A stretch of 64,000 bases of DNA from Catalinimonas alkaloidigena (lineage in GTDB: Bacteria; Bacteroidota; Bacteroidia; Cytophagales; Flexibacteraceae), in contig NZ_FNFO01000001.1 in the NCBI RefSeq assembly GCF_900100765.1, forward strand, positions 682,001 to 746,000. Direction: 5' to 3'. The notes beneath the pieces were generated by a model. That model worked only from the letters and a program-made list of their open reading frames with translations, had not been told where the DNA came from and searched no databases. Both the position numbers and the translations under genes were made by a program. Shown here one piece after another: positions 1 to 64,000 of the stretch. Each line of letters starts with the position of its first letter. Within the stretch, counting starts at the first letter, position 1.

Positions 1-828
1 CACCGTGCTGGTGCTTTTATCAACCATCATCATGATTCCGTCTACTTCTTCCATCACGGATTCTTCGTACGTGTGGACGATCTCAACCTCGTCGAAAATG
101 CCTTTCAATTGTTTCATGTCCGCAGCCAGGGGGCCGATGCTCGGGTCTTGGCTGTAGGAATCGAGTACCAGCATAATGCGCTCCAGTACAATTTTCTGCT
201 CGCCGATCCGCTCTTTCAAAGCTTCCTGGTCAGGGTGATCTTGCACTACCTGGTTCATCAGGTGCTGAGCCTCCAGCCAACCGCCGGCCAAGATCAACAC
301 ACTTAAATTCGTGCGATTCTGGTCCTGAAGATGCGTGTTAATCTGCTGGAAATTTTGAGTAGTAATCAACAACAGCGAATCCAGGTTCGTGGTGTTGGTG
401 GCCAGGCGACGAATCAATTCAAAATCGAAGAACTGACCAATCTGAAGTCCTTCCGCCATATCGCGTACGGCATTCATATAGTAGATACCGTCCTGGCTGC
501 GAGAGTAAAGGTTCGTGTATCCTAGGTCCGCACCGTAGATCCCTAAATTGAGAGCTTTCCGAGCATTGGTGTTGTAATTACTCTTATTATCAACAGAATT
601 GAGGTAACCCTTTTCGTATTGTGCACCCGATTCCTTAATCAGCATGGAAGTTTCCAGAGGAGAAGGGATGGATTGCAGCAAGTCACGCAACACCTCGTTT
701 GACAGCTTCGGCGTTTCTACGGCCGCTTGATCGAGGCTCTCAGCCACGTCTGGCGTACTCTGTGTCTCGGGATCACAGGCCGAGAGGAGCGCCAGGGCAG
801 TTAAGAGACTTACGGCTGTTTTTTTCAT
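1..828 (-). CDS. Putative lipoprotein, conserved Bacteroidota type (3' end beyond the window)
   Basis: The minus-strand frame opens with ATG at 828 and stays open to base 1, so the C-terminus lies outside the window; at least 276 residues are visible. The N-terminus is a short lipoprotein-type signal (MKKTAVSLLTALALLSAC, lipobox Cys at residue 18). The rest is soluble and helical with no motif I recognise; it has Tyr-rich stretches (around GIYGADLGYTNLYSR) and a coiled-coil-like part towards the visible end. It lies downstream of the Sia-type and ABC transporter genes on the same strand, separated from the transporter by about 250 bases with a possible promoter, so it may be separately transcribed. 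Function unknown. I infer a periplasmic or outer-membrane inner-face location from the lipobox alone. Confidence 0.75.
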   Translation of the reverse strand, partial: MKKTAVSLLTALALLSACDPETQSTPDVAESLDQAAVETPKLSNEVLRDLLQSIPSPLETSMLIKESGAQYEKGYLNSVDNKSNYNTNARKALNLGIYGADLGYTNLYSRSQDGIYYMNAVRDMAEGLQIGQFFDFELIRRLATNTTNLDSLLLITTQNFQQINTHLQDQNRTNLSVLILAGGWLEAQHLMNQVVQDHPDQEALKERIGEQKIVLERIMLVLDSYSQDPSIGPLAADMKQLKGIFDEVEIVHTYEESVMEEVDGIMMMVDKSTSTV

Positions 829-848
829 GGATTTCGTTTGAGTTGATG

Positions 849-880
849 TAAAGATATATGGCTAAAAAAAGGGGCGCAAA
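849..880 (-). promoter_or_regulatory. Possible Bacteroidota-type promoter for the lipoprotein gene
   Basis: On the minus strand TTTG (877-880) is followed after 20 bases by TATCTTTA (849-856). This is one base off the Bacteroidota sigma-ABfr consensus TTTG-N19-21-TAnnTTTG. It sits about 20 bases upstream of the ATG at 828. Match by eye only. Confidence 0.35.
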
Positions 881-1081
881 TTTGAGTGTGGGTGCCTCGG
901 GTGCAGGCTTGTAAGACCGCTTTAGTTTTCAGATACTTTAAGATCGCTTTCTTTCGGTTTGTGCTTTTTCTTTATCGGATTGTAAGGCTACTGACCTCAT
1001 TTTGTGGTGATTAACTCGGTTTTTGTTGTACAAACAGCAATAGCCTGAGGGCGTAAGAAATAGTGCCGTCGTACGCGAGTT

Positions 1082-4000
1082 TTATGCTTTCTTTAAGTTG
1101 ATTTTTTGTGTCAGTTGCGACCACGCCGACTGAATTTTTGAGAGCGGTAAACCCGGCAGCTTAATTTTGGGGACAGGAAGACTGCCCAGCCGGTCGATCA
1201 GTTTCTTGAAGCTCTCGTGATACAGTGTGAGGTACAGCGCAGCAGTCATCAGCCAGATTACCAAGGCATTAAACCAGAACGTATCGATCGAAAGCCCAAA
1301 CAGATGCTTACGAGGGGCATAGAAGTGCGCTCGGTAATCGAGCAGCCCATCGGGCGTCGGTTCGTGGTAAATCGGATCGGTTTGACGTAGTAGCTGATCG
1401 TTCCACTCAACCACCCGGTTTTTAACCGTTGCATTGCGCACCAGCTCATTCAGGCTTTCGTTGTAATAGCGATTTTTAAGCTCAGCCAACGAGTAGGGGC
1501 GATTCGGATTATTTTCATAGGTCATCAGAACGCCGTCCTTCATCTCATTGGCTTTCGTGAACCGAAGCTTGTGGAACTCGCCAGCGGCAGCCAGGCTTGT
1601 ACGCAGTTGCTCGGCGGTGGCTTCGTTGAAGTTTTCAGGACTAAGTTGTTTTGGGAGATCGAGTGCGCTGAAATGCTCTTGCAGGGCCGGATGCGTCAAT
1701 TCATTTTGCAGAATCCTGAGGTTTTTCTCGGCTTCTTCGCGTTGTGCAGCATCGCCGTGTAAGCCCTCTTCAACTTGCTTTAGGCGCGTTTCCAGCTCTG
1801 GGATCAAGTAGGTAGTCAGGTAATTCGAGAGGCTTTCTTCTTTCTCGATTCCGGCAATCATGCGTTGATACCGGTTGGCATTAAACTGATGCACCGTTAA
1901 TGCCTCAAACCCCCAGCGAGAAGCCATCATGTCCGCGATCAGAGGTGTTTTGCCTTTCGTCGAAACCCACTGGTTGAGCTTATCAAAGTTAAAGATAGCA
2001 CCACTCAAAATGAGTTGTGGGATAAGCAGGAGCGGAATAAGAATGTAAATGGTTACGGCCGAGTTGAAAGAGGCTGAAATGTTCAGCCCCAGCATGTTAG
2101 CAAAACACGACACCGTAAAGAGGATGAACCAGTAGGAGAGGTGCATGCCCTGAATCCCCAGGATCCAGTTGCCAATCATCACGAAAGTCAGCGTCTGAAT
2201 GGCCGATAACAGAAACAGAATCGTGACTTTCGACATCAGATAGCTCGACCGACTCAGATTCAGGAACGATTCTCGCCGTTGGATTTTCCGGTCGCGTATG
2301 ATCTCTTCGGCCGATACCGTTAACCCCATGAACAAGGCCACGACGACCGACATCAGAATGAACGCCGGAATGTTATCGTTAAACCGAAAGACGTACGTTC
2401 CGTCGGTACTATTCTGAAAGCGAATGATAAACGCCAGCAGAAAAGCCAGGAGCGGGGCTTCCAGTAGGTTGATCGCGAGGTACTGTGTGTTGGTTACCTT
2501 GCTGAGCAGATCCCGGGTCGTGAACACCACGAACTGCTTGAAACGCTTGGGAATGCTCAGGGCCTGAGGCAACGCATCACGCACATCGTCGCGGCGCTCG
2601 GTCGTAAACTTTTCTGCGTACAGATTGCTCCACTGGGTGGGCGTCATCTTGCGCTCGTTTGTAAACTGTCCGTATTCGTCTACAACGTGTGCTTCAATGA
2701 TGTTGAATATCTGCTCTGGATTGACGTTCCCACAGGTATGGCACTGGCCTCGGTCAGCATCGATCTGATGCGTCGCCCGCTTGAAGTAGCTGACTGCTTC
2801 GACCGGATGGCCATAGAAAATCGGATAGCCTCCCGTATCCATGATGAAGATCTTGTCGAACATCTTGTAGATGTCGGACGAAGGCTGGTGAATCACCACA
2901 AAGATGAGCTTGCCTTTGAGCGAAAGCTCTTTCAGGAGGTCGATCACATTCTCAGAATCGCGTGACGACAGCCCCGATGTCGGCTCATCGACAAAAAGCA
3001 CCGCCGGTTCGCGAATCAATTCCAGGGCAATGTTGAGGCGCTTTCGCTGGCCTCCACTGATCTTTTTGTTCAGGACATTCCCCACCACCAGGTGTTTGAT
3101 ATGCCCGAGTCCCAGGCTGGCGAGCGTCTGGTCAACGCGTTTGGTAAGCTCTTCTTCCGAAAGATCTTTGAAGCAAAGCTTAGCGTTATAATACAGGTTC
3201 TGGAAGACCGTCAGCTCTTCGATCAGGAGATCGTCCTGAGCCACGTAACCGATCATGCCCTGTATCTTGTCTTTTTCCTTGTGCAGGTCGATGCCGTTGA
3301 TCAGCACATGACCTTTAGAAGGGGTCTCCAGCCCCGCCAGTACATTCAGTAGCGTAGTTTTGCCAGCACCACTGGCTCCCATGATGGCAATGAGTTTGCC
3401 GGGGCCTTCCGAGATGTTGACGTCGTGTAGCCCCACGTGCCCGTTCGGGAAGCGGAACTCCAGCGCATCTACATTGAACGACAGGTTCGAGAAGGTTGCA
3501 TCGCTTACAAAGTGCCCCACTACGTCGCCGTAGTAAAGCGGCTCGCCCTTGGCAGCTTTGAGCGTACTGCCATGCGGAAACAGGTACACCTGATTGGGGA
3601 TTACCGTGAAACCGTTCAGTGTTAGTTCACTGTGGCCCAGGTACCGCAGGAAGTACATGTCGACGCTGGCTACCTTCAGGACCATAATCTCACCTTCCAG
3701 CCCTGTGGAGTGCATGTGGTGCACATGGGCTGCCGCGAGGTGATCATGAGCGTCGACGACCAAAAGGTCGGCATGATCGGCATACTGGCCGGTTTGGCAG
3801 AGCACAAAGTCCTCGATCAGCTTGTACTCCTGCTGTGAGATGTTGAAGACCTCCGAGACCGTATCGATGATCTGCTTGCGCTGGGGAGTGAAGTTTTGGT
3901 CTTCGTTTACTAGCTCCAGCAATTTGATCAGCGCAATGACCTTTTGCTTTTGCGCCAGAGTCTTGTTGATCTTCTTACAGAGCGCCAGCGTCCTGACCGA

Positions 4001-4261
4001 ATCGCGGACGGAAGTCAGCTTACGCTCTTTCTTAACCTTAACGACCGTGCCTCCACCGGCATCTTCTTCCTCTTCGGCGTCCGATTGCCCGTAGCCAACG
4101 TATTTGTCATAGAGGCGTACGTATTCCTCTACTTTATCCTTGTTGAGCTGTTGCTGGAAAAAGCGGATGACATAAGCTCGTTCCTTTTCGGTGACCCCAC
4201 CATCCTGTTTAGTGATGATCCCAAAGAGTTGGGTTAGGGCCTGTAGTATTTCCTCACTCAT
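1082..4261 (-). CDS. TerB-domain ABC transporter, ABCG-like ATPase-permease fusion
   Basis: A 1059-residue protein. Residues 1-145 are an acidic/helical TerB-like region (two TerB-type blocks around residues 1-55 and 85-150, joined by an acidic linker). The ABC ATPase follows, with Walker A GASGAGKTT at about 294, signature ISGGQRKR at about 399 and Walker B LFVDEPTSGL at about 418. An ABC2-type membrane domain starts near residue 593 with several hydrophobic segments, and a last membrane segment lies near 990. ATPase before permease in one chain is the ABCG (eukaryote White-like) order. Between TerB and ATPase is a beta-rich stretch (about 175-260) that may be FHA-like. It lies 135 bases downstream of the SiaC-like gene on the same strand, so it is a candidate output of that switch. 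Substrate unknown. Family call is firm; the link to Sia control is inference. Confidence 0.9.
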   Translation of the reverse strand: MSEEILQALTQLFGIITKQDGGVTEKERAYVIRFFQQQLNKDKVEEYVRLYDKYVGYGQSDAEEEEDAGGGTVVKVKKERKLTSVRDSVRTLALCKKINKTLAQKQKVIALIKLLELVNEDQNFTPQRKQIIDTVSEVFNISQQEYKLIEDFVLCQTGQYADHADLLVVDAHDHLAAAHVHHMHSTGLEGEIMVLKVASVDMYFLRYLGHSELTLNGFTVIPNQVYLFPHGSTLKAAKGEPLYYGDVVGHFVSDATFSNLSFNVDALEFRFPNGHVGLHDVNISEGPGKLIAIMGASGAGKTTLLNVLAGLETPSKGHVLINGIDLHKEKDKIQGMIGYVAQDDLLIEELTVFQNLYYNAKLCFKDLSEEELTKRVDQTLASLGLGHIKHLVVGNVLNKKISGGQRKRLNIALELIREPAVLFVDEPTSGLSSRDSENVIDLLKELSLKGKLIFVVIHQPSSDIYKMFDKIFIMDTGGYPIFYGHPVEAVSYFKRATHQIDADRGQCHTCGNVNPEQIFNIIEAHVVDEYGQFTNERKMTPTQWSNLYAEKFTTERRDDVRDALPQALSIPKRFKQFVVFTTRDLLSKVTNTQYLAINLLEAPLLAFLLAFIIRFQNSTDGTYVFRFNDNIPAFILMSVVVALFMGLTVSAEEIIRDRKIQRRESFLNLSRSSYLMSKVTILFLLSAIQTLTFVMIGNWILGIQGMHLSYWFILFTVSCFANMLGLNISASFNSAVTIYILIPLLLIPQLILSGAIFNFDKLNQWVSTKGKTPLIADMMASRWGFEALTVHQFNANRYQRMIAGIEKEESLSNYLTTYLIPELETRLKQVEEGLHGDAAQREEAEKNLRILQNELTHPALQEHFSALDLPKQLSPENFNEATAEQLRTSLAAAGEFHKLRFTKANEMKDGVLMTYENNPNRPYSLAELKNRYYNESLNELVRNATVKNRVVEWNDQLLRQTDPIYHEPTPDGLLDYRAHFYAPRKHLFGLSIDTFWFNALVIWLMTAALYLTLYHESFKKLIDRLGSLPVPKIKLPGLPLSKIQSAWSQLTQKINLKKA

Positions 4262-4396
4262 GGGGGGTGGGGCTATGCGTAGAGAGCCGGGGCTCCAGTA
4301 CGTAGACCATACATCGCCCCGCCCATACGCTGATGGTGCTTGGGTTAAAAATTGTTATAGTAGAGGGTGAAGCGCGCTATGCAGGCGCTTCGTCTC

Positions 4397-4765
4397 TTAA
4401 AACGTCTTGAATTCGAAGGGTACTTCTACCAGTTCAGAGAACTCTTCACCGGCTTCCTGCATGTCCTCGTCGTCTTCATCGTAATACCACACCACACTGG
4501 CGTTGTCGATGTCTTCCAGCTTCGAAAGGATATCGAGAATCAGCTTAGACGAAGCAGTGTTGAAATACTCCAGCTTGAAGACAAACTCCGTGGCTGAATT
4601 GGGCGCATCGGCGTATTGGTCCAGCCATTCCAGAACAGGGCCATAGAACTCTGCCGAATCTTCGGGTAGCGAGCGCCCTGAAATCTCATAAATACCGTTT
4701 TTACCGTCCAGGATAATTTTCGGTGTATCTTCCGTGCCTTCCAGGCTAATGATTTCCATTGTCAT
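4397..4765 (-). CDS. SiaC-family (DUF1987) regulatory phosphoprotein
   Basis: A 122-residue protein matching the SiaC/DUF1987 family in length and pattern: LEWLDQY near 46-52 and the conserved YFNTASSK segment at 67-74. In Pseudomonas aeruginosa SiaC the phosphorylated Thr lies in the equivalent YFNT segment; here it would be Thr70. The C-terminus is strongly acidic (DEDDED around 96-101). Family knowledge: the kinase SiaB phosphorylates SiaC, the phosphatase SiaA reverses it, and unphosphorylated SiaC binds and activates the diguanylate cyclase SiaD. Here the kinase-like and phosphatase-like genes lie directly upstream in the same orientation, but no SiaD-like GGDEF gene is in the window. 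The partner of this protein is therefore unknown. Confidence 0.88.
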   Translation of the reverse strand: MTMEIISLEGTEDTPKIILDGKNGIYEISGRSLPEDSAEFYGPVLEWLDQYADAPNSATEFVFKLEYFNTASSKLILDILSKLEDIDNASVVWYYDEDDEDMQEAGEEFSELVEVPFEFKTF

Positions 4766-4828
4766 AGGAATGCGTTGATTTTGATCGTAAAGGATTAGAA
4801 AAAATTAGTGATTGATACCTAAGTGTTA

Positions 4829-5401
4829 TTAACCCCGGGAAATGCGGGTTTGCAGCATAAAGAAATCGGTGTGGCTGTCGATCGGCTCAAAGCCAAATTC
4901 CAGCTTGTTACCAGACTTCCGTGCCATGTCTACAAAACCCAGGCCGGCGCCGCCTTTGTCGGAAAGCTCACCGTTTTTGATGATCTCCTTGTAAAGGGCT
5001 TTGAGGCCGTCTTTGTCCAGGCTATTGATTTCATCCAGCTTGCTACGCAGAAAGTCAACCTTATCTTTTTGAATCGGGTTGCCGGTCGAAATGATGTAAT
5101 CCCCTTCCTCTTTGCCGATCATGAAGATCGCCGAGTTGCGTAGGGTGGTCTCCGGAAATTCGTCGCTGTGTTTGGCAATGTTCTGCAGACATTCCACCAT
5201 CACGTTGAAAACCTTCCGCTTGATGTTCGATTCTTCACCAAGCGAATCCAGATTCCGCTCAGCCATCGACAACACCGACTTCGTGATTTCCTGGGTGAAT
5301 TCTCCCTCGTAAGCAAGAATCAGACTTTTGGCAACCATTGTCCGATGCAGGTCAAAGATATACCGCATGGATAGGGGTTGGCTTAAGGTTTGTGTTTCCA
5401 T
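4829..5401 (-). CDS. SiaB-family protein kinase (DUF6272, GHKL-type ATPase fold)
   Basis: A 190-residue protein from ATG at 5401; an upstream in-frame GTG at 5431 would add ten residues but looks less natural. It carries a degenerate GHKL ATP-binding fold: N-box-like VMVECLQNIAKHSDE (Glu70, Asn74, His78) and a glycine-rich box GGAGLGFVDMA near 150-160. There is no phospho-acceptor His domain, as in anti-sigma-factor-type and SiaB kinases. Family knowledge says SiaB phosphorylates SiaC on Thr. The gene lies 63 bases upstream of the SiaC-like gene and 78 bases downstream of the PP2C phosphatase gene, giving the SiaA-B-C order known from Pseudomonas. Cytoplasmic; no membrane segment. Confidence 0.88.
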   Translation of the reverse strand: METQTLSQPLSMRYIFDLHRTMVAKSLILAYEGEFTQEITKSVLSMAERNLDSLGEESNIKRKVFNVMVECLQNIAKHSDEFPETTLRNSAIFMIGKEEGDYIISTGNPIQKDKVDFLRSKLDEINSLDKDGLKALYKEIIKNGELSDKGGAGLGFVDMARKSGNKLEFGFEPIDSHTDFFMLQTRISRG

Positions 5402-5479
5402 TTGAACAGTTGATTTAAATTTGACCCACACGAGCGTGCCGTACGGGGATTGAATGATGCAATTGTTTGTGAATTTATT

Positions 5480-8400
5480 TTAGAAGCGTAAGCCAATCAT
5501 TAGTACGTCATCTGTCTGTTTGTCTTCACCACGCCAAGCCTCAAATTCCTGGTCGTAGATCTCGTGCAGCTCTTGCATGGACAGTTCGTTGTACGTTTGC
5601 AAAATCTCGCGAATGCGTCGTGGCGAGAACTTCTTCTGATTAGGCCCGCCAAACTGGTCAGGGAAGCCATCGGAGAAGAACACCACCGTGTCGCCGGCCT
5701 TGTATTCGATGACGTGATTCGTAAAGTTGGTGCGGTTCTTATACTGCCCTCCACCAATCGGGAATTTGTCGCCTTTCAACTCAGTCAGCTCTCCCTCGCG
5801 CAGGTGATAGAGCGGTCGGTGTGCACCAGCGTATTCAATGGTACCCTGTTTTGCATTTACACGACACAGGGCTACGTCCATGCCATCGCGCGTATCGCCT
5901 TCGGCTCCTGTTTGTTTCAGGGTTCTGGTTACTCCTTCGTCGAGTCGGTCCAGAATCTCGGCCGGCGAGAACGTGCCGCTGGTTGCGATGTCGTTCAACA
6001 GGAAGTAGCCGATCAAGGAAATCAACGCCCCCGGAACGCCGTGCCCTGTACAGTCGACCGCGGCCAGATAAATGTCGTCGCCCTGCTGAAGGAACCACGG
6101 GAAGTCACCGCTCACCACGTCACGCGGCTTGTAGAGGATGAACGACTCGGTAAATACTTCGTGAATCGTATCGTTGTCGGGCAGAATGGCATTCTGGATG
6201 CGCTTGGCGTAGTTGATCGACTCGGTAATCTTTTTGTTTTTGTTCTGGATTTCGAGTTCGATCAGTTTTCGGTCTGTGATGTCGTGCGACACCAACAGAA
6301 TCGATTCCATTTTCTGCTCTTCGTTGTATTCCGGGATGGCATTGACCTGCATCACCCGCTCGCCCATGCTGGACTGGAAGTCGATTTCGTCAGCAACATT
6401 TTGTTGTGCTTCGATCACCTGGCTGATGATGCGGCGCCACGACTCTTTCAGGGTTCCTTCGATTTCGACGCCGTCGAGGGACTTCTGTAGGAAGTAGTCC
6501 GGCTTGTGTCCCGTATACGTCTCGATAATGGGGTTGATGTAGAAGAACGTACCCTCTTCGTTGACACGGGTGATCAGGTCAGGCGAGTTCTCCGAAAGGG
6601 CTTGCATTTGCCCCCGCATCCGTGCTTCGCGTTCGGCCAGACGACGCTCGGTAATGTCGCGTGAGTTAATCACCAGTCCTTGAATCGCCGGATCATCCAA
6701 CAAGTTGTTGCCGGTTGCTTCCAGCCATACGAACTCGCCGTTCTTGCGCTTGTATTGGATCTGAACCGTTACCGACTCATGTGGTTTTTCAAGCAGGTCG
6801 GTGTACATCTTCGACAAGACCTGCTGGTTTTCTTCGTGTACGAATTGATCGTCTTTCAGACCGATTACTTCCTCGGCGCGGTACCCCAGAATGCGCTCGA
6901 TCGAAGGCGATACGTAGCGGATGGTGCCGTCTTCTTCGTAGATGGTGATCACCTCCGAGGCGTTTTCCAACAGCGTCTGCATACGCTTCTGCGTGCGGTT
7001 AACCTCCTCGATCTGATGTTCGAGCTTAGTATTGGTCCGCTTCAGCTCTTCCTGCGTAGCCTCCATTTCTTCCGCGTTCTGCTGAAGAATTTCCTGCTGT
7101 TGCTGCAGCTCTTCACTCATCTTCTGAGCGTCGAGTAAAAGCTGACGTGTGCGTTCGTTCACCTGAATGTTGAACAACGTACGCGCAATAATCTGGCTGA
7201 CCTCCTGGACAAATTTGACCTGGCGTGGCGTGAACCGCTCCAGTCCGGCAAATTCTAGGGCTCCGTTTACTTCTTCGTTCGTAACAAGTGGTACGATCAA
7301 CAGGCACTCAGGGCGTTTTTCGCCGATGAGTCCCGAAGTAACCGTGACGTAATCGTTCGGAATTTCCGTGCGTAGTACTGTGTCGCATTCGATACACGAC
7401 TGGCCGACCAACCCTTCGCCCATCTTGAACTGCGCCTGGAGGTATTTCTTTTTGTTGTAGGCGTAACTCGCCTTCATGCGGATGTAAGTCCGTTCGTCGT
7501 TCGGGTCTTGCTCCAAGACATAGAAAGCACCTTGAATGGCTCCGATTTTCTTGGTGACGAACGCAATGATTTCGTCGCTCAGCGCGTCGATGCTGGTATG
7601 GCGCCGCAGAATTTCGCCTACTTCGGCTTCTCCACGGATAATCCAGTTACGTTCGTCATCGCGCTTTTCTGCTTCCTGCAAGCTGGTGCTCATCCCAATT
7701 AGCGCTAACCCCAGCGTATCTTCACCGCTCATCGGCTCAAAGTCGGCGTCAAAATCACCCTGACCAATCTGGTGGGCGAAGTCGGCCGTGCGGCGCAGGC
7801 CTTTCACCATTTCGCTGACCTGTTCGGCCATCTCACCGATTTCGTCATTGGAATCTTTACGTACTTCGTTGGGTAGCACTCCGCGTCCAAGCAGTTGAAG
7901 CGTCTGTTTCAACTGATGCAGTGGGGCGGTGATGGAGCGAGACAGCATGCTGGTAACGATGGTCGCCATCAGCACGGCGATGGCCACGGCGATCAGAAAC
8001 GCCATTTGCAAACCGTGCATAGGAGCCAGAATCTCGCTGGTATCCATTTTTACCACCAATCCCCATTGGGTTGAAGGGAGGTAGTGCCAGGCGGCCAGCA
8101 CCGACCGGTTACGGTAATCTTTCTCTACTACACTGCCTTTCTCACCCAGCATAGCGCGTTGCATGGCACTGGAGGCCTGTGCATCGTTCGCAAAGCTTCT
8201 GCGTAAGGCTGCCTGAGGATCGTGCCGCAGCGGATTCTGTACCACAATCTGGTTCTGAAACACTTTGCCCAGCATCACTTCACCGGTATTGCCGAGTCCC
8301 AGGGTATCCTGCAACTGGGTGTAGATCGGTGTCATGTCGATGCGGCAGGCAATGATGCCAATCGTTTCGTCATCTGTATTGTGCAGTGGCGAGGCTACAA

Positions 8401-8911
8401 TGACGCAGAACTGGTCTCCCAGCTGGAAGATGTTGCTGAAATAGGTTTCCTTCGAAGCTTGCTCCAGGGTCTGACCATCCGGATCTAGAAATGCACTGCC
8501 TTGTTCGTTCGTGCCTTCAGAGTCGTAGACGTAATGCCCTTCGGGCGAAATCAGATAGACCGCGTCGAAGCCATAGCGCTTGCGCAACGGACGAATGATC
8601 GAGTCAAACTTTGAGGTCAGATCGGGAAGGGCTTCTTCAAGTGTATCCGCCGGCTGAAGGGCCTGTGCGAAGTAGTGCTGAATCAGCGGAATCTCCTGAA
8701 TAAATTCCAGGTTAGAAGACGTGCCGGTGAGCATAGCGTTAAGGCGCTGCGCCTTAACATCGGCGATAACTTCCAGATTGCGTTGCGCTGCCTGAAGTGT
8801 GGTCTGACGGGTGAAGCGAAACGCGAAGAAACTAACCGCCAGGACCGCCGCGACGATCAGCACGACGACCAGAAGCGTAACTTTAGTTCCTATGGAGACT
8901 TTTTTGAACAT
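5480..8911 (-). CDS. SiaA-like membrane sensor PP2C (SpoIIE-type) phosphatase
   Basis: A 1143-residue sensor phosphatase. Membrane segment at about 11-31, a Cache-like extracytoplasmic sensor to about 300, a second membrane segment near 305-325, HAMP to about 380, GAF at about 435-590, a Gln/Glu-rich coiled coil to about 660, two PAS domains (about 660-785 and 790-905, each with a PAC-type end), then the SpoIIE/PP2C domain. Metal-binding acidic motifs are intact: SGD near 932, VDCTGHG near 951 and SDG near 1075. Family role: dephosphorylates the SiaC-type partner when its sensor is active. It is longer than Pseudomonas SiaA, having gained GAF and PAS modules. First gene of a minus-strand run with the SiaB- and SiaC-like genes. 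The input signal is unknown. Confidence 0.9.
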   Translation of the reverse strand: MFKKVSIGTKVTLLVVVLIVAAVLAVSFFAFRFTRQTTLQAAQRNLEVIADVKAQRLNAMLTGTSSNLEFIQEIPLIQHYFAQALQPADTLEEALPDLTSKFDSIIRPLRKRYGFDAVYLISPEGHYVYDSEGTNEQGSAFLDPDGQTLEQASKETYFSNIFQLGDQFCVIVASPLHNTDDETIGIIACRIDMTPIYTQLQDTLGLGNTGEVMLGKVFQNQIVVQNPLRHDPQAALRRSFANDAQASSAMQRAMLGEKGSVVEKDYRNRSVLAAWHYLPSTQWGLVVKMDTSEILAPMHGLQMAFLIAVAIAVLMATIVTSMLSRSITAPLHQLKQTLQLLGRGVLPNEVRKDSNDEIGEMAEQVSEMVKGLRRTADFAHQIGQGDFDADFEPMSGEDTLGLALIGMSTSLQEAEKRDDERNWIIRGEAEVGEILRRHTSIDALSDEIIAFVTKKIGAIQGAFYVLEQDPNDERTYIRMKASYAYNKKKYLQAQFKMGEGLVGQSCIECDTVLRTEIPNDYVTVTSGLIGEKRPECLLIVPLVTNEEVNGALEFAGLERFTPRQVKFVQEVSQIIARTLFNIQVNERTRQLLLDAQKMSEELQQQQEILQQNAEEMEATQEELKRTNTKLEHQIEEVNRTQKRMQTLLENASEVITIYEEDGTIRYVSPSIERILGYRAEEVIGLKDDQFVHEENQQVLSKMYTDLLEKPHESVTVQIQYKRKNGEFVWLEATGNNLLDDPAIQGLVINSRDITERRLAEREARMRGQMQALSENSPDLITRVNEEGTFFYINPIIETYTGHKPDYFLQKSLDGVEIEGTLKESWRRIISQVIEAQQNVADEIDFQSSMGERVMQVNAIPEYNEEQKMESILLVSHDITDRKLIELEIQNKNKKITESINYAKRIQNAILPDNDTIHEVFTESFILYKPRDVVSGDFPWFLQQGDDIYLAAVDCTGHGVPGALISLIGYFLLNDIATSGTFSPAEILDRLDEGVTRTLKQTGAEGDTRDGMDVALCRVNAKQGTIEYAGAHRPLYHLREGELTELKGDKFPIGGGQYKNRTNFTNHVIEYKAGDTVVFFSDGFPDQFGGPNQKKFSPRRIREILQTYNELSMQELHEIYDQEFEAWRGEDKQTDDVLMIGLRF

Positions 8912-9249
8912 ATGGGTTTGAAACCTTAAACAGCCAGTGAATCAGATAGTAACCGACGAGTAGCTGTTGATTTTACAAAACAAATAGTATTTAATAGTTA
9001 TCGCTATTTCTGCTGTGAACCGCCCAACGTAGCGTTGTATAAAACTGCTTGGGTTGCGGACTGGCACAGAGATAGTTTTTGTGTTTCTTCAATAGACTTA
9101 CATTCGTTCATCTATCCCAACTTCCTCTGTTTCCTGTAATCGACGGGAATTCCCTGCGCTTTCCATCCATTTCTCTCCGATTCCCACTGATTTACTACGC
9201 TTTGTGATATGAACTGAATTTGTTTCTTTCCGCTTTGGTATCTGAAGTG
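8912..9249. other. Intergenic stretch upstream of the phosphatase gene
   Basis: This AT-richer gap of 338 bases separates the phosphatase gene (5480-8911) from the GAF-CheB-CheR gene run (9250-11561), both on the minus strand. It must hold the promoter of the phosphatase gene, but I see no exact TAnnTTTG box, terminator hairpin or small gene. Confidence 0.5.
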
Positions 9250-10098
9250 TTATGAAGCAAGTTCGGCTTGCTGAATCAGGGCGGTTGCCTGCAGATCGGC
9301 AATCAGAGGCCCTAGTTGTTTGCCTAGCTCGACAAGTTGCCGTTCTTCAGCCCGCTTCAGCGCACGGAACAGCGACAGCTCCACTACACCCAATGTTTTT
9401 CCTTCGGCGATCAAAGGCAGGATGACCAGCGCATTCGGTTTGGTGGTGCCTAAGCCGGAAAGTACAGTGACATAACCTTCGGGCAGTGTTTTTACATAGA
9501 GCGCTTCCTGGGTGCGGGCAACTTGGCCCACTAGTCCTTCGCCCCATTCGAAAACCGGAGGACGGCTCTCGGCATGGAACCAGGCATAGCCTGCCACCAA
9601 GTGGAGTCGGGACGGCGCACTATCGTGATCGGCCACGTAAAACACGCCCTGAACTGCCTCCCAATGTTTGCAGAGGCCTTGCAGCAGTTGCTCCGGGCGT
9701 TGCAGAGGATTGGCTTGCGCAGAAACTTCCTGCAGGTGTTGAATCAGACGCTGCGTGCTGTCGAGCAAGTGCATGGTCTCATCCTCTTGTACCTGGGCCG
9801 TTTGGGCCTCGGCTGTAGCCTCTTGTGTGCTGCCTTCCTGGCGTTTCTCTATGTAAACAATTTGATTTTGTTGGGTAGTCCGCCCCGCCAGCACTAGCAT
9901 CAGGATATTGGCTAGCGCAAAGATGAGCGTAGCACCAACGTAAGCGTACAGCCGAAGAATGAACTCATCCGGATGTTGGGCTGCCGTGCTGAGCTCGCTG
10001 GGTAGTTCCAGCAAGAAGTTGCTGAGCAGCACCAGACTAACGACGAACGCTAGTACAGAAGCAACACGGACATAATAAAAGAGTGATCGGTTATTCAT
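9250..10098 (-). CDS. Membrane-anchored GAF-domain protein
   Basis: A 282-residue protein with two N-terminal membrane segments (about 11-31 and 48-71) joined by a short loop, a Gln/Glu-rich linker to about 130, and a GAF domain at about 132-275. Within the GAF, GEGLVGQ (186-192) and YVTVLSGLG (209-217) closely match the GAF of the PP2C phosphatase at 5480-8911. There is no kinase, cyclase or methyl-accepting domain. It is the last gene of a CheR-CheB-GAF run, 9 bases behind the CheB gene, so it is probably co-translated with it. I infer that it senses a small molecule or redox state at the inner membrane; whether CheR/CheB modify it is untested. Confidence 0.82.
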   Translation of the reverse strand: MNNRSLFYYVRVASVLAFVVSLVLLSNFLLELPSELSTAAQHPDEFILRLYAYVGATLIFALANILMLVLAGRTTQQNQIVYIEKRQEGSTQEATAEAQTAQVQEDETMHLLDSTQRLIQHLQEVSAQANPLQRPEQLLQGLCKHWEAVQGVFYVADHDSAPSRLHLVAGYAWFHAESRPPVFEWGEGLVGQVARTQEALYVKTLPEGYVTVLSGLGTTKPNALVILPLIAEGKTLGVVELSLFRALKRAEERQLVELGKQLGPLIADLQATALIQQAELAS

Positions 10099-10107
10099 AA
10101 GCTCGTA

Positions 10108-10701
10108 TCAGGCAAATACACGGTTTAGGTCTTTTAAGAACTGGATGATATGATCCGTCTTCATTACTTTGTCGATTTCGGTGAGTTGCATCGCCGCCAC
10201 GGGCATGGTGTTGATCATGCATTCGTCCGGGTCTTGCACCACTGTAAAGCCCCCTCGCTCTTTGATGCGCTTCATGCCGTAGGCGCCATCGCGGTTGGCA
10301 CCCGAAAGCAGGATGCCGATCAGCCGTTGTTTGTAGACGTAAGCGGCCGTATCCAACGTCAGATCGATAGAGGGCCGAGAGTTGTTGACCATTTCGTCGG
10401 TCGATAGGGCAAAGTGGTTGCCTAGTTCCAACAGCAGGTGATAATTAGCCGGAGCTAGGTACACCCTTCCTTTTTTTATCGATTCCTTGTCCTCTGGCTC
10501 GTGCACCGGTAGCTTACTTTTAATGGAGAGCGCTTCCATAAACCCGTTCCGCACATGCTTGAGCCGATGCAAACTCAGGATGATGGGCAGCGGGAAATCG
10601 AGAGGAAGTCCTTCTAAGATTCGCGTAATCACCTGAAAGCTACCCGCAGACCCTCCGATCACCACCGCCTTGTATCCATTATGAATGTAATCTTTCGACA
10701 T
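10108..10701 (-). CDS. CheB-type protein-glutamate methylesterase, receiver domain absent
   Basis: A 197-residue protein that is only a CheB catalytic domain; the N-terminal receiver of classical CheB is missing. The catalytic triad can be placed: Ser18 in GGSAG, His45 in LSLHRLKH and Asp138 in SGANRDGA. Start: ATG at 10701 rather than the GTG two codons upstream. The family removes methyl groups from glutamates of chemoreceptors. The gene lies 17 bases after the CheR gene and 6 bases before the membrane GAF gene, giving one tight operon. With no receiver domain its activity is not set by direct phosphorylation, and no chemoreceptor gene is nearby. Confidence 0.88.
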   Translation of the reverse strand: MSKDYIHNGYKAVVIGGSAGSFQVITRILEGLPLDFPLPIILSLHRLKHVRNGFMEALSIKSKLPVHEPEDKESIKKGRVYLAPANYHLLLELGNHFALSTDEMVNNSRPSIDLTLDTAAYVYKQRLIGILLSGANRDGAYGMKRIKERGGFTVVQDPDECMINTMPVAAMQLTEIDKVMKTDHIIQFLKDLNRVFA

Positions 10702-10718
10702 GAGCACCAGGGGGCAGG

Positions 10719-11561
10719 CTAGTCTTTTACTTTTTTGTAGATTTTTTCTTCGTTGTTGGCCACGATAAACTTGTTGGCGATCTCACACCAGACAAGCGAT
10801 TCTTTGGAACCGATGATCAGGTAGCCGTATTTAAATAAGCTTTCGTGCAAAAGGTGCAACACCTGGTTTTGTAGCTGCTGGTTGAAGTAGATCATCACGT
10901 TCCGGCACAGAACCAGATCGAACTTGGAGAACAGCGTGCCTTGGGTGAGATCGTGCTCCCGGTACGAAATGTTGGCCACCAGCGACTTGTCCATCTGCGC
11001 CACCCCTCCATTGACCGTATAGTAGTCTTTCAGCGACCCTTTGCCCTGGAAGCGGATGTAGTTCTTTTCGTTCAGCTCCATGTTCTTGATCGTGTACTTC
11101 CCTTCACGGGCGCGGGCCAGAATTGCCTTGTCCATGTCGGTCGCCACGATCTTGGCCTTGTCCAAAATGCCCATCTCCTGAAGCAGAATGGCCATAGAGT
11201 AAACCTCCTCACCCGACGAACAGCCCGCGTGCCAGATGCTTACCTTATCGTGGTTCAGCAGAATGTTCGGGATCACTTTGTCGCGTAACACGCGCCAGAA
11301 CGACGGATCGCGGAACATCTCCGTGACATTGACCGTCACTTCCGAAATAAAGTCGTGGACAGTGTCCGGGTTCTGTTCAAGTTTTCGGATCAGGGCATCA
11401 ACAGAGTTGATCCGCTCCAATTCAAGTATGCGTGTGATCCTTCGTTTGAAGGAAGACATGGCATAATTCGAAAAATCGTAGCCAAATCGTTCTTGAACAA
11501 AAGCAGTTAACCTGCGCAGTTCGGTGAGTTCTATTTCTTGTATTGTGCTCGTATTGACCAT
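10719..11561 (-). CDS. CheR-type protein-glutamate O-methyltransferase
   Basis: A 280-residue SAM-dependent methyltransferase of full CheR length. The N-terminal helical domain runs to about 75. The catalytic domain has the TEMFRD entry (80-85), SAM-binding HAGCSSGEEVYSMAI (111-125), an acidic TDMD motif (141-144) and CRNVMIYFN (219-227). No TPR extension. Family role: methylates receptor glutamates using S-adenosylmethionine. It opens the CheR-CheB-GAF minus-strand operon. The absence of MCP, CheA or CheW genes nearby suggests that either it serves receptors encoded elsewhere or it has another target. Confidence 0.9.
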   Translation of the reverse strand: MVNTSTIQEIELTELRRLTAFVQERFGYDFSNYAMSSFKRRITRILELERINSVDALIRKLEQNPDTVHDFISEVTVNVTEMFRDPSFWRVLRDKVIPNILLNHDKVSIWHAGCSSGEEVYSMAILLQEMGILDKAKIVATDMDKAILARAREGKYTIKNMELNEKNYIRFQGKGSLKDYYTVNGGVAQMDKSLVANISYREHDLTQGTLFSKFDLVLCRNVMIYFNQQLQNQVLHLLHESLFKYGYLIIGSKESLVWCEIANKFIVANNEEKIYKKVKD

Positions 11562-11965
11562 GTATCCTTCTATCGGAATGAAGCCCGAATAATATGTTTG
11601 GGATGTTGATGTATGTCGCTGATATCCTGTCGAAAATAGAAAAAAAAGCTGCCGATGCAGCCGCTGCCGCTCCGGTGGGGAAGTGGGCGGATGAAATGAA
11701 TCGCGCTAATTTGTATGCCTTTGGGCGTTCCTATGTACGTGCAGCCTGATCCCTTGCATTGCTCTAAAACGGCCTAGTGGCGCTCAACCTAGAGAAATGC
11801 TAAAAAAGTGGCCCTGGCGTCGTGCATACAGCTTGATTAAAGTCAGTGTAATGATTCAGACTAGATTATAGGGGGCTTCTGCAAGAGGTACCTGCTGATA
11901 AACAAGCCGTAAGCGGGCAGAAATGCCACCCGATGTGTATAAAAAGTCTTTCCTGGGAGGGCAAC
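11562..11965. other. Gap with one possible small gene
   Basis: These 404 bases lie between the CheR gene start (11561) and the end of the Hpt-like gene (11966), both on the minus strand. They must include the CheR operon promoter. Apart from the 51-codon plus-strand frame at 11594-11749 I see no clear element. Confidence 0.5.
11594..11749 (+). CDS. Possible small protein of 51 residues
   Basis: A plus-strand frame with ATG at 11594 and TGA at 11747. It reads as a plausible small protein: a short hydrophobic N-terminus (MFGMLMYVADIL), a Lys/Ala-rich stretch (KIEKKAADAAAAAPVGKWAD) and an aromatic/basic C-terminus (NLYAFGRSYVRAA). The composition looks more protein-like than nearby non-coding frames, and the Ala-rich run is unlike the AT-rich flanks. 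No family recognised. It points away from the CheR operon and could share its promoter region. It could equally be chance. Confidence 0.35.
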   Translation: MFGMLMYVADILSKIEKKAADAAAAAPVGKWADEMNRANLYAFGRSYVRAA

Positions 11966-12331
11966 TCAGGTCGTAGGCTCGCTGCTGAGCTGCGCAATTT
12001 TGCGGGCGATGTCGTCTTGTAGCTGCACGAAGCACTGGTGCAGATTGGACGAAAGCTGATCTTTTACGTGCATGGATGCGGTGGTGGTCCTTCCTAATTC
12101 GTCGATCGACTGGCGCAGCGCAGAGAGTTGCAGCATATCGAGCTGCGGGTTAAGCCGGTGAATGTTGCGCCGCAGTCCCTGGGCATCGCCTTGCAGATAC
12201 GACTGCCGAATGCTCTGAAAATAGTCGGAAAGCTCTTCTTGGAGCAGGTGCAGCACCCGGCGGTACCGCTCCGGGTTACGTCCAAAGATTTGCTCGTAAT
12301 AACTAAAATCGGCGTGTGATCCTATACTCAT
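11966..12331 (-). CDS. Hpt-like helical protein
   Basis: A 121-residue, all-helical protein from ATG at 12331; a longer frame starting at 12415 adds 28 residues of low-complexity, Arg-rich sequence and is less likely. The segment RRNIHRLNPQLDML resembles the phospho-acceptor helix of histidine phosphotransfer (Hpt) domains, where His is followed by Lys/Arg and Leu. The usual glycine after that helix is not obvious, so phosphotransfer activity is uncertain. It stands between CheR and LytTR genes in a two-component-rich region. It might relay phosphate between the hybrid kinase at 13.6-17.2 kb and a response regulator; that is inference from size and position only. Confidence 0.6.
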   Translation of the reverse strand: MSIGSHADFSYYEQIFGRNPERYRRVLHLLQEELSDYFQSIRQSYLQGDAQGLRRNIHRLNPQLDMLQLSALRQSIDELGRTTTASMHVKDQLSSNLHQCFVQLQDDIARKIAQLSSEPTT

Positions 12332-12591
12332 GGAAATGAAAACCTGCTGGAGCGGCCGCGTGCGCTCAAAAGAGGCCCGCTTGGCACGCAAGCATCGGTG
12401 CTGGCTACGCGACAAATTACGAATTTACCGCAAACGAAGCACTCCCGTGCAGAGATATAGCTGGCTAACGCCAGCAGCACCAGCACAGAAAATCTGCGAG
12501 AAAAAGCTTACCTTTAGGTATGCCGAAGCGTAACGAGACGGCTACCTCTGTTGGCGTTTAGATTGCTCTTCTGACAAATACTCTGTACTTG

Positions 12592-13275
12592 ATGAATGTA
12601 TTAATCGTGGACGATAGCCCGGTCGCTTGTGAGATCATCCGGGAATTTGTTGCTGATGCTGAGCCTTCTGCCCAGGTAATTGTTGCTCACAACGGCGTGA
12701 GCGCCTATAAAATCTTGAGCGAACAAGCGATCTCGCTCATGTTTCTGGACATTGAGATGCCCGAAATGGACGGGATGGAGCTGCTCGATGCCATCGAACA
12801 TCCCATTCCCACCATTTTAGTGACCCATCGCGAGGAGTTTGCCCTGGAATCGTATCAGTACGAAGTGGTAGACTATCTGGTGAAACCCGTGAAATACAGT
12901 CGTTTTCTTAAGGCGTATCAAAAGGCGAAGCGTAACTTTTTGCCCAAGCTTGAGAAAAGAGAGAATAGCGATATTTTCGTCAAAGAGGGATACAATTTAG
13001 TCCGCCTCAATCTGGAAGAAGTCCTCTACGTAGAGGCCATGTCCGACTACATTGCCTTCCACACCAGCCAGGGCAAAAAACACCTGGTGATGATGACCAT
13101 GCGCGATGCGACGCAGAAGCTACCGGAGCATTTTTTGCGTGTCCATCGTTCCTACATCGTCAATTGCCGGAAAATCGACGTGATCGAAGACAACGGCATC
13201 ACCATCAACAAGCAGCACATTCCCGTCAGCAATACCTATAAAGATACGCTGATGCAATACCTCAAAGTATTCTGA
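12592..13275 (+). CDS. LytTR-family response regulator
   Basis: A 227-residue protein from ATG at 12592; the codon before it is TTG and is not needed. The receiver domain spans residues 1-118, with acidic pocket DDS near the start, phospho-acceptor Asp in FLDIEMPEMDG (about residue 53), the Thr of LVTH, and Lys in VKPVKY (about 98). A LytTR DNA-binding domain runs from about 128 to 227, with EVLYVEAMSDYIAFHT and FLRVHRSYIVN. Family role: transcription regulator binding imperfect direct repeats. It is the only plus-strand gene in this region and has no adjacent LytS/histidine-kinase partner with a 7TM or His_kinase domain. It converges on the receiver gene at 13302-13679 with only 26 bases between. 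Confidence 0.92.
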   Translation: MNVLIVDDSPVACEIIREFVADAEPSAQVIVAHNGVSAYKILSEQAISLMFLDIEMPEMDGMELLDAIEHPIPTILVTHREEFALESYQYEVVDYLVKPVKYSRFLKAYQKAKRNFLPKLEKRENSDIFVKEGYNLVRLNLEEVLYVEAMSDYIAFHTSQGKKHLVMMTMRDATQKLPEHFLRVHRSYIVNCRKIDVIEDNGITINKQHIPVSNTYKDTLMQYLKVF

Positions 13276-13301
13276 GGTCATCTGGAAGAAGACTTTATAG
13301 T

Positions 13302-13679
13302 TTAATACGAAAGGCTCTCGCGGCACGCTAAGGCCAGTTCGTTTTCTTTCACCGGCTTGAGAAGCAGGGTGGCGTTAGGAACCGCCTTGATTTTTTCGGT
13401 GGTCTTTGCATCGGAATTCCCGGTCAGGAAGATGATCGGCTTATCGGAGATGCGGCGGATCGCCTGCGCGGTTTCGATACCGTCCCAAAGGCCTTTCAGC
13501 TGAATGTCCATCAAAATGATGTCCGGTTGCAGGCGGGCCACTGCGTCGGGTGCTTCTTCGCCCGATTGCAGGGTGGCGACCAGATCCATCCCGATTTCCC
13601 CCAACATGGTTTCCGTCAGCATTCCCAGGATGAGGTCATCTTCCAGAAGCAGTATCTTTTTGCGCTGCAGTAGGTTCAT
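13302..13679 (-). CDS. Single-domain response regulator
   Basis: A 125-residue receiver without an output domain: acidic EDD at 13-15, phospho-acceptor Asp58 in ILMDIQLKG, Thr86 in FLTGNSD and Lys108 in LLKPVKE. Its start overlaps the end of the histidine kinase gene by 44 bases in another frame, which implies translational coupling and a dedicated kinase-receiver pair. The pattern (LKGxxDGIETA) is typical of receivers paired with HisKA_2-type kinases. Lacking an output domain, it probably acts by protein binding or passes phosphate on. Confidence 0.9.
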   Translation of the reverse strand: MNLLQRKKILLLEDDLILGMLTETMLGEIGMDLVATLQSGEEAPDAVARLQPDIILMDIQLKGLWDGIETAQAIRRISDKPIIFLTGNSDAKTTEKIKAVPNATLLLKPVKENELALACRESLSY

Positions 13680-16600
13680 GAGAAGCTGGGTAATGAAATG
13701 TAATCGAGACTAACGTGCCTTTCTGTTGTTCAACGGAAAGCGAACCGTTGAGTTGAGCAACCAGGGTATTGATCAGCCGGAAACCGAGGCGTCCGGGATG
13801 CTGGGCGGCGTCAAAACCCGTCCCGTCATCGTGTACGTGCAGGGAGATGGTACCGTTGTCGCCCAGGGCTTCGACCCGAATGTGCCCTTGTGTGCGCCCC
13901 TGAAAGGCGTGTTTGTAGGCGTTGCTTAAGAGTTCGTTCAGCAGCAGGCCACACGTCAGGGCCGTGTCCATGTCGAACCGAAGGTGCCCCATCCGGATGG
14001 TTTCTTCTACTTTGGTAGGCGGAGTGAGGTGCGAACGTTTCACCTGTTGCGTCAATTCTTCTACGTAATCCTGCAACGCGATGCTCGAAAAGCTTTCGTT
14101 TCGGTAAAGCTTCTCGTGCAGCAACGCCATCGACTGCACGCGGTTGCGGCTGGCTTCGAACATGCGCCGGACACTCTCGTCTTGGGTCGTGCGGCTTTGC
14201 AGAAAGAGCAGGCCCGAGATGACCGCCAGGTTGTTTTTTACCCGATGGTGAATCTCCGCCAGCAACGCCTCCTTTTCTTTGAGCGACTGTTCGATGACTT
14301 TTTCGTGCGTACGAAGCAACGTTACATCCCGGCTGATGGCCAACACCGTTTCGACGGCTCCGTGCGTATCGAATTCAGGCACCAGCTTGGTATAGTAGTG
14401 CGCCTGCTCGGCCGTCGCTGTCGGAACGGTAGAGTAAAAATCGTGAGGCTTCCCCGTCGTAAACACGTTTTCAACTTCCTCTGCCAGGCGAATGCGCTCT
14501 TGTTCGTCGGGAGAGGGCGTTTCGCGGATGTGTTTGTAAAGCACCTCGTTTTCGGTCATGGCAGCCACGTGCTTGAACGACTCGTTGATAAAAATGCGCC
14601 GCAGTTGCCGGTCGAACCGGCTGATGACGTCGGGCGTATTGTTCACCAGCGAGCGCCAGTGGCGTTCCGACGCATAGAGCCGGGCGTTCATTTCCTTCAG
14701 ATGCGTGATGTCGACAAACGTAATTACGACGCCTTCTACCTGATGGTCCAGCGTCCGGTAAGGAAGAATGGTGCGCGAAAACCAGCGCTGGTCCGACGTG
14801 ATGATGTCGTGTTGTTGGGGCTTGTGCGTACGTAAGACTTCTCGGGCATCTTCCAGTAGGGCAGGGTCTTCGAATTTCAGCGCAATGTCCGCCAGCGGAC
14901 GGCCCACATCGGTCGGAATCAGGCTCAGCAGCTGCGACGTAGCGGGCGTAAACCGACGGATGGTCAGGTCCTGACTCAGGAAAATGGTCGCGATCCGGGT
15001 CGCATTCAGCAGGTTCGCCAAGTCGTTGTTGGTCTTTTCCAGTTCGTCCAGCTTGGTTTCCAGCTGATGGTTGATGGTGCCCAATTCTTCGTTGAGCGAT
15101 TGCAGCTCTTCTTTCGAAGTTTCCAGTTCTTCGTTCGAAGATTGCAGCTCCTCGTTCATGGACATGACCTCTTCGTTCGAAGCTTTCAGCTCTTCGTTGG
15201 CGGTCTCCAGCTCTTCAATGGTCGATTGCAGGTCCTCGCGCGTGAGTTTCAGTTCCAGCTCCAGTTGCTGCAGCAGATTCGAATCGGTTTCGTCCGCTTC
15301 CGTTGTGACGAGGGAGAGTTCTTCGGTTGGTGGCAGAAAAGAAATCAGGTACCAGACTTCGCCTTGCTGATGAGTGGGAGTGATGCGCAGTCGAATGTGC
15401 TGGCGTTCGTCTGCCTCTTCCGTGGCAAGCACCGCCGCCGTGACGGGCTGTTGGGTGTTGATCGCCCGGTAGATGCTACTGCGCAGCTTTTGCTGGAAAT
15501 GGGGGTGAACCAGTTGCAGAATGTGGCGCGTCGGCTCGCCCGCCGGAACCTGAACGAAGCGGCTGATATTGCCGTGAAAATAGACGGCCTCGAACTGCCG
15601 GTTGATCAGCACGGAGGCAGGGGCAAACTCGCGTACGAGGGCCTGTTGTGTAATGTCCCGAAAGCTGTGCAGGGGATGCGGCGTTGCTTCCCGGCTGTCG
15701 TCGTGTGCTGCAAAGCGGCGACCCATGATCGGGAACGCGACTTCCTGCCGACTGATGCCTTTTTTGCGGAAGATGCGCCACTTTTTCGAAACCGGCTCAA
15801 AAAGGTCCGTGTTCTTGCCGATGGTCTCGGAGTTGCCCAGAAAAAGAAAGCCTTCCGGGTTGAGCGAAAAATGAAACAAGGAGATGACCTTGTTTTGTAC
15901 CAGCGGATCGAGGTAAATAAGCAGGTTCCGGCAACTGATCAGCTCCAGGCGCGAAAACGGCGGATGCGTCACCAGGTTTTGCATGGCGAACAGCACGCAC
16001 TCCCGGATGCGTTTCGAGACTTGGTAATGTTCGCCCTGTTGTACGAAATATTTGCGCAGGAGCGGGGCCGGTATTGCCTGCACGGCGCGTGCCGAGTAGA
16101 GGCCGGCCCGGGCTGTTTCCAGCGCATTTTCGTCAATGTCGGTGGCAAAGAGCTGCACTTTGCACTTGTCGAGCTTGTCCTGGTCCAGTTGTTCGTTCAG
16201 CAGAATGGCGAGCGAATAAGCCTCTTCGCCGGTAGAACAGCCCGGAACCCATACCCGAATGGTACGGTCTTCGGCGGCTGCGCGGGCCAGGTACGGCACT
16301 ACCTCGCGTTGCAGGGTATCGAACGCTTCCGACTCCCGAAAAAAGCTGGTTACGCCAATCATCAGATCATCCACCAGACGGTCGAGTTCAGTGGGCTCGC
16401 GTTGCGCCAGTTCCAGGTATTCTTGCAGCGTACTGAGGCCGTGCAAACTCATGCGCCGGTCGAGCCGCCGCAACAACGTACTCTTTTTGTACGAGCGAAA
16501 GTCGTGACTATGGCGCAGGCGGATTTCTTCCAGAATGCCGTTGAGCGCGGGGGTAGCTTCCGGTTCCAGCGCACCCGCGGCCGCCGCCGGTCGTCGACGT

Positions 16601-17208
16601 AAGAACGTAAGCAGCGCCTCGGGCATGTCGGTGACTTTCAAGACCAGATCGGCCGCGCCGGCGTCCATCACACTCTGGGGCATCCCCGGATGGAGGGCGG
16701 TGGTGGGGTCTTGCACCAGCACCAGACCCCCGGCTTCCTGAATCGCTTTGGCCCCTTGCGTCCCGTCGGTGCCCGTTCCCGAAAGGACCAGCGCAACGGC
16801 ACGGTTCTGTTTGGTGCGGGCGAGCGACTGAAAGAAAAAATCGATGGGATACCGGTGGTAGCGCTGCGCCGGTGGGTCGGTCAGCCGCAGGCGGTTGCGC
16901 TCGATGTACAGGTTGTGGTTAGGAGGAATGACGTAGACCTCGTTGGGGCGGATGCGCATGCCGTCCTGTACCTGGCTGACCGACATAGATGTGGCCTGTG
17001 CCAGCAACTTGGCCATCAGGCTTTCGTGCGTAGGGTCCAGGTGTTGCACCACCACAAACGCGAAGCCGGTCGTGGCGGGCATGGCCGCGAGTAACTGCCG
17101 CAACGTTTCCAAACCACCGGCCGACGCCCCAAGTCCAACAACGACAAACGTCTCATTTGAGGGAGGGAGCGGACTGGCTGAAGGAGGTGTTTCAGAAGAA
17201 GCAGGCAT
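13636..17208 (-). CDS. CheB-CheR-PAS-PAS sensor histidine kinase (HisKA_2/HWE type)
   Basis: A 1190-residue fusion from ATG at 17208; a TTG ten codons upstream is also open. In order: CheB methylesterase domain (about 20-205; GLGASAGG with the nucleophile Ser, VVQHLDPTH, SGTGTDGTQGA), CheR methyltransferase (about 225-480; GCSTGEEAYSLAILL, SCRNLLIYLDP), a long Glu-rich coiled coil (about 645-735, with repeated NEEL units), two PAS domains (about 735-970), HisKA_2 with EIHHRVKNNL near 990 as phospho-acceptor His, and HATPase (NELLSNAYKHAF, DDGTGFD). No membrane segment, so cytoplasmic. Family knowledge: such fusions are common in Bacteroidota and Proteobacteria and their real signal is poorly known. 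Followed by an overlapping receiver gene. Confidence 0.93.
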   Translation of the reverse strand: MPASSETPPSASPLPPSNETFVVVGLGASAGGLETLRQLLAAMPATTGFAFVVVQHLDPTHESLMAKLLAQATSMSVSQVQDGMRIRPNEVYVIPPNHNLYIERNRLRLTDPPAQRYHRYPIDFFFQSLARTKQNRAVALVLSGTGTDGTQGAKAIQEAGGLVLVQDPTTALHPGMPQSVMDAGAADLVLKVTDMPEALLTFLRRRPAAAAGALEPEATPALNGILEEIRLRHSHDFRSYKKSTLLRRLDRRMSLHGLSTLQEYLELAQREPTELDRLVDDLMIGVTSFFRESEAFDTLQREVVPYLARAAAEDRTIRVWVPGCSTGEEAYSLAILLNEQLDQDKLDKCKVQLFATDIDENALETARAGLYSARAVQAIPAPLLRKYFVQQGEHYQVSKRIRECVLFAMQNLVTHPPFSRLELISCRNLLIYLDPLVQNKVISLFHFSLNPEGFLFLGNSETIGKNTDLFEPVSKKWRIFRKKGISRQEVAFPIMGRRFAAHDDSREATPHPLHSFRDITQQALVREFAPASVLINRQFEAVYFHGNISRFVQVPAGEPTRHILQLVHPHFQQKLRSSIYRAINTQQPVTAAVLATEEADERQHIRLRITPTHQQGEVWYLISFLPPTEELSLVTTEADETDSNLLQQLELELKLTREDLQSTIEELETANEELKASNEEVMSMNEELQSSNEELETSKEELQSLNEELGTINHQLETKLDELEKTNNDLANLLNATRIATIFLSQDLTIRRFTPATSQLLSLIPTDVGRPLADIALKFEDPALLEDAREVLRTHKPQQHDIITSDQRWFSRTILPYRTLDHQVEGVVITFVDITHLKEMNARLYASERHWRSLVNNTPDVISRFDRQLRRIFINESFKHVAAMTENEVLYKHIRETPSPDEQERIRLAEEVENVFTTGKPHDFYSTVPTATAEQAHYYTKLVPEFDTHGAVETVLAISRDVTLLRTHEKVIEQSLKEKEALLAEIHHRVKNNLAVISGLLFLQSRTTQDESVRRMFEASRNRVQSMALLHEKLYRNESFSSIALQDYVEELTQQVKRSHLTPPTKVEETIRMGHLRFDMDTALTCGLLLNELLSNAYKHAFQGRTQGHIRVEALGDNGTISLHVHDDGTGFDAAQHPGRLGFRLINTLVAQLNGSLSVEQQKGTLVSITFHYPASHEPTAAQKDTASGR

Positions 17209-17335
17209 AAGCAAGTCTGAAAATAGCTGAGAATCCAAATCGCAAAACCGCCGGCCGCCTACAAGCGCTGCCGGAGTAGTGTGATAAACGAACGTGGGCA
17301 GAAGGGGGTTAGCCCAAAAAGCGCCTCGTGTGCCC

Positions 17336-19732
17336 CTAGTGCAGGGTCACCAGCGTTACGCCCGAGCCGCCCCGGTCTGCGTGTTCGTCCTGCATGGACG
17401 CTACTTGTGGGTACGTACGCAGGTGGTTGCGGATCAGCTCCCGCAAAATGCCGTCGCCTTTGCCGTGCACGATGCGCAGTTCGGTAGCGCCCACCAGCAG
17501 GGCATCGTCCAATCGCTCCACCACTTCGTTCAGTGCTTCTTCGCTGCGTTTGCCGCGCACGTCCAGGTTAAACGAAAAGTTCTGCATCTTTTCGTTCATG
17601 TCGATGCCCCGTGAGCGGGGTTTTTCCGGTTCGGGGATCTGGTCGCGGAAGGCCCGGCGACTGATCTTCTGAAGGCGGTTCAGCTTCACGTTCGATTTCA
17701 GGGAACCGATGAGCACCTCCGCTTCCTTGTTACGGATCGAAACCACTTCGGCCACCGCACCGCTGTCTTTGATGCGCACGTAGCTCCCCACTTCGATAGG
17801 CCCTTTTTCCGGTTGTACCGTTTCGGCCGGGGCCGGGGTCACTTCTTCGGGTTTCATCTCCTCGCGAAACTCGTCCAGTTCCTGCCGTACCTGTCGGGTT
17901 GCTTCTTTCTCCGCCTGATTTTCGCGGATGGACCGGATGGTACGTTCGATCCGCTGGTTCGCTTCCTCCACCAGGCGACGCGCTTCGGCCTTGGCCTGGT
18001 TCATCGTCGTTTTCCGCTGGCGGTCCAGCATATCGCGCAGGTCGGAGTAATCTTTCAGCGATTTGCTCGCCTGCCGTTCGCGCGTCAGCAAGTCGGTGTT
18101 GCGTTTCTGGTATACCTCTTTCTCGATTTCCAGCTCGCGCAGCATCTTGTCGTAATTGATGCGGTCGGACCCCACTTTAGTTTCGGCATTCTCCAGCACC
18201 CGTTTCGGCAGTCCGATTTTGGCGGCCACTTCCAGGGCGAACGAGCTACCCGGCTTGCCGATCGAAAGCTGGTAGAGCGGCTCCAGGTTTTCGACGTCGA
18301 AGCGCATGGCCCCGTTGACTACGCCCGGATGGCGCTCGGCAAACCCCTTCAGGTTGGCGTAGTGCGTGGTGATGACACCCAGGCTGCGCATGTTGGTGAA
18401 CTCTTCGAGCATGGCTTCGGCGATGGCTCCGCCGAGTTGCGGTTCGGTACCGGCCCCAAACTCATCGACCAGAATCAGCGACTTTTTATCAGCGAAGTTC
18501 AGGAAGTTCCGCATGTTCTGCAGGTGCGAACTGTACGTACTCAGGTCGTTTTCCAGCGACTGCTCGTCGCCGATGTCGATGAACAGGCTCTGGAAAATGC
18601 CCACCTTCGACGACTCTTTCATCGGGACCAGCAAGCCGCACTGCAGCATGTACTGCACCAACCCGACTGTTTTCAGGCACACCGATTTTCCCCCGGCGTT
18701 GGGCCCTGAAATGATCAGGAGGCGCTGCTGAGGGTCGAGGTGGAGTGACAGCGGCACCACCGTACGGCCCTGTTCGCGGAACGAGAGGAACAGCAACGGG
18801 TGCCGGGCCTCTTGCCAGTCGATCAGGCAGGAGGATTCCAGCGGCGGTCGGATCGCCTCCAGGCGAAGGGCCAGCCGGGCCTTGGCGCGGATAAAGTCGA
18901 TCAGCCCCAGGTACGTCACCGCCTCGCGCAGCGACGGTACAAACGGTCGCACGAAATCGGTCAACTGTTTCAGAATGAAGTAGATCTCGCGTCGCTCTTC
19001 CAGCTCCAGTTCACGGATGCGGTTGTTGGCTTCGAACACCTCGGCCGGCTCGATGAAAACGGTCTGCCCCGTGGCTGACTCGTCGTGAATAAAGCCCTTC
19101 AGCCGCCGTTTGTGTTCGGCCAGTACCGGAATGACCAGCCGCCCGTTGCGGATGGTCAGCTCCATGTCGGCCGGCGTGTAGCCCTGTTCTTTAGCGCCTT
19201 TCATCACGCGGTCGAGTCGCTTGCGCAGGTTGGACCGCTCGGAAATCAGGTTCCGGCGGATGCTCTGCAACTCGCTCGACGCCGTATCGCGCACCTGTCC
19301 CCGGTCGTCGATTGCGAAGTCGATGCGTTCAGGCAACTGCTTGTCGATCTGGACATCAGCGCCCAGTTCGGTCAGGGTTGGGTAAACACCGGCCTCGGCT
19401 TGCTTAAAGAAACGCTTGCAGTCGACTACGGTCCGAACCGACGACTTCAGGTGGAAGAACTGCTCTTCGTCGAGCACCGAGTTTTCAATTTCTGCGTGGC
19501 GTAACAGGGGCGAAACGTCCACAAAATGCCCCACCGGAAACTCTTCGCCTCGTTCCAGAATCTGCCGAAATTCGTCGGTCTGGTTCAGCAGTTTCTCCAG
19601 GGTGGGAAGATGATCGGTAAACCGCATGCGGTCCACATACGCCAGCCCGAGTGGCCCGGCACACGCTTCGCGCAACATGGTGCGGATCTGATCAAAACCG
19701 ATCTTCTGTTCAAAATTCTTAGGGTATATCAT
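17336..19732 (-). CDS. mutS2: Endonuclease MutS2
   Basis: A 798-residue MutS2 of normal length. N-terminal core/lever region to about 300 without the mismatch-recognition domain of MutS1; the ATPase has Walker A GPNAGGKSVCLK near 342 and Walker B LILVDEFGAGTEP near 416; a coiled coil at about 510-620; a KOW-like linker (about 645-695); and a C-terminal Smr nuclease domain (about 715-798) with LDVRGKR and HGKGDGILR. Family role: suppression of homologous recombination, and in some bacteria rescue of collided ribosomes. Start ATG at 19732. It stands alone, 177 bases from the next gene upstream. Confidence 0.96.
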   Translation of the reverse strand: MIYPKNFEQKIGFDQIRTMLREACAGPLGLAYVDRMRFTDHLPTLEKLLNQTDEFRQILERGEEFPVGHFVDVSPLLRHAEIENSVLDEEQFFHLKSSVRTVVDCKRFFKQAEAGVYPTLTELGADVQIDKQLPERIDFAIDDRGQVRDTASSELQSIRRNLISERSNLRKRLDRVMKGAKEQGYTPADMELTIRNGRLVIPVLAEHKRRLKGFIHDESATGQTVFIEPAEVFEANNRIRELELEERREIYFILKQLTDFVRPFVPSLREAVTYLGLIDFIRAKARLALRLEAIRPPLESSCLIDWQEARHPLLFLSFREQGRTVVPLSLHLDPQQRLLIISGPNAGGKSVCLKTVGLVQYMLQCGLLVPMKESSKVGIFQSLFIDIGDEQSLENDLSTYSSHLQNMRNFLNFADKKSLILVDEFGAGTEPQLGGAIAEAMLEEFTNMRSLGVITTHYANLKGFAERHPGVVNGAMRFDVENLEPLYQLSIGKPGSSFALEVAAKIGLPKRVLENAETKVGSDRINYDKMLRELEIEKEVYQKRNTDLLTRERQASKSLKDYSDLRDMLDRQRKTTMNQAKAEARRLVEEANQRIERTIRSIRENQAEKEATRQVRQELDEFREEMKPEEVTPAPAETVQPEKGPIEVGSYVRIKDSGAVAEVVSIRNKEAEVLIGSLKSNVKLNRLQKISRRAFRDQIPEPEKPRSRGIDMNEKMQNFSFNLDVRGKRSEEALNEVVERLDDALLVGATELRIVHGKGDGILRELIRNHLRTYPQVASMQDEHADRGGSGVTLVTLH

Positions 19733-19909
19733 GCAGTCGGCAGGTTGCTCCGATAGTTTTGGTCAATAGTGGAGCAAAGGTACGATACCCATCGCTCTTC
19801 CGGCATCGGCAGCAACGCGAGAAAGTGTTTATCCGGAAAACCGAAAGCATAATCGGGGAGGCCGGGGCAAAAGTTCCCGAACCAGGGCCGGCGGCACGCC
19901 CCCGCGACC

Positions 19910-20518
19910 CTATCGCGTTTCCGGTTCCTGAAAGCGGTTGACCATGCCGCCACTTTTGTAGAGTTCTTTGACGGCTGCGCGGGTGGCGTCGTCCAGAATG
20001 CCCGTTAGGCGGTAAATCTCGTCGGCAAACTCCACCATGCCCGCCCCGTTGGCGGTGATCAGGTGCGCCGTGCCCACCGCGGGGGCGACGCGGTAGAAGG
20101 CTTCGCCCTGGTAGTCGAGGCAGTGTTGTTTCAGGTACGCTGGTCCGCCGTTGCTGGTGTGGGGGGTGTCGTTGAGCAGCCCCGCGTTGCCCATCAGAAT
20201 GGTAGCGCCGCAAATGGCCGCGATGGGAATCCGGCGGGCGGCAGCCTCCTGCACGAACGGAATCAGGTCCTGACCTTCGCCCTGTTCCCACAACTGGCTG
20301 CCCGGAAACAGCAGCAGATCGACGGCAGACAGGTCCAGTTCGGCCAGAGCCAGATCGGGCTTTACTTCCAGCCCACCCATCGAGATGACCGACGCGCCGT
20401 TGCGCGAAAACGACACGATGCGAAAATTACCGTGATTGCGCAGGCCGTTCAGGGCATGAGCGGGTTCCCAATCGGCATATTCGTCCAGAAGGTAAAGGGC
20501 ACAGGTGCGTGGTAACAT
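19910..20518 (-). CDS. DJ-1/PfpI family protein (class I glutamine amidotransferase-like)
   Basis: A 202-residue protein with the DJ-1/PfpI fold. The nucleophile is Cys103 in the elbow AAICGATILMG, and Glu18 (in DWEPA) is the acidic residue that tunes the Cys in this superfamily. FPGSQLWEQG (71-80) is the glycine-rich turn. No signal peptide. Members include deglycases, chaperones, peptidases and isonitrile hydratase-like enzymes; the sequence does not decide which. It lies 60 bases downstream of the Rid-family gene on the same strand, so the two may form a small operon dealing with reactive metabolites. Confidence 0.85.
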   Translation of the reverse strand: MLPRTCALYLLDEYADWEPAHALNGLRNHGNFRIVSFSRNGASVISMGGLEVKPDLALAELDLSAVDLLLFPGSQLWEQGEGQDLIPFVQEAAARRIPIAAICGATILMGNAGLLNDTPHTSNGGPAYLKQHCLDYQGEAFYRVAPAVGTAHLITANGAGMVEFADEIYRLTGILDDATRAAVKELYKSGGMVNRFQEPETR

Positions 20519-20578
20519 AGTCGGTGGATGTGGAGTGAAGTAACTAATCTACGTAAAAAGGCAGCACGAACGAAGGCG

Positions 20579-20980
20579 CTAGCGCGGCACAACGGCCACG
20601 GCATCCATTTCCATCAACACATCGGGATGCGCCAGCCCCGCCACAAATAGGACGGTGACCGTCGGCGGTTCGGGGCGCTGTCCCCATTCGGATTGAAATG
20701 CCTCGAAGGCGTGGTAGAGGGGCTGTCCCTGCACGATGTACACGTTGCATTTCACCAAGTGGTCGAGCGTGGCCCCGGCGGCCGTCAGGGCCGTCTGCAC
20801 GTTCCGCAGGATCAGGCGCGCCTGGGTCTTCAAATCGCCTTTGCCCCGTGTGGGGTGGTCGGGCATTCCGGCGTTTTGCCCGCCGACAAAAATCGTTCTG
20901 GCGGGGCTTTCAACTACCATGACGTTCGTAAACGCGGGGGGGCGGTACAGCGCTTCGGGGGTGAGGGAGTGGCGATCCAT
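20579..20980 (-). CDS. Rid family protein (YjgF/YER057c/UK114-like), non-canonical active site
   Basis: A 133-residue Rid-fold protein from ATG at 20980; the longer frame from 21061 adds a poorly conserved 27-residue stretch. Family features: VGGQNAG (32-38), LKTQARLILRNVQTALTAAG (50-69) and the final LMEMDAVAV (122-130). In canonical RidA an Arg in the RPARST motif binds the substrate carboxylate; the matching segment here is RPEPPTVTV (102-110), with no Arg at that place. It is therefore probably a Rid2-7 subfamily member and not the 2-aminoacrylate imine deaminase. Neighbour of the DJ-1/PfpI gene. Confidence 0.88.
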   Translation of the reverse strand: MDRHSLTPEALYRPPAFTNVMVVESPARTIFVGGQNAGMPDHPTRGKGDLKTQARLILRNVQTALTAAGATLDHLVKCNVYIVQGQPLYHAFEAFQSEWGQRPEPPTVTVLFVAGLAHPDVLMEMDAVAVVPR

Positions 20981-21122
20981 AGCAAAACGTTGGGGAAAGG
21001 GAGATGTGAGCGACGCGGCATCGGCAGGACCTACACCGCCCATCGCAGAAGTTGCAGCCAAGCTACCACCCGGGCGTGACAGCCCTATGTCAGGAGGCCA
21101 TCAGCCTTTTCCGAAAAAAAGA

Positions 21123-21158
21123 AAAAGCCGGCCCTTCGCACCTGAAAAGCCAGCTTTT
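21123..21158 (-). terminator. Rho-independent terminator of the SpoIIAA-like gene
   Basis: On the minus strand AAAAGCTGGC (21149-21158) pairs, with one G-T wobble, with GCCGGCTTTT (21123-21132), followed by a T-rich run. It lies 20-55 bases past the stop of the gene at 21178. Confidence 0.65.
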
Positions 21159-21177
21159 ATACCAAGGACGAGGGGCG

Positions 21178-21588
21178 TTAGGCTACTTCGTTCATCCAGG
21201 CCTCGGCCTCCTCCAGGCTTTTGAAAATCTGCAACGTATAGTGGTCGTTCTTTTTGATCAGGTCCTGCAAGGCAAACTGACTGAACACGTCGGGTGGGTA
21301 GATGTAGGCTACGTAGCGCAACCCCGCCTCAATGGCCTGTGGCATCCAGTGCTGGGCAATCCAGGCATTGGAGCCGGTCCAGGTGCCTTTGATGCCGCGC
21401 ATGTCCGAAATGATCTTGCGGGACTTCTTCAGTTTGAGTAGTTCAAGCGATTTGTTGAGGCTGAGCTTGATTTTCTCGTCACTGGGGTAGCCGTGGCGAC
21501 TGGTGACGATGCACTGGTGCGCCTCGTCGTACTGAATGGTAACGAAATCGTCGGCGTAAAACCGTGTGAGCGTAGAAACTGCGGACAT
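21178..21588 (-). CDS. SpoIIAA/STAS-like conserved protein
   Basis: A 136-residue protein with alternating strands and helices of the SpoIIAA-like type found widely in Bacteroidota: strand FVTIQYDEAHQCIVTSRHGYP, a helix with LNKSLELLKLKK, then KIISDMRGIKGTW, and a C-terminal helix SLEEAEAWMNEV. No catalytic motif is visible. Proteins of this kind are annotated only as STAS-like or hypothetical. Upstream of it, on the same strand, is the uxuA terminator region, so it is probably a single-gene unit with its own terminator. The conserved DMRG could be where a STAS Ser would lie, but no Ser/Thr phospho-site is evident. Confidence 0.7.
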   Translation of the reverse strand: MSAVSTLTRFYADDFVTIQYDEAHQCIVTSRHGYPSDEKIKLSLNKSLELLKLKKSRKIISDMRGIKGTWTGSNAWIAQHWMPQAIEAGLRYVAYIYPPDVFSQFALQDLIKKNDHYTLQIFKSLEEAEAWMNEVA

Positions 21589-21833
21589 ACATGCACGAGT
21601 AGAAAGTGAAACATGCGATTAACAGAATGAAGTTACGACCCATCGGCCTACGATCGACCGTCGTTCGTGCTCAAGGGATGGCGGGGTTGTAAGGTTCGAA
21701 ACGTGGAAAGGTTTGACCTCCTGCTGCTTGCCGACGAACGGCGGAGAATCTTGCGGCTAAGCTCGCTTAACGGAAGCCGAGCCGTGGCTAAAAAAGCAAG
21801 GGGATGGGGGAGCTGAGAAAAAGGCAAAAAAAA

Positions 21834-21862
21834 GCCGTAGAAAGCGCGGGTCCTTCTACGGC
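21834..21862 (-). terminator. Rho-independent terminator after uxuA
   Basis: On the minus strand GCCGTAGAA (21854-21862) and TTCTACGGC (21834-21842) form a perfect 9-bp stem with an 11-base loop, followed by eight T residues. It starts 24 bases past the uxuA stop. Confidence 0.85.
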
Positions 21863-21885
21863 GTGTAAGGTTCAAGTGGCTTTCT

Positions 21886-23052
21886 TTACCAGCCTTCGGA
21901 GCGGCAGATGCCCAGTTCCAGGCCGCGCAGTTCGGACAGGCCGCGCATCCGCCCGATGCACGAGTAGCCGGGGTTAGTCACTTTGTTCAGGTCGTCCATC
22001 ATCTGGTGGCCGTGGTCGGGCCGGAACGGAATGGCGGTTTCCACCTCTTGCTGGATCTTCAGGATTTCGTACATCACGGCGTACATGTCGACGTTGCCGC
22101 CCAGGTGATCGTCTTCGTAGAAGTTGCCGTGCTCGTCGCGCCGGACGTTCCGCAGGTGGACGAAGTGCATCCGCGAGCCGATGCTGCGGGCAATGGCGGG
22201 CAGGTCGTTGTGCGCGCCCGCGCCCAGCGAACCGGTGCAAAAACAGATGCCGTTGCTGGCGTTGGGCACCGATTGCAGAATAAAGTCGAAATCTTCGGCG
22301 CGGCTCACGATGCGCGGCAGCCCCAGAATGTCGAACGGCGGATCGTCCGGGTGAATGGCCAGCTTGATGCCCACTTCGTCGGCCACGGGCGAAATCTCCT
22401 GCAGGAAGTATTTCAGGTTCTCGCGCAGCGCAGCGCGGTCAATGTCCTTGTACCACGACAGTTTCTCGCGCATCTGTTCCACCGTCTGGCGCTTCTCGCC
22501 GGGAATCCCCGCCATCACTACGCCGACCAGCGCGTCGAGTTGTTCCTGGTTGTACTGCTGGTGTCGCTTCTCGGCTTCCTGCCGCACCGCCTCGGGATAC
22601 GACGCGGCCGCGCCCTCGCGTTGCAGGATGTAGATGTCGAACACCGCCAGGTCGAACCAGTTGAAGTACAGCGCCTTGGAACCGTCGGCCATCGTCAGAT
22701 CCAGTTGCGTCCGCGTCCAGTCGTTCACCGGCATAAAGTTGTACGTCACGATCGGAATACCGCATTGGGCCAGGTTGCGCAGCGTCTGCTTGTAGAGGTC
22801 GATGTAGCGTTGGTAGTCGCCGGTGCGCGTCTTGATCGACTCGTGGACCGTCACGCTTTCCACCACGTCCCAGGTCAGGCCCGCCGCCTCGACTTCGGCT
22901 TTCCGTTTCAGAATTTCGTCGACCGGCCACACGTCGCCGTGCGGAATGTGATGAAGCGCCGTCACGACGCCCTGCGCCCCCGCCTGCCGGACGTCTTGCA
23001 GACTGACGGGATCGTTCGGGCCATACCAGCGCCAGGTTTGTTTTAATCGCAT
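21886..23052 (-). CDS. uxuA: Mannonate dehydratase
   Basis: A 388-residue TIM-barrel enzyme of normal UxuA length (about 390). Recognisable segments are the N-terminal WRWYGPNDPVSLQDVRQAG, ALHHIPHG, CGIPIVTYNFMPV, the metal-site LAIHPDDPP (about 232-240), GICFCTGSLGAG, FVHLRN and PFRPDHGHQMMDD (about 340-352). It converts D-mannonate to 2-keto-3-deoxy-D-gluconate in glucuronate breakdown (EC 4.2.1.8). Same strand as the SDR at 25299-26123 and the ExuT-like transporter at 27256-28551, which could supply and reduce the preceding intermediate. No UxaC isomerase or KDG kinase gene is in the window. Confidence 0.95.
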   Translation of the reverse strand: MRLKQTWRWYGPNDPVSLQDVRQAGAQGVVTALHHIPHGDVWPVDEILKRKAEVEAAGLTWDVVESVTVHESIKTRTGDYQRYIDLYKQTLRNLAQCGIPIVTYNFMPVNDWTRTQLDLTMADGSKALYFNWFDLAVFDIYILQREGAAASYPEAVRQEAEKRHQQYNQEQLDALVGVVMAGIPGEKRQTVEQMREKLSWYKDIDRAALRENLKYFLQEISPVADEVGIKLAIHPDDPPFDILGLPRIVSRAEDFDFILQSVPNASNGICFCTGSLGAGAHNDLPAIARSIGSRMHFVHLRNVRRDEHGNFYEDDHLGGNVDMYAVMYEILKIQQEVETAIPFRPDHGHQMMDDLNKVTNPGYSCIGRMRGLSELRGLELGICRSEGW

Positions 23053-23243
23053 ATCAATGGAGTGATGAGTTTTGAGTTCAAAGTTTAGAGTAGGCTAAGC
23101 AATCATAGCGTTGCATTTAGAGGTTGAGCGTTTTGTTTTGATCCAGTTAAGGTGCGTTGGCCTGAAGAAACAGCGAGGTGTGCGCGGGGTTGTGGGTAGA
23201 AGCATTGTTTCTTCCGCCAGGCGGCCCTGTTGATTTTTCTTTG

Positions 23244-23275
23244 TTACTTTCTTTGCATCAAGGCAAAGAAAGTAA
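23244..23275. repeat. REP-like palindrome
   Basis: TTACTTTCTTTGC (23244-23256) and its exact reverse complement (23263-23275) flank a 6-base loop. This 13-bp perfect stem is of the kind I know as a dispersed palindromic element in Cytophagales genomes. Flanking bases (a T-rich left side, and the G/C-rich stretch with a purine-rich reverse strand) also look like such elements. Only one copy is in this window. Confidence 0.6.
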
Positions 23276-23401
23276 AAGCGCATGGCTAGGGGTTAATTAC
23301 TTTCAAGGGTAGAAAGAATTTTGACTTAAGTTGATAACAAATATCAAACTTTATCTGACTACTAAAAGTCTAAGCTAAATTCGAAGCATGACTTTGTAAC
23401 T

Positions 23402-24208
23402 TTAATGAGACGCACCCTGCTGCGCTTTGATGTATTTCGCTACCTCCACCATCGGCGCAACCCAAAGGTCGTTCTCCCGCTTCTTGAGGTACACCAGGAG
23501 CTTCCGATGCTCCTCCCGCGACACATTGAGGGAGTGTTCGCCGCCCACGCCGTGGAAGAGAAACACCACCAGCGAGCCCACCTTTTCCGCCGCTTCGATC
23601 TGCGCGATCATCTGCGCGGCCGTCGTCTGGTGCTGCGAAAAAGCGGTGACGTCGGTCAGGTCAATGGCGTTGAGTGACGGATAGCCGGAGGTCACGCCAC
23701 GGGCAGCCACAAAATCATCCTTCAGGGAATCGTAGAAGCGCGTCTCGCCGATGGTCAGGTCGCCGCAGGGGTAAGCAAACGTCCGTTCTTCCTTCCCGTC
23801 GAGCGCCTTGAGCAACGTGTTGGCGATCCTGATTTCGTTGACCGCCCGCGCCACCGAATAGCGGGAGAGGTCCGTTTCCGGCGTCACGAAGCCGCGTCCG
23901 GGTAGTGTCCCGTCGCACGGATGGTTCAAGGAATGATTGCCCAGTTCGTGTCCCTCGTTGGCGGCCGCGCGCCAGTCGTCCATCCGGTCGGCGACCACCG
24001 GCGAGGCGGCAATGAGGTAAAATGTCCCTTTGAACCGAAACGAATCGAGCGCCGGAATCACCTGATCCAGGTGAATGTTCAGTGCATCGTCGTACGTCAG
24101 CACCACTGCACATTTTTTTCCGTTCCAGGGCCGGGACGTGGATTGTGCGTAACCTAAGCTAGAACCTAATAAGGTTATGTATAGGAGTATGATTTTTGGG
24201 AGGTTCAT
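23402..24208 (-). CDS. Secreted polysaccharide deacetylase (NodB/CE4-like)
   Basis: A 268-residue protein with a Sec signal peptide (about 1-21, ending GYAQ). NodB motifs: motif 1 TYDDA (38-42) with Asp40/Asp41, motif 2 HSLNHPC (92-98) with two metal-binding His, motif 3 FAYPCGD (144-150) and a late LVVFLFHGVGG (His near 226). This supports a metal-dependent N- or O-deacetylase acting in the periplasm or outside. It lies between uxuA and the AT-rich orphan gene. It may belong with carbohydrate breakdown, but the substrate (chitin-like, peptidoglycan or xylan-like) is not shown by the sequence. Confidence 0.88.
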   Translation of the reverse strand: MNLPKIILLYITLLGSSLGYAQSTSRPWNGKKCAVVLTYDDALNIHLDQVIPALDSFRFKGTFYLIAASPVVADRMDDWRAAANEGHELGNHSLNHPCDGTLPGRGFVTPETDLSRYSVARAVNEIRIANTLLKALDGKEERTFAYPCGDLTIGETRFYDSLKDDFVAARGVTSGYPSLNAIDLTDVTAFSQHQTTAAQMIAQIEAAEKVGSLVVFLFHGVGGEHSLNVSREEHRKLLVYLKKRENDLWVAPMVEVAKYIKAQQGASH

Positions 24209-24453
24209 AGAGTAAAAGAATTTTTGTGCCTTCAGGCATCGTAGTTAAAAAAGCACGTATAGGAATGTACTTCCATTTGTCGCTTCATCCGATCAACATG
24301 AGTCTTCTTTTTGAAGTCAACCCCCCGTTGTCGGCAATCTGAAGAATCGATCAGGTTTTTGAAATGATGAAACAGGCAATTCCTCCATCATCCAATAGGC
24401 CTAGTTCGAGTCCATTGTTTCAGATCCAAAGGCATTTGTCACATTAAGATATC

Positions 24454-25239
24454 TTAATCGCGGTAATACTTGAGAGGTATATCACCATCAAAAACCTCTT
24501 CCCATCTTATTACAACTGTATCACCGGGGTTGTAATGATTTTTTATTAAAGAGTCTGTAAGTGGATCTTCTTCTTTCAAAATTATTTTTTCATCAAAGCC
24601 GAATAGATTTTTGACAGGTAATTCATACTCTCCTAAAGCGAGGCGTTCGAGATCTCCAACTATTATAAATTCGTTTATGCCTTTGTTTTGTGATTCATAA
24701 GTTATCTGTCTAAATGACTTAACGGCGTCAAAATAAGTCGAGTCAAAATCAACCTCAATGGTGTCATAGTCTATTTCTTCCAACTTTAAGTTCTCATAAG
24801 TATGAGGTATTGTATCTTTTCTAGACAGTGAAAGAGCCCTTTGATTTGAAAAAATTACTTTTCTTTCCTCTACAAAACTTTTCTTTATTTCATATAACTG
24901 GTCCTTTTCATAAGTGTAATAGTCGCTGACGGAATCATTTTTGAAAATAAACTCGTCATACCTTGTAAAATACTCAGGAGAAGAAATATCTCTCACTAGC
25001 TTTTTTAAGGATGAGGTATTGTAATAGTACAATACCTCTCCACCTAAGTCGCCTTTTACATAACTTTTTTTTACAAGGCTGTCCTTTGATACTATTAAAT
25101 CTTCGTTCGTTGGTTTCGGGTTTTCTGGTTTACTTAAAACATCATTCACCTGTACTTGCGATGCCTCTCCATTTTCCTTCGGCTGACAGACGCTCAACAT
25201 GAAAAGTATCAATATCAATACTGAATTCTTTACTGTCAT
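24454..25239 (-). CDS. AT-rich orphan lipoprotein
   Basis: A 261-residue protein with a lipoprotein signal (MTVKNSVLILILFMLSVCQP, lipid Cys18), then a Lys/Glu/Ser/Asn/Tyr-rich, beta-prone sequence. Codons are strongly AT-biased (Lys AAA/AAG, Ile ATA/ATT, Leu TTA/TTG), unlike every neighbouring gene, which are GC-biased. I recognise no family. The gene starts 59 bases past the SDR stop. Codon use and lack of homology by eye suggest recent transfer or a fast-evolving gene. It lies inside the scattered glucuronate cluster, but nothing links its function to sugars. Confidence 0.75.
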   Translation of the reverse strand: MTVKNSVLILILFMLSVCQPKENGEASQVQVNDVLSKPENPKPTNEDLIVSKDSLVKKSYVKGDLGGEVLYYYNTSSLKKLVRDISSPEYFTRYDEFIFKNDSVSDYYTYEKDQLYEIKKSFVEERKVIFSNQRALSLSRKDTIPHTYENLKLEEIDYDTIEVDFDSTYFDAVKSFRQITYESQNKGINEFIIVGDLERLALGEYELPVKNLFGFDEKIILKEEDPLTDSLIKNHYNPGDTVVIRWEEVFDGDIPLKYYRD

Positions 25240-25298
25240 CTTTAGCTACAAAGTGTAAACAGAGTTTAGCTGCCTTACAACAGTTACTTCATCCACTG

Positions 25299-26123
25299 CT
25301 ACACGCCCGAAAAGACGCTGAAGCCGCCGTCGACGCTGACGATTTCGCCGCTGACGAAGGCGGACGCATCGCTGAGGAGCCAGACGAGCGCGCCGATCAG
25401 TTCGTCCGGTTTGCCGAACCGTTGGTAGGGCGTGTTGCGGATCACCGCCGCGCCGCGTGTCGTGTAGGAGCCGTCCTGGTTGGTGAGGAGGTCGCGGTTC
25501 TGGTGGGTGATGAAAAAGCCGGGTGCAATGGCGTTCATGCGAACTTTGTCGCCGTAGCGTTGCGCCAGTTCCACCGACATCCAGCGTGTGAAATTGTCGA
25601 CCGAGCCTTTCGCCATCGAGTAGCCCAGCACCCGCGTAATGGCCGACTGCGCCGCCATCGACGAGATGTTGACGATGCTGCCGCCCCGTTCGCTCTCGGC
25701 GATCCATTTCCCGAAAATCAGCGTGGGTTGCAGCGTGCCGAACAGGTTGAGTTCAAACGCCTGCCGGAGGGCGGGCAGGTCCATGTCGAACAAGTTCTGG
25801 TCGGGTTGGATGACCGCCCCAGCCAAGTTGCCGCCCGCGCCGTTCACCAGTCCGTCGATGCGGCCGTAGGTCTGGAGCGTCAGGTCGCGCGCTGCGATCA
25901 GGTCGGCCTCGTTCAGCACGTCGGCTTTGGCAAAAATGGCCTGGCCACCCGCCGCGCGGAGTTCTTCCGCCCGCGCTTCGCCTTCTTCCTGGTTCCTTCC
26001 GAGAATCACCACGCTGCCGCCCGCTTCATGGATGCCTCGGATGAAGGCCTCGCCTAATACACCGGTTCCTCCGGTTACGATGATTACTTTTTCCTGGAGA
26101 CTGAACAGATTGGTGTAGGGCAT
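25299..26123 (-). CDS. SDR oxidoreductase, probable D-mannonate oxidoreductase
   Basis: A 274-residue short-chain dehydrogenase. NAD(P)-binding TGGTGVLG (17-24), NGAGG (94-98), catalytic Ser154/Ser155, Tyr168 and Lys172 (YSMAK), and a C-terminal SGEIVSVDGG tail. SDRs of this type lie beside uxuA in many Bacteroidota and reduce D-fructuronate to D-mannonate, the substrate of UxuA. Here uxuA lies about 2.2 kb downstream on the same strand with a deacetylase and an orphan gene between. Cofactor is not decided by sequence; after beta-2 there is GRN, which leans towards NADPH. Role is inferred from family and neighbourhood; the SDR fold is sure. Confidence 0.85.
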   Translation of the reverse strand: MPYTNLFSLQEKVIIVTGGTGVLGEAFIRGIHEAGGSVVILGRNQEEGEARAEELRAAGGQAIFAKADVLNEADLIAARDLTLQTYGRIDGLVNGAGGNLAGAVIQPDQNLFDMDLPALRQAFELNLFGTLQPTLIFGKWIAESERGGSIVNISSMAAQSAITRVLGYSMAKGSVDNFTRWMSVELAQRYGDKVRMNAIAPGFFITHQNRDLLTNQDGSYTTRGAAVIRNTPYQRFGKPDELIGALVWLLSDASAFVSGEIVSVDGGFSVFSGV

Positions 26124-26411
26124 ACAAAAAGGATTAGGTCGAATGAAACAAGCATGTGATTGATGCGGCTAAGTTAGAGAGTATTCCGTGCATTTGGACA
26201 TACTCACTTCGAGGCGCGGGGGCGGACACGGCAAATCGGGGGAAGCGGTGGCGCTTTTCCGGGGGAATCTCGTCGAAGGCGGGGAGGAGAGAAGGCGTTG
26301 CAGTGGAGGGACCGGCCCGAACGGTCGGCCGTTGCCACCGCGCTGGGCTACTAGCGTGAAACGCCCGGCAGGCGGCCTCTCTGCGGGGAGGGATGCAGCG
26401 AAGTCGTTGAA

Positions 26412-27203
26412 CTACCGATCCAGCGGAACCTCTTCTTCACGGAAGGTGTGGCGGGAGTCGGGGAGGTGGGGTGTCTCGTGCAGGGCCACGTGGTCGGCCG
26501 ATTTTTTTCGCAGGCGCATGTTGAGCAGCTCTACGCCCAGCGCAAAGGCCATCGCCACGTAGACGTAACTCTTCTCTACTTCTACGGCGAAGGCTTCCAG
26601 CGTCAGCAGAAAGCCGATCATGATCAGGAACGAAAGCGCCAGCATCTTCACGGTGGGGTGGCGGTCGACAAACGCGCTGACTGCGCCCGCGCACCCGATC
26701 ATGATGCCGATCGACAGGACAATGGCCGCGATCATGATTTCGACGTGCTGCGCCAGTCCGACCGCCGTCAGAATGGAGTCGAATGAAAAGACGAGGTCGA
26801 TCAGCATGATTTGCACGATGGCCATGCCCAGGCTTCGCACCTTGCGCGTGACGTCATAGCTTTCGTCAGCGCCTTCCAGCTTGCCGTGGATTTCGGAGAC
26901 GCTCTTGGCGATCAGAAACAGGCCACCCGCCAGCAGAATCAGGTCGCGCCCGCTGAAGCCGTGCCCGAACAGGGTGAATAAGTCGGTCCGCAGCCGCGTA
27001 AGCCACGCAATGCTGAGCAGCAGGGCGATGCGGCTGAACATGGCACCGAGCAGACCCAGCGTCCGGGCGCGTTTCTGTTGCGACCGCTGTAGTTTTCCGG
27101 CCAGAATCGAGATGAAGATGATGTTGTCGATGCCCAGCACGATCTCCAGCAGCGTCAGGGTCAGCAGGCTAAGCAGGGCGTCTGTGGTGAAGAGGTGGCT
27201 CAT
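26412..27203 (-). CDS. TerC family integral membrane protein
   Basis: A 263-residue, seven- to nine-segment membrane protein. Start ATG at 27203, giving MSHLFTTDALLSLLTLTLLE; a longer frame from 27305 overlaps the upstream MFS gene and looks spurious. TerC features: acidic residues in the first segment (Glu20 in TLLEIVLGIDNIIF, Asp26, Asn27), the SLTL/ILLAGGLFLIAKSVSEIH segment and the DLVFSFDSILTAVG motif. TerC proteins are linked to metal (Mn/Te) homeostasis and membrane protein metalation. It is 52 bases behind the ExuT-like gene on the same strand. Confidence 0.9.
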   Translation of the reverse strand: MSHLFTTDALLSLLTLTLLEIVLGIDNIIFISILAGKLQRSQQKRARTLGLLGAMFSRIALLLSIAWLTRLRTDLFTLFGHGFSGRDLILLAGGLFLIAKSVSEIHGKLEGADESYDVTRKVRSLGMAIVQIMLIDLVFSFDSILTAVGLAQHVEIMIAAIVLSIGIMIGCAGAVSAFVDRHPTVKMLALSFLIMIGFLLTLEAFAVEVEKSYVYVAMAFALGVELLNMRLRKKSADHVALHETPHLPDSRHTFREEEVPLDR

Positions 27204-27255
27204 GGCACAAAGGGGAGAAGGTGAAAAAGAGCGTGTCGCTGCGCCGTGAGGCAGT

Positions 27256-28551
27256 TCAAGGGTTGAAGGGGAGTGGGCGCGGCTGCGGGGGCACGGTCGG
27301 CACACAAAGTTGGATCAGCGCCAGCCCGATCAGGTAAGCCAGCGAGGCCGCCCCGAACAGCCAGAAGTAACTGCCCGTCGTTTCCAGAATCCACCCGGCT
27401 GCCGTCGCCACGCCCATGCCCCCGATGGCCCCCGCCATGCCGCCCATCCCCACAACCGAGCCGACCGCCGGGCGCGGGAACAAATCGGTCGTGAGCGTGA
27501 ACAGGTTCGCCGACCAGGCCTGATGGGCCGCCGTCGCCAAGGAGATCAGGGCCACGGCCGTCCAGAGATCGTCGGTGCGCGCCACCAGCCCGATGGGCAA
27601 CACCGCCAGGGCACACAGCAGCAGCGTCAGCTTGCGGGCGGCGTTGACCGACCAGCCCCGGTGCAGCAGAAACGACGAAAACCAGCCGCCCGCGATGCTG
27701 CCCAGGTCAGAGACCACATAGATCACCACCAGCGGCCAGCCGATCTGGTCGAGCGTGAGGCCGTGGGTTTCGAACAGAAATTTGGGAAGCCAGTAGAGGT
27801 AAAACCACCAGACCGGATCGGTCAGGAACTTCGCCAGCGCAAAGGCCCAGGCCCGGCGTTCGCCCGCCAGCTGCCGCCACGAAACGCGCACGGCCGGGTC
27901 GGGCGGGTCCTGACGGATGTAAGCCAGCTCGGGGGAGGTCAGGCGCGGGTGATCGGCCGGCGGACGGTAGCTCTGCCACCAGAAGCCCAGCCACAGCAGA
28001 CCCAGCGCACCTGTCAGCAGAAACGCCCACGGCCAGCCCCACGTCAGGGCGATGTAGGGCACGGTGAGCGGCGCGACGATGGCCCCCACGTTGGCCCCGG
28101 CGTTGAAAATCCCCACCGCCAGCGCGCGCTCCCGCTTCGGAAACCACTCGGCCACCGTCTTCAGCGCGGCCGGAAAATTGCCCGCTTCGCCCAGTCCCAA
28201 CGCAAACCGCGCGAAGCTGAAGCCCAGCGCGTTACGGGCCAGCGCGTGCGCCATCGCCGCCAGGCTCCAGATGCCCACCGCCACCGCGTAGCCCAGGCGC
28301 GTGCCCAGCCGGTCCATCAGGGTGCCCATCCCCAGAAAGCCCAGCGCGTAGGCCGCCTGAAAGGCTGTCACGATGCGTCCGTAGTCCAGTTCCGACCAGC
28401 CTAGCGCTTCCTGCAACTGCGGGGCCAGCAGCCCGAGCACCTGCCGGTCGAGGTAGTTGATGGTCGTGGCGAAGAACAGCAGTGCACAGATGCGCCAGCG
28501 GTAGCGTCCGACCGGAATGCGTACGTCCGTAGAGGTCAGGAGGGGTTGCAT
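27256..28551 (-). CDS. MFS transporter, hexuronate (ExuT)-like
   Basis: A 431-residue protein with 12 predicted membrane segments and the phthalate-transporter-family pattern of ExuT: ATTINYLDRQVLGLLAPQLQ near the start, MGTLMDRLGTRLGYAVA (residues about 76-92) and GLGEAGNFPAALKTVAEWFP. Family role: H+-coupled uptake of glucuronate/galacturonate. Same strand as uxuA and the SDR, which supports glucuronate uptake. Six bases separate it from the amino acid permease gene upstream. Substrate is inferred from family and context. Confidence 0.86.
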   Translation of the reverse strand: MQPLLTSTDVRIPVGRYRWRICALLFFATTINYLDRQVLGLLAPQLQEALGWSELDYGRIVTAFQAAYALGFLGMGTLMDRLGTRLGYAVAVGIWSLAAMAHALARNALGFSFARFALGLGEAGNFPAALKTVAEWFPKRERALAVGIFNAGANVGAIVAPLTVPYIALTWGWPWAFLLTGALGLLWLGFWWQSYRPPADHPRLTSPELAYIRQDPPDPAVRVSWRQLAGERRAWAFALAKFLTDPVWWFYLYWLPKFLFETHGLTLDQIGWPLVVIYVVSDLGSIAGGWFSSFLLHRGWSVNAARKLTLLLCALAVLPIGLVARTDDLWTAVALISLATAAHQAWSANLFTLTTDLFPRPAVGSVVGMGGMAGAIGGMGVATAAGWILETTGSYFWLFGAASLAYLIGLALIQLCVPTVPPQPRPLPFNP

Positions 28552-28557
28552 CGTCGC

Positions 28558-30117
28558 TTACGAAACCGTGGTGAGGGGCGGGGGCGGCGCCGTGGACTTT
28601 TGCAGAACACTGCGGTGTCGGCCGTAGAAGAAGTACACCACCAACCCGAGCAGCAGCCAGGCGGCCAGCCGGGCCCAGTTTTCCCACGCCAGGCTCAGCA
28701 TCATGCCCAGGTTGAAAACGATGCCCAGCGTAGCGACCACCGGCAGCGCGCGCACCCGGAACGGCCGGTGGAGGTGAGGTTCCTTCAGGCGCATCCGCCA
28801 GACTGCCACGCACACCATCACGAACGCCAGCAACGTGCCGATGTTGACCAGCTTGGCGATCAACTCGATCGGCGTGAGTGCCGCCACGATGGCCGTCAGC
28901 AGACCCGTCAGGAGCGTGCCCCGGTAGGGTGTGATGAACCGGGGATGCAGCACGCCGAAAATGCGTTGGGGCATCAACCCGTCTTTTGCCATTGCGTACA
29001 GCACCCGCGACTGCGCCAGCAGCGTCACCAGCAGGACGGACGTCAGGCCCGCCACGGCCGCAATCGAAATGATCCAGACCGCCCAGGCCAGTCCCCGCCG
29101 GGCAAAGGCGTCGGCGATGGGAGCCGTAATGTCCAGTTCGGTGTAAGGCACCATGCCGGTCAGCACCAGCGACACGCCGATGTAGAGCACCGTGCAGATG
29201 CAGAGCGACGCCAGAATGCCGAAGGGGACGTCCTGTCGGGGACGGCGCGCTTCGCCGGCCTGCGTGGAAACGGCATCGAACCCGATGTAGGCAAAAAATA
29301 CGTAGGCCGCTCCCGCCACAATGCCGCCCCAGCCGAAGGCCTCTTCGCCGTGGTCGTTGGAATGGGGCGTCGGAATGAAGGGCGACCAGTTGGCCGGGTC
29401 GACAAACTTGGCACCCGCGATGATCACAAACAGCACCACCGCCAGCTTCACCACCACCATCACCAGGTTGGTGCCGGCCGCCTCGCGGATGCCGCGCACC
29501 AGGACCGCCGTAATCACCCCGATGATCAGAAACGCCGGTAGATTGAACGCCAGCCGAAGACCCGCTACCGAAGGCAGGGTCAGGTCCGAATAACGTTGTG
29601 CCAGTTGGTCCAGCGTGCCCTGGCCTGTGGCCTGCGTCAGCAGCGCCTGCGCCGTGTGCGGGTCGTGCATGAGCCAGAGGGGCAAGTGGACGTGGAACAG
29701 GGCCAGCAGTTTGGCGAGGTACCCCGACCACCCCACCGCCACCGTAGAAGCGCCCATGGCGTATTCCAGCAGCAGGTCCCACCCGATGATCCAGGCAAAT
29801 AACTCGCCGACCGTGGCGTAGGCGTACGCATAGGCCGAGCCCTCGACGGGCAGCAGCGAAGCCATCTCGGCATAACAGAGCCCGGCGGCTGCACACCCCA
29901 GCCCCGCGACGACGAACGACAGGGCCAGGGCAGGCCCGGCGTATTCGCGCGCCGCGAGGCCGGTCATCACGAAGATGCCCGCCCCGATAATATGACCAAT
30001 GCCGAGCGACGTCAGCGACCATTTGCCCAGGATACGGCGCAGGCCTCCGCGTTGCTGATCGGCTTCAAAGTGGGCCACGGGTTTACGGGCCATCCAGCGT
30101 TCAGATGTGTGCATCAT
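28558..30117 (-). CDS. APC-family amino acid permease (cationic type)
   Basis: A 519-residue permease. The N-terminal cytoplasmic part (HFEADQQRGGLRRILGKW) leads into the first APC segment SLGIGHIIGAGIFVMTG with the unwound GxG motif; further family markers are YAEMASLLPVEGSAYAYAYATVGE and FFAYIGFDAVSTQAGEARRPRQDVPFGI. About 13-14 membrane segments. The pattern matches YfnA/CAT-type bacterial amino acid permeases. ATG ATG at 30117 allows two starts. It is 51 bases behind a small membrane protein gene and 6 bases ahead of the ExuT-like gene, so they may be cotranscribed. Actual substrate unknown. Confidence 0.9.
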   Translation of the reverse strand: MMHTSERWMARKPVAHFEADQQRGGLRRILGKWSLTSLGIGHIIGAGIFVMTGLAAREYAGPALALSFVVAGLGCAAAGLCYAEMASLLPVEGSAYAYAYATVGELFAWIIGWDLLLEYAMGASTVAVGWSGYLAKLLALFHVHLPLWLMHDPHTAQALLTQATGQGTLDQLAQRYSDLTLPSVAGLRLAFNLPAFLIIGVITAVLVRGIREAAGTNLVMVVVKLAVVLFVIIAGAKFVDPANWSPFIPTPHSNDHGEEAFGWGGIVAGAAYVFFAYIGFDAVSTQAGEARRPRQDVPFGILASLCICTVLYIGVSLVLTGMVPYTELDITAPIADAFARRGLAWAVWIISIAAVAGLTSVLLVTLLAQSRVLYAMAKDGLMPQRIFGVLHPRFITPYRGTLLTGLLTAIVAALTPIELIAKLVNIGTLLAFVMVCVAVWRMRLKEPHLHRPFRVRALPVVATLGIVFNLGMMLSLAWENWARLAAWLLLGLVVYFFYGRHRSVLQKSTAPPPPLTTVS

Positions 30118-30168
30118 CGAGCAAGCAAGTAGACGATCAAAAGGGTTTAAAGTGCCATGAAAGTCAAA

Positions 30169-30384
30169 TCAGGGGCGTTTCTTGCCGAAGCTTTGCTGAG
30201 AACAGCCCAGGAAGAAAAGCGACAACGCCAGCGAAAACACGCCTGCGTTCAGCTGCTGCCAGCGATCCATGCCCAGCGACGGGCTGTTGACCACCAGCAG
30301 CAGAATGGTCAGCACCAGCAGCACCAGGGCCATCAGCAGATACCGCAGGCGTTGCGTGTGGCGGCGGAAAGAAGTCGGAGTCAT
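30169..30384 (-). CDS. Small two-segment membrane protein (paralogue B)
   Basis: A 71-residue protein with an Arg-rich start (RRHTQRLRY) and two hydrophobic segments (about 16-34 and 45-60) joined by NSPSLGMDRWQQ. It aligns along its length with the product of 30409-30630: shared Arg-rich start, YL.....L.LTL, P.LGMD..Q....GV. The two are tandem paralogues 24 bases apart. No family recognised. Probably inner membrane. Confidence 0.65.
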   Translation of the reverse strand: MTPTSFRRHTQRLRYLLMALVLLVLTILLLVVNSPSLGMDRWQQLNAGVFSLALSLFFLGCSQQSFGKKRP

Positions 30385-30408
30385 CGTATATAGGGCAGAC
30401 GCCCCCGG

Positions 30409-30630
30409 TTAGTGTGATTCTTCGTCCGTAGTGGGCGTATGCTGGTACCGGATAAAAAATACCAGGGCCATAAACATGAAGACCACACCGACGATGATGC
30501 GCTGCCCGTGGTCCATGCCCAGCAGCGGAATGCTGGCTACAAACAGAAAGAGGGTCAGCATCAGCGATAGCACGATCAGCATCAGGTACAACAGGCGACG
30601 CGGATTGCGCCGGGAAGGAACAGAGTTCAT
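30409..30630 (-). CDS. Small two-segment membrane protein (paralogue A)
   Basis: A 73-residue protein from ATG at 30630; a longer frame from 30672 runs into the DedA gene. Arg-rich N-terminus (RRNPRRLLY), segments at about 14-33 and 43-61, linker ASIPLLGMDHGQR, and a polar C-terminus ending in acidic residues and His. Tandem paralogue of the 30169-30384 product. It begins 7 bases after the DedA stop, so it is likely cotranslated with DedA. Confidence 0.65.
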   Translation of the reverse strand: MNSVPSRRNPRRLLYLMLIVLSLMLTLFLFVASIPLLGMDHGQRIIVGVVFMFMALVFFIRYQHTPTTDEESH

Positions 30631-30637
30631 ACGAAGG

Positions 30638-31279
30638 TTAGGAAATGGGTTTAACAAAAGAAGGTTTGGCAAGGCGGAGCCAGACCGGAAGGGTGGTGAC
30701 CACGATCAGGCCGATCACGATCCACTCCAGGTACTGCCCCACGGCGGGAAAGGCCCGCCCCAGAAAATAACCGACCGACACCAGCGAGCCCGTCCAGAGG
30801 AGCGCGCCGGCCACGTTGAGCAGGAAAAACTGCCCCAGGGGCAAGCGAACCATGCCCGCCAGCACCGGCACCCCCGTCCGGATCACCGGCAGGAAACGCC
30901 CCGCAACCAGCGCCCAGTGGCGACGCTTTTCGTAAAACTGAAGCGTAGCGTCCAGGTGCTTGGGGCGGAACCAGCGGCTCGCTGACCGCTTCCGTAACGA
31001 CGGCCCCGCCTTATAGCCTACCCAGTAGCCGCAGGCGTAACCGGCAATCGCCGCGGCATTCAGGCAGAGTAGGAGTTCAGGCAGGGTGGTCGTTAGGAAC
31101 GGAGAACCGCACAGCAGGCCCGCCGTAAACAGCAGCGAATCGCCCGGCAGGAAAAAGCCGGCCAGTAGGCCCGTTTCGGCAAACACAATCAGCATCAGCA
31201 GCGTGAGGCCCCCGAATTCGATCAGGGCCGCCGGTGCAAGCACCTCGCGTAACAAAGTCAACAGATCCTGAAACAGCAT
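30638..31279 (-). CDS. DedA family membrane protein
   Basis: A 213-residue protein from ATG at 31279 (MLFQDLLTLL). DedA/VTT-domain marks: FAETGLLAGFFLPGDSLLFTAGLL with conserved Glu and Asp, GYWVGYKAGPSLRK, and VAGRFLPVIRTGVPVLAGM with the conserved Arg pair. DedA proteins act in phospholipid (undecaprenyl phosphate or PE) translocation in the inner membrane and affect drug and pH tolerance. First gene of a run with the two small paralogues and perhaps the permease. Confidence 0.92.
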   Translation of the reverse strand: MLFQDLLTLLREVLAPAALIEFGGLTLLMLIVFAETGLLAGFFLPGDSLLFTAGLLCGSPFLTTTLPELLLCLNAAAIAGYACGYWVGYKAGPSLRKRSASRWFRPKHLDATLQFYEKRRHWALVAGRFLPVIRTGVPVLAGMVRLPLGQFFLLNVAGALLWTGSLVSVGYFLGRAFPAVGQYLEWIVIGLIVVTTLPVWLRLAKPSFVKPIS

Positions 31280-31448
31280 GGGACAAGGGCGTGAACAGAA
31301 CCCCCGCAATGGTGCATCGCGGGGGCACTCAGGTGGTGTAGAGGTTAGAAAAAGGGCCGGGGGCGGCAGCGCCGCTTACGCCCCGAACTACGCGGGCAGG
31401 CGAAGGCTAATCCTCCGTGCTCACCCACGTAAAAGGGACCTTACGGCC

Positions 31449-31685
31449 TCATTGCCAGCGGTGGCGCATCATCCAGGCGACCCGCCAGGCGGCAAATCCC
31501 AGAATCAGCAAACCAATGGTATCGCGCTCGAGCATCGGCATTCGGAAGAAAGGCTGCGCTGCCAGAACCAGCAGGCCGATCGAAAGGTAAATGGCGATGA
31601 TCCAGCCGAATAAAAGACGAGCGGGTAAAGTGTTATGAGGCGTCATTTTCGATGACTCCTTGACAGAAGAATGCCACGTTTTCAT
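31449..31685 (-). CDS. Small membrane protein
   Basis: A 78-residue protein (or 65 residues from the in-frame ATG at 31646). Two hydrophobic segments (about 24-43 and 57-72) separated by QPFFRMPMLERDT, with a basic C-terminal tail (WMMRHRWQ). The layout is like the two small paralogues downstream, but the identity is too weak to call it a third copy. Function unknown. Confidence 0.55.
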   Translation of the reverse strand: MKTWHSSVKESSKMTPHNTLPARLLFGWIIAIYLSIGLLVLAAQPFFRMPMLERDTIGLLILGFAAWRVAWMMRHRWQ

Positions 31686-31824
31686 GGTGCAACGAAAAAA
31701 AAAGGGAAACTACGTTGCGCAGCAGAGGCGAACCTCTACTCAGCAGGAAACGGCGATCCAGGCTCCTGACACAGGGGCAATCCCGGGCGCAAACAAGGGA
31801 AAAGGATAGACCGCTCCCGTCAGG

Positions 31825-32193
31825 CTACGGGGCGTTCGTGAAGGTAAGTTCCAGCAGCGGTGTGGCGACGGGGCGCAGCAGCAACGCGCGGCAAAAAGGA
31901 ATTTCGGCCTGTACGGGACGGAAGGCCAGGCAGTAGAATGAAAAGAGACGGAAGAAGGCTTTGCGAACCTCCACTTCGGGGGCTTGCTCTTGCGAGACCA
32001 CCGGCACATCGGGCAGCGTGCCGACCACGGCCGCACGCGAGGCAATCTGGACTTGAGCCTCGTCTTGGTACGCGACGTCGGAAGTGGGGGAAGGGGTAGT
32101 GGCGAAGGAGAGGCGGTAGGTACACAGCGAGGCCAGGATCAACAACAATCCCATCACTCCCCAAACCCAACCGGTGCGTACAGTAGAACGCAT
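31825..32193 (-). CDS. Hypothetical protein with N-terminal membrane anchor
   Basis: A 122-residue protein from ATG at 32193, which suits a signal-anchor start (MRSTVRTGWVWGVMGLLLILASLC); a frame from 32271 adds 26 residues across the divergent promoter region. After the anchor comes a polar, Thr/Ser/Pro-rich and acidic stretch (about 30-70), then a Phe/Tyr-rich part (VRKAFFRLFSFYCLAF) and a hydrophobic end. No family recognised. It is divergent from the Na+/Ca2+ exchanger gene. Confidence 0.6.
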   Translation of the reverse strand: MRSTVRTGWVWGVMGLLLILASLCTYRLSFATTPSPTSDVAYQDEAQVQIASRAAVVGTLPDVPVVSQEQAPEVEVRKAFFRLFSFYCLAFRPVQAEIPFCRALLLRPVATPLLELTFTNAP

Positions 32194-32212
32194 ACTCTCC
32201 TGATTTTCTGAA

Positions 32213-32244
32213 GCAATGTACGTAAAAAAATCCGTGTGATTCAA
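32213..32244 (-). promoter_or_regulatory. Possible promoter for the anchored hypothetical protein
   Basis: On the minus strand TTG (32242-32244) is followed after 21 bases by TACATTGC (32213-32220), close to the Bacteroidota TTG-N19-21-TAnnTTTG pattern. It is 20 bases ahead of the ATG at 32193. Near-match by eye only. Confidence 0.3.
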
Positions 32245-32259
32245 GCGTATGGCGAAATA

Positions 32260-32275
32260 TTTTTTGCGCAAAAAA
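32260..32275. promoter_or_regulatory. 16-bp perfect palindrome between divergent genes
   Basis: TTTTTTGCGCAAAAAA is self-complementary and sits between the divergent starts at 32193 and 32328. It could be a regulator site or a chance AT/GC pattern. Confidence 0.3.
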
Positions 32276-32327
32276 ATGTGGTCGGCCGTGCAAAGAAAGT
32301 CGCGTTTTTGTGCAGAACTTTCGGCTC

Positions 32328-33275
32328 ATGTGGACATACGTGCTTTTTGTTTTGGGCTTCGTACTGCTGATCGGCGGAGCCAATGCCCTGGTAGAAGGGG
32401 CGTCGGCCGTCGCGCGCCGCCTGATGCTTTCCGAGCTGGTCATCGGCCTCACCATCGTGGCGTTCGGTACCTCGCTGCCCGAGTTGGTGGTAAGCGTCGT
32501 GGCGGCTTCGCGTGGCGATACGGGCCTGGCCATCGGTAATGTGCTGGGGAGCAACATTTTCAACACCCTGATCATTCTGGGCATTGCGGCGCTGTTGCAA
32601 CCGCTGCACCTGTTGCGCAGCACGCGCCTGATCGAGATTCCGTTTAGCCTGCTGGCCGTGGCGGCCGTGGCGGCACTCTCGAACGATAAGTTGCTGGGAG
32701 GCGCGGCCCACGATGGCCTGACGCGGGGCGACGGGCTGGTGCTGCTGCTCTTTTTCCTGATTTTCATGGCCTACACTGCCAACCAGTCCGCTCAGGAAGC
32801 GCCGGCCGAAACCGAACTGGCGATGCCCAACCTCTGGCTGGCCGGCCTGCGCATCGGGCTGGGGCTGGTCGGGCTGGTGCTGGGCGGGCGCTGGATCGTC
32901 GACGGCGCGGTGGAGCTGGCGACCCTCATGGGCATCAGCGAAACCGTAATCGGCCTGACCGTGGTGGCGGCTGGCACGTCGCTGCCCGAACTGGCTACCT
33001 CGGCCGTGGCGGCGCGGCGCGGCTACGCCGATCTGGCCGTCGGCAACGTGGTCGGGTCCAACCTCTTCAACATCTTCTTTATCCTGGGCGTGGGCGCTTC
33101 GCTCCATCCGCTTCCTTTCCAGTCGGGCAGTAACGTCGACCTGGGCGTGATTTTCCTGTCGGGCCTGCTGCTGTTGGGCATGGGGGCCTGGGGACGCATC
33201 AGCCGCGGGGCGGGTCTTGTTCTGCTGCTGCTCTACGGCGGTTACCTGGCTTACCTCCTGCTCCATCTGGTGTAA
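32328..33275 (+). CDS. Na+/Ca2+ exchanger family protein (YrbG-like)
   Basis: A 315-residue membrane protein from ATG at 32328; the upstream GTG at 32310 is less likely. It has the two inverted CaCA repeats, each with the ion-binding alpha motif: GTSLPELVVSVVAASRGDTGLAIGN (about residues 45-70) with GSNIFN after it, and GTSLPELATSAVAARRGYADLAVGN (about 212-236) with GSNLFN. Ten or so membrane segments. Family role: antiport of Ca2+ for Na+ or H+ across the inner membrane. Single gene, divergent from a small hypothetical gene. Confidence 0.93.
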   Translation: MWTYVLFVLGFVLLIGGANALVEGASAVARRLMLSELVIGLTIVAFGTSLPELVVSVVAASRGDTGLAIGNVLGSNIFNTLIILGIAALLQPLHLLRSTRLIEIPFSLLAVAAVAALSNDKLLGGAAHDGLTRGDGLVLLLFFLIFMAYTANQSAQEAPAETELAMPNLWLAGLRIGLGLVGLVLGGRWIVDGAVELATLMGISETVIGLTVVAAGTSLPELATSAVAARRGYADLAVGNVVGSNLFNIFFILGVGASLHPLPFQSGSNVDLGVIFLSGLLLLGMGAWGRISRGAGLVLLLLYGGYLAYLLLHLV

Positions 33276-33412
33276 CGCCCTCCGGCACGCTACTTTTTGG
33301 AAGTCACCAACTTTTCGTCGGCAAAAGGCGTAAAGCAAGGCATATTGTTTCTTTTTCAGCTTCCGGAACCCGTTACCACAGGTCGGCAGAGACGCTACTG
33401 ACCCCAGAAGAC

Positions 33413-33474
33413 CCGGTCTTCACGCTCCACCGGAGAGGGACATCCTCCCCGCAAAGAAGCTGGTGAAATGCCAG
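33413..33474 (+). promoter_or_regulatory. Structured leader ahead of the molybdenum hydroxylase operon
   Basis: Two short hairpins can be drawn together in the 5' leader: CCGGT/ACCGG (33413-33417 with 33429-33433) and CTGG/CCAG (33460-33463 with 33471-33474). A third possible stem, GAGG/CCTC (33435-33438 with 33444-33447), sits between them. The leader could be a riboregulator, but I cannot match it to the Moco, cobalamin or other known riboswitch consensus. Confidence 0.3.
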
Positions 33475-33507
33475 ATCCAATCACCTAACCTTACTTTTTG
33501 CTGATCC

Positions 33508-34044
33508 ATGAGTCAAAAATTAGAAGACGAAGCCGTCGAACACCATCACGCTTCGCTCCCCTCCACCCGTACCGTGACCCTCCGGGTGAACGGTACCGAG
33601 AAGCAGCTCGAGCTGGCCCCCTGGGCCACGCTGCTCGATGCACTGCGCGAATACCTGGGCCTGACCGGGACTAAAAAAGGCTGCGACCACGGGCAATGCG
33701 GTGCCTGCACCGTGCTGGTCGATGGCAAACGCATCAACTCGTGCCTGACGCTGGCCGTGATGCGCGAAGGCGCAGAAATCACCACGATCGAAGGCCTGGC
33801 GAAAGGCGATGCGCTGCACCCCGTGCAACAGGCTTTTATCGAGCATGACGCGTTCCAGTGCGGTTATTGCACGCCGGGGCAGATCTGTTCGGTCGTCGGG
33901 ATGATGAACGAAGGCGAAGCCAAAACGCGCGACGACGTGCGCGACCTGATGAGCGGCAATCTCTGCCGTTGCGGCGCGTATACCAACATTCTGGCGGCCA
34001 TCGAAGAGGTGATGCCGGAACTGAAGGAAGGAGGGGAGGCATGA
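33508..34044 (+). CDS. Molybdenum hydroxylase, 2Fe-2S subunit (PaoA/YagT-like)
   Basis: A 178-residue iron-sulfur subunit. Plant-type [2Fe-2S] site Cys59, Cys64, Cys67 and Cys79 (GCDHGQCGAC, NSC), and second [2Fe-2S] site Cys118, Cys121, Cys153 and Cys155 (FQCGYC, LCRCG). No twin-arginine signal is present, unlike E. coli PaoA, so this enzyme is probably cytoplasmic. The stop overlaps the next start (ATGA at 34041), so the three subunits are translated together. It shuttles electrons from the Mo centre to FAD. Confidence 0.94.
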   Translation: MSQKLEDEAVEHHHASLPSTRTVTLRVNGTEKQLELAPWATLLDALREYLGLTGTKKGCDHGQCGACTVLVDGKRINSCLTLAVMREGAEITTIEGLAKGDALHPVQQAFIEHDAFQCGYCTPGQICSVVGMMNEGEAKTRDDVRDLMSGNLCRCGAYTNILAAIEEVMPELKEGGEA

Positions 34045-35030
34045 GAACCTTCACCTACACCCGAGCCGAAGACGTCGCCACGGCCGTAGAAACCGGCAAC
34101 GGGCAGACCAAATTCATTGCGGGGGGCACCAACCTGCTCGACCTGATGAAAGAAGACGTAGAACGTCCGACGCACCTGGTCGACCTGAACCAGCTCCCAC
34201 TTCGCACCATCGACCCGACCGACGCGGGTGGCCTGCGCCTCGGTGCGCTGACGACCAACGCCGATACGGCCTACCATCCGGAGGTGCGGACGCGCTACCC
34301 GTTACTGTCCAAAGCGATTCTGGCGGGCGCTTCGGCGCAATTGCGCAACATGGCTACCGACGGCGGCAACCTCTTGCAACGCACGCGCTGCTACTATTTT
34401 TACGATACGGCCACGCCCTGCAACAAACGCGAGCCCGGTTCGGGCTGTGCCGCCATCAACGGATTCAACCGCATCCACGCCATTCTGGGCACCAGCGAAC
34501 ACTGCATCGCGACGCATCCGTCCGACATGTGCGTGGCCCTAGCTGCGCTGGGCGCTACGGTCCACGTCACCGGTAAAAAAGGCGACCGCACCATTCCGTT
34601 TGCGGAGTTCCACCGCCTGCCCGGCGATACGCCCGAGCGGGACACGAACCTGGAGCCGGGCGAGCTGATCACCGCCATCGAACTGCCGCCCCAGGGCTTT
34701 GCCGACCATCACGCGTACCTCAAACTCCGCGATCGTGCGTCTTACGCGTTTGCGTTGGTGTCGGTCGCCGTGGGACTGACGATGGAAGGCGAGGCGATCC
34801 GCGAGGCACGACTGGCCCTCGGCGGCGTGGCGCACAAACCCTGGCGCGATGCCGAAGCCGAAGCGTTGCTGAAAGATCAGCCCGCCACCGACGAGCACTT
34901 CAAAAAAGTAGCCGAAAAGGTCCTGCAAGGGGCAAAAGGCTTCGGACATAACGATTTTAAAATTGAACTGGCAAAACGGGCTATTGTGCGGGCACTCCGT
35001 CAGGCCGCCGGAAAGGAGGAAACCGCATGA
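34041..35030 (+). CDS. Molybdenum hydroxylase, FAD subunit (PaoB/YagS-like)
   Basis: A 329-residue FAD subunit whose ATG at 34041 overlaps the upstream stop. FAD-binding FIAGGTNLLDLMK (25-37), and RNMATDGGNLLQRTRC. Cys117, Cys127, Cys136 and Cys155 (RC, PCNKR, GSGC, EHC) form the extra [4Fe-4S] site that marks the PaoB type and is missing in ordinary xanthine dehydrogenases. The next gene overlaps by four bases. Together with the two other subunits it makes a xanthine dehydrogenase-family enzyme, likely an aldehyde oxidoreductase. Confidence 0.94.
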   Translation: MRTFTYTRAEDVATAVETGNGQTKFIAGGTNLLDLMKEDVERPTHLVDLNQLPLRTIDPTDAGGLRLGALTTNADTAYHPEVRTRYPLLSKAILAGASAQLRNMATDGGNLLQRTRCYYFYDTATPCNKREPGSGCAAINGFNRIHAILGTSEHCIATHPSDMCVALAALGATVHVTGKKGDRTIPFAEFHRLPGDTPERDTNLEPGELITAIELPPQGFADHHAYLKLRDRASYAFALVSVAVGLTMEGEAIREARLALGGVAHKPWRDAEAEALLKDQPATDEHFKKVAEKVLQGAKGFGHNDFKIELAKRAIVRALRQAAGKEETA

Positions 35031-37255
35031 GCACATCCACCCACTACCTCGGAAAAGCGACTTCGCGTGTCGACGGACGCGCCAAAGTCACAGGTCAGGC
35101 CAAATACGCCGCCGAATTTAACGCCCCGGGGCTGACCTACGGCTTCGTCGTGTCGAGCACCATCGCCAAGGGCAAAATCAAAACCATTGATACCAGCAAA
35201 GCCCTGGCCCTGCCGGGCGTTTTGCAAGTGTTTACGCACAAAAACCGGCCACCGCAGCCGTGGTTCGACCGCAGTTTTCAGGACGAAGACTCGCCGCCCG
35301 GTTCTCCGTTCCGGCCTCTGTTCGACCATCACGTCCACTTTAGCCAGCAGCCCGTAGCGCTGGTGGTGGCCGAAACGTTCGAGCTGGCCCGCTACGCCGC
35401 TACGTTGGTAGAGGTGACGTACGAGACCGAAGACCACGTGACCGACCTGGGCGTGCAACGTGCCAAGGCCTACGTCCCCAAGCAGTACAAGAACGATCCG
35501 CCACCCGACGCCCGCGGCGATTTTGAGAAGGCGTTTCAGGAAGCCGACAAGCGCATCGAAGTGGAGTATACGCACACCAGCGAGCACCACAACCCCATGG
35601 AAATGCATGCCTCGACGGTGGTCTGGGAAGAAGACGGTACGCTGACGATCTATGACAAAACCCAGGGGGTTGCCAACAGCCAGAGCTACGTCAAGCAGAT
35701 CTTCGGCCTGTCGAAGAAAGAGGCGCGGGTCATCTCGCCGTTCGTAGGCGGTGGGTTTGGGTCGGGGCTGCGGCCGCAGTACCAGTTGTTTATGGCGACC
35801 ATGGCTGCCCTGGAACTGAAACGGTCGGTACGCGTGACGCTCACCCGTCAGCAGATGTTTTCGTTCGGCCATCGCCCGGCCACCATTCAGCCCATTGCGC
35901 TGGGGGCCGATGCCGGAGGGACGCTGAAAGCCCTGAGCCACAAGGCCATCGGAGAGACGTCGCGTTTCGAAGATTACGCCGAAATTGTGGTCAACTGGTC
36001 GGGTATGATTTACCCCTGCGAAAATGCGCAGTTCGGGTACCAACTGGCGCAGGTAGATGCTTATACCCCGCTCGACATGCGCGCGCCCGGCGGCGTCACC
36101 GGCATGTTTGCCATCGAGTGTGCGATGGACGAACTGGCGTACGAGCTGAACCTGGACCCGCTGGAATTGCGCCTGAAAAACTATGCGGAGAAGGATCTGA
36201 ACGAAGACCTGCCGTTTTCGAGCAAAGAACTGCGCGCCTGTTACGAACAGGGCGCCGAGAAATTCCGCTGGGCGCATCGTCAGGCCGCGCCGCGCTCCAT
36301 GCACGACCGCCAGCACAACTTGGTCGGGTGGGGCATGGCGACCGGCTCGTGGGATTCGGCGCAGCAACCCGCCAGCGCGAAGGCGGTGCTCTCGCTCGAC
36401 GGCAAACTGACCGTCAGCAGTGCAACGTCCGACATCGGGACCGGGACTTACACGGTGATGTCGCAAATTGCCGCCGACCGCATGGGGCTGCCGCTCGAAA
36501 ACGTGACGTTCAAGCTGGGCGATTCGTCGCTTCCGCACGCGCCTTTGCAGGGCGGTTCCTGGACGGTTTCGTCCGTGGGATCGGCGGTGCAGTTGGTCTG
36601 CGACGGCCTGCGGAAGAAGCTGTTCAAGCAGGCGCAGAAGCTGGAAAATTCGCCGTTTGCCGACGCTTCGTTCGAAGACGTCACCTTTGCCGAGGGCCAG
36701 GTGCGGCTGACGCAGGATGCCAGCCAGGCGCTTTCCATTACGGAAATCATGCGGCAAAGCGGCATCAACAGCCTGGAAGAAGAGGTAGACGCCAAGCCCG
36801 ACTCGAAACAGAAGAAGTATTCGATCTACGCGCATTCGGCGGTGTTTGCCGAAGTGAAAGTCGACGAAGACCTGGGTACGATCAAAGTGACGCGGGTGGT
36901 CAGCGCCATTGCCGGCGGGCGCATTCTGAACCCTAAAACCGCCCGGAACCAGATTCTGGGTGCGGTGATGTGGGGCATCGGGATGGCGCTGGAAGAAGAA
37001 TCGGTGATGGACCACACCTACGGGCGGTTCATGAACCACAACCTTGCCGAGTACCACATTCCGGTCAACGCCGATACGCCGGAAATCGAGGTGATTTTCG
37101 TGGAGGAGCACGACGACATCGTCAATCCGCTCGGGGCGAAAGGCCTTGGCGAAATCGGGATTGTCGGGGTGGCAGCGGCCATCGCCAACGCCATTTTCCA
37201 TGCGACCGGCAAGCGCGTACGCGATCTGCCCATTACGCTGGACAAAGTGTTGTAG
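35027..37255 (+). CDS. Molybdenum hydroxylase, Mo-cofactor subunit (PaoC/YagR-like)
   Basis: A 742-residue catalytic subunit. N-terminal domain TSRVDGRAKVTGQAKYAAEF, the Mo-cofactor motifs GGGFGSGLRPQYQ and GVTGMFAIECAMDELAYE, and the catalytic Glu in AKGLGEIG, near residue 709. Length fits PaoC (about 730). The family oxidises aldehydes (or purines) with water as oxygen source; the paired [4Fe-4S]-type FAD subunit favours aldehydes. A dedicated XdhC/PaoD-type cofactor-insertion gene is not found in this window. Transcription ends at the strong hairpin right after the gene. Confidence 0.95.
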   Translation: MSTSTHYLGKATSRVDGRAKVTGQAKYAAEFNAPGLTYGFVVSSTIAKGKIKTIDTSKALALPGVLQVFTHKNRPPQPWFDRSFQDEDSPPGSPFRPLFDHHVHFSQQPVALVVAETFELARYAATLVEVTYETEDHVTDLGVQRAKAYVPKQYKNDPPPDARGDFEKAFQEADKRIEVEYTHTSEHHNPMEMHASTVVWEEDGTLTIYDKTQGVANSQSYVKQIFGLSKKEARVISPFVGGGFGSGLRPQYQLFMATMAALELKRSVRVTLTRQQMFSFGHRPATIQPIALGADAGGTLKALSHKAIGETSRFEDYAEIVVNWSGMIYPCENAQFGYQLAQVDAYTPLDMRAPGGVTGMFAIECAMDELAYELNLDPLELRLKNYAEKDLNEDLPFSSKELRACYEQGAEKFRWAHRQAAPRSMHDRQHNLVGWGMATGSWDSAQQPASAKAVLSLDGKLTVSSATSDIGTGTYTVMSQIAADRMGLPLENVTFKLGDSSLPHAPLQGGSWTVSSVGSAVQLVCDGLRKKLFKQAQKLENSPFADASFEDVTFAEGQVRLTQDASQALSITEIMRQSGINSLEEEVDAKPDSKQKKYSIYAHSAVFAEVKVDEDLGTIKVTRVVSAIAGGRILNPKTARNQILGAVMWGIGMALEEESVMDHTYGRFMNHNLAEYHIPVNADTPEIEVIFVEEHDDIVNPLGAKGLGEIGIVGVAAAIANAIFHATGKRVRDLPITLDKVL

Positions 37256-37262
37256 CAAAAGT

Positions 37263-37317
37263 CTCAAAACAGAAAAAGCCGCTCGGTCCTGGATCGAGCG
37301 GCTTTTTCTGTTTTGAG
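37263..37317. terminator. Strong bidirectional terminator between paoC-like and fabF-like genes
   Basis: A perfect 23-bp stem (37263-37285 with 37295-37317) and a 9-base loop lie between the stops of the convergent genes at 37255 (+) and 37353 (-). The stem holds a GC core (AGCCGCTCG) flanked by A-tract/T-tract bases on both sides, so it can work in both directions. Confidence 0.9.
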
Positions 37318-37352
37318 GCGTCAGGAAAGCAACAGCGGTCTGACGACGATTT

Positions 37353-38600
37353 TTACACTTTTTTAAATACCGCAATCGCGTTGTGGCCTCCGAAACCGAA
37401 CGTGTTGCTCATCGCCACGTTGACGGGCATTTCGCGCGCCTCGCCGGTGAGGATCTGCACGCCCGTCGGAATGGCCGGATCTAGTTGCTGCGTATTGATG
37501 GTGGGCGGCACCACCGACTCCTGAATCGCCTTGATGCACAGAATCGCTTCGATGGCCCCGGCCGCGCCCAGCAAATGGCCCGTCATCGATTTGGTGGCGC
37601 TGATCAGCAGATGGTCCGGTGCCTCACCGAAGACGTTGGTCACCGCCTTGATCTCGCTCAGGTCACCGACCGGCGTCGAGGTGGCGTGCATGTTGAGGTA
37701 ATCGACCTGATCGGGCCGCAGGCCAGCCTCTTCCAGCGCCAGGTGCATGGCTTTGGTCGCGCCCAGGCCTTCGGGGTGTGTGGCCGTCATGTGGTACGCA
37801 TCGGCGGTCATCGAGGCGCCGACCACTTCGGCGTAGATCTTCGCGCCTCGCTTTTTGGCGTGTTCGTACTCTTCCAGAATCAGCGCGCCCGCGCCTTCGC
37901 CCATCACAAACCCGTCGCGGTCCGTATCGAACGGGCGCGAGGCCGCCGTCGGATCGTCGTTGCGCGTCGACATCGCCTTCATGGCGGCAAATCCGCCGAT
38001 CGACGCTTCCGTAATCGGGGCTTCCGAGCCGCCGGTCACAAAGATTTTGCCCTTTCCCCACTTGATGTAGTTGTAGGCGTCCATAATCGACGTATTCGAC
38101 GTCGCGCAGGCCGAAACTGTGGTATACGTGATGCCCATCAGGCCGTATTTCAGGGAGATCATCCCCGACGCCATGTTGACCAGCAGGCGCGGCACAAAGA
38201 AGGGGCTGAACCGTGGGTTAAAATTCTGTTGCGTATAGGCTTTTACTTCGTCTTCGAACGACTGCATGCCGCCTTGTCCGCATCCCCAGATCACGCCGAT
38301 GTCGAACGGGTCGATCTGGCTCAGTTCAAGGCCCGAATCGGCCAGGGCTTCGGCGGCGGCGTAGAGGGCGTACTGCGTGTAAGGGTCGCTGCGCTTGATC
38401 TCGTTACGGTCCAGGTGCTTCTCGGGCGTAAAGTCTTTGAGTTCGCAGGCGATCTGCGTACGGAACAGGGTGGGGTCGAAGCGGGTGATGCGGGCCGCGC
38501 CACTGGTGCCCCGGATGGCGCTCTGCCAGAAGGCGTCGACCGTGTTGCCGATGGGGGTAAGCGCCCCCAGGCCCGTGACGACTACGCGAGTGTGGTTCAT
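37353..38600 (-). CDS. Beta-ketoacyl-ACP synthase II (FabF-like)
   Basis: A 415-residue thiolase-fold enzyme of FabF length. Catalytic Cys165 (VSACATSNTS), His305 (MHATSTP), Lys337 (ATKSMTG) and His342 (TGHLLGAAGA) are all present. The GEGAGALILEE motif and the glycine-rich C-terminal NTFGFGGHNAIAVF fit the family. It elongates acyl-ACP with malonyl-ACP. The FabF gene of the main fatty-acid cluster usually sits beside acpP; here there is no acpP, and a TetR gene precedes it, so it is more likely a second synthase for a special acyl chain. Confidence in family is high; special role is inference. Confidence 0.93.
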   Translation of the reverse strand: MNHTRVVVTGLGALTPIGNTVDAFWQSAIRGTSGAARITRFDPTLFRTQIACELKDFTPEKHLDRNEIKRSDPYTQYALYAAAEALADSGLELSQIDPFDIGVIWGCGQGGMQSFEDEVKAYTQQNFNPRFSPFFVPRLLVNMASGMISLKYGLMGITYTTVSACATSNTSIMDAYNYIKWGKGKIFVTGGSEAPITEASIGGFAAMKAMSTRNDDPTAASRPFDTDRDGFVMGEGAGALILEEYEHAKKRGAKIYAEVVGASMTADAYHMTATHPEGLGATKAMHLALEEAGLRPDQVDYLNMHATSTPVGDLSEIKAVTNVFGEAPDHLLISATKSMTGHLLGAAGAIEAILCIKAIQESVVPPTINTQQLDPAIPTGVQILTGEAREMPVNVAMSNTFGFGGHNAIAVFKKV

Positions 38601-38622
38601 GAAAAAAAGAAATAAATGAAAA

Positions 38623-39174
38623 TTAAATCGATTGGATCAGTCCTTCTTTAATGGTAGCGAATGGGTCCTCGTCGGTCGCGCTTTTCTGCAACAACAGCGA
38701 GGCCAGCAGCGACGCGACCGTCAGGTGCGCCTGCGTTCGGGCGGGGAGCGAAAAGCGAAAGGCACTGGCCTCGTGTCCGCGTTGCAGCAGATCCGTCAGC
38801 CAGTCCAGCATGTCCCGGTGCAGCAGGGTAAGTTCGTGTTGCAAAGCGGTCGGCAACGTGTCGTAGACGGGCAACAGCGCCCCCATCAGGCACACCCAGT
38901 TCCGGCGTTTGCTCTCCTCGTACGTGTTCATAAAGTGTTCCAACTGCGCACGGAAGGGCAGGGCCGCCCATGCTTCGGTCGCCGCTTGCAGCGCCGTGCG
39001 GGCCCGAACCAACACCGCCACGCCCAGCTCGGCTTTGGTCGAGAAGTGGTAATGCACCGCCGCGTTCCGCACCTGCAACGGCGCGGCAATGTCCCGGTAA
39101 CTAAATCCCTGGTACCCTTTGGTGCGAATCAGGGCTTCGCCCAGCCGCAGGATTTCGGTTCGTGTGTCTCCCAC
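38623..39174 (-). CDS. TetR/AcrR-family repressor
   Basis: A 183-residue regulator with an N-terminal TetR HTH (about 10-55, GYQGFSYRDIAAPLQVRNAAVHYHF) and a helical ligand domain. The start is GTG at 39174; no in-frame ATG is better placed. It is 22 bases ahead of the FabF-like gene, so both are one operon, and a palindrome of TetR-operator style lies just upstream. It likely represses its own operon and senses an acyl-type or xenobiotic ligand. Confidence 0.9.
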   Translation of the reverse strand: MGDTRTEILRLGEALIRTKGYQGFSYRDIAAPLQVRNAAVHYHFSTKAELGVAVLVRARTALQAATEAWAALPFRAQLEHFMNTYEESKRRNWVCLMGALLPVYDTLPTALQHELTLLHRDMLDWLTDLLQRGHEASAFRFSLPARTQAHLTVASLLASLLLQKSATDEDPFATIKEGLIQSI

Positions 39175-39182
39175 ATCGCAAA

Positions 39183-39198
39183 CTTACTGGTTAGTAAG
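39183..39198. promoter_or_regulatory. Likely TetR operator
   Basis: CTTACT and AGTAAG form a perfect 6-bp inverted repeat around GGTT, 9 bases ahead of the TetR GTG start. TTACT-N-AGTAA spacing is common for TetR-family operators. Predicted to autoregulate the tetR-fabF pair. Confidence 0.55.
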
Positions 39199-39445
39199 TA
39201 AGTATCCAACGCCTCTGACGCGCTTACGAATTGATTATGTTACTCTGGTAGTTAATACTCGTGAGATATTGATCTTGGGAGAGGTATTTGGTTGTAAATG
39301 AGGAATTTATTTTAAAATAAGCTTAACTGTTGGTGATGGATTTTCGTAAAAATTAAGTGTGCGCGTGGAGCGGCACGGAACCACTTTTTATCCGGCCGCC
39401 TCATTTTTTGCGCACGTTTTGTTCACCTCATTTTTTAGCAACATC

Positions 39446-40069
39446 ATGAAAACACAACACTTTCACATACGCGCGCTGGGTTGTTTCCTGGTCGGTGGAG
39501 GACTTCTGCTGGCAACCGGATCGGTAGTGGCGCAGAGCACTTCGCCCGTTACGCCGCCGCAAACGCCCACGATGAGCCAGTCGCAGACGCCTGAGATGAA
39601 TGCGCCGGATTACAACAGTTGGGACACCAACAGCGACCGCAACATCGACAGCGATGAGTTCTACCAGGGCTTTACGACCAGCGACATGTACCGCACCTGG
39701 GATACCAACCAAGACGGCATGATCGACGACGCAGAATACAACAATGCCGCCTACGGCTTCTGGGATGCCGACCGAAACCAGTCGATTAACGAATCGGAGT
39801 GGAGCACTGGCACCGGCACACTGTACCAACAGGGCAGCGATTACGGAACCTTCCGCGACTGGGACCTGAATCAGGACGGGATGGTCGACCAGAGCGAGTA
39901 CCAGACCGGCCTGAATACCTACAGTCCTATGAATGATACCGAGGTAACGGACCGCAACCGTACGTATTCGAACCGTATGTTCCAGATGTGGAACAGCAAC
40001 CAGAACGAGTACCTGGAGCAGTCGGAATTCGATTCCATGACGCCTTATTTCAGTTCGACGGATAATTAA
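39446..40069 (+). CDS. Secreted EF-hand-like protein
   Basis: A 207-residue protein from ATG at 39446 with a Sec signal (MKTQHFHIRALGCFLVGGG..., cleaved near VVAQ). It then repeats a 30-35 residue EF-hand-like unit five times: DTNSDRNIDSDEF, DTNQDGMIDDAEY, DADRNQSINESEW, DLNQDGMVDQSEY and a degenerate NSNQNEYLEQSEF. Spacing of Asp/Asn and the terminal Glu match EF-hand Ca2+ loops for the first four. Trp in front of each loop is constant. Predicted extracytoplasmic Ca2+ binding; no enzymatic domain. A terminator follows. Confidence 0.85.
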   Translation: MKTQHFHIRALGCFLVGGGLLLATGSVVAQSTSPVTPPQTPTMSQSQTPEMNAPDYNSWDTNSDRNIDSDEFYQGFTTSDMYRTWDTNQDGMIDDAEYNNAAYGFWDADRNQSINESEWSTGTGTLYQQGSDYGTFRDWDLNQDGMVDQSEYQTGLNTYSPMNDTEVTDRNRTYSNRMFQMWNSNQNEYLEQSEFDSMTPYFSSTDN

Positions 40070-40088
40070 TTCTCATTAGTGTTTAAGG

Positions 40089-40117
40089 AAAAAGCCCGGC
40101 AAAACGCCGGGCTTTTT
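40089..40117. terminator. Bidirectional terminator
   Basis: AAAAAGCCCGGC (40089-40100) pairs perfectly with GCCGGGCTTTTT (40106-40117) over a 5-base loop. It lies between the convergent EF-hand (stop 40069) and T9SS (stop 40143) genes and can serve both. Confidence 0.92.
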
Positions 40118-40142
40118 CTTTTTTAGGAGGAGTTTCATCCGC

Positions 40143-41228
40143 TTAGCGGGCAATGACCAGCTTTTCCTGCCTGATGGGCACTCCGTTTTTATCGAAAAGG
40201 CGCACCACATATACGCCCGTTGCGAGTGCTTGTACGTCGATCGTGGTAGCGTCGGTTTGCAGCACGACCTGCCCCGTCAGGTTGGTAAGCTGCGTGCGCA
40301 ACGGGACTGGCGTTTCGAGCGTCAGGTTGGTCTGGGCCGGATTGGGGTAAAGGCGAATGCGGGCGCTCAGGTACTCTGGCGTGGCGGTTGGGGTGTCGAA
40401 CGCAAACGGCTGTGACATGCCGTAACAGGCATTGTCGTCGGCGCTGACGGTGTAAATCCCCGCTTCGGTTGGTACGTACGTCGCGGCGGTGGCCCCCGGA
40501 AGGGTGTCGCCTTCCAGGTACCATTGCAGGCGCATCAGTTCATCGGCGTTGGTGATCTCCAGCGTATCGCCACGGCGTGCAATCAGCGGGCGGGGCGGCT
40601 GGCGAAACTCTACTTCGATCGGCAGGCTGGAGAGCGAAAAATCGAGGCATTCCTCCGGAGAACCCTGCACGGTGTAGCTGCCCGAGCGGCTCACCACCAG
40701 CGTGTCGTCGGTCGCCCCTTCGATGGGTTCGCCGTTCTCGAACCACTGGATGTTGTACTTGTAGGGCAGGTTGATCACCATCGTGAGTGTATCGCGCCGA
40801 AACATGCCCGACGTATCGCACAGAATCACATGGCCGTCTTCGGGGTTGATGCCGAAGCTGCCCGACAGCGCCACCGTCAGTCCGGCAAAGGCCCAGCCGT
40901 CGACCATCACGCCCGGCGACAGCGCCGTGCAGGTGTCCTGCGTAACGGCGACCTGAAAGGTGAAGCCGGCGTCTTCGTACTGATCTACCACTAGGTATTG
41001 CAGCGTGTCGCCTTCCAGCGTATCGATCTGCGGGTTTTCGCCGAAGTTCAGGTAACGGTACCATTGGTACGCGTCGTATTCCTGCGTCCAGATCGTGTCC
41101 TGTGCATTGGGGCACAGCATCAGGTTGTTGGGCGTGATGGTCGGCGCAAGGGTACACTGCGCCCGCACCAGCAGCGAAGGCAGCACCATCAGGCCGAGGC
41201 TCAGGAGGAAACGTAAGGAGTGCTTCAT
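40143..41228 (-). CDS. Secreted protein with T9SS type A sorting domain
   Basis: A 361-residue protein; ATG at 41228 gives the signal peptide MKHSLRFLLSLGLMVLPSLL..RAQ, while the longer frame to 41465 is not conserved-looking. The body has Cys-rich beta segments with tryptophans, likely Ig/PKD-like domains (Cys pairs at about residues 25-38 and 99-102), and acidic-Gly-Asp repeats. The last 70 residues (YPNPAQTNLTLETP..., ATGVYVVRLFDKNG) are a T9SS sorting domain (Por secretion tail). It is probably exported and anchored at the surface. Ligand unknown. Confidence 0.8.
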   Translation of the reverse strand: MKHSLRFLLSLGLMVLPSLLVRAQCTLAPTITPNNLMLCPNAQDTIWTQEYDAYQWYRYLNFGENPQIDTLEGDTLQYLVVDQYEDAGFTFQVAVTQDTCTALSPGVMVDGWAFAGLTVALSGSFGINPEDGHVILCDTSGMFRRDTLTMVINLPYKYNIQWFENGEPIEGATDDTLVVSRSGSYTVQGSPEECLDFSLSSLPIEVEFRQPPRPLIARRGDTLEITNADELMRLQWYLEGDTLPGATAATYVPTEAGIYTVSADDNACYGMSQPFAFDTPTATPEYLSARIRLYPNPAQTNLTLETPVPLRTQLTNLTGQVVLQTDATTIDVQALATGVYVVRLFDKNGVPIRQEKLVIAR

Positions 41229-41593
41229 AGAGGAGTTAGAAAAGGGTATAGGATGTGAAAGAAAAGCAACTGTCGTTCGGGTACAGCAACGCCAACGGGA
41301 CGTCGGGTGCCGCCGGATACTAAACAACCAAATGCGATGGAGTAGGGAAAGGGCGTCGCGGCCAGCGTACGCCTCTGTCAAAGGCAAATATTCAGCGGGA
41401 TGCCGGACCAAGGCAATGTTTCTGAGGAAGAATGGCCCAGAATGTATACAAGCGGACCAGGGCACGCCCGGCTCGACGAACCGGCCTCGGCCAGCGACGA
41501 CACAACCCCGACCGCTGCGTATGGCGTGGGTTTTGTAAGTTGCCGCCCCGCCGGTAAGCCCTCCGAGGGCTTGCCCGCAGAATCAGCTTCCTT
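41229..41593. other. Divergent promoter region of the T9SS and GH125 genes
   Basis: This 365-base spacer separates the T9SS gene (start 41228, minus) from the GH125 gene (start 41594, plus). It must hold both promoters. Just ahead of the GH125 ATG is a small hairpin (see next feature). I see no other motif. Confidence 0.5.
41556..41572 (+). promoter_or_regulatory. Hairpin in the GH125 leader
   Basis: AAGCCCT and AGGGCTT (41556-41562, 41566-41572) form a perfect 7-bp stem with a 3-base loop, 21 bases ahead of the GH125 start. No poly-T follows, so it is not a terminator; it may affect translation. Confidence 0.35.
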
Positions 41594-43024
41594 ATGAACA
41601 GAAGAACTTTCCTGAAATCCAACTCCGTGGTACTGGCCGGCAGCGCGGTCCTGCCCGCTGGTCTGTCGTTCCCCCACTTTCGGGGTGACACGTTCACTTC
41701 CAACCGCCCCGCCGTCAACGCGCGGAACTTTACCAGCCCGGCCGTAGAGGCCACCCTCAAAGCCGTGAAAAAGGCCATCCGGAACCCGGAACTGAGCTGG
41801 CTGTTCGAAAACTGTTTTCCCAACACGCTCGACACCACCGTGCAGTTCGCCGAGGTAAACGGCAAGCCCGATACGTTCGTCATTACGGGCGACATCGAAG
41901 CCATGTGGTTGCGCGACAGTACCGCGCAGGTGTGGCCTTACCTGCCGCTGGTTACCGAGGATAAAAAGTTGCAGCGCCTGATCGTCGGTGTGATCAACCG
42001 CCAGACGCGTTGCATTCTGATCGACCCGTACGCCAACGCCTTCAACAAAGAGGCGACCGGTAGCGAATGGGAGAGCGACCTGACCGACATGAAGCCGGGC
42101 CTGCACGAGCGCAAATGGGAAATCGATTCGCTGTGTTACCCCATTCGCCTGGCGTATCACTACTGGAAAAAGACGGGCGATACTTCCGCCTTCGATCCGA
42201 CGTGGCGACAGGCCATGCAACGGGTCGTGCAGACGTTCCGGCAGCAGCAACGCAAAGATGGCAACGGGCCCTACAAGTTCCAGCGTAACACGCCCGTCCA
42301 GACCGACACCATGCCGGGCCGCGGCTACGGCAACCCGATCAAACCGGTGGGCCTGATTTCGTCGGCGTTTCGCCCTTCGGACGATGCCACCACGTTTCTG
42401 TTCCTGGTGCCCTCCAACCACTTCGCCGTGGTGTCGTTGCGGCAGCTCTCCGAGATGGCACGTCAGGTCCTGCAGGATGCGTCGCTGGCGACCGAGTGTG
42501 AGGCGCTGGCCCACGAAGTCGAACAAGCCTTGAAGGCCTACGCGGTGGTCGAGCACCTGCAGTACGGCAACGTCTACCCGTTCGAAGTCGACGGTTTCGG
42601 CAACCAACTGTTTATGGACGACGCCAACATCCCGAGCCTGCTGGCCTTGCCGTACCTGGGATGCGTCGACGCAAACGACCCGGTCTACCAGAACACGCGC
42701 AGGTTTGTCTGGAGTACTGACAATCCGTTTTTCTTCCGGGGGAAAGCTGCCGAAGGCATTGGCGGGCCACACGTGGGCATGGACATGATCTGGCCGATGT
42801 CGATTACCATGAAGGCTCTGACCAGTCAGGACCCCACCGAAATCAAGGAGTGTCTGCAAATGCTGCTCGCAACCCACGCCGGGACGGGCTTTATGCACGA
42901 AGCATTCCACAAAGACAAACCGGCCGATTTTACGCGCTCGTGGTTTGCCTGGGCCAACACCCTGTTCGGCGAACTGGTCCTGAAGACCTACCACGAACAC
43001 CGCGACGTCCTGGCAATGCTGTAG
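41594..43024 (+). CDS. GH125 exo-alpha-1,6-mannosidase
   Basis: A 476-residue protein of GH125 (DUF1237) type. The N-terminus NRRTFLKSNSVVLAGSAVLPAG has a twin-Arg motif and hydrophobic stretch, so export by Tat or Sec is likely. Catalytic residues by family: general acid Asp178 in KWEIDSLCYP and general base Glu436 in GFMHEAFHKDKP. Other marks: ITGDIEAMWLRDSTAQVWPYL and FRPSDDATTF. GH125 enzymes release alpha-1,6-mannose from glycans. The sulfatase gene is 48 bases downstream in the same direction, implying use of a sulfated or mannose-bearing polymer. Confidence 0.93.
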   Translation: MNRRTFLKSNSVVLAGSAVLPAGLSFPHFRGDTFTSNRPAVNARNFTSPAVEATLKAVKKAIRNPELSWLFENCFPNTLDTTVQFAEVNGKPDTFVITGDIEAMWLRDSTAQVWPYLPLVTEDKKLQRLIVGVINRQTRCILIDPYANAFNKEATGSEWESDLTDMKPGLHERKWEIDSLCYPIRLAYHYWKKTGDTSAFDPTWRQAMQRVVQTFRQQQRKDGNGPYKFQRNTPVQTDTMPGRGYGNPIKPVGLISSAFRPSDDATTFLFLVPSNHFAVVSLRQLSEMARQVLQDASLATECEALAHEVEQALKAYAVVEHLQYGNVYPFEVDGFGNQLFMDDANIPSLLALPYLGCVDANDPVYQNTRRFVWSTDNPFFFRGKAAEGIGGPHVGMDMIWPMSITMKALTSQDPTEIKECLQMLLATHAGTGFMHEAFHKDKPADFTRSWFAWANTLFGELVLKTYHEHRDVLAML

Positions 43025-43072
43025 CCGACCCCGGGTTGGCTACACGTCCGCTGCGAAACCAAACTACACGGC

Positions 43073-44785
43073 ATGAAACCACGCTTCTTTCTGGCAACGC
43101 CGGTCCTGCTGGGGCTTCTGGGCAGTTGCGGCACGGGCACTTCCACTTCTGAAAACCGGGAAACCACCTCAGACCGTCGGCCGAACCTTGTGCTGATCAT
43201 GGCCGACGACCTGGGCTATTCGGACCTGGGCTGTTACGGCGGCGAAGTGCAGACCCCCAACCTGGATCAACTGGCTGCCAACGGCCTGCGGTTCACGCAG
43301 TTTTACAACACGTCGCGCTGCTGTCCCACGCGGGCCTCGCTGCTGACGGGGCTGTACAACCACCAGGCGGGGATTGGCGACATGACGACGGAGACGAACC
43401 AGCCAGGCTACCGGGGGCACCTGGTCGAATCGTCCGTGACGCTGGCAGAAGTGCTGCAAGAGGCGGGCTACCACACCGGCATGGTCGGCAAGTGGCACGT
43501 CGCCAACACCATCGTGCAGGACGATCCTGAAGCGCAACTCGCGTGGCTGAATCATCAGGAATTCCACCCCGAATTTTCGCCGCTGGAGCAGTATCCGGTG
43601 AACCGCGGCTTCGAGAAATACTACGGCAACCTCTGGGGCGTGGTCGATTTCTTCGATCCGTTTAGTTTGGTGAACGGTACGGAGGCCGTACGCGACGTGC
43701 CCGACGACTATTACCACACCGACGCGATCAACGACAGCGCGTCCGCTTACATCCGGCAGTTCAGTCAGGACGACCGGCCTTTCTTTTTGTACGTGGCCCA
43801 CACCGCGCCGCACTGGCCGTTGCAGGCCTTGCCGGAAGACATTGCCCGGTACGAGGATACCTACACGGCGGGCTGGGACGCCATCCGGGAGGCGCGCTAC
43901 CGGCGCCTGGTGGAGCTGGGGCTGATCGACTCGACACGCTACCCGTTGTCGCCCCGCTGGAAGGAGGAACTGACGTGGGACGCAAATCCCGACCGGGAGT
44001 GGGACGCCCGCGCCATGGCGGTGCACGCGGCCATGGTCGACCGGATGGACCAGGGCCTGGGACGAATGATCGCCACCCTGAAAGAGACCGGCGAATGGGA
44101 CAACACCCTGATCTTGTTTCTGAGCGACAACGGGGCCAGCCCGGAAGACTGCATGCGTTACGGTCCCGGTTTCGACCGGCCGGGGCAAACCCGCGACGGG
44201 GAGCCGATTGCCTATCCGGTCGACAAACGCCTGGATGCCCTGCCAGGGCCGCAAACCACGTTTGCCTCCATCGGCGAGCGCTGGGCCAACGTCGCCAATA
44301 CCCCTTTCCGGTACTGGAAAATGGAATCGTACGAGGGAGGCGTCCACACGCCGATGATCGCCCACTGGCCCGACGGCATCACCGCGCGGAAAGGCAGCAT
44401 CACGTCGCAGGTGGGACACGTGATGGATTTCATGGCGACGTTTGTCGAGCTGGCACAAACGCAGTACCCCACCACGTACCGGAATCGCAACATCACGCCG
44501 ATGGCAGGGGTAAGCCTCGTGCCCATCCTGAAGGGCGAAACGCGCGAAGGGCATCCGGTCCTGTTCAACGAACACATGGGGGGACGCTACGTCCGCCGGG
44601 GCGCATGGAAGCAGGTGGCGCTGGACGCCACAAGCGACTGGGAACTGTATCGAATAAGCGAAGACGGCGCCGAAACCCGCAATCTGGCCGCGCAACATCC
44701 TGACGTCGTGCAGGCATTGGACAGCCTCTGGCAGGAGTGGGCACAAACGCACGACGTACTACCCAAACCCGGCGCACGTCCCTAG
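43073..44785 (+). CDS. Sulfatase (arylsulfatase family), lipoprotein
   Basis: A 570-residue sulfatase with a lipoprotein-type start (MKPRFFLATPVLLGLLGSC, lipid Cys19). Motifs: NLVLIMADDLGYSDLGCYGG (metal-binding Asp pair), SRCCPTRASLLTG with formylglycine-forming Cys83 in C-x-P-T-R, GKWHV, and late ETGEWDNTLILFLSDNGA (metal Asp and Asn). The CxPTR form is processed by FGE/anSME-type maturation; no maturase gene is in the window. Coupled to GH125. The substrate glycan is not determined. Confidence 0.94.
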   Translation: MKPRFFLATPVLLGLLGSCGTGTSTSENRETTSDRRPNLVLIMADDLGYSDLGCYGGEVQTPNLDQLAANGLRFTQFYNTSRCCPTRASLLTGLYNHQAGIGDMTTETNQPGYRGHLVESSVTLAEVLQEAGYHTGMVGKWHVANTIVQDDPEAQLAWLNHQEFHPEFSPLEQYPVNRGFEKYYGNLWGVVDFFDPFSLVNGTEAVRDVPDDYYHTDAINDSASAYIRQFSQDDRPFFLYVAHTAPHWPLQALPEDIARYEDTYTAGWDAIREARYRRLVELGLIDSTRYPLSPRWKEELTWDANPDREWDARAMAVHAAMVDRMDQGLGRMIATLKETGEWDNTLILFLSDNGASPEDCMRYGPGFDRPGQTRDGEPIAYPVDKRLDALPGPQTTFASIGERWANVANTPFRYWKMESYEGGVHTPMIAHWPDGITARKGSITSQVGHVMDFMATFVELAQTQYPTTYRNRNITPMAGVSLVPILKGETREGHPVLFNEHMGGRYVRRGAWKQVALDATSDWELYRISEDGAETRNLAAQHPDVVQALDSLWQEWAQTHDVLPKPGARP

Positions 44786-45750
44786 AGAGTAGTTGTCGCT
44801 GGAACCGATTGCATAAGTCAATTGCCACTGTGCTCGAAAAAAGATGCCGTGCATGAGTGTCGTAACCAGTTTGTTGCCAACAAGTTGTGGATTCTGGACT
44901 CTGGCCAAGCCGCTACACTACATTTCCCTGCTTTACGGGCGGCGATGCTCACAAGAGAGTCGCCGGTTGCATTTGTGATTGCCTCCACAGTTTACCGAGG
45001 CAACTTTCTATAAATCAGCTTTATCAAAATGCTCTACCAGTGACGTAGGGCATTACTTTTCCGAGAAGATGCTGTGCCGCCTTCTTCTAAATCACGACGG
45101 TCTGGTTTGCGATTCTATCAAGTTTGAAAAGGGACGAGCTTGAAAAGTTAATGCAATCGGTTGCGTTGATTGTGTAAATGCTTTACCTTACCCCGCAGAA
45201 AGCAACGTACCGCTGGCAACGCCAGTTAAAAATCCACCCAACCACCCGACACCGGGGGCGGGATTTGCCTCAGGCCGAAGCCCGGGCAGCCCGAAGGCCT
45301 CCTGCACGTCGACGGGGTTAACTTTTTACACCGTTCCTAAAACTTCCTCGCATGGCACCACCATTACTCGCAGTACCACCCTTGCCCGCGCTGGGGCAAC
45401 CGCACTTTTGTACGCATAGCACCCATCATCCCACGCTGCCACTTCTGAGGAGGTCGGCGGTTGGTGGAATGCAGCGGTAAATGAGGTGTCACGACTTCTC
45501 TTCACGAGCTTTTCACCTCTTTTCCGACGGCCCGGTGGGCGCGCCCGCCGCTGTCTCCTCGGAAGCCCTTTTTGACTGAAGCCGGAGTCGCCGCGTCCTC
45601 ACGAACCTTACTTGCTGTACTGTTTCGGTGACCTGTTTCAGGAGCACCGAACCGACCCTCTGTATCCACCGGGGCAACAGCGGCTTTCCCGTCGATGGGG
45701 AACCGACGTTCGCCCTGTTCACCCTACATTTCACTTCCAACATAAAAACC
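44786..45750. other. Long non-coding region upstream of the CE15 esterase
   Basis: These 965 bases have no convincing gene. They contain a 12-bp inverted repeat (AACCGATTGCAT at 44803-44814 and its exact complement at 45151-45162) whose right copy lies inside a LacI-type operator-like palindrome, so regulation of the downstream esterase gene is likely complex. The right-hand part is rich in C/G and short Pro/Arg-type frames, which I take as non-coding. Confidence 0.5.
45150..45167. promoter_or_regulatory. LacI-family operator-like palindrome
   Basis: AATGCAATCGGTTGCGTT fits AAnGCAAnCGnTTGCnTT, the palindromic shape of many LacI-family operators. It sits 583 bases before the esterase start. 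A half-site in inverted order lies at 44803-44814. No LacI-type gene is in the window. Confidence 0.5.
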
Positions 45751-47760
45751 ATGACCACCCTTAAAATGAGCCTCCCGTGGCTTCTGGCGGGCGCCTTCGT
45801 AACCGTGCCGGCCTTCGCACAGGAGGTACCCCTCGTCTACGACGTAGAAAACACCAGCGCCGACTGCCCGCCGCCGCCCTTGCCTGCGTTCAGCGAACTT
45901 CCCAGCATCGAACCTCTGACCGACCCGTTCGCGTGGTCGGATGGGAGCGGCCGTTCTACGAACTTCGAAGACTGGCGCTGCCGCCGTGCCGAGATCAAAG
46001 CCGAGATCGAACAGTACGAAATCGGGCCCAAGCCGGACCGTCCGGATACCCTCACGGCCACTTATGCCGACGATACCCTCCGCGTCAACATCACGGTGAA
46101 TGGCAACACGCTCACGCTGACCTCAGCCATCGTTCTGCCCGAAGGCGACGGTCCTTTCCCGGCCGTTATCGGCATTGGCGCGGGGTCCGGGAGTCTCCCG
46201 TCCGACATCTTCGCCAGTCGCGACATCGTTCAGATTCCTTTCAATTTCGGGCAAGTGATGGCTTGGCAACAGACCCGGGGCAACGAGCCGATCAATGCCC
46301 TATATCCCGACCTGACCTATATGGGTGCATACAGTGCGTGGTCGTGGGGCGTCAGTCGGCTGATCGACGGCCTGGAACTGGTCGCCGCCGACCTGCCGCT
46401 GGACTTGCAGCACCTGGCCATTACCGGGTGCTCGTTTGCAGGGAAAATGGCCTTGTTTGCCGGAGCGTTCGACGAGCGCATTGCCCTGACCATCGCCCAG
46501 GAATCGGGTGGGGGCGGCGCGGCAGCCTGGCGCGTCTCCGAAACTCTGGGTGCGGTAGAAACCCTGGGCAACACCAGCCACGTCTGGTTCATGGAAAGCA
46601 TGTTCCAGTTTGCCGATTCGGTCCCGAAGCTGCCGCACGATCACCACGAACTGATGGCGATGGTAGCGCCCCGCGCCCTGCTGGTGCTGGGCAATCCTGA
46701 CTTTGTCTGGCTGGCCGACGAGTCGGGGTACGTCTCGAGTCGGGCGGCCCACGAAGTCTGGAAAACCTTCGGCGTCGGCGACCGGTTTGGTTTTTCCATT
46801 GTCGGCGGGCACGGCCACTGTCAGTTGCCGGAAGTGCAGCGGCCTGAGGTAGAGGCATTTGTCGATAAGTTTTTGATGGGCGACATGACGGCCAATACCG
46901 ACGTAACCGTCCATCCGTACGACTACGTCGACTACGAGCGCTGGTACCAGTGGTGGGGTACGGGCGAACCTACGTTGCCCCCGCCGCCGGTGGTCGCGAC
47001 CGCAACCTACGAAGTGGAATGCGGCACCGTAGGGGGGAACTGGCTGACCCTTTTCGATACGCTGGCGTCCAACGGAGCGTACGTAACCGTCGATTCTGCC
47101 AAGGCAGACAGCACCAGCACAACGGTGGCACCGGCGGGAAGTGAGAACGCCATCGCCATCACATTTTCGGCAGACAGCACGGGCACCTACGCGCTGGCCC
47201 TGCGGGTAAATTGCCCTACCGGCAACGACGATTCGTTCTGGATCAAGATGGACGACGGCGAGTTTGTGTCCTATAACGGGTTGAACACCAATGGCTGGGA
47301 GTGGAAAAACATCACCAGCTACGAACTGACCGAAGGTGAACATACCCTGACCATTGCCTACCGGGAAGACGGCGCTCTGCTCGATAAAATTAGCTTTTCG
47401 GCGCGGCCCTACCTGCCGATGGAAATGGGAGACGAAGCCGCAAACCTGTGTGAAGTGGACATCCCCACGGGCGTATTGGATCTGCTGGAATCGGAAGGTT
47501 ATGCGCTGGCCCAGAGCTATCCCAATCCGTTCCGCGGCAAGACCACCATCGCGTTTCAACTGGAAACCAGCACTTACGTCTCGCTGAAAGTATACACCCT
47601 CTACGGGCAGGAAATCGAAGAACTGGCCGGAAGGGAGTTCCCCGCCGGAACGCACACGGTCGAGTTTGTGCCGCGAGATTTGGCTGCGGGCGTTTACCTG
47701 TACGCCATCAAAACGGACACATTTGCGGCCTGCCGGAAAATGGTGTTTCAGTCGGAATAA
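45751..47760 (+). CDS. CE15 glucuronoyl esterase with carbohydrate-binding module and T9SS tail
   Basis: A 669-residue protein from ATG at 45751 with a Sec signal (about 1-21). Alpha/beta-hydrolase of CE15: nucleophile Ser228 in GCSFAGKM, Glu251 in AQESGGGG exactly 23 residues later (the spacing seen in fungal StGE2 Ser213/Glu236), and His356 in HGHCQLP. Residues about 415-570 form a CBM35/CBM6-like beta-sandwich (TYEVECGTVGG... DDSFWIKMDDGEF... ISFSA). The C-terminal 85 residues are a T9SS type A sorting domain. CE15 enzymes split the ester between lignin and glucuronoyl-xylan. Operator and terminator define a one-gene unit. Confidence 0.9.
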   Translation: MTTLKMSLPWLLAGAFVTVPAFAQEVPLVYDVENTSADCPPPPLPAFSELPSIEPLTDPFAWSDGSGRSTNFEDWRCRRAEIKAEIEQYEIGPKPDRPDTLTATYADDTLRVNITVNGNTLTLTSAIVLPEGDGPFPAVIGIGAGSGSLPSDIFASRDIVQIPFNFGQVMAWQQTRGNEPINALYPDLTYMGAYSAWSWGVSRLIDGLELVAADLPLDLQHLAITGCSFAGKMALFAGAFDERIALTIAQESGGGGAAAWRVSETLGAVETLGNTSHVWFMESMFQFADSVPKLPHDHHELMAMVAPRALLVLGNPDFVWLADESGYVSSRAAHEVWKTFGVGDRFGFSIVGGHGHCQLPEVQRPEVEAFVDKFLMGDMTANTDVTVHPYDYVDYERWYQWWGTGEPTLPPPPVVATATYEVECGTVGGNWLTLFDTLASNGAYVTVDSAKADSTSTTVAPAGSENAIAITFSADSTGTYALALRVNCPTGNDDSFWIKMDDGEFVSYNGLNTNGWEWKNITSYELTEGEHTLTIAYREDGALLDKISFSARPYLPMEMGDEAANLCEVDIPTGVLDLLESEGYALAQSYPNPFRGKTTIAFQLETSTYVSLKVYTLYGQEIEELAGREFPAGTHTVEFVPRDLAAGVYLYAIKTDTFAACRKMVFQSE

Positions 47761-47797
47761 GCCGACATCGCTTATAACAATGCCCGGATGCGGGATC

Positions 47798-47829
47798 GGG
47801 ATCGTTTGCCACAAGCGATCCCTTTTTTT
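47798..47829 (+). terminator. Rho-independent terminator after the CE15 gene
   Basis: GGGATCGTTTG (47798-47808) pairs with CAAGCGATCCC (47812-47822), one G-T wobble, 3-base loop, followed by seven T residues. It ends three bases before the convergent AraC gene stop at 47832. Confidence 0.9.
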
Positions 47830-47831
47830 AT

Positions 47832-48707
47832 TTACTGTTTTTTCCGACGGTACTCTTGCGGCGAGAGGCCCATGGTCTTGGCAAAGAGGCGGGAAAAGTA
47901 ATACGGGTCCTGGATGCCCAGCTTCCCGGCCACCTCGTGGATGCGGAGCGTGGTGAATTGCAGGTACTGGCAAGCCCGCTGCATTTTGAGGTGGTTGAAG
48001 TACATGATGGGCGAGTAGCCCGTTTTTTTGCGGAACACGCTGGAGTAGTGCGACGGCGAGAGGTGCACCATGGCGGCCAGTTCCTGCAACGTGAGGGCCT
48101 GTTCCAGCCGCTGTTGCATCCACTCGATGGAGCGGTCGACGGCGTCTTTCTCGACGGGGCGCGTGGTAGTAAGTTTTTCTTCCAGGCTGAGGGTGATCAG
48201 AAAGTAGGAAAAACTCACCGACGCATAAATCAGGTTGTCGAGGCTGTAGCCCGCTTCCAGGGTCGTGTATATGGAGTCGAACAGGTGGGCGCGTTCCTCC
48301 AGAAAATGCACGTCGTGAACCAGACCCTTCTGCTGGCGTTGCAGCAGCGCGGTGAAGTGGCCGGCTTGCGTTCCCTTGAAGTGCGCCCAGTAGATGGACC
48401 ACGGCTGGTGCTCGTCGGCACCGTACGCGTGCGCCATCTCGGCCGGAATGATCAGGTACTGGTTCGGATGCACGGCGTAGGAACCGGCCGGCGTCTTGAG
48501 CCAGCCTTTGCCTTCTACGCAGTAGATCAGGATGTTTTGCGAGATGCCGACGGGGCGTTCGCGGAAGTGGTACTGCGCCCGGGGATAGTAGCCGAGGTCG
48601 GTCAGGTGCAGTGTGTGCGCGGGCGGCGTCGACGCGCAGGCGTCTACAATTTTGGTGGGCAACACAATGGCCTTTTGTCCGGCAAAACCTTCCCGTTTCT
48701 GAATCAT
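47832..48707 (-). CDS. AraC-family transcriptional regulator
   Basis: A 291-residue regulator from ATG at 48707; a TTG at 48734 would add nine residues. N-terminal cupin-like sugar-sensing domain (about 1-150: YHFRERPVGISQNILIYCVEGKG, NQYLIIPAEMAHAYGADE) and C-terminal double-HTH AraC domain (about 185-291, with LTLQELAAMVHLSPSHYSSVFRKKTGYSP and GIQDPYYFSRLFAKTMGLSPQEYRRKK). It follows the DUF5107-TPR gene closely on the same strand, so it most likely controls the GH35/porter/DUF5107 operon in response to the imported sugar. Confidence 0.92.
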   Translation of the reverse strand: MIQKREGFAGQKAIVLPTKIVDACASTPPAHTLHLTDLGYYPRAQYHFRERPVGISQNILIYCVEGKGWLKTPAGSYAVHPNQYLIIPAEMAHAYGADEHQPWSIYWAHFKGTQAGHFTALLQRQQKGLVHDVHFLEERAHLFDSIYTTLEAGYSLDNLIYASVSFSYFLITLSLEEKLTTTRPVEKDAVDRSIEWMQQRLEQALTLQELAAMVHLSPSHYSSVFRKKTGYSPIMYFNHLKMQRACQYLQFTTLRIHEVAGKLGIQDPYYFSRLFAKTMGLSPQEYRRKKQ

Positions 48708-48746
48708 CAAGGGTGATAATACAACATCGGGCAACCCTGTGCAACT

Positions 48747-51700
48747 TTATCCGTTCCGCCGCTCCGTCTGCGGGACAGAAGCTGCTTCGACATCGACGAG
48801 CATTGCCCGGTGCATCCAGGCGCCCTGGTGGGCAGCGTCGAGCGCCATCACGCGTTCCAGGTGTCGGCGGGCGGCGTCGCTGTCCTGCAAGCCCAGGTAG
48901 CCGAGTCCCATCAGATAGTGGCAGTGGGCCTGGTTGCGTTGGGTCAGGTCGTCGTCGAAAATCATCAGGTCGGGCAACGATACGGCAAAGAAGTCGATCT
49001 TCACCACGTCGTGCAGGTGCGCGTTGCCGTAGTCGATCAGCCGCTGGAACCGCTGCCGGGCGGTCTCTTCCTGCCCCAGCTTGCGCAGGGCTAACCCCTG
49101 GTAGAAGATCTGGTCGGGTTGCTGGTCGTTATAGAAAATTGCCTGTGTTGGTTCCGACAGCCCGACGGCCGCCTGCTGCCAACAGGTGCGCGCCTGCGCC
49201 CCGTCACCGAGTCCTTCGAGTGCGTTGCCCAGTTCATAGTACAAGTCGTTTTCCTGCGCGCCGAACAATTTGCCTTCGCCCAGGTGGGGCGGATACGTCA
49301 GTGCCGCTTGCAATAGGGCCTGTGCCTCGGCGTAGCGGTGCGCGTCCAGCGCCCGGCGCGCCCGGCCCAATTGGTTGTACACGTACTGTCGCGACACTTT
49401 GCCTTCGCCGCCTTCCCACGGGTGGAAGCGTCGGCTCGCCAGCAGGTCGGCGCCTTCGTCCCACTTGCCCAGCAGGTTGGCCAGGGTCACGTGTTCTACG
49501 TAGAGGTCGTCCCGTTCCTGCACCAGCGCCGGGTGCGCTTGCATGGCCGCGTAGCGCCGCTCGACCGACCAGCCGAGGCGCTTGCGCAGCTGATCCAGTT
49601 CGAAGAACACCCGGGCATCGTCCGGTTGCAGGGCGAACGCCCGCTCGTAACTCGCCAGGGCGCGCTCGGGTTGCTGGCGCTTGTTGAAGTACGCCAGTCC
49701 CAGGTTGCGGTGCGTGGTGGCAAAGCGGTCGTAGTGCGCCACGGACGCCTCCCAGCAGGCAATGGCCTCGTCGTACTGCCGCTTGTCGTACCACAGGTTC
49801 CCCAGGTAGTAGGGGGCTTTGTAGTCGTGCGGAAGCAACGTCATCACGGTTTGCAACACGCCGATGTCCTCCAGCCGGTTGGGGAACACCCGGTCGGGCG
49901 AGCAGGCAAAGCCCCGTTCGGCCCAGTGGCGTGCCGCCTCCGGCTGTTCCCGTTGCTGCGCTCCGAACGCAAGGAAATAGAACACCATCGGCTGATCGGT
50001 ATGTGGGGCCAGCGTGGCCAGCAGGTCCATGCCTTCCGCGTACAGGCCCGCCTGGTAGTAATCGAGGGCGACGGCGAGGTAGGTCGATGGATTTCCGCGC
50101 ATCAGGTGCGTTAGCTGCGTCTGCGCCTCTTCGGCGGCTGCGCCCGTCTGCAGCAGCGTCTGTTCGTAGCGCGATCCGAATTCAAAGCCGTCTTCCTGCA
50201 ACGTTTCTTGGAGGTACGCCAGGGCCGCGTCGGTTCGCCCCAGTTTGCGCAGCACCACCGCTTTCAGGTGGCGGGCTTCGTAACCGTGCGCGTTGCGGTG
50301 CAGCGACTGTTCCACCAGCGTCAGGGCCTCGTGCCAGCGCTCCCGGCGACTGGCGATGCGGGCTAGCTGGAGGTAGGCAGTATCCTGCCAGGCGGCGTTC
50401 CAGCAGGCTTTGTAGAAGGCGTCGAAGGCTTCGTCCCAACGTTCCTGGTACGAGAGGGTCAGCCCCAGCAGGTAAAGCGCCTCACCGTCGTACGGGTTGG
50501 GGTTGTGTTTCTGTTGGCGGCGCAGGGCCGTGCGGAGATAGCCCTCGGCCTTCGTGAACTGCCCGCGTCGCAGGTACCACGCGCCCAGCGCCTGGTTGTT
50601 GCGTGTATCGCCCGGATCGCGCCGCAGCGCTTCTTCGTAGTAGGCCACCGGCGAGTAGGTGGCGTGGCGGTACTGTTCCAGGTGCAGGCCCGCGAGGTAA
50701 AGTTCTTCGTTCGTCGGCACCTGTTCCGGGGCCGGAATGGCCTTCGCCGGATCGGGCAGCGGCTCGCCTTCGGGACGTGGCACCGGCGTGTAGCGGACCA
50801 GCTCCCGTTCGTCGACCAGGACGCGGAGGGTAAGCAGCGTCGCGTCGGTTCCGGCAGGTAGCGCGACGGTGTGTGTGTACGCGGCCTCCGGCGTGAGGGC
50901 CACAGCGGCGTCCAGGTACGTCTCGTCGGGGCCTTCCAGCACGACCCGCAGGGCAGGTTGCGGCGCCATTACGTAGACGCCCACCGTCGCTTTTCCGTCG
51001 GCCACTTCCAGGTTGACGGCGGCCTCGGTGGTGGCGTTTTTCACGTAACCGATGCCCTGGTACGGCATGAAGTACTGCGTAAAGACGCGCTCTTCGTTCG
51101 GCATGATCCATCCAAAATCCGGTTGGTTGTCGGTATACATCCCCGTCATCAGTTCGAAATACGGCCCGTCTTCGTCGGTGAGGTGGCGATCCCACGCCTG
51201 CCCGAAATCGCCGTGTCCCCAGGTCCATTGTTTCTTGCCCGGCGAAACGTGGTGGTCGGCCACGTAGAGCAGTCCCACCTGTTTCTGGTGGTGGTAACCG
51301 CCCATGAAATCGAACTTGGAATCGACCGCCATGTAGGAGGTCGGTACCGGAATGTTTTTGTAGCGGGAGATGTCGGTTCCCGGCGCATAGTCGACCTTAT
51401 AGTAGGTGCCCGTCGCGATGGGGAAGGAGGAGACGTCGCGTTTGCCGTGGTCGTACACGGCCGTGACGTCGGGCGGAAACACCGACTGGTAGTGCTCGTC
51501 GACGTGGACGGCGGGGTTGGCCCACCACAAAAAGGTCTGCGGCAGTGCGGTGCGGTTGTAGAGTTTGCCCGTAATTTCCAGGTACGCCCGGTCCGGATGG
51601 AGCGTGAACCCGGCCATGCCTTTTGTGTGGAACATGATCTCGACCTCGCTCACCCAGACCGTCGCACTGCCGTCGGCGTGCGCTTCCAGGCGGTAGTCTA

Positions 51701-52106
51701 CCGGGCTGAACGTACTGGGGCGGTGGTGCTGTGGCCAGTTGAACTCGATGCCCCCCGAAATCCACGGCCCGGCCAGCCCGACCAGCGCGGGCTTGATCAC
51801 CTGGTTGTAGTACACAAAGTGGTAGTCGTGCAGCTTGTCGTAGGCCATCTGCACCCGCCCGCCGAGTTCGGGCAGGATCATGATCTTCAGGTAACGGTTT
51901 TCCAGAAACAGCGCCGTATAGGTCCGGTCTTCTTTTGCGTCGGCCACCTTGTCGATCACCGGATGCGGATACACCACGCCGCTACTGCCCTGGTAAACGC
52001 GCTTTTCCAGGAACATGGGATTGCGGTCGGGCGCGCCCACCGGATAGGTCGGAATCACGACGGGTTCTTCCCAGATGTGTACGGCAGACAAGGAATCGTT
52101 TTTCAT
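48747..52106 (-). CDS. DUF5107 domain protein with TPR array
   Basis: A 1119-residue protein from ATG at 52106; another start at 52190 would overlap the transporter gene. No signal peptide, so cytoplasmic. Residues about 1-330 are a DUF5107-type domain with traits of a mutarotase-like beta-sandwich: ILPELGGRVQMAYDKL, SGGIEFNWPQHHRPS, FTLHPDRAYLEITGKLYNRT, LWWANPAVHVDEHYQSVFPPDVT. From about 530 to 1090 it has many TPR units (e.g. NQALGAWYLRRGQFTKAEGYLRTALRR, THRNLGLAYFNKRQQPERALASYERAF). Lies between a sugar porter and an AraC gene, in a GH35 operon. The catalytic role, if any, is unknown; it is a strong candidate for an uncharacterised sugar enzyme or regulator. Confidence 0.85.
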   Translation of the reverse strand: MKNDSLSAVHIWEEPVVIPTYPVGAPDRNPMFLEKRVYQGSSGVVYPHPVIDKVADAKEDRTYTALFLENRYLKIMILPELGGRVQMAYDKLHDYHFVYYNQVIKPALVGLAGPWISGGIEFNWPQHHRPSTFSPVDYRLEAHADGSATVWVSEVEIMFHTKGMAGFTLHPDRAYLEITGKLYNRTALPQTFLWWANPAVHVDEHYQSVFPPDVTAVYDHGKRDVSSFPIATGTYYKVDYAPGTDISRYKNIPVPTSYMAVDSKFDFMGGYHHQKQVGLLYVADHHVSPGKKQWTWGHGDFGQAWDRHLTDEDGPYFELMTGMYTDNQPDFGWIMPNEERVFTQYFMPYQGIGYVKNATTEAAVNLEVADGKATVGVYVMAPQPALRVVLEGPDETYLDAAVALTPEAAYTHTVALPAGTDATLLTLRVLVDERELVRYTPVPRPEGEPLPDPAKAIPAPEQVPTNEELYLAGLHLEQYRHATYSPVAYYEEALRRDPGDTRNNQALGAWYLRRGQFTKAEGYLRTALRRQQKHNPNPYDGEALYLLGLTLSYQERWDEAFDAFYKACWNAAWQDTAYLQLARIASRRERWHEALTLVEQSLHRNAHGYEARHLKAVVLRKLGRTDAALAYLQETLQEDGFEFGSRYEQTLLQTGAAAEEAQTQLTHLMRGNPSTYLAVALDYYQAGLYAEGMDLLATLAPHTDQPMVFYFLAFGAQQREQPEAARHWAERGFACSPDRVFPNRLEDIGVLQTVMTLLPHDYKAPYYLGNLWYDKRQYDEAIACWEASVAHYDRFATTHRNLGLAYFNKRQQPERALASYERAFALQPDDARVFFELDQLRKRLGWSVERRYAAMQAHPALVQERDDLYVEHVTLANLLGKWDEGADLLASRRFHPWEGGEGKVSRQYVYNQLGRARRALDAHRYAEAQALLQAALTYPPHLGEGKLFGAQENDLYYELGNALEGLGDGAQARTCWQQAAVGLSEPTQAIFYNDQQPDQIFYQGLALRKLGQEETARQRFQRLIDYGNAHLHDVVKIDFFAVSLPDLMIFDDDLTQRNQAHCHYLMGLGYLGLQDSDAARRHLERVMALDAAHQGAWMHRAMLVDVEAASVPQTERRNG

Positions 52107-52176
52107 AGAAGATCGGATGAGGTCAGGCATAGAAAAAAAGAAAGAGAAAGTAAAAAAAGCTCGCGGGGTGAGGGCG

Positions 52177-53520
52177 TCAATGGCCAGCATACACCCCTTC
52201 CAGTTCCTCCAGGGTCTTGCCTTTGGTTTCGCGGACGTTCCGACGAACGAAGAAAAAGCCCAGCAGGCAGATGGCCGCGTACAGGTAAAACGGCCCGTAA
52301 GTGCCCAGCCATTCGGCCAGGATGGGGAAGGTGAACACGAGCACGAAGTAGGAACCCCACAGCGACACGATGGCCACAGAAGTGGCTATCCCGCGCAGGT
52401 GGTTCGGAAAGATTTCGGAGATCAGCACCCAGGTTACGGGCGCGAGCGTAGTGGCGTAGAGCGCAATGGCCGCCAGCACCGACAGAGAGACCAGCCCCGA
52501 GGCTGCCTGCAGTTGCAACAGCGATGCCAGCACCACGTAGAGCACCGCCAGCCCCCCGGCCCCCGCCAGCATGAGCGGTCGCCGCCCGACGCGGTCCACC
52601 AGGCCCATCGCCAGCAGCGTAAAGCAGAGGTTCACGATGCCGATCGCGACCGTTTCGAACAACTGCCGGTCGAGGCTGGCCCCGACGGCTTCGAAAATGG
52701 TGGAGGTGTAGTTGAACACCACGTTGATGCCGCTGAGCTGCTGGAACACGGCCAGCCCGATGCCGACCGCCACCGCCGGACGAACGCTCTTTTCCCACAC
52801 CGCCGCAAACGATACGTTCGGCGCACTGTGGGCCGTTCGGTGGATGTCGCGCAAGGTATCTTCCACAAACTGGGTGTCGCCGAGTTTCCGCAGGAGGGTG
52901 CGGGCCTGCGTTTCGCGACCCACCATCAGTAGCCAGCGCGGGCTTTCGGGCAGCCAGAGTACCCCGAGCAGAAACAGCGACGCCGGGGCGGCTCCCAGGC
53001 CGAACATCCACCGCCAGGCGTCGGGTCCGCTGTCGGCAAGCAGGTAATTGACGAGGTTGGTGACCAGAATGCCGATCACAATGGTGAGCTGGTTGATCGC
53101 CACGTTACGACCCCGCACAGACGCGGGCGACACTTCGGCGATATAGAGCGGGCTGAGCATCGAGGCCATCCCGACGCCAATGCCCGCCACAAAGCGCGCA
53201 CTTACGAACAGGCCTAGACTGGTCGAAAAGGCCATGCCCAGCGAGGAAACGGCGAAGATGGCGGCGGCGGTCAGCAATCCCGGACGGCGTCCGTAACGGT
53301 CGGCCAGCCCCCCGGCGACCACGCACCCGAGCATGCACCCCAGCGCCAGTGATCCGGTCAGAAATCCTTCCCACCAGGCGTTCAGGCCGAACTCCGGCCG
53401 CAGAAACGGTAGCGCCCCGGCAATGACGGCGAAGTCGAAGCCGAACAGGTAGCCGCCCAGTGCCGAGATGAAAGAAATGCCCAGAATGTAGCGGTGGTGT
53501 GAAGCGTGAGAGTCGGTCAT
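52177..53520 (-). CDS. MFS sugar porter
   Basis: A 447-residue, 12-segment transporter of the sugar-porter family: N-terminal GGYLFGFDFAVIAGALPFL, loop DRYGRRPGLL between segments 2 and 3, the marker PESPRWLLMVGRE after segment 6, QQLSGINVVFNYT in segment 7 (sugar-binding Gln/Asn), and GLVDRVGRRPLML. It would import a hexose or pentose by H+ symport. Second gene of the GH35 operon (42 bases after GH35, 70 bases before DUF5107). The substrate is inferred from the operon: galactose or a galactoside, not from sequence. Confidence 0.93.
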   Translation of the reverse strand: MTDSHASHHRYILGISFISALGGYLFGFDFAVIAGALPFLRPEFGLNAWWEGFLTGSLALGCMLGCVVAGGLADRYGRRPGLLTAAAIFAVSSLGMAFSTSLGLFVSARFVAGIGVGMASMLSPLYIAEVSPASVRGRNVAINQLTIVIGILVTNLVNYLLADSGPDAWRWMFGLGAAPASLFLLGVLWLPESPRWLLMVGRETQARTLLRKLGDTQFVEDTLRDIHRTAHSAPNVSFAAVWEKSVRPAVAVGIGLAVFQQLSGINVVFNYTSTIFEAVGASLDRQLFETVAIGIVNLCFTLLAMGLVDRVGRRPLMLAGAGGLAVLYVVLASLLQLQAASGLVSLSVLAAIALYATTLAPVTWVLISEIFPNHLRGIATSVAIVSLWGSYFVLVFTFPILAEWLGTYGPFYLYAAICLLGFFFVRRNVRETKGKTLEELEGVYAGH

Positions 53521-53562
53521 ATAAACAAAGAAGTCGTGTGGTGGAGGGCTGAACGGTTAAGG

Positions 53563-55998
53563 TTATTGCCAATGGAAAAAGGCGGCATACTCTGGAACAA
53601 AGTCTATCTTTTTGATTTCCAGGACACTCGTCGCCTCTGAGAAGTCGGGCAACGCTGCCTCCGACAAATCGGTCAAATAAGCATACTCTTTGCGGATCGG
53701 ATGAAAAAACAAGGTCATGTCCTGTTGCTGCAAGGGGGCTTTAAACCTCCGCAGTCCCATTTCCCAGGGCGGTCCGTAGTAGAAATGATCGGCGACGAGT
53801 TGTCCGTTGACAAAAGCCATTGCGCGGTCGCCAGTGTAGTGGATCTGCAGGAACACGTCATGGAGCCCTTGCCACCCGGAAGGAGCAGAAAGCGTGTATT
53901 TGTTCGGCGTTACTTGTTCGACGTGGACGTCCGGCGTAATCTCCCGAAAGCGCAACTGGAAGGCCGAGAGTAGTTTAGACGGAGACCGCATGTTTTCAAG
54001 GGTCGCACCCGTGACCTGCACAGGAGTTTTTACCGTGGGATACACCAGCACCTGCGCGAGGGGAGTGCCCAGGCTGAGTAGCTGCCAACCGGTGTCCTGT
54101 TCCAACAAAGTGCTTTCCGAAAAAAGGAGATGCTCGTCGTGGCTCTTCCAGGCCTGTAACGCCAGCGCGCGGGGGAGGACCAGGAAGTTTTTTCCTTCCA
54201 GTTGAAACCGAAAGATTTCATCGGCCGGTCCCCTAACCGTAACGGAGCCGTTTTGGGTTGTGGCCCGGCAATTTTCGGTCTTTACGGAGGGCGAACCGGC
54301 GAATACCAGTTCCGGAGGCAGACCCTCGTGCGAGAAAAAAACATAGTGCGCTTGTCCCTCGGGCCGGAGGATTGTGAGCGGTTGTACCGTAGCCGTACGG
54401 AGCAGCGTCCCTTCCAGGTTCAACAAGAAAGGCAAGATCGCACTCGTGCCGCTTGGTAGGGTGAACGTGCCCCGCTCCGGAAGTTGGATAGCCGCATCGG
54501 GTAGTTGCAGGCGGAGTTGCAGGCCGGACAGGTCGTGCGTGGCCACATGGTCCTGAAAATTATTCAGAAAAATAAAACCGGCGTGTTGATCGGTGCGCAC
54601 CGCGTAACGGAGCGTTTCTGTATCGGTCGGGGTAAGAGAGGCATGGTTCGCGGGCAGGTACGTCGTCATGGGCGCGAGCCGGTCGCCGTAACTTTCCAGG
54701 AACAGGTGGAGCAGGCGGAGGCTGTGGTAGTGCGGGCGCAGTTGGCCGTATTCCCCGATGGGGGCCTGAAAATCATAACTGATCTTCGGGAGTCCGCCTA
54801 TTTCTTCGCTGAAATACTTCCCATCCCGGCTGGGTGTCGAACCCCCGTGGTACATGTAGTAACCGATGCCGTTGGACCCGCTGCCCAACGTGCGGACGAT
54901 GAGGGGCTCCAGCGATTCGGGCAGCACGGTCGGGCGGCGACGGGTCGTGATCTGGATGCCACTGCCTAACTCGGCCGGGATGGACGGGTACAAGGTCGTT
55001 TCGTAGCTGACCGGCGAATAGTCGGGTTGCCGACGGATGTCTTTGAACAAGTAAAAAGGGGAGGGGGCGGGAGGAGCCCAGGTAGGGTAGACATAACCCG
55101 CCGTCACGGGAAGAGAACCCCGCGGGACAATGGCGGCATTGCCCCAGCCCGTTGCCGTGTAGAGCGGCACATCAAGGCCTTTCGCGTAGGCAATCTTTTT
55201 CAGGTTCACCATGTGATCTTGCCCGTACGCCTCGTTTTCGTTGGCGATGTGGCTGACACTGACGCCCGCGTGCGTCACCTGTTCGTCGCGGGCGGCCACG
55301 GTGTATTCGGGAGCGGTGCCGGGATAGGACAACTCCCATTGCGCCGCTGAATGCTGAAACTCGTTTTCCAACTGGACGCCGATCACGTGCCCACCGTCCT
55401 TGTACAACAAGCCTTGCAGTTGGTGGGCGATCTGTCCGTATAATCGCTCCACATAGGCTACATAACCCGGGTCGTTCGAACGCACCTCAAAGGGACGACC
55501 GTAGAGCCAATCGGGTAAGCCACCGTTGCGCATTTCCCCGTGGGCAAAGGGTCCTAGCCGAACGATCGTATACAGGTGATGCTTCGCACAGAGTTGGAGG
55601 AAACGCCGCAGATCGAGGTTGCCTTGCCAATCGAACTCCCCTTCGGTGTACTCATGGAGATTCCAGAAGACATACGTGGCAATGACGTTGATGCCACCCG
55701 CTTTCATTTTCAGAATTGACTCCTCCCAAAAATCTGCCGGATAGCGGGCGTAATGAAATTCACCGACGATCGGCACGAACGGCACCTGATTCAGTTCCAC
55801 ATACTGGCTGTTCACCAACAGGCTATCCCCCTGCGGAGTATGCCCTCCCAACATCAGATGTCCGCGCTTGAGTGCTTCCGGGGGGGGCGATAAATCAATG
55901 TCATGTACCTGCTGCGCCCGGAGAGATGTAAACGCCAGCCCTACCAGACTTGTCCAGAGAAAACGTTGGAAGTGGTGGCCGATCATGGTTGCATGCAT
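53563..55998 (-). CDS. GH35 beta-galactosidase
   Basis: An 811-residue glycosidase with a signal peptide (about 1-29, ending LRAQ); an in-frame ATG at 55986 is a second possible start. Catalytic residues by family: acid/base Glu213 in GVQLENEF and nucleophile Glu343 in YPSIPAELGSG. Other marks: GEFHYARYPADFWEESILKMKAGGINVIATYVFWNLHE and RLGPFAHGEMRNGGLPDWL. The C-terminal 450 residues contain beta-sandwich domains with late WEMGLRRFKAP. It likely acts in the periplasm on a beta-galactoside whose sugars enter by the porter. First gene of the operon. Confidence 0.93.
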   Translation of the reverse strand: MHATMIGHHFQRFLWTSLVGLAFTSLRAQQVHDIDLSPPPEALKRGHLMLGGHTPQGDSLLVNSQYVELNQVPFVPIVGEFHYARYPADFWEESILKMKAGGINVIATYVFWNLHEYTEGEFDWQGNLDLRRFLQLCAKHHLYTIVRLGPFAHGEMRNGGLPDWLYGRPFEVRSNDPGYVAYVERLYGQIAHQLQGLLYKDGGHVIGVQLENEFQHSAAQWELSYPGTAPEYTVAARDEQVTHAGVSVSHIANENEAYGQDHMVNLKKIAYAKGLDVPLYTATGWGNAAIVPRGSLPVTAGYVYPTWAPPAPSPFYLFKDIRRQPDYSPVSYETTLYPSIPAELGSGIQITTRRRPTVLPESLEPLIVRTLGSGSNGIGYYMYHGGSTPSRDGKYFSEEIGGLPKISYDFQAPIGEYGQLRPHYHSLRLLHLFLESYGDRLAPMTTYLPANHASLTPTDTETLRYAVRTDQHAGFIFLNNFQDHVATHDLSGLQLRLQLPDAAIQLPERGTFTLPSGTSAILPFLLNLEGTLLRTATVQPLTILRPEGQAHYVFFSHEGLPPELVFAGSPSVKTENCRATTQNGSVTVRGPADEIFRFQLEGKNFLVLPRALALQAWKSHDEHLLFSESTLLEQDTGWQLLSLGTPLAQVLVYPTVKTPVQVTGATLENMRSPSKLLSAFQLRFREITPDVHVEQVTPNKYTLSAPSGWQGLHDVFLQIHYTGDRAMAFVNGQLVADHFYYGPPWEMGLRRFKAPLQQQDMTLFFHPIRKEYAYLTDLSEAALPDFSEATSVLEIKKIDFVPEYAAFFHWQ

Positions 55999-56634
55999 GG
56001 GTGAAAAGTAGTTGCGTGTGGAGGTGAAATACTTCGTGGTGAAAGGACCTTTCGCACGCTTAGCTTAAATCGGAATGATTGTGATGAAAAGCTGACTGGA
56101 TCTGAAATACAAAAATTTAAATCCTGACGCAAAAAGGGAATGGCGAATCTTATGGCTATGATGGATTATATTATGGTAGGCGTAGAGGGGTGAACGGCTG
56201 CCGGGGGGCGGGGGGCGCGTATCAGCACTGTGCGGGAAGGCGTTGGGGGCTGTTTGAGTCCCTACTTCATCCGGAGAATCAAGCCGTAACGTGCTTTTAA
56301 CCTGATTCCTATTCATCTATAGAAAGGGGAGCCTCTTCTGTTGTCGGAGCGAAACGCTGGCAGGGCCGACAAAGGTATGGGGCGGTAGGAGTGGCCTGGG
56401 CTGGACGTATTTACGCCCGGCGTACGTTCGAGCGAGGGTACGCTCATTTGAGGTATAGTGCTGATAATCAGCAGATAAGGCTTGGTGTGATTGAGATTGG
56501 ACTATGCAAACAAGAGGTGTGTGGTTGATGCGGCGTAAGATAGTCCATCCTAAAACGACTTTTGTCCATTCCATTTGCGTGGGAATTCCGTGTAATTGCA
56601 ATCCTCAGTGAAGTTCGAACGAACACCCTACCCT
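55999..56634. other. Divergent promoter region of GH35 operon and Sus operon
   Basis: These 636 bases separate the GH35 start (55998, minus) from the SusC start (56635, plus). No convincing gene. Near 56525-56543 is TTGATGCGGCGTAAGATAG, close to a sequence ahead of the SDR gene at 26160-26177. The bases near the SusC start contain no exact TAnnTTTG box. Confidence 0.5.
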
Positions 56635-59600
56635 ATGAAAAACCACCACAACTACCTTTTCCTTCTGCTCTTCTGGTGCTGCGGGTTGGCTGCGACGACA
56701 GGTTACAGCCAAAGCCGCATCTCGGGGACTGTCAAAACGATTGAGGGCGATCCGTTGCCCGGCGTTAACGTCCTGATCAAAGGCACCTCCCAGGGCACCA
56801 CGACTGACCTGAATGGCACCTACACGCTGAGTGCCCCCTCCAACACAACGCTCATTTTCAGTTTCATCGGCTACCTCAATCAGGAAGTAAGCGTTGGCAA
56901 CCGCAGCACCGTCGACGTTACGCTGGAAGAAGACATCCAGAACCTGGAACAGGTCGTCGTTGTGGGCTACGGCACGGTAAAAAAGAGTGATCTGACCGGC
57001 TCGGTCGCTTCCGTCAAGGCGGCGTCGTTCAAGGACATTCCCGTCACGACCGTCGACCAGGCCTTGCAGGGCCGGGCGGCAGGGGTACAGATTACCCAGG
57101 CTTCGGCTGCGCCGGGCGGTGGGTTGTCCGTACGGGTGCGGGGGGCCAACTCCCTCATCAGCGGCAGCGAACCGCTGTACGTCATCGATGGGCTGCCCAT
57201 CTACCCCGACAACGGCAGTTTCGGCACGGGCGGCAACCGCCAGCCCACCAACGCCCTGGCCTCCATCAACCCGAACGACATCGAGTCGATCGAAGTGTTA
57301 AAGGATGCGTCGGCTACCTCGATCTACGGGTCGCGCGGTGCCAACGGCGTGGTGCTGATCACCACCAAACGCGGCAAGGAAGGCAGCACGAACGTGACGT
57401 TCGAGAACTCGTATTCGATTCAGACCCTCGCGCGCAACATCGACGTGCTCAGTGCCTCCGACTACGCGCGCTACCTGAATACGCTGGACGTGAGCCAGGG
57501 CGGCAGCCCCCGGTATACCGACGCGCAGGTGGCCTCTTTCGGGCAGGGTACCAACTGGATGGATGAAATTCTCCGCCAAGGCAGCATCTGGAACAACCAG
57601 CTGACGGTGACGGGCGGCAACACCAACGCGCGCTACGCCGTGATGGGCAACTACCAGAACAACCAGGGGCTGATCGAGAACACCTACTTCAAGCGCTACA
57701 GCCTGCGCATGAACCTCGACAACGACCTCCTGAACGGACGCGCCACGCTGAGCAACAGTTGGTCGCTGGCCCGCACGACGGGGAACAACGTGCCGACCGA
57801 CCGGGGTGGGCCGGGGGGGATCATCATCACCGCCCTGGGGCTGGACCCCACCGTGCCCGTCTATGACGAAAACGGCAACTACAACTACCCGTTGTACGAC
57901 GGTCGGTTCACGATCAACCCGGTGGCCGAAGCCAAAGAGGGCGTCGACCGCGACGCCACCAACCGCTTTTTCGGTACCTCGGCACTGACCATCAACCTGA
58001 CGAAAGACCTGAAGTTTCGGACCAGCGTCGGCGCGGACCTGCTCAACGCGACCCGCAACACGTTCTACAACAGCAAAACCCGGCTCGGGCGGCAGTACGG
58101 GCGGGAGTTGCAGCGCTTCGACCGGAACCTGGTCAACATCCTGAACGAAAACATCCTGACCTACGGCAAGTCGTTCGGAGAGAGCAACCTGGAAGTGACC
58201 GTGGGCTACACCTACCAGAAAGAAAACAACGTTTCGGCGTTCCAGAGCGTCCGCGGGCTGGACTCCGACGATTTCATGTCGCTGAACTTCCAGAACGGCA
58301 CCAGCCCGCAGATCGGCAGTTCGTCGCGCATCGGCTGGGTGCTGAAGTCGTTCCTGGGCCGCGTCAACTACAACTTCCGCGACCGTTACCTGCTGACCCT
58401 GACGGCGCGGCGCGACGGCTCCTCCAAGTTCGGACTGGAAAAATGGGCGACGTTCCCCTCGGCGGCGTTGGGCTGGCGGGTCGTGAACGAGCGCTTCTTC
58501 GAGTCCTCGGGGCTCGACAACGTGTTCGACGAACTCAAAGTGCGGCTGAGCTACGGTGTGACGGGGAATTCGCAAATTCCGGCGTACCAGTCGTCGTCGG
58601 ACCTGAGCCCGCGTTACTACATCTTCAACAACCAGCTGGTGTCGGGCTACGCCGCGACGCGTCTGCCGAACCCCGGCCTGAAGTGGGAACAGACGGGCAT
58701 GTTTAATGCGGGGTTGGACATGGGCTTTCTGCGCAACCGCCTGAGCGTTTCGGTCGACTACTTCCGGAACCGCACCACCGACCTGCTGCTGTACGTCTCC
58801 ATTCCGCAGAGCACCGGTTTCGGTACCATCCTGAAAAACACCGGCTCGCTCACCAACAAAGGGCTGGAAGTAGCGGTGGATGGCAAAGTGGTAGCGACCG
58901 ACAAGTTTAGCTGGGACCTGAGTGCCAACGTATCCATCCTGCGGAACCGCATCGAAGACCTGGGCAGCAGCACGCCTTTCTTCGCCAGCAGCCCCAGCGG
59001 TCACCTCGGCATCGACGGAAGCTGGGTAGAAGCCGGGTATCCCATCGGCATCTGGCGCGGCTACCATTACATCGGCGTGGACGAGGGCGGCAACCCTCAG
59101 TACGAAGACCTGAACGACGATGGGGCCTACACCGCCGACGATTACAAGATCATCGGGAACCCGAACCCCAACTTCATCTGGGGGCTGAACTCCACGGTAC
59201 GGTACGGCGGGTTCGACCTGGTGGTGTTCCTCCGGGGAGTGCAGGGCAACGACGTACGGAACCTGCAACAGTCGGAAATCGGCGATGGGGCGCAGAAAAT
59301 CAACCAGATCGCCAACATCCTGACCGACTCCTGGACGCCCAACAACCCGAATGCCTCCCGACCGGCCGCCGATGCCAAGCGCGACTTTGCTTCGTTCCGC
59401 CGCTCGTCGTTCTTCATCGAAGACGGGTCGTTTATCCGCCTGCAGAACATCGCGCTGGGCTACAACCTGCCGGCTTCCAAAGTGTTCCGCACCGTTCGGC
59501 TCTACGTCAGCGCCCAGAACCTGTTCGTCATCACCAAGTACACCGGCTTCGATCCGGAAGTCAACAACCAGGGACAGAACAACCTGAACCGCGGCGACGA

Positions 59601-59658
59601 CTACGATGCGTACCCGCGCGCCCGTACGTTCACCGCCGGCTTTAACCTGGGATTCTAA
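56635..59658 (+). CDS. SusC/RagA-family TonB-linked outer membrane receptor
   Basis: A 1007-residue protein from ATG at 56635 with a Sec signal (about 1-25). N-terminal CarboxypepD_reg-like domain (RISGTVKTIEGDPLPGVNVLIKG), then a TonB-box and plug (LEQVVVVGYGTVKKSDLTGSVASV, TTVDQALQGRAAGVQITQ, VLKDASATSIYGSRGANGVVLITTKRG), and a C-terminal beta-barrel with the aromatic end TFTAGFNLGF. It imports oligosaccharides or peptides captured by SusD-type partners. SusD follows 18 bases later. The ligand is not visible; it may be the same glycan handled by the GH35 or CE15 enzymes. Confidence 0.95.
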   Translation: MKNHHNYLFLLLFWCCGLAATTGYSQSRISGTVKTIEGDPLPGVNVLIKGTSQGTTTDLNGTYTLSAPSNTTLIFSFIGYLNQEVSVGNRSTVDVTLEEDIQNLEQVVVVGYGTVKKSDLTGSVASVKAASFKDIPVTTVDQALQGRAAGVQITQASAAPGGGLSVRVRGANSLISGSEPLYVIDGLPIYPDNGSFGTGGNRQPTNALASINPNDIESIEVLKDASATSIYGSRGANGVVLITTKRGKEGSTNVTFENSYSIQTLARNIDVLSASDYARYLNTLDVSQGGSPRYTDAQVASFGQGTNWMDEILRQGSIWNNQLTVTGGNTNARYAVMGNYQNNQGLIENTYFKRYSLRMNLDNDLLNGRATLSNSWSLARTTGNNVPTDRGGPGGIIITALGLDPTVPVYDENGNYNYPLYDGRFTINPVAEAKEGVDRDATNRFFGTSALTINLTKDLKFRTSVGADLLNATRNTFYNSKTRLGRQYGRELQRFDRNLVNILNENILTYGKSFGESNLEVTVGYTYQKENNVSAFQSVRGLDSDDFMSLNFQNGTSPQIGSSSRIGWVLKSFLGRVNYNFRDRYLLTLTARRDGSSKFGLEKWATFPSAALGWRVVNERFFESSGLDNVFDELKVRLSYGVTGNSQIPAYQSSSDLSPRYYIFNNQLVSGYAATRLPNPGLKWEQTGMFNAGLDMGFLRNRLSVSVDYFRNRTTDLLLYVSIPQSTGFGTILKNTGSLTNKGLEVAVDGKVVATDKFSWDLSANVSILRNRIEDLGSSTPFFASSPSGHLGIDGSWVEAGYPIGIWRGYHYIGVDEGGNPQYEDLNDDGAYTADDYKIIGNPNPNFIWGLNSTVRYGGFDLVVFLRGVQGNDVRNLQQSEIGDGAQKINQIANILTDSWTPNNPNASRPAADAKRDFASFRRSSFFIEDGSFIRLQNIALGYNLPASKVFRTVRLYVSAQNLFVITKYTGFDPEVNNQGQNNLNRGDDYDAYPRARTFTAGFNLGF

Positions 59659-59676
59659 CCTCCACCCTCCATGATT

Positions 59677-61269
59677 ATGAAAACCACCTATACTTCTCTT
59701 CTCCGCATCTCCCGCTGGCCACTGGTGCTCGCCCTGGGCCTGTCGCTGGGCTGTTCGGACCTGGAAGAGACGCCTGACTTCATCAACCCCAACACGTTCT
59801 ACAGTTCGGCCACGGAACTGGAGCTAGGCGTAAATGCGATCTACGACGACCTGACCATGGGCAGCGGCGACTGGTTCAACCTGTTTTACAACCGTTACGT
59901 GTTTGAGTGCCTCGTCGGCTACCAGGTCGGCTGGGAAAAGCAGCCCCTGCAGTACAACCTCGGGAACGTCACGGCACAGGACGACGTGATCGAAGCCTAC
60001 TGGGGCCAGTGCTACCGCTCCATCTACCGGGCCAACGCCATCCTGGAAACCGCCGACAAAATCGACGACCCTACCAACGCGGACCGCATTGCGCGCCTGA
60101 AGGGTGAGGCCTACTTTCTGCGGGCGTTTTACTACTACGGCCTGTTGAGCTATTTCGACAACGTGCCGCTGACCACCACGGCGTCCAGCGACCTGAGCAG
60201 CCTGCCGACGAACAGCGGCGGCACGCGGGCCATCCTCGACCAGATCTACCAGGATTGCCAGGCGGCCGCGGCCGTGTTGCCGACCGAATACACCGGGGCG
60301 AACCTGGGCCGCGCTACCCAGTGGGCTGCCAAAACGCTGTTGATGAAAGCGCAACTGTGGGACGGCAAATGGGCCGAAGCGAAGGCCACTGCCGACGACA
60401 TCGTGACCAACAGCGGCCTGACGCTCTACGAAGATTTCAGCTACAACTTCGACGTGGCGCACGAGAACATGGGCGAGCGCATTTTCGAAGGGCAGGTCTC
60501 GGCGGCCGCCAACGCCAACGAGTACAACAACCACTCGGCGCACTTCAACCCCGAAGACCTGCCGACCGACCTGGGTGGGGCGGGCTGGAGCTGGCTGAGC
60601 GCCACGCAGGATTTCCGGGCGAGCTATGACGAGAACGACAAGCGCCTCGCCGGGACGTTCCTGGACGAATACCCCACCGGCCGCACCGCCAAAGATGCAG
60701 ACGGCAATTACCCCATCGTCCACTGGAGCGCCGACGCGCCCTACAACCTCTCGCGGTTCGGGGGCATCGTCGATCCCAATGCCAACCCGAACAATCCGGA
60801 CGAGCTGGTGTTCGGCAAAGCGTGGTCGGCCAAGCTGACCGAAATTCAGCCGGGTGGGGCGTGGACCTCGACCGAGCGCAACACCATCTACCTGCGTTAT
60901 GCCGACGTGTTGTTGGGCCACTCGGAAGCCTGCAACGAAAGTGGCACGGGCGATCCTTACCTGGGCATCAACCAGGTGCGCCGCCGGGCCGGACTGCCCG
61001 AGTTGAGCGGCTTGTCGCAGGAGAGCCTGCGCGATGCCATCGTGCACGAACGGATGCAGGAGTTTGCCTTCGAGCAGGTGATGTACCCGGAACTGCGCCG
61101 CAAGAGCACGTTCGGCGGCTCGCCCGATTACCTGGGAGATTACATCCGGCATTTCGCGACGCTTTACGGCGTGAACCGCCAGCCCAAAGCGAAAGACTAC
61201 GTGCTGCCCATTCCGCTGAAGGAAATCCTGGGCAACGCGAACGTAAGCCAGAACCCGCAGTGGCAGTAA
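59677..61269 (+). CDS. SusD/RagB-family nutrient-binding lipoprotein
   Basis: A 530-residue lipoprotein from ATG at 59677 (an ATG at 59671 adds two residues). Lipobox LGLSLGC then Asp/Glu-rich start (SDLEETPDF). SusD features: FINPNTFYSSATELELGVNAIYDDL, YRSIYRANAILE, LKGEAYFLRAFYYYGLLSYFDNVPL, the late YLRYADVLLGHSEACNE and LRDAIVHERMQEFAFE. Helical TPR-like core with loops that bind ligand. Forms a lid over the SusC barrel. Directly downstream of SusC; a hairpin separates it from the next gene. Confidence 0.95.
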   Translation: MKTTYTSLLRISRWPLVLALGLSLGCSDLEETPDFINPNTFYSSATELELGVNAIYDDLTMGSGDWFNLFYNRYVFECLVGYQVGWEKQPLQYNLGNVTAQDDVIEAYWGQCYRSIYRANAILETADKIDDPTNADRIARLKGEAYFLRAFYYYGLLSYFDNVPLTTTASSDLSSLPTNSGGTRAILDQIYQDCQAAAAVLPTEYTGANLGRATQWAAKTLLMKAQLWDGKWAEAKATADDIVTNSGLTLYEDFSYNFDVAHENMGERIFEGQVSAAANANEYNNHSAHFNPEDLPTDLGGAGWSWLSATQDFRASYDENDKRLAGTFLDEYPTGRTAKDADGNYPIVHWSADAPYNLSRFGGIVDPNANPNNPDELVFGKAWSAKLTEIQPGGAWTSTERNTIYLRYADVLLGHSEACNESGTGDPYLGINQVRRRAGLPELSGLSQESLRDAIVHERMQEFAFEQVMYPELRRKSTFGGSPDYLGDYIRHFATLYGVNRQPKAKDYVLPIPLKEILGNANVSQNPQWQ

Positions 61270-61300
61270 AAACTTCATGCGTTTGAGAATAGGATCATAG

Positions 61301-61330
61301 AAAAAGGCCATCTTTCACGGTGGCCTTTTT
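61301..61330 (+). terminator. Terminator or attenuator after susD
   Basis: AAAAAGGCCA (61301-61310) and TGGCCTTTTT (61321-61330) form a perfect 10-bp stem with a 10-base loop, and T residues end the right arm. The next gene starts 14 bases later in the same direction, so it may be a partial terminator. Confidence 0.8.
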
Positions 61331-61343
61331 CCTGACATCTCCC

Positions 61344-64000
61344 ATGACGACCGACGTTCACCTATACCGCCGCAGCTTGTCCAGTTGCCTCCTCTTCTTG
61401 CTAGGGAGTGCCTTCAGCTGCCAGTCGCCCCGAACTCCGGAGGCCGCACCGCCCGCACCGGCGACGCGCTTCACGGCGGTGCCCGCGGCGGAGTCGGGCG
61501 TCGATTTTGTCAATGCCCTGCAAGAAGACGACACGTTCAACCTCGTGGATTTCTACTACGTCTACAACGGCGGCGGCGTCGCGGTCGGCGACCTCAACAA
61601 CGACGGACTGCCCGACCTGTTTTTTACGGGCAACCGCGTGCCCAACCGGCTGTACCTCAACCAGGGCGATTTCCGCTTCAAAGACATTACAGCATCGGCG
61701 GGCATCCAACCCGGCGGGTGGAGCACCGGCGCCACGATGGTGGACCTGAACGGCGATGGTTTACTCGACCTGTACGTCTGCCGTTCCGGGAACTACCCGG
61801 CCGCGCAACGCACCAACCAACTCTACCTCAATCAAGGCGACCTGACCTTTCGGGAAGTGGCCGCGTCGTGGGGTCTGGCCGATACAACGCACACCAACCA
61901 AGCGGCTTTTTTCGACTACGACCGGGACGGCGATCTCGACGCCTACCTGATGACGAGCACCAACGCCATCCGCAATCCCAACAAATTGACACCGCTGAAA
62001 GAAGACGGCACGGGCCTGTCGGTCGACAAGCTGTTGCGCAACGACGGCGGCACGTTCGTCGATGTCTCGCACGCGGCGGGCATCCGGCACGACGGCTTCG
62101 GGCTGGGGCTGGCGGTGTGTGACCTGAACGGCGACGGCTGGGAAGACGTGTGGGTCTCGAACGATTTTCTGGCCAACGACCACCTTTACGTCAATAACCA
62201 GGACGGCACTTTTACCGAATCGGCGAAGGCCTACTTCCGGCACCACGCCCACTTTGCGATGGGCAACGATGTGGGCGACGTGAACAACGACGGCCTGCCC
62301 GACGCGCTGGTGGTCGACATGCTGCCGTCCGATCCCGTCGATCAGAAAAAAATGGCCGGTCCGGTCAACCCCCACCAGTTCGAGACGATGGTCCGGGCGG
62401 GCTACCATCCGCAGTACATGCGCAACATGTTCTACCTGAACCTCGGCCACAACGGGCCGCGACCGGTGTTTGCGGAGATCGGGCAGCAGCTCGGCCTGCA
62501 CCAGACCGACTGGAGCTGGGCGCCGCTCTGGGTCGACGTGGACCTCGATGGGTGGCAGGATTTGCTGATCACGAACGGCTACCTGCGCGACATCACCGAC
62601 ATGGACTTCATCGTGCACAACAGCCAGGTGGCGTCCTCCGGCGACGTGGAAACCACCAACCGGGTGATGCGCGAAGGCGCAACGCAACAAGCTTCGATTC
62701 CCCGGCAAAACCGCCTGTTTCGCAACCAGCGGGGCGAGCGTTTCGAGGACCAGTCGGCGGCGTTGGGCATGGCCCCTTCCTTTTCGAACGGCGCGGCCTA
62801 CGCCGACCTCGATGGCGACGGCGACCCGGACCTGATTATCAACAACCTCAACGCGCCGGCCACGCTGCTCCGCAACACCACCACGAGCGCAGCCTTCCTG
62901 AAAGTTCAGTTGGCAGGGCCGCCACAGAATACAAAAGGACTCGGTAGCGAGGTCACGATCTACACGGACGGGATGCCGCAGACGCGCCACGTGGCGGTTA
63001 CGCGCGGCTACCAGTCGTCCGTCGACTACACGCTCCTCTTCGGACTGGGCGACCACGCCGGGGTCGATTCCCTGGTGGTGCGGTGGCCTGACGGGCGCTG
63101 GGAAGTACAGAAGCATGTACCGGTCAATCAGACCCTTACGGTGCGCTACGAAGACAGCCGGACGGAGCCGTACGCTTCTTCGTCGCCACCCGTACCGCAG
63201 TGGCAGGAAGTCGCCGCGGCGCGCGGGCTCACCTACGTGCATCAGGAAGAATTTTACATGGACTACGACGTGGAGCCGCTGTTGCCCCACAAGCTTTCGG
63301 AACAGGGACCGTGCCTGGCGGTCGGCGACGTAAACGGCGACGGGCGGGAGGATCTGTTTGTTGGAGGATCGTACCGGCATGCGGGCACGCTGTTTCTGCA
63401 GGAGGCCGCCGGAACGTTTCGGTCGCGCGCCCTCGACCCTGCGCCGGACAAGCAGGAAGAAGACGTGGATGCTGCGCTGTTCGATGCGGACGGTGACGGC
63501 GACCTGGATTTGTACATCGTCGGTGGGTCGAACGAGTTTCCGGACGGATCGCCGTACTTTCAGGACCGGCTTTACATGAACGACGGGCGGGGGAATTTTC
63601 GGCTGGACCGGAACCGCTTGCCCGAAATCCGCCATAGCGGTGGGTGCGTGGCCGTTGCCGACGTGGACCACGACGGCGATCTGGACCTGTTTCGGGGAGG
63701 GCGGCTCGTGCCGCTGGCCTTTCCGCAGCCCGGCGTCAGCGCACTCTTGGTGAACCAGGGCGGCACCTTTACGGAACAGACCGACTCCCTGGCCCCCGGC
63801 TTGTCGCGCGTCGGCATGGTGACTGACGCCTGTTGGGCCGACGTGGACGGCGACGGGTGGGACGACCTCGTGGTGGTGGGTGAGTACATGCCGCTGACGA
63901 TCTACCGCAACGACCGGGGCCGTTTGCAACCGATGGACGCGGCCACGCGGCGCGAGACGAACGGCCTGTGGAATTGTGTCGCCGCGGCCGACGTGGACGG
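61344..64000 (+). CDS. FG-GAP/VCBS-repeat lipoprotein with ASPIC/UnbV domain (right end beyond the window)
   Basis: Open from ATG at 61344 to the window edge: at least 885 residues. Lipoprotein start (LSSCLLFLLGSAFSC, lipid Cys26). Repeated FG-GAP/VCBS units have the Asp-rich Ca2+ loops DLNNDGLPDLFF, DLNGDGLLDLYV, DYDRDGDLDAYL, DLNGDGWEDVWV and DVNNDGLPDALV, which suggest a beta-propeller. An ASPIC/UnbV domain near residues 530-590 (TRGYQSSVDYTLLFGLGDH) is followed by a second set of FG-GAP units (DVNGDGREDLFVGG). Such CRTAC1-like proteins follow SusCD in many Bacteroidota and lie on the surface. The function is unproven; carbohydrate binding is inferred. No stop seen. Confidence 0.9.
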   Translation, partial: MTTDVHLYRRSLSSCLLFLLGSAFSCQSPRTPEAAPPAPATRFTAVPAAESGVDFVNALQEDDTFNLVDFYYVYNGGGVAVGDLNNDGLPDLFFTGNRVPNRLYLNQGDFRFKDITASAGIQPGGWSTGATMVDLNGDGLLDLYVCRSGNYPAAQRTNQLYLNQGDLTFREVAASWGLADTTHTNQAAFFDYDRDGDLDAYLMTSTNAIRNPNKLTPLKEDGTGLSVDKLLRNDGGTFVDVSHAAGIRHDGFGLGLAVCDLNGDGWEDVWVSNDFLANDHLYVNNQDGTFTESAKAYFRHHAHFAMGNDVGDVNNDGLPDALVVDMLPSDPVDQKKMAGPVNPHQFETMVRAGYHPQYMRNMFYLNLGHNGPRPVFAEIGQQLGLHQTDWSWAPLWVDVDLDGWQDLLITNGYLRDITDMDFIVHNSQVASSGDVETTNRVMREGATQQASIPRQNRLFRNQRGERFEDQSAALGMAPSFSNGAAYADLDGDGDPDLIINNLNAPATLLRNTTTSAAFLKVQLAGPPQNTKGLGSEVTIYTDGMPQTRHVAVTRGYQSSVDYTLLFGLGDHAGVDSLVVRWPDGRWEVQKHVPVNQTLTVRYEDSRTEPYASSSPPVPQWQEVAAARGLTYVHQEEFYMDYDVEPLLPHKLSEQGPCLAVGDVNGDGREDLFVGGSYRHAGTLFLQEAAGTFRSRALDPAPDKQEEDVDAALFDADGDGDLDLYIVGGSNEFPDGSPYFQDRLYMNDGRGNFRLDRNRLPEIRHSGGCVAVADVDHDGDLDLFRGGRLVPLAFPQPGVSALLVNQGGTFTEQTDSLAPGLSRVGMVTDACWADVDGDGWDDLVVVGEYMPLTIYRNDRGRLQPMDAATRRETNGLWNCVAAADVD

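Follow-up and report, generated by a model that had tools for sequence, protein, structure and literature searches.

Background

In Pseudomonas aeruginosa, SiaC is phosphorylated at T68 (PMC7647112). The unphosphorylated protein binds the parallel helices of the SiaD stalk and phospho-T68 blocks this binding (PMC8457831). Control of ABC transporters by partner proteins has been described in other bacteria. In Escherichia coli, the STAS protein MlaB controls the ABC ATPase MlaF; a conserved Thr lies at their interface, the T52E replacement weakens binding, and the MlaFB study explicitly left open the phosphoregulation of MlaB (PMC7367683). In Mycobacterium tuberculosis, the ABC exporter Rv1747 is encoded in an operon with the Ser/Thr kinase PknF and is controlled by the partner protein Rv2623 (PMC3908365, PMC5549992). 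In the literature searched, outside which most subscription journals fall, no report was found that ties SiaC (DUF1987) to an ABC transporter or to Bacteroidota, nor any description of a full partner switch combined with a TerB-ABC transporter and a dedicated lipoprotein.

Organization of the locus in Catalinimonas alkaloidigena

The window (the whole 64,000-nucleotide stretch of C. alkaloidigena DNA that was analysed) carries on its minus strand, in this order, genes for a SiaA-like protein, SiaB, SiaC, a TerB-ABC transporter and a lipoprotein. For every domain named here, either the score exceeds a curated cut-off or the sequence can be aligned to a P. aeruginosa homologue of solved structure. 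The Sia genes and the transporter gene share one strand and are separated by short gaps. A promoter and terminator scan gave no more sites than shuffled sequences, with none in the SiaC-transporter gap and none in the transporter-lipoprotein gap.

The SiaA-like receptor phosphatase (1143 aa; 5480..8911, minus strand) has a dCache-HAMP-GAF-PAS-PAS-PP2C architecture, with profile matches to PF02743, PF00672 and PF07228. Its PP2C/SpoIIE domain (PF07228, residues 945-1142; 5486..6079, minus strand) aligns with the P. aeruginosa SiaA phosphatase 6k4e (E 6e-38) and keeps the acidic metal-binding motifs. The SiaB-family kinase (4829..5431, minus strand) matches DUF6272 and NF038262 (178 bits for a cut-off of 85) and aligns to 6kko_A with the N-box Glu kept, so that the catalytic motifs of both enzymes are conserved in the P. 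aeruginosa alignments. Judging from the starts of relatives, the true start of SiaB is likely the ATG at about 5368 (MRYIFDLH). SiaC, the regulatory phosphoprotein (122 aa; 4397..4765, minus strand; PF09345, 138 bits), shares about 33% identity with P. aeruginosa SiaC, was aligned to 6kko/7e6g and has a fold Z of 19.8 to 6kko_D. The predicted phosphosite is its T70 (codon at 4556..4558, minus strand), which belongs to the motif FNTASS where helix 2 begins and corresponds in the alignment to the phosphorylated T68. The locus thus holds the three components of a SiaABC partner switch, namely a SiaC-family protein, an adjacent SiaB-family kinase and an adjacent membrane receptor with a C-terminal PP2C domain, each of which scores below its NCBIfam equivalog cut-off. 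The diguanylate cyclase SiaD, which defines SiaABCD with c-di-GMP output in the strict sense, is absent.

A Pfam profile search for GGDEF (PF00990) gave no match in the whole 7.1 Mb genome, which is 99.5% complete; the same search was positive in 8 of 14 control genomes. A hidden SiaD as output of the switch was rejected on this ground. The genome encodes a single full-length TerB-ABC protein, two SiaC and two SiaB. The second SiaC (L002:1483-1869) carries TYFNSSS, with Ser replacing Thr, and adjoins dprA- and MerR-like genes with no SiaB or SiaA nearby. The second SiaB-family kinase is an orphan located after a TPR-like protein (L014:1306-1917). Furthermore, another sensory cluster lies upstream of SiaA (window 9250-17238); it encodes a GAF membrane protein, CheB, CheR, an Hpt-like protein and a LytTR response regulator, together with a CheB-CheR-PAS-histidine kinase fusion that was assigned by eye.

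The transporter (1059 aa; 1082..4261, minus strand) combines TerB, FHA-like, nucleotide-binding (NBD) and membrane (TMD) parts. The TerB domain (residues 1-160; 3782..4261, minus strand) matches PF05099 with 27.0 bits for a cut-off of 24.4, or 31.4 bits when only residues 1-260 are searched, and its fold compares with 2h5n (Z 9.9) and with the COG3793 tellurite-resistance protein 2ou3 (Z 7.7). It is followed by an FHA-like beta-sandwich (residues 161-260; 3482..3781, minus strand), which Foldseek matches to several FHA structures with a probability of 1.0 and weak E-values; the VIA Z to FHA domains is about 6-8, the level of a common fold. A column check of residues 150-262 found that the phosphothreonine-binding GR / SxxH residues are not conserved and that Asn-Gly alone is kept. 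The ABC ATPase domain (PF00005, 115 bits; 2762..3481, minus strand) has its Walker A motif GASGAGKT at 295 and its signature SGG at 402. It precedes the ABC2-type membrane part (PF01061, 71 bits; 1082..2761, minus strand) in one chain, as in ABCG-type exporters; TIGR00955 spans NBD and TMD with 268 bits, which is below that model's own cut-off. Hydropathy places the hydrophobic segments of the membrane part at 593-760 and 987-1013, and the stretch of about 226 residues between them is probably extracytoplasmic.

An earlier note on this DNA had described SiaC-, SiaB- and SiaA-like genes in the Pseudomonas order, no GGDEF gene, and a neighbouring same-strand ABCG-like ATPase-permease with a TerB-like N-terminus. 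The domain matches confirm the order of the Sia genes and their positions, the genome-wide search bears out the lack of GGDEF, and PF05099, PF00005 and PF01061 were all matched in the transporter. Its inventory of four genes therefore stands; the FHA-like domain and the downstream lipoprotein had been overlooked.

The downstream lipoprotein

The lipoprotein gene (1..828, minus strand) is cut by the window edge and is complete, with 300 aa, in L185:9927-10829. The lipobox Cys18 is invariant across the family, and the predicted model is mostly helical (pLDDT 86, pTM 0.79). The fold search retrieved nothing from the PDB below E 0.6, and no Pfam family matched with confidence. Three weak partial PDB sequence matches of the helical C-terminal part, to KNL1/SPC105 (E 0.0014) and to YmcA/RicA (E 0.03-0.04), were not retained as homology. 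The gene lies directly downstream of the transporter in 92 of 95 SiaC-linked rows. Members of the same family are also found beside 9 of 25 SiaC-unlinked TerB-ABC rows, where they are always upstream. These proteins of about 300 aa constitute a family without confident Pfam or PDB match that is tied to TerB-ABC transporters.

Conservation of the gene neighbourhood

Among the 59 genomes of the order survey, 41 have the TerB-ABC N-terminus, 43 have SiaC and 40 have both. SiaC is thus present in 40 of the 41 genomes with TerB-ABC and absent in 15 of the 18 without it (Fisher p 3e-10, kinship of genomes ignored). The complete SiaA-SiaB-SiaC-TerB-ABC row was found in 16 of the 20 best matches inspected; L056 and L059 have a partial row on short contigs, and L058 and L064 are without the row. 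A scan of GTDB genomes provided 80 named loci, of which those with enough upstream flank were counted. Of the 70 loci whose upstream flank reaches 1.5 kb or more, 68 have a same-strand SiaC no further than 600 bp upstream of the transporter and 63 have SiaB within 1500 bp; of the 60 loci whose flank reaches 5.5 kb or more, 54 have the PP2C gene. In almost all loci, the gene nearest to the transporter is SiaC. In view of the 68 linked loci, a chance adjacency of SiaC and transporter was rejected, and they show that the ABC gene is kept beside the Sia genes in relatives, on which the proposal of the earlier note depended. This proposal would also have suffered from a SiaD-like GGDEF protein elsewhere; in addition to C. 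alkaloidigena, 48 of the 50 other module-bearing genomes have none. In a phylum-wide sample, TerB-ABC was found in 6 of 395 genomes, with the same gene order in 4 of these 6, and the module is hence largely a Cytophagales trait. Culturable carriers include Ohtaekwangia koreensis as well as strains of Fulvivirga and Marivirga.

Several loci depart from this scheme. For instance, G012 has three tandem SiaB genes upstream of SiaC and TerB-ABC (L179:6724-8508), and in G055 a PP2C-less receptor-like protein that resembles the sensor half of SiaA is encoded between SiaC and the transporter (L062:5451-7460). Moreover, a single 9.3 Mb genome (G054) gives 42 SiaC-family matches, which indicates that SiaC switches have multiplied greatly in some Cytophagales.

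Origin of the linkage

The TerB-ABC tree comprised 125 proteins, 95 from SiaC-linked rows and 30 unlinked. A single 100-row clade (support 100) contains all 95 linked rows, and the 25 paralogues outside this clade are all without SiaC nearby. Three of the five unlinked rows inside the clade are near contig ends. The two others (G027 and G029) are real exceptions that keep a matching SiaC with SiaB at another locus. In the SiaC tree, the transporter-adjacent SiaCs group together, and the detached copies of G027 and G029 are placed among them. The two trees indicate that the linkage of SiaC and transporter was most likely gained once. G029 also has a natural fusion: one 329-aa frame (L166:7777-8763), beside a PP2C gene, matches both SiaC and SiaB.

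Retention of SiaC in genomes without SiaB

Six Cyclobacteriaceae/Cytophagales genomes have SiaC, TerB-ABC and the lipoprotein, and neither SiaA nor SiaB was observed at this locus. The tree unites the six in a single clade (support 100). SiaB is absent genome-wide in five of them (G444, G445, G447, G448 and G449), and each of these five has a sole SiaC, which adjoins TerB-ABC. In the SiaC proteins of the bare set, the motif around the phosphosite has diverged (YNTAT, VNTPT and, in L136, YNPAT) and an acidic EDDEDMEE-like stretch is kept. That SiaC has stayed with the transporter in the absence of the other switch components points to a relationship between these two proteins and, given the lack of SiaB, to unphosphorylated SiaC as the engaging form. 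Since the SiaB-less genomes, which are drafts, form one clade, this evidence corresponds to a single evolutionary event.

TerB as a candidate docking domain

Residues were called clade-specific when conserved in at least 90% of the linked clade and shared by at most 40% outside it. Among the 50 such residues, 22 are in TerB (of 160 positions), 4 in the FHA-like domain (of 100), 10 in the NBD (of 240) and 14 in the membrane part (of 559). The excess in TerB over the rest of the protein (22/160 vs 28/899) has a p of 5e-7, calculated on positions and lineages that are not independent. The clade-specific residues of TerB include Q19, Y51, K97 and K100, and among the changes are E to T at 101 and E to R at 128. 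The first position (window 3959-3961) is E in 88% of the SiaC-unlinked TerB-ABCs and T in the linked clade; the second (window 3878-3880) is E in 96% of the unlinked proteins and R in the linked clade. Their replacement perhaps corresponds to the loss of an acidic, metal-type site of TerB.

The MI-APC covariation between SiaC and the full transporter, with an Neff of 26, gave top pairs across all domains and no clear focus on TerB. An AlphaFold2 model of a natural read-through, SiaC-linker-TerB-FHA-like, has well-folded domains (pLDDT 84.5, pTM 0.62); its alignment contained 26 rows with both proteins and 60 with one. The contact of SiaC with the TerB region, which the earlier note had suggested, is supported indirectly, by the concentration of clade-specific conserved residues in TerB. 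These residues could also mark any change in TerB function.

Proposed mechanism and alternative explanations

Taken together, the sequence data and the analogy with P. aeruginosa make it probable that the five genes constitute a signal-to-transport module, in which the output of SiaC is the transporter and unphosphorylated SiaC docks on TerB. The dCache domain of SiaA would sense an envelope or extracytoplasmic cue that alters its phosphatase activity. SiaA would dephosphorylate SiaC at T70 and SiaB would rephosphorylate it, this biochemistry being carried over from P. aeruginosa (PMC7647112, PMC8457831, PMC7278518). Unphosphorylated SiaC would dock on TerB, the helical domain located at the cytoplasmic N-terminus of the transporter, and set transporter activity, and phosphorylation of T70 would free SiaC from TerB. 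The transporter and the lipoprotein would together, probably, move an envelope component. We infer here the SiaC-TerB binding, the form of SiaC that binds, the sign of the regulation and the substrate.

The output of SiaC is most likely the transporter, via TerB, because the linked rows form a single clade, the clade-specific residues are focused on TerB and SiaC is retained without SiaB. The linkage alone would also be compatible with mere co-expression, the switch and the transporter answering one cue while SiaC acts on an unlinked target. The single strand and the short gaps fit such a co-transcription, as do the many SiaC paralogues of Cytophagales, which must have other outputs. However, five genomes have lost SiaA and SiaB and keep their sole SiaC beside the transporter, to which SiaC is almost always the nearest gene, and the clade-specific constraint lies in TerB; we thus consider this explanation unlikely. 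The earlier proposal that the transporter is the output of the switch is well supported by the adjacency, the probable single gain, the SiaB-less persistence and the absence of GGDEF.

Two other explanations differ in the form of SiaC that acts or in its target. The FHA-like fold between TerB and NBD raises the question of whether phospho-SiaC (pT70) is read by this domain, as Rv1747 FHA I reads a phosphothreonine of Rv2623 (PMC5549992). However, the Arg and His of the phosphothreonine site have not been conserved, the domain is shared by SiaC-unlinked paralogues and contains few of the clade-specific residues, and SiaC is kept in SiaB-less genomes, where its unphosphorylated state is expected. 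Such a reading therefore appears distinctly improbable. Even less credible is that the switch feeds a c-di-GMP enzyme located elsewhere in the genome, with the transporter as a bystander. In P. aeruginosa, SiaABC does feed such an enzyme (PMC8457831), but GGDEF is lacking in 48 of 50 module genomes and, at the sensitivity of the Pfam GGDEF profile, the explanation is refuted for the C. alkaloidigena genome.

Docking of unphosphorylated SiaC on TerB is thus the reading that we retain. In its most complete form, a whole Ser/Thr partner switch would directly target an ABC transporter via TerB, accompanied by a dedicated lipoprotein from a new family, and provide a phosphoregulated STAS control, which we regard as slightly favoured by the data. 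If true, the widespread and mostly unexplained SiaC (DUF1987) family gains a second kind of output besides diguanylate cyclase, and a natural system is available where an ABC transporter is controlled through the phosphorylation of a STAS-like protein. The module also suggests that TerB may serve for docking and brings to light a new family of lipoproteins linked to the transporter. Cytophagales may thereby have a way of signalling to the envelope that does not involve c-di-GMP.

Comparison with known systems

The module resembles SiaABCD of P. aeruginosa by its PP2C receptor, its SiaB kinase, its SiaC with a phospho-Thr region and its gene order. However, it is devoid of SiaD or GGDEF and has the TerB-ABC transporter and the lipoprotein in fourth and fifth places. 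Unlike P. aeruginosa SiaA, its SiaA carries dCache, GAF and PAS sensors. As in MlaFB and MlaFEDB of E. coli, a STAS-type protein would be tied to an ABC transporter. However, no kinase or phosphatase is known for MlaB, whereas the module has a dedicated SiaA/SiaB pair; MlaB binds the ATPase MlaF, whereas the site proposed here is the TerB domain; and MlaFEDB, unlike the module, is an MCE-linked phospholipid system. Rv1747 is also an ABC exporter with N-terminal FHA, whereas the domain of the module is FHA-like by its fold. Rv1747 differs by having two FHA domains and no reported TerB; its kinase PknF belongs to a different family from SiaB, its partner Rv2623 is a universal stress protein, and the system has no PP2C/SiaB/SiaC switch. 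The SiaC-unlinked TerB-ABC paralogues of Cytophagales share the TerB-FHA-like-NBD-TMD build of the transporter and in part its lipoprotein family but differ by the lack of a nearby SiaC and by the position of the lipoprotein gene. Hence, SiaABC with a diguanylate cyclase output, the control of an ABC transporter by a STAS protein and an FHA-containing ABC exporter controlled by a Ser/Thr kinase and a partner are all known, and what is new in the module is the transporter as the most likely output of SiaABC.
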